From: a virus | DNA: 23,877 nt | Reading direction: 5' to 3' (one strand) | IMG/VR virus record: IMGVR_UViG_3300043464_001246 | Span: 1-23,877 of that record | Shown: piece after piece, positions 1-23,877 of the stretch | Position numbering within the stretch: position 1 is the first letter of the stretch | Layout of the letters: each line of letters opens with the position of its first letter | Program-made: the position numbers and the translations under genes | Notes under the pieces: model-generated | The model's database searches: none | What the model was told of the DNA's origin: nothing | Seen by the model: the letters and a program-made list of their open reading frames with translations, nothing else

Positions 1-1
1 C

Positions 2-151
2 CTATTCTGTGACCTTAGTCACAGTAGGGAGAGAGATTAAGTAGCGTAGCAATACCTTACGCTCATAGGTAGTTAATTCGGGGTGATTAGAAACCACGCC
101 ACCATTTTGGTATTCCCAAACAATTTTATTAAAAGTCTTTTCGGATAACAT
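2..151 (-). CDS. Small hypothetical protein (49 aa)
   Basis: This short leftward frame has no family I recognise. The frame is open further upstream, but the start at 151 is preferred because its ATG overlaps the TAA of the preceding leftward gene as TAATG, a stop-restart junction. That pattern recurs many times in this phage. The product is basic to neutral, with a central YERKVLLRYLISL segment that could form a helix. It has no cysteine cluster, signal peptide or membrane segment. The TAG stop lies at the window edge and is complete. It is probably cotranslated with the zinc-finger-like protein upstream of it, and its function is unknown. Confidence 0.55.
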   Translation of the reverse strand: MLSEKTFNKIVWEYQNGGVVSNHPELTTYERKVLLRYLISLPTVTKVTE

Positions 152-339
152 TACATCACCCAACTTTCTTGAGTGTATGCTAACCACTCACCAAGAGTCA
201 TTAAACCCTTGTATTCTCCGCAATTACCGCAGAAGTAATCGGAAGCATAGTCTGAGCAGAATACGCAGACGATAGAATTGGCTTCATCAGCCTGAACATT
301 AGAGAGTGTTATCTCTCTTACTTTATTTAGTGTAGTCAT
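151..339 (-). CDS. Small zinc-finger-like protein (62 aa)
   Basis: The protein carries two CxxC knuckles, C25-x2-C28 and C37-x2-C40, spaced as in a small four-cysteine zinc ribbon. A segment containing GLMTLGEWL follows. Phages commonly encode such mini zinc proteins, and their roles are mostly unknown: nucleic-acid binding or host takeover are the usual guesses. A purine-rich GAAAGG lies a few bases before the ATG on the minus strand. A candidate promoter sits about 40 bp upstream. The stop overlaps the start of the next leftward gene (TAATG), so the two form a coupled pair. I see no catalytic motif. Confidence 0.6.
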   Translation of the reverse strand: MTTLNKVREITLSNVQADEANSIVCVFCSDYASDYFCGNCGEYKGLMTLGEWLAYTQESWVM

Positions 340-380
340 TTTAACTACCTTTCTTAGTAAGACTTTCTTACTTTCTTTAT

Positions 381-409
381 ACTATAAGCCTAACATGGGG
401 CACTGACAT
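381..409 (-). promoter_or_regulatory. Candidate leftward promoter
   Basis: On the minus strand ATGTCA (409-404) and TATAGT (386-381) are separated by 17 bp, matching the sigma70 consensus at 4/6 and 5/6. The spacing suits transcription of the leftward gene beginning at 339. Confidence 0.4.
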
Positions 410-425
410 TTTCGCTATCACAATT

Positions 426-510
426 CGGACATGTCGGACATTTTGTAAGTTAATTTTATAAATAGGCGTGAGATACATCACATTTATGGTCGCTCTATCC
501 CAAATGTCCG
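426..510. repeat. CGGACAT direct and inverted repeats (operator candidate)
   Basis: CGGACAT occurs at 426-432 and again at 435-441, a 9-bp periodicity. A perfect inverted copy of the nine-base version CGGACATTT (435-443) lies at 502-510 as AAATGTCCG. All three are in the non-coding interval between the leftward genes (to 339) and the rightward gene at 612. This is where a repressor or activator of divergent transcription would bind. The rest of 340-576 holds nothing else I can name. Confidence 0.45.
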
Positions 511-576
511 TTTCTGTTTAGGTGTGTATCGTACAAATAAAACCTATATTAACATTTTGGTAAATCTAAAAAATAG

Positions 577-605
577 TTGACTAGAATATTTTATATTGGT
601 AAAAT
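577..605 (+). promoter_or_regulatory. Sigma70-type promoter for a leaderless mRNA
   Basis: TTGACT (577-582), a 17-bp spacer and TAAAAT (600-605). Exactly six bases separate the -10 box from the ATG at 612, so the expected transcription start coincides with the start codon. There is no Shine-Dalgarno sequence. The same geometry recurs at four other genes here. Confidence 0.7.
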
Positions 606-611
606 AAACAC

Positions 612-719
612 ATGGCTGCTAATCGAATCGTTATATGTGAGATATGTGGGCGGGAATTAGAAGTAAGATCTGGCTTTGCTCATTTGACCCTAGCTAGGCA
701 TTTAAAAGAACATAAGTAA
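612..719 (+). CDS. 35-aa zinc-finger-like micro-protein
   Basis: The frame encodes a 35-residue peptide with C9-x2-C12 followed by H30-x3-H34, the ligand order of a C2H2 finger. Hydrophobic residues and the basic end LARHLKEHK fit such a fold. The start is set by the promoter geometry: the ATG lies where transcription should begin, so the message is probably leaderless. tRNA-Met follows six bases after the stop and is likely on the same transcript. Small C2H2-like peptides are widespread in actinobacterial and other phages and may bind nucleic acid. The specific role is unknown. Confidence 0.6.
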   Translation: MAANRIVICEICGRELEVRSGFAHLTLARHLKEHK

Positions 720-724
720 TACCT

Positions 725-798
725 GGAGACATAGCTTAGTTGGTTAAAGCCCCAAACTCATAATTTGGTAATCGTAGGTTCGAGTCCTACTGTCTCTA
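725..798 (+). tRNA. tRNA-Met (anticodon CAT)
   Basis: A full cloverleaf can be drawn. The acceptor stem is 725-731 with 791-797, six Watson-Crick pairs plus a G-U end pair. The D stem GCTT/AAGC is 734-737 with 747-750. The anticodon stem CCAAA/TTTGG is 752-756 with 764-768, with loop CTCATAA and anticodon CAT at 759-761. The T stem GTAGG/CCTAC has loop TTCGAGT. The discriminator is A798 and CCA is not encoded. The anticodon stem lacks the three G-C pairs of initiators and position 1 is G, so elongator Met is most likely. Ile2, read after lysidine modification, cannot be excluded. Confidence 0.9.
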
Positions 799-818
799 CA
801 GATATTTTTTAAAAGCTA

Positions 819-848
819 TTGACCTAGTAAAATCTATTATGTTATAAT
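819..848 (+). promoter_or_regulatory. Strong sigma70-type promoter
   Basis: TTGACC (819-824), an 18-bp spacer and a perfect TATAAT (843-848), starting 21 bp after the tRNA. The predicted start is near 854-855. This gives about 195 nt of untranslated leader before the TTG at 1049, unlike the leaderless genes around it. Confidence 0.75.
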
Positions 849-854
849 TCTCTA

Positions 855-1040
855 GCACAGTAGTTTTCGGAGATCGCATCAAGGGTTTAAACTTGTGTAG
901 CAACCATACCAAGGAAGCTGGCCTTAAAAGGTTCAACCGATGAATCCGCACCAAAAGTCGCAGGGTTTCGGGGATATGTATATAATTTCTATATGCATGC
1001 CCATAGGGTTTATATAGCAAACCCCCAAGCAAGTAAGGAT
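855..1040 (+). ncRNA. Long structured leader or small RNA of unknown family
   Basis: This roughly 185-nt transcribed, non-coding stretch begins at a strong promoter and ends at the ribosome-binding site of the next gene. It is visibly more GC-balanced than its surroundings. Its 3' part folds into an imperfect long hairpin (971-982 with 990-1002, GGG pairing CCC at the base) and a perfect six-pair hairpin GGGTTT/AAACCC (1006-1011 with 1019-1024). The 5' part offers short pairings such as AAGG/CCTT (911-914 with 922-925). I compared it by eye with cobalamin, SAM-I, TPP, glutamine, T-box, tmRNA, RNase P and group I intron landmarks and found no convincing match. No U-tract follows the last hairpin. 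A cis-regulatory leader and a processed ncRNA are both possible. Confidence 0.45.
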
Positions 1041-1048
1041 GTTTCAAA

Positions 1049-1261
1049 TTGGCTAAAAGAATAAATTGGGAATATGCAAATATTAGAGATAAGACATATG
1101 GTATTCCTTTTGATAATACATATGATTGGCGAAAATTAAAGTCAGTAAGAGATGTAGAATGCAATGCTTGTAAGAGAAGAATTCATAAAGGTCAGAATAT
1201 GCTTTGGAATGTAAATACCAAAGACGTTATGCATATTGAAAATGAATGTAAGCTCTGGTAA
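1049..1261 (+). CDS. 70-aa Cys/His zinc-binding small protein
   Basis: The start is TTG, chosen because AAGTAAGGA lies about nine bases upstream and no ATG in frame fits better. The N-terminal half is rich in charged and aromatic residues. The C-terminal half has C38-x2-C41, H62 and C67, a likely single zinc site, ending in KLW. It is preceded by the long structured leader at 855-1040, so expression may be controlled at the RNA level. I do not recognise the family. It resembles other phage mini zinc proteins only in layout. Confidence 0.6.
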   Translation: MAKRINWEYANIRDKTYGIPFDNTYDWRKLKSVRDVECNACKRRIHKGQNMLWNVNTKDVMHIENECKLW

Positions 1262-1314
1262 TTGAATATTCAAAAAAATAATTTTATTAACATTTAATAT
1301 AACCTATAATCCTA

Positions 1315-1342
1315 GTCGACTATAATATTTATCCTATATAAT
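1315..1342 (+). promoter_or_regulatory. Promoter for leaderless HNH gene
   Basis: TATAAT at 1337-1342 lies exactly six bases before the ATG at 1349. The -35 region reads GTCGAC (1315-1320) within CTAGTCGACTA, a variant of the TAGTTGACTA element at other promoters here, with a 15-16 bp spacer. The -35 is weaker than at the sister promoters. Confidence 0.55.
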
Positions 1343-1348
1343 TAAGAT

Positions 1349-1630
1349 ATGAAGTCTGAAAAGACGACGGATAGAACACGCAAAGCTTATTTGGTTAAAT
1401 ATATCCAAGAGCTGAAGTCAAGTACTCCCTGTATGGACTGTAAGGAATCTTTCCCATACTATGTTATGGATTTTGATCACGTACGTGGGCGGAAGCATAA
1501 GAATGTAATGGAACTTATTCCTACACTATCCAAGAAGATAATAGATCTAGAAATAGCCAAGTGTGAGATAGTTTGCTCAAATTGTCATAGAGTCAGAACT
1601 CATGAACGTAAATCTAATAAGTCTAAATAA
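1349..1630 (+). CDS. HNH-type endonuclease-like protein (93 aa)
   Basis: The protein has the signature of small phage HNH proteins. C28-x2-C31 forms the first zinc knuckle, and D41-F-D43-H44 is the metal-binding catalytic core. Then come C72, C76-x2-C79-H80 and H85 near the C-terminus. It is short compared with full HNH homing enzymes, but this length is common for stand-alone phage HNH proteins. Such proteins nick or cut DNA and may act in packaging, in homing or as free-standing nucleases; the sequence does not say which. The ATG sits at the predicted transcription start, with no Shine-Dalgarno sequence. Confidence 0.8.
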   Translation: MKSEKTTDRTRKAYLVKYIQELKSSTPCMDCKESFPYYVMDFDHVRGRKHKNVMELIPTLSKKIIDLEIAKCEIVCSNCHRVRTHERKSNKSK

Positions 1631-1638
1631 TATCCTAG

Positions 1639-1668
1639 TTGACTAGAATATATACCTAATGTTATAAT
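1639..1668 (+). promoter_or_regulatory. Sigma70-type promoter for a leaderless mRNA
   Basis: TTGACT (1639-1644), an 18-bp spacer and TATAAT (1663-1668), then six bases to the ATG at 1675. The -35 lies in the near-palindrome CTAGTTGACTAG (1636-1647). Confidence 0.75.
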
Positions 1669-1674
1669 AAAATC

Positions 1675-1821
1675 ATGAAAAAGAAATTTGTAGGAATGAT
1701 GGTCCTGATTGCGACAGCAATCCTTTCAGGTGTAGCTTTAAATAAATTTTTAAATTGGGCGGGACAACAAGAAATCTTTGATTTTGACCTAAATGAAGAT
1801 ATAGATGAAGAAAGCTTCTAA
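1675..1821 (+). CDS. 48-aa membrane-anchored small protein
   Basis: The protein starts MKKKF, followed by a hydrophobic stretch at about residues 6-22 (VGMMVLIATAILSGVAL). It ends in an acidic tail rich in Asp and Glu, ending DEESF. That is the layout of a single-pass inner-membrane peptide or an uncleaved signal anchor. No lipobox cysteine is present. The strong promoter with leaderless geometry fixes the start. Its last codons overlap the start of a second hydrophobic peptide in another frame. An accessory membrane or lysis role is possible, but nothing in the sequence proves it. Confidence 0.6.
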   Translation: MKKKFVGMMVLIATAILSGVALNKFLNWAGQQEIFDFDLNEDIDEESF

Positions 1822-1894
1822 ACTTCTTATTTGGTCTCTATTGATCATAATGTTTATATCTAGCTTATCTATGCTTTTGGTTATATTGGAGTAA
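1805..1894 (+). CDS. 29-aa hydrophobic peptide overlapping upstream gene
   Basis: A 29-codon frame begins inside the end of the preceding gene, overlapping it by 17 bases in a different frame. It encodes a basic N-terminus (MKKASK) and one long hydrophobic helix (LLIWSLLIIMFISSLSMLLVIL) ending in a single Glu. Upstream spacing suits translational coupling, although the Shine-Dalgarno sequence is poor. The pairing of two small membrane peptides resembles holin/antiholin or spanin-like arrangements in general layout only. The frame could also be fortuitous. Confidence 0.4.
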   Translation: MKKASKLLIWSLLIIMFISSLSMLLVILE

Positions 1895-2080
1895 ATGGGT
1901 AGCATCCCTTCTCCAGCCCCGTTCCGCCTTGTCTGACCCGTAGGGTCATAATATGGCTAAAGATGGCTTAGAGGGCCCACAGAGCAATTTAGAGGCATAT
2001 CCTGGCAAATGGAGTATGAGAGGATGTCTCTTCTCGCCGAAGCACTTTTTTCGGGCGCACTTTTAAATCGCACTATATAT
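1895..2080 (+). other. GC-richer interval with hairpins and a possible 37-aa frame
   Basis: This interval is much richer in G and C than the flanks. It contains the hairpin TGACCC-GTA-GGGTCA (1934-1948). It also contains a second hairpin, CGCCGAA with TTCGGGCG around 2034-2056, whose loop carries a T-run. An open frame at 1953-2066 (37 aa, MAKDGLEGPQ..) has no Shine-Dalgarno sequence and no recognisable motif. Its composition is unlike the other genes here. I lean toward a structured RNA or regulatory segment over a gene. Confidence 0.3.
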
Positions 2081-2084
2081 AAAT

Positions 2085-2100
2085 TGTTTCACATGAAACA
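2085..2100. promoter_or_regulatory. parS-like palindrome
   Basis: TGTTTCACATGAAACA matches the bacterial chromosomal parS consensus TGTTTCACGTGAAACA (the binding site of ParB) at 15 of 16 positions; only one central base differs. The arms TGTTTCA and TGAAACA are perfect inverted repeats. No parA or parB gene lies in the window. The site abuts the -35 of the tRNA-Arg promoter, so an operator role is an alternative. Confidence 0.55.
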
Positions 2101-2129
2101 TTGCCATTGCCGCCGCTTAATAGTATAAT
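2101..2129 (+). promoter_or_regulatory. Promoter for tRNA-Arg
   Basis: TTGCCA (2101-2106), a 17-bp spacer and a perfect TATAAT (2124-2129). The predicted start is about 2136, four bases before the mature tRNA. Confidence 0.65.
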
Positions 2130-2139
2130 GATAATACGT

Positions 2140-2210
2140 TTCAGGTTCGTCTAATGGTAGGACTCTTGCTTCCGAAGCAAATAACGTGGGTCCGATTCCT
2201 ACACCTGAAG
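2140..2210 (+). tRNA. tRNA-Arg (anticodon CCG)
   Basis: The acceptor stem TTCAGGT/ACCTGAA (2140-2146 with 2203-2209) is fully paired. The D stem is GTCT/GGAC. The anticodon arm is 2165-2181 with loop TTCCGAA and anticodon CCG (2172-2174); its outermost pair is a C-A mismatch. The T stem GTGGG/CCTAC has one G-T pair and loop TCCGATT. The discriminator is G2210, followed by CCC. The codon read is CGG, which looks uncommon in this AT-rich genome. Confidence 0.85.
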
Positions 2211-2239
2211 CCCGCATTGACCCATAGCTCAGTACCGTT

Positions 2240-2334
2240 AAAAAGGACAAAACCCAATCAGAGGCGGATCCGATTGGGTTTTGCTGATCTTACGATCATG
2301 TACTGGGAACATGTGGGATGCTACGACCAGTACT
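2240..2334 (-). ncRNA. Candidate leftward small RNA with GNRA tetraloop
   Basis: A leftward promoter (2368-2340) would start transcription near 2333-2334. The RNA then shows three hairpins. The first is a 5' stem GTACTGG/CCAGTAC (2333-2327 with 2306-2300) with a 20-nt loop. The second is a five-pair stem TGATC/GATCA closing a GTAA loop, a GNRA tetraloop on this strand only (2298-2285). The third is a 12-pair terminator stem followed by TCCTTTTT. It contains no convincing open frame. The promoter, structures and terminator point to a stand-alone RNA of about 90-95 nt. Its target is unknown. Confidence 0.55.
2248..2283. terminator. Rho-independent terminator, 12-bp perfect stem
   Basis: CAAAACCCAATC (2248-2259) pairs perfectly with GATTGGGTTTTG (2272-2283) around a 12-nt loop. 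On the minus strand TCCTTTTT follows the stem, making a good intrinsic terminator for leftward transcription. On the plus strand the stem itself ends in TTTT and may stop the tRNA-Arg transcript. Confidence 0.8.
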
Positions 2335-2339
2335 CATTA

Positions 2340-2368
2340 ATTGTAAAATATTCTAGATACTAAGTCAA
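2340..2368 (-). promoter_or_regulatory. Leftward promoter of the candidate small RNA
   Basis: On the minus strand TTGACT (2368-2363), a 17-bp spacer and TACAAT (2345-2340), preceded by TAG. The TAGTTGACT context is the same as at the leaderless-gene promoters. Confidence 0.6.
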
Positions 2369-2383
2369 CTACTTTTTAAATAT

Positions 2384-2599
2384 TTATTCTTTTTCTTGAT
2401 CTGGGGTATATGCTGGATTAGGACCAAGAAGATATCCCTTTTCGTGATACTCAATCATCTTAGAGGTCTTTTCAGATCCAGCCACTTTATCAGATATCAG
2501 GGTCAGCATGTCATAAATTCTATGAAGCATGATGTAAGTAACCATAGGAAGATTCTCTTCTATAGTTCCGTTCTCATCTGGAATGTTATCTTCAGTCAT
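2384..2599 (-). CDS. 71-aa small phage protein, last gene of lysozyme operon
   Basis: The protein has an acidic N-terminus and a helical, methionine-rich middle (LPMVTYIMLHRIYDMLTLI). Its C-terminus (MIEYHEKGYLLGPNPAYTP) looks conserved-type. I recognise no enzyme motif or membrane segment of full length. The ATG overlaps the end of the 36-aa gene upstream (ATGACTGA), which fixes the start and implies translational coupling. It is the third small protein downstream of the lysozyme-like gene. It may serve the virion or lysis module, but the function is unknown. Confidence 0.65.
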   Translation of the reverse strand: MTEDNIPDENGTIEENLPMVTYIMLHRIYDMLTLISDKVAGSEKTSKMIEYHEKGYLLGPNPAYTPDQEKE

Positions 2600-2702
2600 T
2601 TTTTCTCCCTATATCTTCCCAAAATTTTTCTCTACCCATAGCGTCAGTTTCTAAAATAATCTTAGACTCGTATTCGGTGGTATCTTCAGGCTTATCTGTC
2701 AT
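2592..2702 (-). CDS. 36-aa micro-protein inside leftward operon
   Basis: This frame bridges the two flanking 71-aa genes almost exactly. Its ATG at 2702 overlaps the end of the upstream gene (stop at 2692-2694), and its TGA at 2592-2594 overlaps the start of the downstream gene. The product begins MTDKPEDTTEYESK and contains TDAMGREKFWEDIG before a basic end. It is acidic overall, with no cysteines and no membrane segment. The perfect tiling between overlapping neighbours is the main evidence that it is real. Function unknown. Confidence 0.6.
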   Translation of the reverse strand: MTDKPEDTTEYESKIILETDAMGREKFWEDIGRKND

Positions 2703-2907
2703 TATTATTTTCAACATTCTTTCTAATTTTTTCATAAAGATCTATACCTAGATAATTCTTGTAGTCACATGATGTGCAGTATAAATATATGCTATCTTCC
2801 CAGTCTAGGTTAGACATAAGAAGGCCCTGATCCATTGGACACTCAAGTCTAGGAACAAGGCCTTCTTCTGCTAGTTGAAGGTATTTAGATACGTACTGTA
2901 TCCTCAT
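2692..2907 (-). CDS. 71-aa zinc-ribbon-like small protein
   Basis: The N-terminal helix (MRIQYVSKYLQLAEEG) is followed by C23-P, then C44-x2-C47 in YCTSCDYKNYLGIDLYEKI. This fits a small zinc ribbon in which the first knuckle keeps only one cysteine. The minus-strand sequence AAGGAAGG lies three bases before the ATG. Twelve bases separate it from the lysozyme-like gene upstream, and it overlaps the 36-aa gene downstream. It is probably on the lysozyme mRNA. Role unknown. Confidence 0.65.
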   Translation of the reverse strand: MRIQYVSKYLQLAEEGLVPRLECPMDQGLLMSNLDWEDSIYLYCTSCDYKNYLGIDLYEKIRKNVENNNDR

Positions 2908-2919
2908 TAACCTTCCTTT

Positions 2920-3474
2920 CTAATAGTCGAATTCATTTACGAATTCTTTAAATCTTTCCCCGTTAAAGGAAGACCATGATGACCAATCTTTTCCGCCTTT
3001 AGTCATATAATACGTTATCTCTGAGTTTATTACTGGATCAAACAATAGAATGTTTGACTTTAATTCAAATTTTTCTTTACGATCAATGCCGAGTTCACCC
3101 AACATATTAATCTGAAAAATTCCGTAGGAACTGTCTCCAGTTTTCCTGTTACCATTGTAAGCCATAGGCCTTGCATTGGATTCTGACTTAGCAATAGCCC
3201 AAGCCATTTTAAGGGCTTTTCCTTCAAAACCAACAGCTGATAAAAGTTCTTTTAGTTCTTTGTCTGTTAGATTCTCAGAAGGCTTGTACACAGTATTGCT
3301 GTACTTCTCTAAGGTTTCTTTCTTTAGTTGTACCGTTGATTTTACAGGTACTTCTACCTGCAATGCTTGAGTTTCTGTTGGACCAGGCTGGACTGTAAAC
3401 AAGAATAATGTTATCATTCCTATATAAGACCAGTTATGGGCAACTTCGCTCAAACGTTCTTTGATTCTCTCCAT
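2920..3474 (-). CDS. Membrane-anchored lysozyme-like (SLT-type) protein, 184 aa
   Basis: The C-terminal domain (about 80-184) has the lysozyme/transglycosylase layout. GFEGKALKMAWAIAKSES carries the probable catalytic Glu at residue 98, and SSYGIFQINML is the second conserved block. Such domains cleave the glycan backbone of peptidoglycan. Residues 16-28 form a hydrophobic segment, so the protein may be exported or anchored by an N-terminal helix. I chose Met at 3474 over the in-frame ATG at 3480 because AGGAGG (3488-3483) is eight bases from the former and only two from the latter. The gene leads a leftward operon with three small genes. It could be an endolysin or a virion-associated lysin. 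Confidence 0.8.
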   Translation of the reverse strand: MERIKERLSEVAHNWSYIGMITLFLFTVQPGPTETQALQVEVPVKSTVQLKKETLEKYSNTVYKPSENLTDKELKELLSAVGFEGKALKMAWAIAKSESNARPMAYNGNRKTGDSSYGIFQINMLGELGIDRKEKFELKSNILLFDPVINSEITYYMTKGGKDWSSWSSFNGERFKEFVNEFDY

Positions 3475-3507
3475 TGGCATTTCCTCCTTTAGAGATAACG
3501 AACTATA

Positions 3508-3537
3508 ATAGTAGCATTGTAATTAAGTTACTGTCAA
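3508..3537 (-). promoter_or_regulatory. Leftward promoter of the lysozyme operon
   Basis: On the minus strand a perfect TTGACA (3537-3532), an 18-bp spacer and TACTAT (3513-3508). Unlike the leaderless genes, this transcript carries a strong AGGAGG ribosome-binding site. Confidence 0.7.
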
Positions 3538-3560
3538 GTCGGTTGACCAGAAAGAGTTAA

Positions 3561-4571
3561 GTGGAATTATCTTATTATACTATTAGAGCAGGACTTAATC
3601 CTGCTGTTGGATTTGGCTATGCTGGACAAAATATAGTTAATACGCTACAAGAATTAGGGCATACTGTTAAATTTGCAAGCCCTAAACCTCCAGTACAGAT
3701 AAACTTTACACAACCCCATCATTTTAAATTACATAAAAATCAATATCAAATTGGTTATACTCCATGGGAATCCACTTTAATTAGATCTGAGTGGAGAGAT
3801 ATATTTAATCAATGTGATGAAGTTTGGGCAACATCTGATTGGACGGCGGAGGTATATAAAAACAATGGTGTTACTAAACCTATTTATGTATATCCACATG
3901 GCATTGAACCTATATGGAAGCCATACAAAAGAATTTTACATCCAGGAAAACCACTTAAATTTTTACATATAGGAGAACCTTCTCCAAGAAAAGATGGTCA
4001 GTTAGTTGTAGATACTTTTATAAAATTATTTGGAAATAACCCAGAATATCATTTAACAGTTAAATGTCATGGAACTTCAACTATTAGAATATATAATAAT
4101 AGAAAAGAACTTGTCTCTCCAGATACTGTATATAGTAATATTTCAATAATTAAAGAAGAGTACACAATTGAACAGCTGGTTCAACTTTATCATATGCACC
4201 ATGTTTTAGTGTATCCAACCTGGGGAGAAGGTTTTGGATTTATTCCCCTACAAGGACTTGCAACTGGCATGCCAGTAATTTCAACATATGATTGGGCACA
4301 CTATAAAAAATTCCTAGGACCCCTAAAGTTAAAGTCAAGGTTAACAGATGCTTCAAAAGAAGGTGTTCCAAAAGCTGTAGGAGATTCCCACCTTGGAAGT
4401 TTTTATGAGCCAGATAAAGAACATTTAGTTGATCAAATGGTTCATGCAGCAGTTAACTTTAAAGCTTATTCTAATTATTACTATACCCAGTCAACTAAAA
4501 TACATGAAGAATATAATTGGGTTCAGTTGACCAATAATGCATTTAGTCACATATTTAAAAAGTTTTCATAA
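3561..4571 (+). CDS. GT4-like (GT-B fold) glycosyltransferase, 336 aa
   Basis: The N-terminal domain begins ELSYYTIRAGLNPAVGFGYAGQNI, with the glycine-rich loop of GT-B enzymes. It continues to EVWATSDWTAEVYKNNG and VYPHGIEP. The C-terminal domain has FLHIGEPSPRKDG and the nucleotide-sugar site WGEGFGFIPLQGLATGMPVI. In the usual E-x7-E motif the second Glu is replaced by Gln (E223 and Q231). Family members move a sugar from a nucleotide donor to protein, lipid or glycan; donor and acceptor cannot be told here. Start is GTG, with AAAGAG four bases upstream. It faces away from the lysozyme operon and precedes nrdJ. Possible targets are virion proteins, phage DNA or the host surface. Confidence 0.8.
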   Translation: MELSYYTIRAGLNPAVGFGYAGQNIVNTLQELGHTVKFASPKPPVQINFTQPHHFKLHKNQYQIGYTPWESTLIRSEWRDIFNQCDEVWATSDWTAEVYKNNGVTKPIYVYPHGIEPIWKPYKRILHPGKPLKFLHIGEPSPRKDGQLVVDTFIKLFGNNPEYHLTVKCHGTSTIRIYNNRKELVSPDTVYSNISIIKEEYTIEQLVQLYHMHHVLVYPTWGEGFGFIPLQGLATGMPVISTYDWAHYKKFLGPLKLKSRLTDASKEGVPKAVGDSHLGSFYEPDKEHLVDQMVHAAVNFKAYSNYYYTQSTKIHEEYNWVQLTNNAFSHIFKKFS

Positions 4572-4575
4572 CCTC

Positions 4576-4604
4576 TTCACACTTTAATAAAAGTTTGGTA
4601 GAAT
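4576..4604 (+). promoter_or_regulatory. Promoter of the ribonucleotide reductase gene
   Basis: TTCACA (4576-4581), a 17-bp spacer and TAGAAT (4599-4604), each 5/6 to consensus. The roughly 47-nt leader holds a small hairpin CGAC-TAC-GTCG (4632-4642) and GAAAGAG six bases before the ATG. The leader is too short for a cobalamin riboswitch. Confidence 0.6.
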
Positions 4605-4657
4605 TGGTATCTTACTAAAAATTAAATCAAGCGACTACGTCGTAGAAAGAGTGTATT

Positions 4658-6592
4658 ATGTCAAGAACTATTAAAAACCCTTATGAAAATTTTATTGCAT
4701 TGTCAAGATATGCACGATGGATTCCAGAAGATAATCGTCGTGAAACATGGGGGGAAACTGTAGATAGATATTTTGACTACATGTTAGAGCATTTAAAAAA
4801 TAATAACAACTATATTCCAGATTTAAAATTAGTAGAAGAATTAAAAGAAGCAGTTTATAATCGTGATGTTATGCCATCAATGCGTTCTGTAATGACAGCA
4901 GGTGCCGCTTTAGATAGAGATCATGTAGCAGGATATAACTGTTCGTTTATCCCAGTAGATTCACCAAGATCATTTGACGAGACAATGTATATACTTATGT
5001 GTGGCACTGGAGTAGGATTCTCTGTTGAATATAAATACGTTAACAAACTTCCTTCCATCCCAGAATCTTTTGAAAAGTCTACAACCGTTATTGTTGTTGA
5101 GGATTCTAAGTCTGGTTGGGCAAAAGCATTTCGTGAACTACTTGCACTTCTTTGGTCTGGCCAAATTCCTTCAATTGACGTAAGCAAGCTTCGTCCAGCA
5201 GGTGCAAGACTTAAGACTATGGGTGGAAGATCATCAGGACCACAACCTTTAGTAAACCTATTTGATTTTACAATTGCAAAATTTAAAACAGCGGCAGGTC
5301 GATCATTTAAACCAATTGAGGCACATGACATTATGTGCAAGATTGGAGAGATTGTAGTAGTTGGCGGAGTTAGAAGGTCTGCATTAATTTCTCTTTCTAA
5401 TATTAATGATATTGAAATGGCACAAGCAAAAACTGGTAATTGGTGGGAACACAATCCACAACGTGCCCTTTCCAACAACTCTGTTGCGTATTCTCGCAAG
5501 CCAGAGATGGAGCAATTTATTGCAGAATGGAAATCGCTTTATGACTCAAAATCTGGAGAGCGTGGAATATACAATGTTGCAGCAGCACAAAAGCAAGCAG
5601 CAAAGTATGGACGCAGGGATCCTGAAATACATTATGGAACCAACCCTTGTTCGGAAATTATTCTCCGTCCTTATCAGTTTTGTAATCTTTCAGAAGTCGT
5701 ACTACGTGAAAACGATACAAAGAAAGATATTGAAAGGAAAGTAGATCTAGCCACTATTCTTGGAACATGGCAAGCAACCCTAACAGACTTTAAGTATCTT
5801 CGCAAAATTTGGAAAGACAATACAGAGGAAGAAAGATTACTTGGAGTTTCTCTTACTGGTCAATTCGGACATAAGTTTATGTCTGGAAAAGAAGACCTAG
5901 TATCCCTAGAAGCATTCTTAATGACTCTCAGAGAAAAGGCTAGAGAGACAAATAAAAAAGAAGCGGGAAAGATTGGTATTCCAGAGTCTGCAGCTATTAC
6001 ATGCGTAAAGCCTTCTGGTACAGTATCTCAATTAGTTGGAGTATCTTCAGGAATGCATGCATGGCATTCTCCATATTACATTCGTACAGTTCGTGGTTCA
6101 AAAGGTGATCCAATATCTACATTCTTAAAAGAAGTTGGAATCCCAGTAGAAGATGATGTTATGAAGCCAAATGATACTTACGTATTTTCATTTCCAGTAA
6201 AAGCTCCAGAAGGTGCTGTAGTTAGAAATGATTTAACAGCAATTGAGCATTTAAATATTTGGCTAGTTTACCAACGTGCATGGTGTGAACACAAGCCTTC
6301 TATTACAGTTTCAGTAAAAGAAGATGAATGGATGGACGTAGGAGCTTGGGTATACAAGAATTTTGACGAAGTTTCTGGAATATCATTTTTACCACATTCA
6401 GATCACTCATATAAGCAAGCCCCATACCAAGAAGTTTCAAAAGAAGAGTATGAGGAACTATTAAATAAAATGCCAGAGTCTATTAGATGGGAAGACTTAT
6501 CTTTTTATGAAACAGAAGATGGAACATCTACAAATGCCACCCTGGCATGCAGTTCAGACGGCAACTGCGAACTTGTAGACATTTCTGCTTAA
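4658..6592 (+). CDS. nrdJ: Class II (adenosylcobalamin-dependent) ribonucleotide reductase, 644 aa
   Basis: The enzyme reduces ribonucleotides to deoxyribonucleotides using a B12-derived radical, providing dNTPs for phage replication. Sequence landmarks match the monomeric RTPR type. GYNCSF gives the first redox cysteine C95. NPCSEI gives the thiyl-radical C331 with E333. FCNLSE, 11 residues on, gives the partner C342. The C-terminal pair C631 and C637 (C-x5-C) would regenerate the active site. MCGTGVGFSVEY and VKPSGTVSQL are also family blocks. At 644 aa it is shorter than the 739 aa of the Lactobacillus enzyme. I see no intein. Activity depends on host cobalamin. It has its own promoter and a weak ribosome-binding site. 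Confidence 0.93.
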   Translation: MSRTIKNPYENFIALSRYARWIPEDNRRETWGETVDRYFDYMLEHLKNNNNYIPDLKLVEELKEAVYNRDVMPSMRSVMTAGAALDRDHVAGYNCSFIPVDSPRSFDETMYILMCGTGVGFSVEYKYVNKLPSIPESFEKSTTVIVVEDSKSGWAKAFRELLALLWSGQIPSIDVSKLRPAGARLKTMGGRSSGPQPLVNLFDFTIAKFKTAAGRSFKPIEAHDIMCKIGEIVVVGGVRRSALISLSNINDIEMAQAKTGNWWEHNPQRALSNNSVAYSRKPEMEQFIAEWKSLYDSKSGERGIYNVAAAQKQAAKYGRRDPEIHYGTNPCSEIILRPYQFCNLSEVVLRENDTKKDIERKVDLATILGTWQATLTDFKYLRKIWKDNTEEERLLGVSLTGQFGHKFMSGKEDLVSLEAFLMTLREKARETNKKEAGKIGIPESAAITCVKPSGTVSQLVGVSSGMHAWHSPYYIRTVRGSKGDPISTFLKEVGIPVEDDVMKPNDTYVFSFPVKAPEGAVVRNDLTAIEHLNIWLVYQRAWCEHKPSITVSVKEDEWMDVGAWVYKNFDEVSGISFLPHSDHSYKQAPYQEVSKEEYEELLNKMPESIRWEDLSFYETEDGTSTNATLACSSDGNCELVDISA

Positions 6593-6604
6593 TAGGTATA
6601 TAAT
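6576..6604 (+). promoter_or_regulatory. Promoter upstream of holin-like gene
   Basis: TAGACA (6576-6581), a 17-bp spacer and TATAAT (6599-6604), overlapping the end of nrdJ. The -10 lies in TAGGTATATAAT, one of several GGTATA boxes in the late region. The leader contains the palindrome GGGTTAACCC and AGGAGG. Confidence 0.55.
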
Positions 6605-6663
6605 ATAAATTGGGTTAACCCCCAAAATTCCTGGGCGCAATGCCTAGAAATAGGAGGATCTAC

Positions 6664-6888
6664 ATGACAAAAGATCTTAAAAGAAACGGACTGGTAGAAA
6701 TGCAAGAAAAAATTCTAGCAGCATTAGCAAGTTATGGTCGCCACTTTTTAGGTGCGTCCATTGCTCTTTACATGACTGGAAATACTGATCCAGCAGATTT
6801 AATTAAGGGTGGAATAGCAGCATGCCTGCCAGTTATTCTAAAAGCACTTAATAGCAACGAGCCAGCTTTTGGCTTTACAAAGAAGTAA
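6664..6888 (+). CDS. Holin-like small membrane protein (74 aa)
   Basis: Start at 6664 is chosen because AGGAGG lies six bases upstream; the in-frame ATG at 6640 precedes that site and would be wrong. The protein has a basic N-terminus, then HFLGASIALYMTG and IKGGIAACLPVILKAL, two weak membrane helices around DPADL. The end is NSNEPAFGF. The layout, with a short loop containing TDP and a terminal N-P/E-AFG motif, resembles a common family of small phage proteins often annotated as holins. Holins permeabilise the inner membrane at lysis. Its place just before the virion genes fits late expression. Family assignment is from memory. Confidence 0.6.
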   Translation: MTKDLKRNGLVEMQEKILAALASYGRHFLGASIALYMTGNTDPADLIKGGIAACLPVILKALNSNEPAFGFTKK

Positions 6889-6910
6889 TTCTTAGAATCA
6901 ATTAGGACGG

Positions 6911-6940
6911 CTCCTGTGCTAAAATAGGCATAGGAGTTTT
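6911..6940 (+). terminator. Intrinsic terminator after the holin-like gene
   Basis: CTCCTGTGC (6911-6919) pairs with GCATAGGAG (6928-6936), with one G-T pair and an 8-nt loop, followed by TTTT (6937-6940). It lies between the holin-like gene and the first virion gene. Confidence 0.6.
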
Positions 6941-6950
6941 CCTATTTTAG
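6919..6950 (+). repeat. 10-bp perfect inverted repeat overlapping terminator and RBS
   Basis: CTAAAATAGG (6919-6928) pairs perfectly with CCTATTTTAG (6941-6950). The left arm is part of the terminator hairpin. The right arm includes the first two bases of the AGGAG ribosome-binding site (6949-6953). The two hairpins cannot form together, so this is either an RNA switch or a protein-binding palindrome. Confidence 0.5.
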
Positions 6951-6962
6951 GAGATTTTGCAA

Positions 6963-7310
6963 ATGGCAGGACAAAAAAATTTTGAAGTAGATCAAAATAC
7001 CACTTTCTCTTTTATTGTAGAATATAAGGACAGTGAGGGTAATCCCATTGATCTAGATGGCGCAACAGCAAAACTACAGGTTAGAGACACTAAGGGTGGA
7101 TCAAAACTTGCATTTAGCTTAACGTCACCAAATGGTGGAATTATAATAGATGCCCCCAATGGTAAATTAACATGCAAAATGACCCCAACCCAAACAAACA
7201 AGTTGTTTTATCCAAAATCTTCATATGACTTAATGATTACAGATTCTAATTTAAATAAGACAAAGCTTATTGAAGGATTTTTAACATTAAGTAGATCGGT
7301 AACAATATAA
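6963..7310 (+). CDS. Phage structural protein with BppU-N-like beta domain (115 aa)
   Basis: The sequence FEVDQNTTFSFIVEYKDSEG, then IDLDGATAKLQVRD and a final KLIEGFLTLS, is typical of an all-beta domain at the head of phage fibre or baseplate operons. It is similar in pattern to BppU N-terminal domains. Start at 6963 (ATG) is nine bases after AGGAG; the TTG two codons earlier is less well placed. The stop overlaps the next ATG (TAATG). It probably belongs to the tail or baseplate adhesion complex. The exact role is not determined. Confidence 0.65.
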   Translation: MAGQKNFEVDQNTTFSFIVEYKDSEGNPIDLDGATAKLQVRDTKGGSKLAFSLTSPNGGIIIDAPNGKLTCKMTPTQTNKLFYPKSSYDLMITDSNLNKTKLIEGFLTLSRSVTI

Positions 7311-7747
7311 TGTCAGAAACAGTAATTGTAACCGAAAATATAAATAAGGTAGTAATTGGTTCCCCAGGAACCCAAGGTCCTAGAGGTAAATCTATCCTCA
7401 ATGGAAACGGTGTCCCAGCAGACAACCTTGGCACTGAGGGAGATTTTTATTACGATAAACTTACAACAAGATTTTATGGTCCAAAACCACAAGAAACATC
7501 ATGGGCTGGAGCCACCAACTATTTATTAAGCACAAGCACATTAACCTATCCATTTTCAATTGGTCAGGTTACAGATGAGCAAACATACTGGGCACTTGAA
7601 ATAACCCATAATATGGGATATAACCCAAATGTGACTGTAAAAAATAGCGCTGGCGACATATTAGAAACAGGAATAGATTATAATAGTATTAACAAAATTA
7701 CACTGACAATGGCTCAACCATTCGGTGGGATAGCTTACCTATCTTAA
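7310..7747 (+). CDS. Tail-fibre-like protein with short collagen-like segment (145 aa)
   Basis: After a beta-rich start, PGTQGPRGKS is a minimal Gly-X-Y stretch. It is followed by ILNGNGVPADNLGTEGDFYYDKLTTRFYGPK, a motif common in phage adhesins where a trimeric collagen-like stalk meets a folded head. The C-terminal half (THNMGYNPNVTVKNSAGD...) resembles the THNLG-type terminal domain of the 469-aa fibre downstream. Translation is coupled to the previous gene by TAATG. A part in receptor binding or fibre assembly is likely from context. Confidence 0.65.
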   Translation: MSETVIVTENINKVVIGSPGTQGPRGKSILNGNGVPADNLGTEGDFYYDKLTTRFYGPKPQETSWAGATNYLLSTSTLTYPFSIGQVTDEQTYWALEITHNMGYNPNVTVKNSAGDILETGIDYNSINKITLTMAQPFGGIAYLS

Positions 7748-7761
7748 AGGAGAAATAGAAA

Positions 7762-9171
7762 ATGGCAAGATTATTTGTAACTGATATCAATCTTAATAAG
7801 AATGAACTTCAGAACGCCAGAATTCAGGGATTAAGCTCAGCCCCATCAGCCCCTGTAACTGGACAGATTTATTATAACAACGCAGAAAATGTAATGTACT
7901 ATTACAATGGACTATCTTCACCAAACGGTCCATGGGTGCCAATGAATGGATCTGAAGAGGTTATTCAAGACATAATTGGTTCATCGGTATTAGGTGGAAC
8001 AGGGTTAACTGCAACATATACTGATTCTACAGGAACCACAACTATTGATTTAGACGACACAGCGGTAACAGCTGGTTCATATGGTTCTACAACTGAAATT
8101 CCAACATTTACAGTTGATGCTCAAGGTCGTTTAACTGCAGCAGGAACAGTAAGCGTAGCAACTCAATTAAACATAAATGCAGATGCAACTCAGGCTACAA
8201 TTGATCTTTTAACTGACACGCTAATTATTAATGGCGGAGAAGGAATAGATACATCTTTTACTGGAGACACACTAACAATTTCTGGAGAAAATGCATCTAC
8301 ATCTAATAAAGGTATTGCCTCATTTAACTCAGATGACTTTGACACAACAGATGGACACGTAGACTTAGAAGATACAGTTGTTAAAACAATTACGACTGAC
8401 TCTGGAGCACTTACACCATCAGGACACGGCCTATCAATTCTTGGCGGAGAAGGACTTGATGTAACACACACTGGAACATCAATTACAGTATCTGGAGAAG
8501 ATGCAACAACTACCAATAAAGGTATTGCATCTTTTGAAACTGAAGACTTTACCGTAACATCTGGTGCAGTATCTATCAAGAATGTAAACCTTGGAACACA
8601 AACTACAGGTGATTATGTAGCTAATATTACTGGAACAGATAACGAAGTAACAGTTAGCCCAACTTCTGGAGAAGGTACTTCAGTAACAATTGGCCTTCCA
8701 GATGATGTAACAATTGCAAATAATTTAAATGTTGGCGGAAACCTTAATGTAACTGGAACAATTAACTCAGTAAATACCACTCAGGTAAATATTGTTGATA
8801 ATAAGATTAATCTTAATACAGACTTTACTGGAACACCAACAGCAGATGCTGGTATCCGTGTAGAGCGTGGCGAAGGCGCAGATGTTGAAGTTCTTTGGAA
8901 CGAATCAGATGATCGCTGGACACTTACAAATAATGGTACAAACTACCATGCAATAACAAGAAAATTCTCAACAACTGTTGGAAACGCAGTTTTAACACAA
9001 ATCCCAGTTACACATAATTTAGGTGCCAGGGATGTTACTGTTCAAGTATACGATTCAGCCACCTTTGATACAGTAGAGTGCGATGTTGTTAGAACATCCA
9101 CAGAGATTGTAACTTTAGGATTTACAGTCGCACCTGCTTCTGGAGCATACACGGTAGTAATAGTAGGATAA
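7762..9171 (+). CDS. Modular tail fibre protein (469 aa)
   Basis: Residues 1-65 form a GQIYYNNAENVMYYYNG..WV module shared by many phage fibres. Two copies of a motif about 70 residues apart (GGEGIDTSFTGDTLTISGEN and GGEGLDVTHTGTSITVSGED, each followed by NKGIASF) show internal duplication. Then comes NNLNVGGNLNVTGTINSVNTT with TADAGIRVERGEGADVEVLWNES, typical of cyanophage-type fibres. The C-terminus (from about 395) is a THNLGARDVTVQVYDS beta domain. AAAGGAG precedes the ATG. It probably forms part of the host-recognition fibre. Which fibre, and its receptor, are not known. Confidence 0.8.
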   Translation: MARLFVTDINLNKNELQNARIQGLSSAPSAPVTGQIYYNNAENVMYYYNGLSSPNGPWVPMNGSEEVIQDIIGSSVLGGTGLTATYTDSTGTTTIDLDDTAVTAGSYGSTTEIPTFTVDAQGRLTAAGTVSVATQLNINADATQATIDLLTDTLIINGGEGIDTSFTGDTLTISGENASTSNKGIASFNSDDFDTTDGHVDLEDTVVKTITTDSGALTPSGHGLSILGGEGLDVTHTGTSITVSGEDATTTNKGIASFETEDFTVTSGAVSIKNVNLGTQTTGDYVANITGTDNEVTVSPTSGEGTSVTIGLPDDVTIANNLNVGGNLNVTGTINSVNTTQVNIVDNKINLNTDFTGTPTADAGIRVERGEGADVEVLWNESDDRWTLTNNGTNYHAITRKFSTTVGNAVLTQIPVTHNLGARDVTVQVYDSATFDTVECDVVRTSTEIVTLGFTVAPASGAYTVVIVG

Positions 9172-9183
9172 AGGGAGTAGTAA

Positions 9184-9435
9184 ATGTCTGTAAAAAGATT
9201 AGTCCCTCTACATGCAGTAGTACTTGACTCAGATCCAATCACTGGACGAATTGGCGATATTTATTATAACAATTCTGAAGAAGAGCTTAGATATTTTGAC
9301 GGCTCAATATGGAATCCAGTCGGTGGAGCAATAACAGGAATACTTGACCATATACACACATATGATGGTGCAATATTTTCTGTGGAGTCTATTGAGGTTC
9401 CAGCTTCTGGTGTTATTGATGGAGGTACTCCATGA
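9184..9435 (+). CDS. Small fibre-associated protein (83 aa)
   Basis: The segment [24 protein letters not shown] is the same IYYNN...Y..G.W module that opens the 469-aa fibre. Here it is followed only by a short tail containing [21 protein letters not shown]. It may be a stand-alone fibre cap or adaptor. AAAGGGAG precedes the ATG, and the last codons overlap the next gene as ATGA. A virion function is inferred from the module and the operon. Confidence 0.6.
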
Positions 9436-11174
9436 GCGTAATAATAAAAACAAAAAGAGGAACCACAGAACAGTGGAATAACTCTACAACTCCACTTCAA
9501 ATTGGAGAACTTGGACTAGATACAACTCTTAATAAATTAAAAGCAGGAAATGGCACCAGTCTTTGGGAAGACCTTCCTTTTCTTACATCTGATGGTGGCG
9601 GAGATACTGGTGATATAACTTTTGACGGAGTTCAAATTATTGGTGCTGGAACAGCATCTGGAGATGGTTACGGACTAGGAACATTAGAGCTTGTGCCAGA
9701 TGGAGATATTACTTCAGATCAATATTTAATTATTGATCCTACCGCACCAAATCACATTCATATTCGTGCAGGTGGAACACAAGATGCTTCAGGAGCAGAT
9801 GTATTTATTGGTGGAGAAAAAAATAATGTTCGTGTTTCTGACGGAGGAAGATCTGTAAGCATTAGCACAAGACCAGAAACAGTTATTAATACTTATACAA
9901 ATTTAAACGAAACAAGCAATACTTCTTTTATAGTTAGCAGTACAGCAAATATTTATGTAGGCGATACAATGTATTATCCAGGCGGAGATATAGTTACTGT
10001 TGATTCTGTTACAGAAAACTCACCAAGTGCTGGTCTACAGACTATCACAGCAAACCTAAATGGAGCACCAGCTTCATTTGTTGCAGGAGAACCACATATA
10101 TTTAGCCATGAACAAGAATGGGAAAATTATTGGCAGTTTGGAGCAGATGGTGTTCTGTCTGGTCCAGGAGGTGGGACGCTAATTGTTTCTGGAATTAGTG
10201 GAGAGCCAGGAGATGATGTATTTGCTATTGTTGCAGATCAGAACCTAGTATTACAACATGGTGTAGGTGGAGCATACTTAAATGATTCAACCATTGCAAA
10301 CAATCATATTGCAACTATGGGAGATATTTTAGATGCAAATGATTATACCGATACCGCAATTTCAACTCTTGGAGATACTATAGATTCTGGATATATTCCT
10401 ATTACAGAAAAAGCAACTGCTGGTGGAGTAGCATCTTTAGATCTTAGCGGTAAAGTTCCATTAGAACAAATTGATACAAGTAGTCTTATAGGTCCAACAG
10501 GACCAACAGGACCAACAGGACCAACAGGTCCATCAGGTGCAGATAGCACAGTTCCTGGACCAACAGGTCCAACAGGTCCACAAGGTGACATAGGTCCAAC
10601 AGGTCCACAAGGTGACATAGGTCCAACAGGTCCACAAGGTGACATAGGTCCAACAGGTCCAACAGGGCCACAAGGTGACCCAGGCCCATCAGGCCCATCA
10701 GGCGCAGATAGCACAGTTCCTGGACCAACAGGTCCTACAGGCCCATCAGGTGCAGATAGCACAGTTCCTGGACCAACAGGTCCAACAGGCGCTACTGGTC
10801 CAACAGGTCCAGTAGCAGGCTCTGAAAATCAAATTATTTATAAAAATAGTTCAAATGATCCAGCGGGATCTGCAAACCTAACATTCGATGGAACAAATCT
10901 TTCTGTTGGTGGAAATATAAGAGCAACTAACTCTTCTGGTGATGAAGGCGGAGAAATATTTTTAAATAAAGCAGTTACAAATACTACTTTAAATGGTGGA
11001 GTAACTATTGACGTATATCAAAACAAACTTCGCTTTTTTGAACAAGGCGGAACCGCAAGAGGATATTATATAGACATTTCTACAGGAGGCTCATCAGCTT
11101 CAACAAACCTTTCATCTGGAGGCGGAGGAGGAAACGAAGGATCAGATATTATGAATATCATGGAAGCATGGTAA
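9432..11174 (+). CDS. Collagen-like tail fibre with Mtd_N-like head (580 aa)
   Basis: Residues 1-55 ([20 protein letters not shown]...[18 protein letters not shown]) fit the N-terminal domain of phage major tropism determinants, which attaches receptor-binding proteins to the virion. The middle is beta-rich. [31 protein letters not shown] module at about 300-350 recurs in the 739-aa fibre. Then a Gly-X-Y collagen-like stalk of GPT, GPQ and GPS triplets (about 352-463) is broken by two GADSTVP inserts. A C-terminal head follows, ending in a Gly/Ser-rich tail. The stalk should be a trimeric rod. The gene overlaps the previous one by ATGA. Confidence 0.82.
10486..10818 (+). repeat. Collagen-like coding repeat with 27-bp perfect tandem copies
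   Basis: The stretch encodes repeated Gly-Pro-Thr/Gln/Ser triplets. Within it the 27-base unit encoding QGDIGPTGP occurs three times without change at 10581-10607, 10608-10634 and 10635-10661. GGTCCAACA is repeated throughout. The identity at the DNA level implies recent expansion or ongoing slippage. Confidence 0.9.
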
Positions 11175-11178
11175 TCTA

Positions 11179-11193
11179 GGTATAACATATACC
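11179..11193 (+). promoter_or_regulatory. GGTATA palindrome, candidate late control element
   Basis: GGTATA-ACA-TATACC is a perfect inverted repeat with a 3-nt loop in the short gap before the gene at 11219. Its left arm shares the AGGTATAA box seen upstream of other late genes. No good -35 is visible. Confidence 0.35.
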
Positions 11194-11218
11194 ATAACTC
11201 GAAATAATAGGAGAAAAA

Positions 11219-11548
11219 ATGGCAACAATATCAAAACTACTAGCAAGAACAACGTTAAATACTACAAACACAACTGTTTTGTATACCGTTCCTGCTTCAA
11301 CAACAACAGTACTTACAAATATTATTATAAGTAATATTTCTGGTTCTGCAGCATCATTTAATTTAACATTACCAGACGCATCTGGAACACAGGTAGCATT
11401 TGCTACATCAGTATCAGTTCCAGCAAACAGCATTGCATCATTTGACCTTAAGCAGGTACTTGGTGGGTCTGGAACTCAAACAGTAATAGGATGGGCATCT
11501 GCCAACTCTGCACTAACAGCACATTTAAGCGGAGTCGAAATATCATAG
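11219..11548 (+). CDS. Beta-rich virion-type protein (109 aa)
   Basis: The protein is Ser/Thr/Ala-rich with alternating hydrophobic residues (TVLYTVPASTTTVLTNIIISN, AASFNLTLP, SVPANSIASFDL). This is the pattern of a single Ig- or jelly-roll-like beta domain common in phage tail-tip proteins. TAGGAG precedes the ATG. Its stop is one base from the start of the first of four tandem paralogues, so they are probably cotranslated. The fold is inferred from pattern only, and I recognise no specific family. Confidence 0.6.
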   Translation: MATISKLLARTTLNTTNTTVLYTVPASTTTVLTNIIISNISGSAASFNLTLPDASGTQVAFATSVSVPANSIASFDLKQVLGGSGTQTVIGWASANSALTAHLSGVEIS

Positions 11549-11549
11549 C

Positions 11550-11930
11550 ATGGCATATAATACATTTCCAGCAACTTCTTCAATCATAAAGTCAGTTCAA
11601 AGAGGCTCTACTGCTTCTGCTGGAAACGTAACAATATCACAAGTTAATACTGCAAAATCTTTTATAAATTCATTTTCTACATCATCATCAGGAAGCGTTG
11701 GAACAAACAGCTCAACATCTGGTACATTAACTCCTTCTGGAGGAAACGTTTCAGTTTCATCTCCAAGCTTTAACCCAGCTGGTGGAAGCTTTCCAAACTA
11801 TGTAGGTACAAGATCTTACAGCGGAGGATCAACTTCTTTAACGTCGGCATCATTTGGTGCGTTTATAGCAAATGCAACAACTATTACAACAACAGGTGCA
11901 TGCCGCTGGGAAGTAGTTGAGTATGCATAA
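11550..11930 (+). CDS. SIQRG-family paralogue 1 of 4 (126 aa)
   Basis: This is the first of four adjacent homologous genes. The shared pattern is an I-K-S-[IV]-Q-R-G-S start block, TASAGNVTIS with a KSF run, then a Gly/Ser-rich variable middle. A GTRS..GGSTSLTSA block and a C-terminus of GACRWEVVEY follow. The conserved ends and variable centre suggest a common fold with diversified surface loops. There is no enzyme motif. The start is one base after the preceding stop; the stop overlaps the next ATG. A virion surface or fibre role is inferred from location. Confidence 0.7.
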   Translation: MAYNTFPATSSIIKSVQRGSTASAGNVTISQVNTAKSFINSFSTSSSGSVGTNSSTSGTLTPSGGNVSVSSPSFNPAGGSFPNYVGTRSYSGGSTSLTSASFGAFIANATTITTTGACRWEVVEYA

Positions 11931-12313
11931 TGGGATCTAGAATATATCCAATTGCTTCTTCTCCAATTAAATCTATTCAGAGAGGTTCTGCGGCGTCAGC
12001 TGGAAACGTAACAATTTCTTCTGTAAATACTTCTAAATCGTTTGTCAGATCTTTTTCTACAGGAGCCGCAGGAACAGTTGCTGGAACTGGATCAACATCT
12101 GGAACATATAATCCATCTGGTGGTAACATATTTGCATCAGGAGGCGGAGGATTTATTTCAGGTGGAGGATCAGCACCTACTTATTCTGGAACACGATCTT
12201 TGTCTGCTGGAGGAACATCATTAACTTCCGCAAGATACGGTGCATACTTATCAAACTCAACAACTTTAGTTGTTGACGGAGCATGCAGGTGGGAGGTTGT
12301 TGAGTATAACTAA
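11930..12313 (+). CDS. SIQRG-family paralogue 2 of 4 (127 aa)
   Basis: It carries the same framework as paralogue 1: KSIQRGSAASAGNVTIS, KSFVRSFSTG, GTRSLSAGGTSLTSA and ending CRWEVVEYN. The middle is distinct, glycine-rich and contains ASGGGGFISGGGSAP. The start codon overlaps the previous stop as TAATG, and the stop overlaps the next gene the same way. The copy is intact. The DNA differs from its sisters at many third positions, so the duplication is not very recent. Confidence 0.7.
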   Translation: MGSRIYPIASSPIKSIQRGSAASAGNVTISSVNTSKSFVRSFSTGAAGTVAGTGSTSGTYNPSGGNIFASGGGGFISGGGSAPTYSGTRSLSAGGTSLTSARYGAYLSNSTTLVVDGACRWEVVEYN

Positions 12314-12699
12314 TGGCATCTACAATATTCCCACAAACATTGTCACCAATCAAATCTATTCAAAGAGGGTCAACAGCATCTGCTGGTAATATAACTATAT
12401 CTTCTATAGATACATCTAAATCTTTTATTAGATCTTATTCTACTGGTTCAGCAGGAAGCGTAGGAGTTTCTGGTTCTGAATCAGGAACACTAAGCCCCAC
12501 TGGATTTTATAATTTTGGTGGAACTGGCGGAGGTAATGCATCTTCAGGCGGTGGAAGTTTTCCAAGTTATGCTGGAACAAGATCAACTGGAGCTGGAGGA
12601 ACATCAATTACAGTTTCAGAATATGGCGCATATATAGTTAATTCAACTACAATAACTACAACTGGAGCATGTAGATGGGAAGTGGTGGAATACTCATAA
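12313..12699 (+). CDS. SIQRG-family paralogue 3 of 4 (128 aa)
   Basis: The framework is conserved (KSIQRGSTASAGNITIS, KSFIRSYSTGSAGS, CRWEVVEYS). The middle is TLSPTGFYNFGGTGGGNASSG, and this copy has an altered third block (STGAGGTSITVSEYGAYI). It is coupled by TAATG on both sides. The aromatic insertion in the variable centre distinguishes it from the other copies and may indicate a different binding surface. Confidence 0.7.
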   Translation: MASTIFPQTLSPIKSIQRGSTASAGNITISSIDTSKSFIRSYSTGSAGSVGVSGSESGTLSPTGFYNFGGTGGGNASSGGGSFPSYAGTRSTGAGGTSITVSEYGAYIVNSTTITTTGACRWEVVEYS

Positions 12700-13076
12700 T
12701 GTCTATTAAACAATATCCTGAAACTTCACAAGGAGTTAAATCTATTCAAAGAGGTTCGACTGCATCTGCTGGCAATGTAACAATATCTGCAGTAGATACA
12801 TCTAAGTCTTTTGTAATTTCATTTTCAACTGGTTCTGCTGGAACAGTAGCAATTAATAGCTCTGAATCTGGAACTCTTACTCCTAATGGAGGATCTTGTG
12901 CTTCACAAGGAAATGGATCTAATAGCGGAGGATCCTGGCCAACATATAGCGGGTCAAGAAGTTTATCTGGAGGATCAACATCATTATATTCTGCGGAATA
13001 TGGTGCACACTTAACAAATTCAACCACACTTACCACTACTGGTTCTTGTCGGTGGGAAATAGTAGAATACTACTAA
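12699..13076 (+). CDS. SIQRG-family paralogue 4 of 4 (125 aa)
   Basis: The start at 12699 is preferred over an earlier in-frame ATG (12675) because it lies in the TAATG junction used by all the copies and gives the same N-terminal alignment. The framework is SIQRGSTASAGNVTIS, KSFVISFSTGSAGT, GSRSLSGGSTSLYSAEYG and CRWEIVEYY. The variable middle (NGGSCASQGNGSNSGGSWP) carries an extra cysteine and a tryptophan. The cluster ends here; the next gene has its own ribosome-binding site. Confidence 0.7.
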   Translation: MSIKQYPETSQGVKSIQRGSTASAGNVTISAVDTSKSFVISFSTGSAGTVAINSSESGTLTPNGGSCASQGNGSNSGGSWPTYSGSRSLSGGSTSLYSAEYGAHLTNSTTLTTTGSCRWEIVEYY

Positions 13077-13089
13077 GAGGAGAATATAT

Positions 13090-13443
13090 ATGACTAATTG
13101 GATACAATTAAAAGATGGGGTAGCTTTTGCTTATGTTAATTCATCAAATTTTGTTGCAAATTCTATTCCTATAGAAGACTCAGTTGACCCAAATACAATT
13201 ATGGCAAAAAAATATGTAGACGGTCAATGGGAAGAGGCAGAGCTAATTCACTTTGTAGAAGAAATTCTAGGAAATAAAGTACTTAGAGTTAATTCAACAG
13301 TGTTTTCTTCAGATGTTACTGGAGATATTGTTGGACCTGAAGTAAAAGCAATGTGGACCAAAAATGAAGATGGTCAATATCAGCCACCAGCTACAATTGC
13401 AGAGGCAACCATATACGACGAGCATTTGTTCAACCAAGAGTAG
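13090..13443 (+). CDS. Uncharacterised virion-region protein (117 aa)
   Basis: AAGAGGAG lies seven bases before the ATG. The protein begins MTNWIQLKDGVAFAYVNSS. It has an acidic, aromatic composition, with WEEAELIHFVEEILG in the middle and VKAMWTKNEDGQYQPP toward the end. It has no cysteines, membrane helix or Gly-X-Y repeats, and I do not recognise a family. Its location between the paralogue cluster and the long fibre suggests a structural or assembly role, which is only context evidence. Confidence 0.55.
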   Translation: MTNWIQLKDGVAFAYVNSSNFVANSIPIEDSVDPNTIMAKKYVDGQWEEAELIHFVEEILGNKVLRVNSTVFSSDVTGDIVGPEVKAMWTKNEDGQYQPPATIAEATIYDEHLFNQE

Positions 13444-13466
13444 CCGTTTAATAGACAATATTAAGG

Positions 13467-13472
13467 TATAAT
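13467..13472 (+). promoter_or_regulatory. Extended -10 candidate (late promoter)
   Basis: TATAAT in the context TTAAGGTATAAT, 20 bases before the 739-aa fibre gene, with no good -35 at normal spacing. The AAGGTATAAT box also occurs before the gene at 21299, and variants of it occur before other late genes. Confidence 0.35.
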
Positions 13473-13492
13473 TAAGGAAGAGGTATACGTAA

Positions 13493-15712
13493 ATGGCAAT
13501 ACAATTTCCAGAGGAACTAGATTCCTTTTTAAATCCGCAACCTACGGATTCAGTTGCCATTGTCTCACATGCTGAACAACATTCAAATGCCAATGACGCC
13601 ATTGAGGCCCTAGAAGCTAAAGTAGGAACAGATAACTCTTTAGTATCAACAAGTCACGATTATAGAATTAGACAGCTGGAGTTAAATCCAGTAACTGGTA
13701 CAGCAAGTAAAATAGAACAAATTGTTGTGAATAACACAGGATCAACTCTTTTAAAGGGTCAGGTGGTATACGCTTCAGGATCTGTGGGAGCATCTGGTAA
13801 ATTAAGAGTATCTCTTTCTTCAAACTCTACAGAATCTGGTTCATCAAAAACATTTGGTGTTTTAGCGGAAAACATTATAGATGGCGGAGAAGGAATTCTT
13901 GTAACTGAAGGGTTACTTGAAGGAGTAGATACTACTGGAGCCGCAGACGGAGATCCAGTATGGCTAGGACCAACGGCGGGATCAAAGATATTTGGTCTTA
14001 CAGAAAAACCATCAGCACCAGCACATTTAGTATTTTTAGGAATTGTTGTAAGAGGCGAAAACGCTAATAACGGATCCATATTTGTAAAAATTCAAAATGG
14101 ATTTGAGTTAGAAGAACTTCACAATGTATCTATAGCGACGCTTTCAGATAATCAAGTATTAAGATATGACGCATCAACACAATTGTGGAAAAATGAAACA
14201 ATTGATGATTTATTTGACCCAGCAGGTGCAGCAGCGACTGCACAAAGTAACGCAGAAGATTACGCAGACGGCCTTGCCGTTAACTACGACCCAGCAGGTG
14301 CAGCAGCGACTGCACAAAGTAACGCAGAAGATTACGCAGACGGCCTTGCCGTTAACTACGACCCAGCAGGTGCAGCAGCGACTGCACAAAGTAACGCAGA
14401 AGATTACGCAGACGGTCTTGCAACAAATTATGATCCAGCGGGTTCAGCTAGTACAGCAGAAACAAATGCAAATACTTATACAGATACAGCGCTTAATGAC
14501 TACACTCCGACAGTATCATTAGATACAACAGTTGGTGGATATGGATATTTAAAGTCAGCAGATCTTTCTGGATATGCAACAGAGTCATATGTTGGAACAG
14601 CAATTGGCAACATTATAGATGGAGCCCCAGCTCTTTTAGACACATTAAATGAATTAGCAGCAGCTATTGGAGACGACGAAAACTTTGTAACAACAATAAA
14701 TAATGATTTAGCAACAAAAATAACGGCTTCTAGTTTAGATACTCTTACAAATAAAACAATATCTATTCAGAGCGGTCTTACTTCCGTAGTTGGATATGAC
14801 GATATAACAGGTTTTTATGGTCAGTCAGATATTCCAGTAATACAAGGCGGGCTTGATAAAGGCGGAAGAATAAATATTAGTTCAGAAGGAGTAATAACAC
14901 AGTCTGCCCCTGGAACTGGATATACTTCTGGATTAGCAATTATTGGTGGAGGAACAAGAGTTGCGATAGGAACTTCAAACAATACTCTTATTGGTAACCT
15001 ATCTGACTTTAACGCAGCTTTGCTAGATGCAGATTTTGCAACAACCGTAGATATTACAGATGCAATTCAAGATGCCAATGATTATACAGATACAGCAATA
15101 GCAGGTCTTGGAAATGATATTGAAGCTGGATATATTCCAGTAACAGAAAAAGCTACAGCTGGTGGAGTAGCTTCATTGAATTTATCTGGAAAAGTTCCAG
15201 ATACTCAATTAGATATAGATTCAACAATTCAAGACGTAGCATCTTCAATGATTACTGGCGGAACTCATACAAATATCTCTACATCTTTTGATAACGTTAC
15301 TAAAAAACTTAGTTTTTCTACAACCCCATTAACACAAGACCAAATTCAAGATTTTGTCGCACCATTATTCACACATACTCAGCATACAAATGTTACAGCA
15401 ACATATGATGATGACAATAATAGAATAGTTTTAAGTGCTTCAGGTGGTAGCGGCGGTGGAGCCTCAGTAACAATTTCTGCAACAGCCCCAACAAGTCCCA
15501 CATTAGGAAATATTTGGCTAGATTCTGACAACGGAAGTACTTTTATTTGGGATGGAGTATACTGGGTAGAAATAGGAGGAGCGGGTACTGCAGAAGCAAT
15601 TGCAGCAGTTGCATCTTCTGCGCCAGCAAATCCGATTCTTGGAAGAATTTGGTTAAACTCATCAACAGCTAAAACATATATATATGATGGATCATACTGG
15701 GTTGAAATATAA
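13493..15712 (+). CDS. Long modular tail fibre with 24-aa repeats (739 aa)
   Basis: The N-terminal region (1-210; HAEQHSNANDAIEALEAKVG, then LLKGQVVYASGS and FGVLAENIIDGGEG) is a known type of phage fibre attachment module. Residues 242-337 are four 24-residue repeats DPAGAAATAQSNAEDYADGL., predicted to form a trimeric coiled coil. Next are a YVGTAIGNIIDGAPALLDTLNELAAAIGDD module and the [19 protein letters not shown] module shared with the collagen-like fibre. The C-terminus (THTQHTNVTATYDDDNNRIVLSASGG) matches the next small gene. Two GxIWLxS..TYIYDGSYWVEI-type units end it. GGAAGAGG precedes the ATG. It is a probable receptor-binding or stalk protein. Confidence 0.82.
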   Translation: MAIQFPEELDSFLNPQPTDSVAIVSHAEQHSNANDAIEALEAKVGTDNSLVSTSHDYRIRQLELNPVTGTASKIEQIVVNNTGSTLLKGQVVYASGSVGASGKLRVSLSSNSTESGSSKTFGVLAENIIDGGEGILVTEGLLEGVDTTGAADGDPVWLGPTAGSKIFGLTEKPSAPAHLVFLGIVVRGENANNGSIFVKIQNGFELEELHNVSIATLSDNQVLRYDASTQLWKNETIDDLFDPAGAAATAQSNAEDYADGLAVNYDPAGAAATAQSNAEDYADGLAVNYDPAGAAATAQSNAEDYADGLATNYDPAGSASTAETNANTYTDTALNDYTPTVSLDTTVGGYGYLKSADLSGYATESYVGTAIGNIIDGAPALLDTLNELAAAIGDDENFVTTINNDLATKITASSLDTLTNKTISIQSGLTSVVGYDDITGFYGQSDIPVIQGGLDKGGRINISSEGVITQSAPGTGYTSGLAIIGGGTRVAIGTSNNTLIGNLSDFNAALLDADFATTVDITDAIQDANDYTDTAIAGLGNDIEAGYIPVTEKATAGGVASLNLSGKVPDTQLDIDSTIQDVASSMITGGTHTNISTSFDNVTKKLSFSTTPLTQDQIQDFVAPLFTHTQHTNVTATYDDDNNRIVLSASGGSGGGASVTISATAPTSPTLGNIWLDSDNGSTFIWDGVYWVEIGGAGTAEAIAAVASSAPANPILGRIWLNSSTAKTYIYDGSYWVEI
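14216..14503 (+). repeat. 72-bp tandem repeat inside fibre gene
   Basis: Three copies at 14216-14287, 14288-14359 and 14360-14431 are identical apart from the last part of the third. A diverged fourth follows at 14432-14503. Each unit encodes 24 residues (DPAGAAATAQSNAEDYADGLAVNY). The DNA-level identity suggests recent unequal exchange that changes stalk length. Confidence 0.95.
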
Positions 15713-15743
15713 TTTATGATAAAATATACTACAGGAGATTAAC

Positions 15744-16019
15744 ATGACTTCATCTTTAGGTTTTCCAACAAGCCCTACAACAAGTCAACAATATACTGTT
15801 GGCTCAAGAGTTTTTATTTGGGATGGATCAGTTTGGAATTTAGTTTCTGCTGGAGTTACTCAAGAACAGATTCAAGATTATATTGATCCACTTTTTACAC
15901 ATTCTAGTCACTCAAATATAACCGCAACATATGACGATGCAGCAAATAAAATTATTTTAAGCGCTTCAGGTGGTAGTGGTGGAGCAGCAGACATAGGCTT
16001 AATTGTAGGCTTGTCTTAA
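15744..16019 (+). CDS. Small fibre-related protein (91 aa)
   Basis: The N-terminal half (TSQQYTVGSRVFIWDGSVWNLV) and the C-terminal half (TQEQIQDYIDPLFTHSSHSNITATYDDAANKIILSASGG) are close to the C-terminal modules of the preceding 739-aa fibre, in swapped order. The gene looks like a detached, reshuffled fibre end. AGGAG lies before the ATG. It could be a second subunit of the fibre or a cap for it. No independent family is recognised. Confidence 0.65.
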   Translation: MTSSLGFPTSPTTSQQYTVGSRVFIWDGSVWNLVSAGVTQEQIQDYIDPLFTHSSHSNITATYDDAANKIILSASGGSGGAADIGLIVGLS

Positions 16020-16031
16020 GGAAAGGTATAG

Positions 16032-16037
16032 TATAAT
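16032..16037 (+). promoter_or_regulatory. TATAAT with leaderless spacing
   Basis: TATAAT (16032-16037) ends exactly six bases before the ATG at 16044, as in the four other leaderless candidates. The -35 is weak (TTGTCT at 16011-16016 with a 15-bp spacer). AAGGTATA lies just upstream. Confidence 0.4.
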
Positions 16038-16043
16038 AAGACT

Positions 16044-16358
16044 ATGGCAACTTTTAGCAACGCTAAGGAAAATTTAGTAGGAACATCTGCAGTTACTTTG
16101 TTAACAGCCGACTCTCCTACTGTAGTAACTGGCTGTTCTATTGCTAATAGACATGGATCTACAACATCAGTTTCTTTATATGTTCAAGAGGGATCAGAAA
16201 TATATTATGTTGCTAAAGATAGATCAATTGACGGCGGACACAGTTTTGAAGCTATTTCAGGCAATAAACTATTTTTAAAAACAGGAGATATTCTAAAAGC
16301 CATAGGCGCAACAGAAGATTCTTTTGATATAATTGTTTCAGTATTGGATGCGATATAA
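16044..16358 (+). CDS. Beta-rich virion-region protein (104 aa)
   Basis: The sequence pattern (NAKENLVGTSAVTLLTADSPTVVTGCSIANRHGSTTSVSLYVQ) is that of a small beta-sandwich protein. It is similar in style to the protein at 11219, which has TVLYTVPASTTTVLTNIIISN and AASFNLTLP in corresponding places. It probably starts as a leaderless message or is read through from upstream. The stop overlaps the next ATG (TAATG). A capsid, tail or fibre decoration role is inferred from neighbours. Confidence 0.6.
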   Translation: MATFSNAKENLVGTSAVTLLTADSPTVVTGCSIANRHGSTTSVSLYVQEGSEIYYVAKDRSIDGGHSFEAISGNKLFLKTGDILKAIGATEDSFDIIVSVLDAI

Positions 16359-16600
16359 TGAACCCAGATTTTGAGATAATAGACCTAAGTTTTGCAGATA
16401 AGACATTTTATGGGTTTAGATTAGACCCAGATACAGGTAGGGCAACGGTAGAGAGAATTAATGACGGAAGTCCAGTATCCTTACCGCAAGAAGACCTAAT
16501 CCGAAAGGAAGACTACCGTAATTGGTTTTGGACAAAACATACGGTACAATTTACTTGGGGATTAGATAAAAATACACATATGCTAATGGAGATAATATGA
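16358..16600 (+). CDS. Uncharacterised small protein (80 aa)
   Basis: The protein is compact and aromatic (FADKTFYGFRLDPDTGRATVERIND, EDYRNWFWTKHTVQFTWGLDKNTHMLMEII). It has no cysteine cluster and no membrane helix. The start overlaps the previous stop as TAATG, and its end overlaps the giant fibre gene as ATGA, so it is translated with both. Its stoichiometric coupling to the 1392-aa fibre suggests an assembly factor or an adaptor. I do not recognise a family. Confidence 0.6.
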   Translation: MNPDFEIIDLSFADKTFYGFRLDPDTGRATVERINDGSPVSLPQEDLIRKEDYRNWFWTKHTVQFTWGLDKNTHMLMEII

Positions 16601-19600
16601 CACAGCTAATTGATTTAGGAAAACTTAGATTTTATTTTGCAGGACTATACAACCCAGCAACGGTTTATGAGCTAAACGACGTTGTTAAGTTTGGTGGTAA
16701 CGTATACGTTTATATTTATGCATTAGCTGCATCCAATAAGGTTCCAACAGATACAACATATTGGGCACTAATGATTGAAGGATTAAAGTTTAGCGGACAA
16801 TTTAATCCATCTACAGAATATAAGGTAGGAGACGGAGTTGCTCACGGTTCTACAGTTTATATTTCTATTAAAACTGGAACAGGAAACACTCCACCAAATC
16901 CAGAGTATTGGTCAAAAATTACAGACGGAATTCAATTTGAAGGTGCTTATAGCGGATCAGCTTCTTATCAAAAAAATGACGTTGTAACTTATGGCGGAAA
17001 CACATACATTGCCGTTCAAGATACAACAAACAATAAACCAACAGTAGATGCATACTGGGATGTTTTAATCGAAGGTGTAGATGCAACTGGTGTTTATAAT
17101 GATTCAGCCACATATGTTCTTAATCAATTAGTAGCTTATGGAAATGCTTTCTACAAGTGTATTGCGGAAACAACTGGTAATGAGCCAACAGATACAGCAT
17201 ACTGGGAATTATATCTACAAGGTTTAGGGCCACAAGGCGCATGGAGTGAAACACAAACATATTATAAAAATGATATAGTTGTAAATGGATCAACTGTTTA
17301 TATATACAAATCAGACCAGCCAACATCTGGAAATCCAACTACATCTGTTATTTATTGGCAGGTCCTTACTTCAGGTATTACAACTCGTGGAGATTGGGCT
17401 CCATCAACAGAATATTATAGCGGAGACGTTGTAACTCGTGGAGGTAATACATTTATTACCAGCGAGTTTCATGCATCATCAGCAGCGTTTTCAACAGATT
17501 TAACAGCAGGTAAATGGACAAAATATAACGGCGGAGTTAGATATCGTGGACCATGGGCAGCTCAAACAGTTTATTTAGAAGGAGATATTATTACTGACGG
17601 GGAAAATGCCCGTATTGCTAATAAAGATTTTACTTCTGGAGATTATTTAGCTGACAATGAAGACGATTGGGACATCCTTGCAAAAGGCGCAAGTGGTTCT
17701 CTTCCAGCTCAGGGCGGTCGTGCAGGATATGTTTTAACAACAGATGGCTCAGAGGCATCGTTTGAAAGAGACATTGTTGCTCTACGATTTGGAGACGGAA
17801 CCGACGCAGCTGATTTTGAACAAGCAACTGACGATTCTGGAAATCCTTTAACGGATGTAGCATCATTATTCGTTCAAAACTCAGACTCATTTATTCAGTT
17901 AGCAATTGCTAATGCTGGAAATGATGAAGCCTCTTCAACAGACTTTATTGCTTATACTCATGATGGAGATAATGCATCTGGTTGGATTGACATGGGTATT
18001 ACTGGAGACGCATTTGAAGCTGCAGAGTTTGGAATTACTGGGCCTAACGATGGATATATATTCGTAGCCCCACCAAAACTTAATGTAAAAGAAGTTACAT
18101 CTAAATCAGTATCCAGTTTTGTTGCAACATTAACTTCAACATCACATGGATTTTCTATAGGAGATATTGTAGCCGTATCTATTGGCGATGTAGATTATGA
18201 TGGGTCAAAAACAATTACTGCAGTAAGTACAAATACTTTCTCATACGCAGCGCCAGGAGTTGGAGATGAATCTTCAACATCAGTTACAGGCGGAGAAGCC
18301 TGGAAGCCAAACGGTAATGGAGATTTAGTATTAGCTACAAGCAATAATGGCAAAAGAAATGCAATTATTTTAGCAGCAGGAGGATTTAACTCTGGTCGTG
18401 AACAAGTAACTATTATTCCAGACCAAAACGTACACATTGAAATTGACACAGCTTCAACAAGTGCCACAACAGGAGCACTAACAGTTGTCGGTGGCGTTGG
18501 TATTACTGGAGATCAGTTTATTGCTGGTGACTTAACAGTTATCGGAAACGTAGATTTACAGGGAGTTACAAAACTTCCAGTAGGTGCTGGAGCAACAGCA
18601 TACGAAACATCAGCAGGATTAACAGACGCAGTTGTTATTGCAGCTGGAACATCTAACGCATTCGTACAAAATGCTTTAGTTAACCTAGGAACAGGAACAT
18701 CTTCATCTGCAGACTATATTGCATACGCAGCAGAAGGAGACAACGTTTCTGGATGGATGGATATGGGTATTACAAATGCCAACTTTAATGATCCTTCATT
18801 TGGAGTAACTGGTCCTCACGACGGCTACATATTTATGTCAGCCCCAGAAGGAACAACTGGCGCAGGAAATCTTGTAATTGCAACAGATAACACTGGAACA
18901 GATAATAAGATTATATTTGCAGCTGGTGGTTTATTTACTGGTAATGAGCAAATGGCAATTACGCCAAATCAAAATATTCATATTGAAATTGCAACACCTT
19001 CTATATCCCCTACAACTGGAGCACTAACACTTGTTGGTGGTCTCGGTGTTCAAGGTGATATCAACGTAGCTGGTAACGTAAGCATTGCTGGTGAAATTAC
19101 ATTCGGAGGTTCAGGAACAGTTGTAGAAACTGAAAACCTTGCAGTTGTAAATCCAATGGTATTCGTAGCAACTGGAAACCCAACAGGAGACGGACTAACA
19201 TTCGCCTTCCTCGGAGAATCAAGAAGCGCAAGACAAGGATTAGTTCTTACAGAAGAAATCTCATACAGAGACATAACAGACAATGTTGCTACTTTAGTAA
19301 CTACAAATTCACATTTATATGAAGTAAATGACACAGTAGTTGTTTCAGGTGTAGACGATCTAGCAAGCCCAAAGGTAGTTATCGTATACTCTGTATCATC
19401 TAACGTAGTAACATTAACAACAAACGGAGTACATGGATTATCAACAGGTCAACAAATTGACGTTGTTGGTGTAAATGCAGCCGTAAATGGAACTGCATAT
19501 ACAATTACAGGAACCCCTACAACTTCAACTCTTACATACGCAAAGACAACATCAGATGTTGCACCTTCACCAGTTTCAGCTGGTACTTTGCAAAGAGTAA

Positions 19601-20775
19601 ACCTTCCAAATATTTTCAACGGCTCATATACAATTACAGCCGTTCCAAACAATACATCATTTAAATATGCTAGAACAAATGCTAACATAGCATTATCACA
19701 GCCTTCTAGAGTATTTACAACGGTAGTTAGCTACTCATTAACAAATGGTGTAGCAACACTAGTTTTAACAGAAGCCCCTACTGTTACAGTAGGAAGTCAA
19801 ATTACAGTTTCTGGTGTTGATTCTAGATTAAACGGTGTTCGTACAATTACAGCACGTAGTACTTCTGCTCCATTCTCAATATCTTATGCAGACACTGATG
19901 ATGATATTGCATCAACAACATTAACACAAACAGTTTCTGCAACAATTTCAAGTAGAAATCGTACATCTGGAGTATCAACTCTTACAACTTCAGCAGCACA
20001 TGGATTTATTACTGGAGAATCTGTAACGATTGCAAACTTATCATCAACATTTAATGGTACATTTACAATTGCCTCAACCCCAACAGATACAACATTTACA
20101 TACGCACAAGCATTAGCAGATGTTACTGAAACAGCAGGTGCTGGTACAGCCACAACAACCAGACCAAACTTTGGAGCGTATTCACAGAATGGATACCTTG
20201 GAGCATCTGTTGTAACAGATCCACTACGTGGACAGTACACAGGTATTGCACGTAACCAAGCAAGACAAGTTTGGTACTTTTTGGGAGGGCTTTCAGAAAA
20301 GCCTTCAGATACAATTGACTTCTCAGTACCAGGAACAACCTTTACTAGAGAAGACCTAAACGTAGATACACTCGAAGCAAGAATGGTTCTACTAGATAAA
20401 GATGCTTGGTTGCCATTGCACGGAGCATCAAAGAGATACGTAGACTTAACACCTACAATATTAAATTCGTCTGGAACTTTAGTTGCTCATAGATATAATA
20501 TAGCAGCTGAAAATACAGAAGTTGGTGGAACTGGAGTATATATGATTAATCATACAACAGCGGTTACACTAACATTGCCAGCTACACCAGTAGTTGGAGA
20601 TACAATTGTTATAACTGACATATCTTCTGCTGGCGCAGCAACAAATTATATTACAGTTGCTAGAAACGGTGAAAGAATTCAGGGATTGCTAGAAGATTTA
20701 GTAATTGATATTAATTCAGCATCAATTAGATTAACATACGCAAATTCAACAGCAGGATGGAGACTAATAGCATAA
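16597..20775 (+). CDS. Giant modular tail fibre/adhesin (1392 aa)
   Basis: Residues 14-370 are seven units of about 50 residues (pattern Y..G.VV..GG..Y......P....YW..), resembling carbohydrate-binding modules of the chitin-binding CBM5/12 type. Residues about 415-655 and 673-840 are two copies of a larger module (GWIDMGIT...GPNDGYIF...NVHIEI...TGALTVVGGVGITGD and its partner). Residues 496-569 and about 887-1190 hold repeats with HGF..G..V.V.....NG..TIT.V....TF.YA, two of them nested. The C-terminus has a PLHGASKRYVDLT stretch and a beta-rich end. It is the largest adhesin in the window, probably the distal receptor-binding fibre. It overlaps the preceding gene by ATGA. Confidence 0.82.
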   Translation: MTQLIDLGKLRFYFAGLYNPATVYELNDVVKFGGNVYVYIYALAASNKVPTDTTYWALMIEGLKFSGQFNPSTEYKVGDGVAHGSTVYISIKTGTGNTPPNPEYWSKITDGIQFEGAYSGSASYQKNDVVTYGGNTYIAVQDTTNNKPTVDAYWDVLIEGVDATGVYNDSATYVLNQLVAYGNAFYKCIAETTGNEPTDTAYWELYLQGLGPQGAWSETQTYYKNDIVVNGSTVYIYKSDQPTSGNPTTSVIYWQVLTSGITTRGDWAPSTEYYSGDVVTRGGNTFITSEFHASSAAFSTDLTAGKWTKYNGGVRYRGPWAAQTVYLEGDIITDGENARIANKDFTSGDYLADNEDDWDILAKGASGSLPAQGGRAGYVLTTDGSEASFERDIVALRFGDGTDAADFEQATDDSGNPLTDVASLFVQNSDSFIQLAIANAGNDEASSTDFIAYTHDGDNASGWIDMGITGDAFEAAEFGITGPNDGYIFVAPPKLNVKEVTSKSVSSFVATLTSTSHGFSIGDIVAVSIGDVDYDGSKTITAVSTNTFSYAAPGVGDESSTSVTGGEAWKPNGNGDLVLATSNNGKRNAIILAAGGFNSGREQVTIIPDQNVHIEIDTASTSATTGALTVVGGVGITGDQFIAGDLTVIGNVDLQGVTKLPVGAGATAYETSAGLTDAVVIAAGTSNAFVQNALVNLGTGTSSSADYIAYAAEGDNVSGWMDMGITNANFNDPSFGVTGPHDGYIFMSAPEGTTGAGNLVIATDNTGTDNKIIFAAGGLFTGNEQMAITPNQNIHIEIATPSISPTTGALTLVGGLGVQGDINVAGNVSIAGEITFGGSGTVVETENLAVVNPMVFVATGNPTGDGLTFAFLGESRSARQGLVLTEEISYRDITDNVATLVTTNSHLYEVNDTVVVSGVDDLASPKVVIVYSVSSNVVTLTTNGVHGLSTGQQIDVVGVNAAVNGTAYTITGTPTTSTLTYAKTTSDVAPSPVSAGTLQRVNLPNIFNGSYTITAVPNNTSFKYARTNANIALSQPSRVFTTVVSYSLTNGVATLVLTEAPTVTVGSQITVSGVDSRLNGVRTITARSTSAPFSISYADTDDDIASTTLTQTVSATISSRNRTSGVSTLTTSAAHGFITGESVTIANLSSTFNGTFTIASTPTDTTFTYAQALADVTETAGAGTATTTRPNFGAYSQNGYLGASVVTDPLRGQYTGIARNQARQVWYFLGGLSEKPSDTIDFSVPGTTFTREDLNVDTLEARMVLLDKDAWLPLHGASKRYVDLTPTILNSSGTLVAHRYNIAAENTEVGGTGVYMINHTTAVTLTLPATPVVGDTIVITDISSAGAATNYITVARNGERIQGLLEDLVIDINSASIRLTYANSTAGWRLIA
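16636..17699 (+). repeat. Seven-fold carbohydrate-binding-like repeat
   Basis: Seven consecutive coding units of about 150 bp in the giant fibre each carry the Y-x-x-x-D-x-V, Y-G-x-x-Y and Y-W positions. The seventh is the most diverged (the aromatic pair is replaced by DW). DNA identity between units is low, so this is an old expansion. Confidence 0.75.
18082..18303 (+). repeat. HGF-type domain inserted in first copy of duplicated module
   Basis: Residues 496-569 of the giant fibre (VTSKSVSSFVATLTSTSHGF...TFSYAAPG...) sit between GPNDGYIFVAPP and GDLVLATSNNGK. In the second copy of the same module (about 18780-18900) the corresponding parts are joined by only a few residues. Confidence 0.65.
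19258..20164 (+). repeat. HGF-type repeat array with nested copy
   Basis: Four related units are visible. The first unit is split: its front half ends at VVVSGVDDL (19362), and its back half resumes at LPNIFNGSYTITAVPNNTSFKYA (19603). A complete second unit (19363-19602, 80 codons) lies between. Two further intact units follow, at about 19705-19950 and 19951-20164. Confidence 0.65.
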
Positions 20776-21254
20776 TGGCAACATTAACAAATTTATTAAC
20801 GCAATCTACAGGATCAGTTCCACCAGGAACTATTATATCCTATGGACATTCAACGCTACCTAGCGGATACTTATCATGTAATGGTGCTGCTGTATCTCGG
20901 TCAGCATATTCAGCACTCTTTAGTGCAATAGGCACAACCTATGGCGCAGGAAATGGATCTACTACATTTACATTACCAGATCTTCGTGGAGAGTTTTTAC
21001 GTGGATGGGATAATAGCCGTGGAATAGATAGCGGAAGAGGAATTGGAACTTTTCAGGACGGAATGTTCGTAAACCACACACACACTACTGGTAACTTTAT
21101 GGACACTGATTTTGGTTCAAGAGGTACACACGATGGACCACACTTTACATCAGCTACTGGACGTAGCTCCAGAACTACTTCTACTGCAAGTACAGGCGGA
21201 GGCGCAGAAACTCGCCCACGAAACATTTCAGTTCATTATTGTATTAAATTCTAG
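20775..21254 (+). CDS. Phage tail collar domain protein (159 aa)
   Basis: PPGTIISYGHSTLPSGYLSCNG and YGAGNGSTTFTLPDLRGEFLRGWD are the hallmark blocks of the phage tail collar domain, at about residues 18-80. Then comes a His/Ser/Gly-rich tip (NHTHTTGNF, GTHDGPHF) and a RPRNISVHYCIKF end that is standard in fibre tips. Start at 20775 is used because it forms TAATG with the fibre stop; an earlier in-frame ATG lies inside the fibre gene. The domain normally sits at the distal end of fibres and binds receptors. Here it is a separate protein, translated right after the giant fibre. Confidence 0.9.
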   Translation: MATLTNLLTQSTGSVPPGTIISYGHSTLPSGYLSCNGAAVSRSAYSALFSAIGTTYGAGNGSTTFTLPDLRGEFLRGWDNSRGIDSGRGIGTFQDGMFVNHTHTTGNFMDTDFGSRGTHDGPHFTSATGRSSRTTSTASTGGGAETRPRNISVHYCIKF

Positions 21255-21263
21255 CATAACCTA

Positions 21264-21292
21264 TTGACTAGAATACTTTTAAAAGGTATAAT
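21264..21292 (+). promoter_or_regulatory. Sigma70-type promoter for a leaderless mRNA
   Basis: TTGACT (21264-21269), a 17-bp spacer and TATAAT (21287-21292), then six bases to the ATG at 21299. CTATTGACTAGAATA matches the promoters at 577 and 1639, and the -10 lies in AAGGTATAAT. Confidence 0.75.
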
Positions 21293-21298
21293 ATATAT

Positions 21299-21628
21299 AT
21301 GAAATCTTATTTATATCATCCAGAGTTTTTATATTATTTAGGAGAAGAAGAGGCTTTTGAAAGCCCCCTAGAGCCAGGTACATTTTTGCATGCGTCCAAT
21401 GCTACAGATAAATCCCCAGATTTTTCCATGACAGACAAATTCCCATACTTTATTGATGGAGAGTGGGTTTTGAGAGATAAAGATAAGTCTTCATCTATTA
21501 GTCCAAATAATCAAATATCTATGGCTGGATCCTATATTCCATATGCTTTAGATATTAATGATCAAAGATCAGAACTTCTGTCTAACGGATTTACAGAAGA
21601 ACAAGTAAAAGATATATTGGGTCTATGA
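21299..21628 (+). CDS. Tail-fibre-assembly-like protein (109 aa)
   Basis: The opening MKSYLYHPEFLYYLGEEEAFESPLEPGTFL follows the Y-H-P-E-x-x-Y-L-G...E-S-P-L-E-P-G pattern of phage tail-fibre assembly proteins. These are small chaperones encoded just after the fibre tip. The middle (FPYFIDGEWVLRDK) also fits. The end (ALDINDQRSELLSNGFTEEQVKDILGL) looks like a small helical tail. It starts a new transcription unit with a strong leaderless-type promoter and overlaps the dioxygenase gene by ATGA. Function by similarity of pattern only. Confidence 0.7.
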   Translation: MKSYLYHPEFLYYLGEEEAFESPLEPGTFLHASNATDKSPDFSMTDKFPYFIDGEWVLRDKDKSSSISPNNQISMAGSYIPYALDINDQRSELLSNGFTEEQVKDILGL

Positions 21629-22236
21629 CAGTAAATAAAGAAAAATTAGCTCCAGGAATATATTCATATTCTGGAGTTTTTCCAGAATCATTAGAATACA
21701 TATCTAAAATAGAAGAGCTTGTTAATTTAAAAAAAATTGCCTGGGTTCCAAGTTTTAACAAAAAACATACTTCTGAAGAAGATGCTAAAAAATTTTTTAG
21801 ACAGGTAGAGACAATAGGACTTCCTTTAGAATTTCAAGTACCAGATAATGTAGATAAAAAATCTGAATCAAATTCAGTTGTGTTTGAATTTTCAAAATTA
21901 CTAAAAGATAGTTTTGATATTTATTTAAAAGAGTATGTAAATGAATACGGAATATCTTTATCCGAACAAGAACCTTTTGGGTTACTAAAATATGGCAACG
22001 GGAGTAAGTTTGGAAAACATATTGATAATGGAATGATGTTCAATAGAACAGTTTCTTTAGTTTATTATGCAAATGATGATTATGTCGGCGGAGAAATATA
22101 CTTTGATCAGTTTGATTTAAAGATAGTTCCACAAAAAAATCAGCTACTTCTTTTCCCTTCAAACTATATATATAGTCACTCAATCAGCGAAGTATCTAGT
22201 GGCATAAGGTATGCTATAGTTTCATTTTATAAATAA
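21625..22236 (+). CDS. 2-oxoglutarate/Fe(II) dioxygenase, prolyl-hydroxylase-like (203 aa)
   Basis: The metal triad is visible. H132-x-D134 lies in GKHIDNG and the distal H185 in YSHSISEV. R195, ten residues later, would bind the 2-oxoglutarate carboxylate. GGEIYFDQFDL between them is the usual core strand block of prolyl-4-hydroxylase-type enzymes. These use O2 and 2-oxoglutarate to hydroxylate proteins, nucleobases or small molecules. The length is typical for phage members. The substrate is unknown. The collagen-like fibre with many prolines in the same region is one candidate. The gene overlaps the assembly-like gene by ATGA. Confidence 0.85.
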   Translation: MTVNKEKLAPGIYSYSGVFPESLEYISKIEELVNLKKIAWVPSFNKKHTSEEDAKKFFRQVETIGLPLEFQVPDNVDKKSESNSVVFEFSKLLKDSFDIYLKEYVNEYGISLSEQEPFGLLKYGNGSKFGKHIDNGMMFNRTVSLVYYANDDYVGGEIYFDQFDLKIVPQKNQLLLFPSNYIYSHSISEVSSGIRYAIVSFYK

Positions 22237-22243
22237 GGCGGAG

Positions 22244-22957
22244 ATGTTTAGAAATAAAAATATAATAGAGTTTATCTCTATAGGCGAGTATTACAATAAT
22301 GTAGTAACAGATTTGCCGTCACCTGCATCAAAATTTGTTCCTCAGTGGTGGAAAAATATGCAGCCATATGTAGATAATAAGCTAAGAATACATGGACATA
22401 ATTCTTCTGCTACTGGAAAAAAATGTATGCCAATGTTTGATGCTATTACTTCTGGATACATTATACCTTTATGGGCAGATGTTATGGTTATAAAAGCAAA
22501 CGAGGGACACTCTGTTGTTTGGAAAACTCAGCAGTCCATATTTGGAGTCCATGATCCAAGACAGTCGGATGGAGTAGATGTTCCAGAAGGCTATTCGGAA
22601 TCAGCATTCAAGTATAATAATCCTTGGGTTATTAAAACTCCACCAGGATGGTCATGCTTAATAACACATCCAATTGGATACCCATCTCTTCCATTTAAAA
22701 TGATATCAGCAATAATAGATACTGATATTTATCCGCAAGACATAAATCCTGTCTTCTGGATAAAAAAAGATTTTGAAGGAATGATTGAGTCTGGTACTCC
22801 AATGGTTCAAGTAATTCCAATTAAAAGATCTTCTTGGAATTCAAAATTTTCTTCGTATACAGAAGAGCAGCATATGTATAATCAGGAAAAAAACATTGCT
22901 AAAACTATAATAAATAATTATGTAAAAAATATTTGGCAAAAAAAGGAGTATAAGTGA
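22244..22957 (+). CDS. Uncharacterised phage protein of DUF6065-like type (237 aa)
   Basis: Conserved-looking blocks are PSPASKFVPQWWKNM, KCMPMFDAITSGYIIPLWAD, TPPGWSCLITHP and AIIDTDIYPQDINPVFW. I associate this pattern with a hypothetical family seen in tailed phages near fibre genes, often with hydroxylases and halogenases; the family name is a tentative recollection. There is no membrane helix and no catalytic triad I can name. GGCGGAG lies just upstream of the ATG. The end overlaps the halogenase start (GTGA), so the two are translationally linked. A role in the same modification pathway is possible. Confidence 0.6.
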   Translation: MFRNKNIIEFISIGEYYNNVVTDLPSPASKFVPQWWKNMQPYVDNKLRIHGHNSSATGKKCMPMFDAITSGYIIPLWADVMVIKANEGHSVVWKTQQSIFGVHDPRQSDGVDVPEGYSESAFKYNNPWVIKTPPGWSCLITHPIGYPSLPFKMISAIIDTDIYPQDINPVFWIKKDFEGMIESGTPMVQVIPIKRSSWNSKFSSYTEEQHMYNQEKNIAKTIINNYVKNIWQKKEYK

Positions 22958-23877
22958 TAGACAAGATTAATAGCATTGTTATTGTTGGCGGAGGTTCTGC
23001 TGGCTGGATGGCAGCATCGACATTAATTAGGTTTTATCCCGAAATAGATATAACCCTTGTAGAATCTGAAAATATTCCAACAATCGGAGTCGGAGAAAGT
23101 ACTCAGGCATCAATAACAAACTGGTTTAATATTTTGGGCGTAGATATTGTAGACATGATGAGAAGCACAGACGCTTCGTACAAGCTAGGAATTAAGTTTA
23201 CAAATTTTTATGAAAAAAACGATGGAGGGTTCTTTTACCCATTTGGCAGAGGAGTCTTTGACAAATATCACAATCAACTAGAATCTGTAGCGATATGGAA
23301 CTTTAAAAAATTATTTTATAAAAATATAAAAAATTCAGACTATGCAGATTGTTTTTACCCTCAAATGCAATTAATAAATTTAAATAAAATTACAGACTCA
23401 AAAGAACTTGATAGGTTTAATTTAAGAAAAGACGTTGCTTTTCATTTTGACGCATTAAAAATGGCCGATTATTTAAAAAATAAATTTGCAATTCCAAGAG
23501 GAGTTAAGCACGTAGTCTCTGACGTTGTTGAGGTTTTAAAATCTAATATTGGTGTTGAAACATTAAAATTAAGTAATGGAAATAGTTTAAATGCAGACCT
23601 TTTTATAGACTGTACTGGATTTAAAGCATTGCTTATAGGAAAAGAAATGAATTCAGAGTTTACAAGTTTTGAAAACAAGCTGCCAGTAAATAAGGCATGG
23701 GCTGTACAGATACCATACAGAGATAGAAATAGCGAAATGGTAAATTACACAGACTCTACCGCTCTTTCTTCTGGTTGGGTGTGGGCTGCCCCTCTGTGGT
23801 CACGCATAGGAACTGGCTACGTTTATTCAGATAAATTTATTTCTCCAGAAGATGCGTTAGAAGAGTTTAAAGAACAC
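22954..23877 (+). CDS. Flavin-dependent tryptophan halogenase homologue (partial, 308 aa)
   Basis: The frame starts at GTG, five bases after GGAG, overlaps the previous stop, and stays open to the window edge, so the C-terminus is missing. GGGSAGWMAA is the FAD-binding loop, and VGESTQASI follows. YKLGIKF carries K77, at the place of the catalytic lysine (K79) of PrnA. W275-V-W277-A-A-P280 stands for the W-x-W-x-I-P signature, with Ala where Ile is usual. These enzymes use reduced flavin, chloride or bromide and O2 to halogenate tryptophan or other indoles. Relatives occur in phages. Substrate and activity are unproven, and the usual catalytic Glu lies beyond the edge. Confidence 0.88.
   Translation, partial: MIDKINSIVIVGGGSAGWMAASTLIRFYPEIDITLVESENIPTIGVGESTQASITNWFNILGVDIVDMMRSTDASYKLGIKFTNFYEKNDGGFFYPFGRGVFDKYHNQLESVAIWNFKKLFYKNIKNSDYADCFYPQMQLINLNKITDSKELDRFNLRKDVAFHFDALKMADYLKNKFAIPRGVKHVVSDVVEVLKSNIGVETLKLSNGNSLNADLFIDCTGFKALLIGKEMNSEFTSFENKLPVNKAWAVQIPYRDRNSEMVNYTDSTALSSGWVWAAPLWSRIGTGYVYSDKFISPEDALEEFKEH

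Follow-up and report, generated by a model that had tools for sequence, protein, structure and literature searches.

Hydroxylase-like, DUF6065-like and halogenase genes behind the tail-fibre genes of an uncultured phage: a possible tail-modification island

The DNA analysed here (the window) is a complete viral record of 23,877 bp, and a halogenase reading frame stops at its end. The source phage is an uncultured freshwater phage. The following features are relevant to the locus.

3561-4571: glycosyltransferase
9432..11174, plus strand: fibre protein of 580 aa with an Mtd_N N-terminus and a collagen-like Gly-Pro-Thr stalk (residues 354-461; PF01391)
16597..20775, plus strand: tail fibre protein of 1392 aa (PHROG 9851 and 5073)
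20757..21254, plus strand: tail collar-domain protein of 165 aa (PF07484), with a weak match to a short-tail-fibre receptor-binding domain
21264..21298, plus strand: promoter TTGACT-17-TATAAT of leaderless type, conserved in contigs L010 and L019
21299..21628, plus strand: fibre-assembly-like protein of 109 aa (weak: PHROG 35518, partial tblastn matches)
21625..22236, plus strand: 2OG-Fe(II) oxygenase, prolyl-hydroxylase-like, 203 aa (PF13640)
22244..22957, plus strand: DUF6065-like protein of 237 aa (PHROG 7084), with a dUTPase fold in a predicted model
22954..23877, plus strand: VirX1-type flavin-dependent halogenase (PF04820), of which the contig end leaves the first 308 aa

The initial annotation had placed a 2OG-Fe(II) oxygenase, an uncharacterised protein and a halogenase in dense packing after a fibre-assembly-like gene. 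Reading frames and spacing agree with this description. The 2OG frame overlaps the fibre-assembly-like frame by 4 bp, a gap of 7 bp separates it from the DUF6065-like frame, and the halogenase frame overlaps the latter by 4 bp. The fibre-assembly-like frame itself matches PHROG 35518 weakly (E 0.0053, residues 1-59 only), and its tblastn matches are partial. The leaderless-type promoter was also recovered: TTGACT-17-TATAAT, at 21264-21292, ends six bases before the ATG at 21299, and in the two closest contigs, L010 and L019, the corresponding gene is preceded by the same element. Promoter-like sites overall are not more numerous than in shuffled sequences (13 found, 15.7 expected); the evidence for this promoter is therefore its conservation and not its score. 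The gene order fibre, collar, assembly, 2OG, DUF, halogenase, halogenase is kept in both contigs. In L010, the halogenases are followed by a distant DUF6065-type protein, a GlcNAc-type glycosyltransferase and a CMD-domain protein. The collagen-like stalk and the glycosyltransferase reported upstream are present as claimed, but they lie 10 kb and 17 kb from the cassette.

The window 2OG protein matches PF13640 with an E-value of 1.8e-13 (51.7 bits against a curated cut-off of 27). Its H-x-D...H...R motif is intact as announced, with H132-x-D134, H185 and R195, and both H132 and H185 are conserved across 66 relatives. Using a profile of these 66 relatives, the best solved match was the prolyl 4-hydroxylase (P4H) of B. 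anthracis (E 2e-27). Other near structures were the Chlamydomonas (plant-type) P4H, PHD2 and procollagen lysyl hydroxylases, and TET-type enzymes ranked last, far behind. Judged from this profile, the family of the window enzyme is nearest to protein prolyl and lysyl hydroxylases. Collagen hydroxylases of viral origin exist. The closest isolate match of the window protein is in Synechococcus phage S-H9-1; a 2OG protein of that phage, perhaps encoded by another gene than the one matched here, superposes on human EGLN3 (PMC12774648). The B. anthracis enzyme hydroxylates synthetic peptides (PMC8968730). In a 2012 survey of phage-borne collagen-like proteins, prolyl hydroxylases were said to be absent from bacteria and viruses (PMC3368898).

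The neighbouring protein matches PHROG 7084 over residues 5-234 of its 237 (E 2.7e-50). It scores below the gathering cut-off of Pfam DUF6065 (PF19541; 18.7 against 26.6 bits), and a member from a sister phage (L294) matches the same family with 90 bits (E 2.2e-25). An AlphaFold2 model was obtained with pLDDT 95.9 and pTM 0.90. The top Foldseek matches of this model are trimeric dUTPases, and VIA gave a Z of about 10 over about 120 residues against dUTPases. Motifs 3 and 4 of dUTPases have aligned counterparts in the DUF6065 profile, G-[IV]-[VI]-D-[TS]-D and G-x4-Q. Among 101 relatives, neither motif 2 (PRS) nor the C-terminal motif 5 is present, and the motif-3 Asp and the motif-4 Gln are the only dUTPase catalytic residues left. 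Cys61, Gly71 and Pro186 are invariant in this set and Lys59, Asp66, Asp79, Asp159, Asp161 and Arg195 nearly so. Because the fold is kept in the model while motifs 2 and 5 are gone, the protein probably has a dUTPase fold and is no longer a dUTPase; an active dUTPase was rejected as a candidate function on the loss of the catalytic motifs.

These data bear on one alternative, in which nucleotides or DNA bases are the targets of the halogenase, of a TET-like 2OG enzyme and of the protein with the dUTPase fold. The fold and the conserved motif-3 Asp would fit such a role, and DNA repair was earlier proposed for cyanophage 2OG genes (PMC3037559, PMC9146016). However, the protein lacks dUTPase motifs 2 and 5, prolyl and lysyl hydroxylases match the 2OG profile far better than TET does, and the 2OG/DUF6065 arrays described below come without replication genes. 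We consider this alternative very improbable.

The last gene of the window was called a tryptophan-halogenase homologue, and this holds for the 308 residues available. The protein matches PF04820 with an E-value of 4.3e-73 and contains the FAD motif GGGSAG at 12-17 (GxGxxG), K77 within YKLGIKF, and WVWAAP at 275-280 (WxWxxP). The lysine of YKLGIKF aligns with the conserved lysine of flavin-dependent halogenases. The copy ends at residue 308; its relative in L010 is full length, with 525 aa and GLSAGFIEPLES.

Gene neighbourhoods were then counted. A 2OG gene lies within 5 kb in 60 of 80 halogenase loci and a DUF6065 gene in 18 of the 80; conversely, 12 of 80 DUF6065 loci have a halogenase neighbour, and many DUF6065 genes stand next to neither of the two. 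In the cyanophages Syn9, S-RIM44 and S-CREM1, the order is tail-fibre genes, a small ORF, one or two halogenases, a DUF6065-like gene (homology assigned by phmmer) and several 2OG genes. Seven further annotated phages carry a halogenase and a 2OG gene behind fibre or structural genes. Overall, the halogenase follows tail-fibre or structural genes in 10 of the 15 annotated phages inspected, and is found away from fibre genes in five (S-B64/S-H35, HTVC008M, S-MbCM6 and S-PM2).

In order to call fibre-like genes we used a composition rule, checked on annotated genes. A fibre-like gene was found within 3 kb of 26 of 42 halogenases and 25 of 48 DUF6065 genes, as compared to none of 24 UvsW helicase controls. 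Genes that occur independently of fibre operons in most phages had been set beforehand as a refutation of the cassette idea; these counts do not refute it. Nevertheless, all 32 ribonucleotide reductase (RNR) genes of the window's lineage also have a fibre-like gene within 3 kb, so that closeness to fibres alone is weak evidence. Neither the surroundings of UvsW (0/24) nor the 5 kb around RNR (0/32) contain DUF6065. A 2OG gene is common near UvsW (14/24); 2OG beside a halogenase is therefore not specific, and this pairing, being not above the UvsW control, was rejected as specific evidence.

The RNR counts also support an alternative in which the site behind the fibres is a hotspot that gathers moron genes, with enzymes functionally unconnected to the fibre. 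The variable gene content of the slot and the halogenases that lie away from fibre genes in the five phages named above point the same way. Against it, 2OG/DUF6065 arrays recur behind one type of protein, which in turn predicts 2OG/DUF6065, and similar pairings with repeat proteins are found in Azospirillum (see below). We hold the hotspot explanation to be quite unlikely.

The window RNR is 66% identical to that of Streptomyces phages of about 130 kb. This kinship makes an actinobacterial host likely. Close relatives were found in more than 590 viral contigs. DUF6065 is present in 22, and a halogenase in 7, of the 45 longer records with an RNR at 86-95% identity. Fourteen of the 16 regions fetched from the window's lineage carry a 2OG/DUF6065 array behind the fibre genes, typically 2OG-2OG-DUF-DUF-2OG-2OG in sister phages. 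The slot in this lineage is thus usually filled by a 2OG-DUF6065 array with no halogenase. The array members checked are bona fide PF13640 proteins, and one DUF protein belongs to PF19541. L010, which has the version with halogenase, and five of the array regions share a LamG-type gene downstream. Since this gene is common to both versions, cassettes with and without halogenase appear to occupy the same slot.

The gene 5′ of the arrays usually encodes an fn3 or PASTA domain, a long Pro/aromatic repeat such as PYFPPFFPFFPPFF, FFAPPGFFSPPG or PYYNPYSNPPPYY, and a C-terminal Hint-like stretch, the latter assigned by eye and from sub-threshold Pfam matches. Sister-phage Pro/Phe-repeat proteins of this kind are encoded, for example, at L294:13479-14954 and L309:4344-5300. 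Among the 14 records with an array, 11 have such a repeat gene no more than three genes 5′ of it. Directly 5′ of the array, a repeat gene stands in 8 of 16 cases, whereas such genes make up 16 of 253 overall (p 3.5e-7, relatedness of the phages being ignored). In a reverse test, contigs were fetched solely by DNA encoding PPFFPPFF, blind to the enzymes, and 76 of them had enough downstream sequence. A 2OG or DUF6065 gene was present within 4 kb in 62 of these 76 contigs, mostly from related phages: 2OG in 60, DUF6065 in 51 and both in 49. At 70% gene identity the PPFF loci form 23 groups, 10 of which have 2OG/DUF; at 50%, a single group comprises 85 of 101 loci.

Comparable pairings were found elsewhere. 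On a phage-like contig from a Sphingobacteriales bin (L466), the genes 2OG-DUF-2OG are close to one for a Pro/aromatic-repeat protein that ends in a Hint-like stretch. In two Azospirillum loci (L462, L465), secreted RTX proteins with (PSYY)n-type Tyr/Pro repeats lie beside 2OG and DUF6065 genes; three further Azospirillum-family matches had neither 2OG nor repeats. Most of 80 bacterial DUF6065 loci, from genome scans run with a narrow DUF6065 alignment, have neither 2OG nor halogenase, and DUF6065 as a general partner of these enzymes in bacteria was rejected for this reason.

The Pro/aromatic repeat is absent from the window itself. As to its collagen-like stalk, GPx repeats occur in only 3 of 37 loci with halogenase and DUF6065; none were found among the sister-phage 2OG/DUF arrays, and one locus with DUF6065 alone has them. 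As these repeats do not track the cassette, a collagen stalk was rejected as the usual substrate, and the Gly-Pro-Thr stalk at 9432-11174 is a possible but unsupported candidate in the window. The earlier suggestion of proline hydroxylation therefore gains the Pro/aromatic-repeat partner of sister phages, while its link to the collagen stalk is not clearly borne out. Tryptophan halogenation of the fibre fares less well. The fibres adjoining halogenases are not enriched in Tyr or Trp, so that compositional support is lacking and aromatic-rich fibres were rejected as halogenase partners; moreover, a halogenase was nearby in 0 of the 76 contigs with PPFFPPFF repeats. For the idea of a fibre-linked protein-modification cassette as a whole, the fibre link of halogenase and DUF6065 genes stands, although RNR is as close, and the collagen and tryptophan details are weakened.

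We propose an exchangeable tail-modification island behind receptor-binding fibre genes, with the cassette as one of its versions. While virions are being made, its 2OG-Fe(II) enzymes would hydroxylate side chains, most likely those of proline, in tail or fibre proteins of the virus that are rich in repeats. The DUF6065 protein would join them as a substrate-binding partner or as an additional enzyme. In the version of the window, one or two VirX1-type halogenases may also halogenate aromatic side chains of these proteins. The repeat proteins would then be the putative substrates, and adhesion or stability might be affected. Such an island, with its three kinds of enzymes, is in our view the best explanation, held tentatively and at a little under an even chance. 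Protein modification by the 2OG/DUF6065 core comes close to an even chance; it is the most likely activity because prolyl-hydroxylase-like enzymes have neighbours with an unusually high proline content. Within the mechanism, support is weakest for the halogenase step, as there is no aromatic enrichment nearby and the gene is never beside PPFF repeats. That the halogenase would act on protein at all is a supposition, and halogenation of a fibre residue seems unlikely.

Alternatively, these could be auxiliary metabolic genes, whose enzymes would both hydroxylate and halogenate some small molecule of the infected cell or modify a glycan at the surface, their proximity to fibres reflecting only late expression. 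In vitro, VirX1 takes many free aromatic compounds as substrates (PMC8407142), and a jumbo-cyanophage cluster was predicted to produce a halogenated metabolite or a capsule decoration (Iyer et al. 2021, PMC7824862). In L010 the cassette is followed by a glycosyltransferase of GlcNAc type together with a CMD-domain protein, and glycosyltransferase and carbamoyltransferase families recur in related loci. This explanation sits less well with a 2OG family nearest to protein hydroxylases and with sister-phage arrays that come after repeat-rich tail-region proteins; in addition, a conserved substrate-making enzyme was not found in the window's cassette. We regard a metabolite or glycan target as unlikely.

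Published readings of these phage genes include antibiotic protection (PMC9964418, PMC2984593) and nitrogen signalling or DNA repair (PMC3037559, PMC9146016). In the open-access literature we found no link of phage halogenase or 2OG genes to repeat-rich tail proteins or fibres, and no paper naming DUF6065. Earlier accounts of cyanophage halogenases and 2OG enzymes (antibiotic synthesis, nitrogen signalling, DNA repair) came without a substrate. The gene context described here offers a concrete alternative to these accounts, with named candidate substrates. If the proposal is true, phage tails undergo a chemical maturation through which host range or stability is controlled and which genome annotation overlooks; DUF6065 would then have both a fold and a context.

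All enzymes of the cassette belong to known families; the combination and the candidate substrate are new. VirX1 of cyanophage Syn10 (PDB 6qgm) is the best PDB match of the window halogenase (E 1.1e-71). The two share the FAD motif, the conserved lysine and WxWxxP and are about 40% identical, the window copy being cut by the contig end. In Syn9, the N-terminal half of gp42 is VirX1-like and the next gene, gp43, is DUF6065-like. Prolyl hydroxylases of the P4H/PHD type (B. anthracis P4H, 3itq/5hv0; PHD2) share PF13640 and the H-x-D, H and R residues with the window 2OG protein, and procollagen lysyl hydroxylases (LH3; 6ax6) are among the closest solved structures to the phage family profile. Unlike these enzymes, the phage 2OG proteins are short and single-domain, and are arrayed beside tail genes in sister phages. 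Trimeric dUTPases share their fold and the alignment of motifs 3 and 4 with the DUF6065-like protein, whereas the latter, with 237 aa, has added helices and invariant residues of its own. The jumbo-cyanophage cluster (PMC7824862) combines a halogenase, several 2OG genes and a carbamoyltransferase in one phage; its metabolite or capsule reading, in the portion of that paper covered here, does not mention fibres, a repeat protein or a dUTPase-fold partner. More broadly, phages and some bacteria might possess a dedicated system for post-translational modification, made up of 2OG hydroxylases, a dUTPase-fold protein put to new use and, in certain cases, a halogenase. Through hydroxylation or halogenation it would turn repeat segments of tail or surface proteins that are rich in Pro and aromatic residues into adhesive or toughened fibres. 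We see this wider generalisation as rather doubtful. The chemistry of such fibres would be comparable to that of plant extensins and mussel foot proteins.

The window breaks off within a stretch common to tandem halogenases (positions 23758-23877 are 84% identical over 112 nt to the second halogenase of L010, a close relative; compared with L010 4853-7868), and therefore a second halogenase copy just past its end may have caused the contig break. In L010, this second halogenase (6423-7868) is missing about 65 residues from its middle, the DCTGF region among them, and has a hydrophobic stretch at its C-terminus. Either the copy has degenerated or the assembly has produced a chimera.

The ribonucleotide reductase gene of the window (4658-6592) is about 66% identical to those of Streptomyces phages and connects the window to more than 590 IMG/VR contigs. 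The phage thus belongs to a group that is abundant in freshwater and, judging from these matches, probably infects Actinobacteria. Another copy of the TTGACTAGAATA...TATAAT promoter was observed at positions 1639-1677, with an ATG ten bases further. This element may represent a phage-specific promoter type.

Both versions of the cassette occur in a single phage record, L309 (G015), 4344-20000:
Version 1: a PYYNPYSN-repeat gene together with 2OG-2OG-DUF6065
Version 2: a halogenase and a DUF6065 gene on the opposite strand, 10 kb further along

Three Pro/aromatic-repeat proteins carry a Hint/intein-like C-terminal stretch (Cys...T-x-V-L...G-D), with sub-threshold Pfam matches, hinting at self-processing of tail-region proteins:
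L294 (sister phage), 13479-14954
L309, 4344-5300
L466 (phage-like contig), 3875-5089

Further loci of note:
L462, 5652-8723, and L465, 5236-8675 (Azospirillum): RTX protein with Tyr/Pro repeats, 2OG gene, another oxygenase-like gene, DUF6065
L004, 6905-7789: DUF6065-like protein of HF2

DUF6065-like proteins, annotated as hypothetical throughout, are present in about 49 records of haloarchaeal tailed viruses, where no halogenase accompanies them. Their genes are on the other strand from the one that carries the final part of the baseplate/VP1 region.
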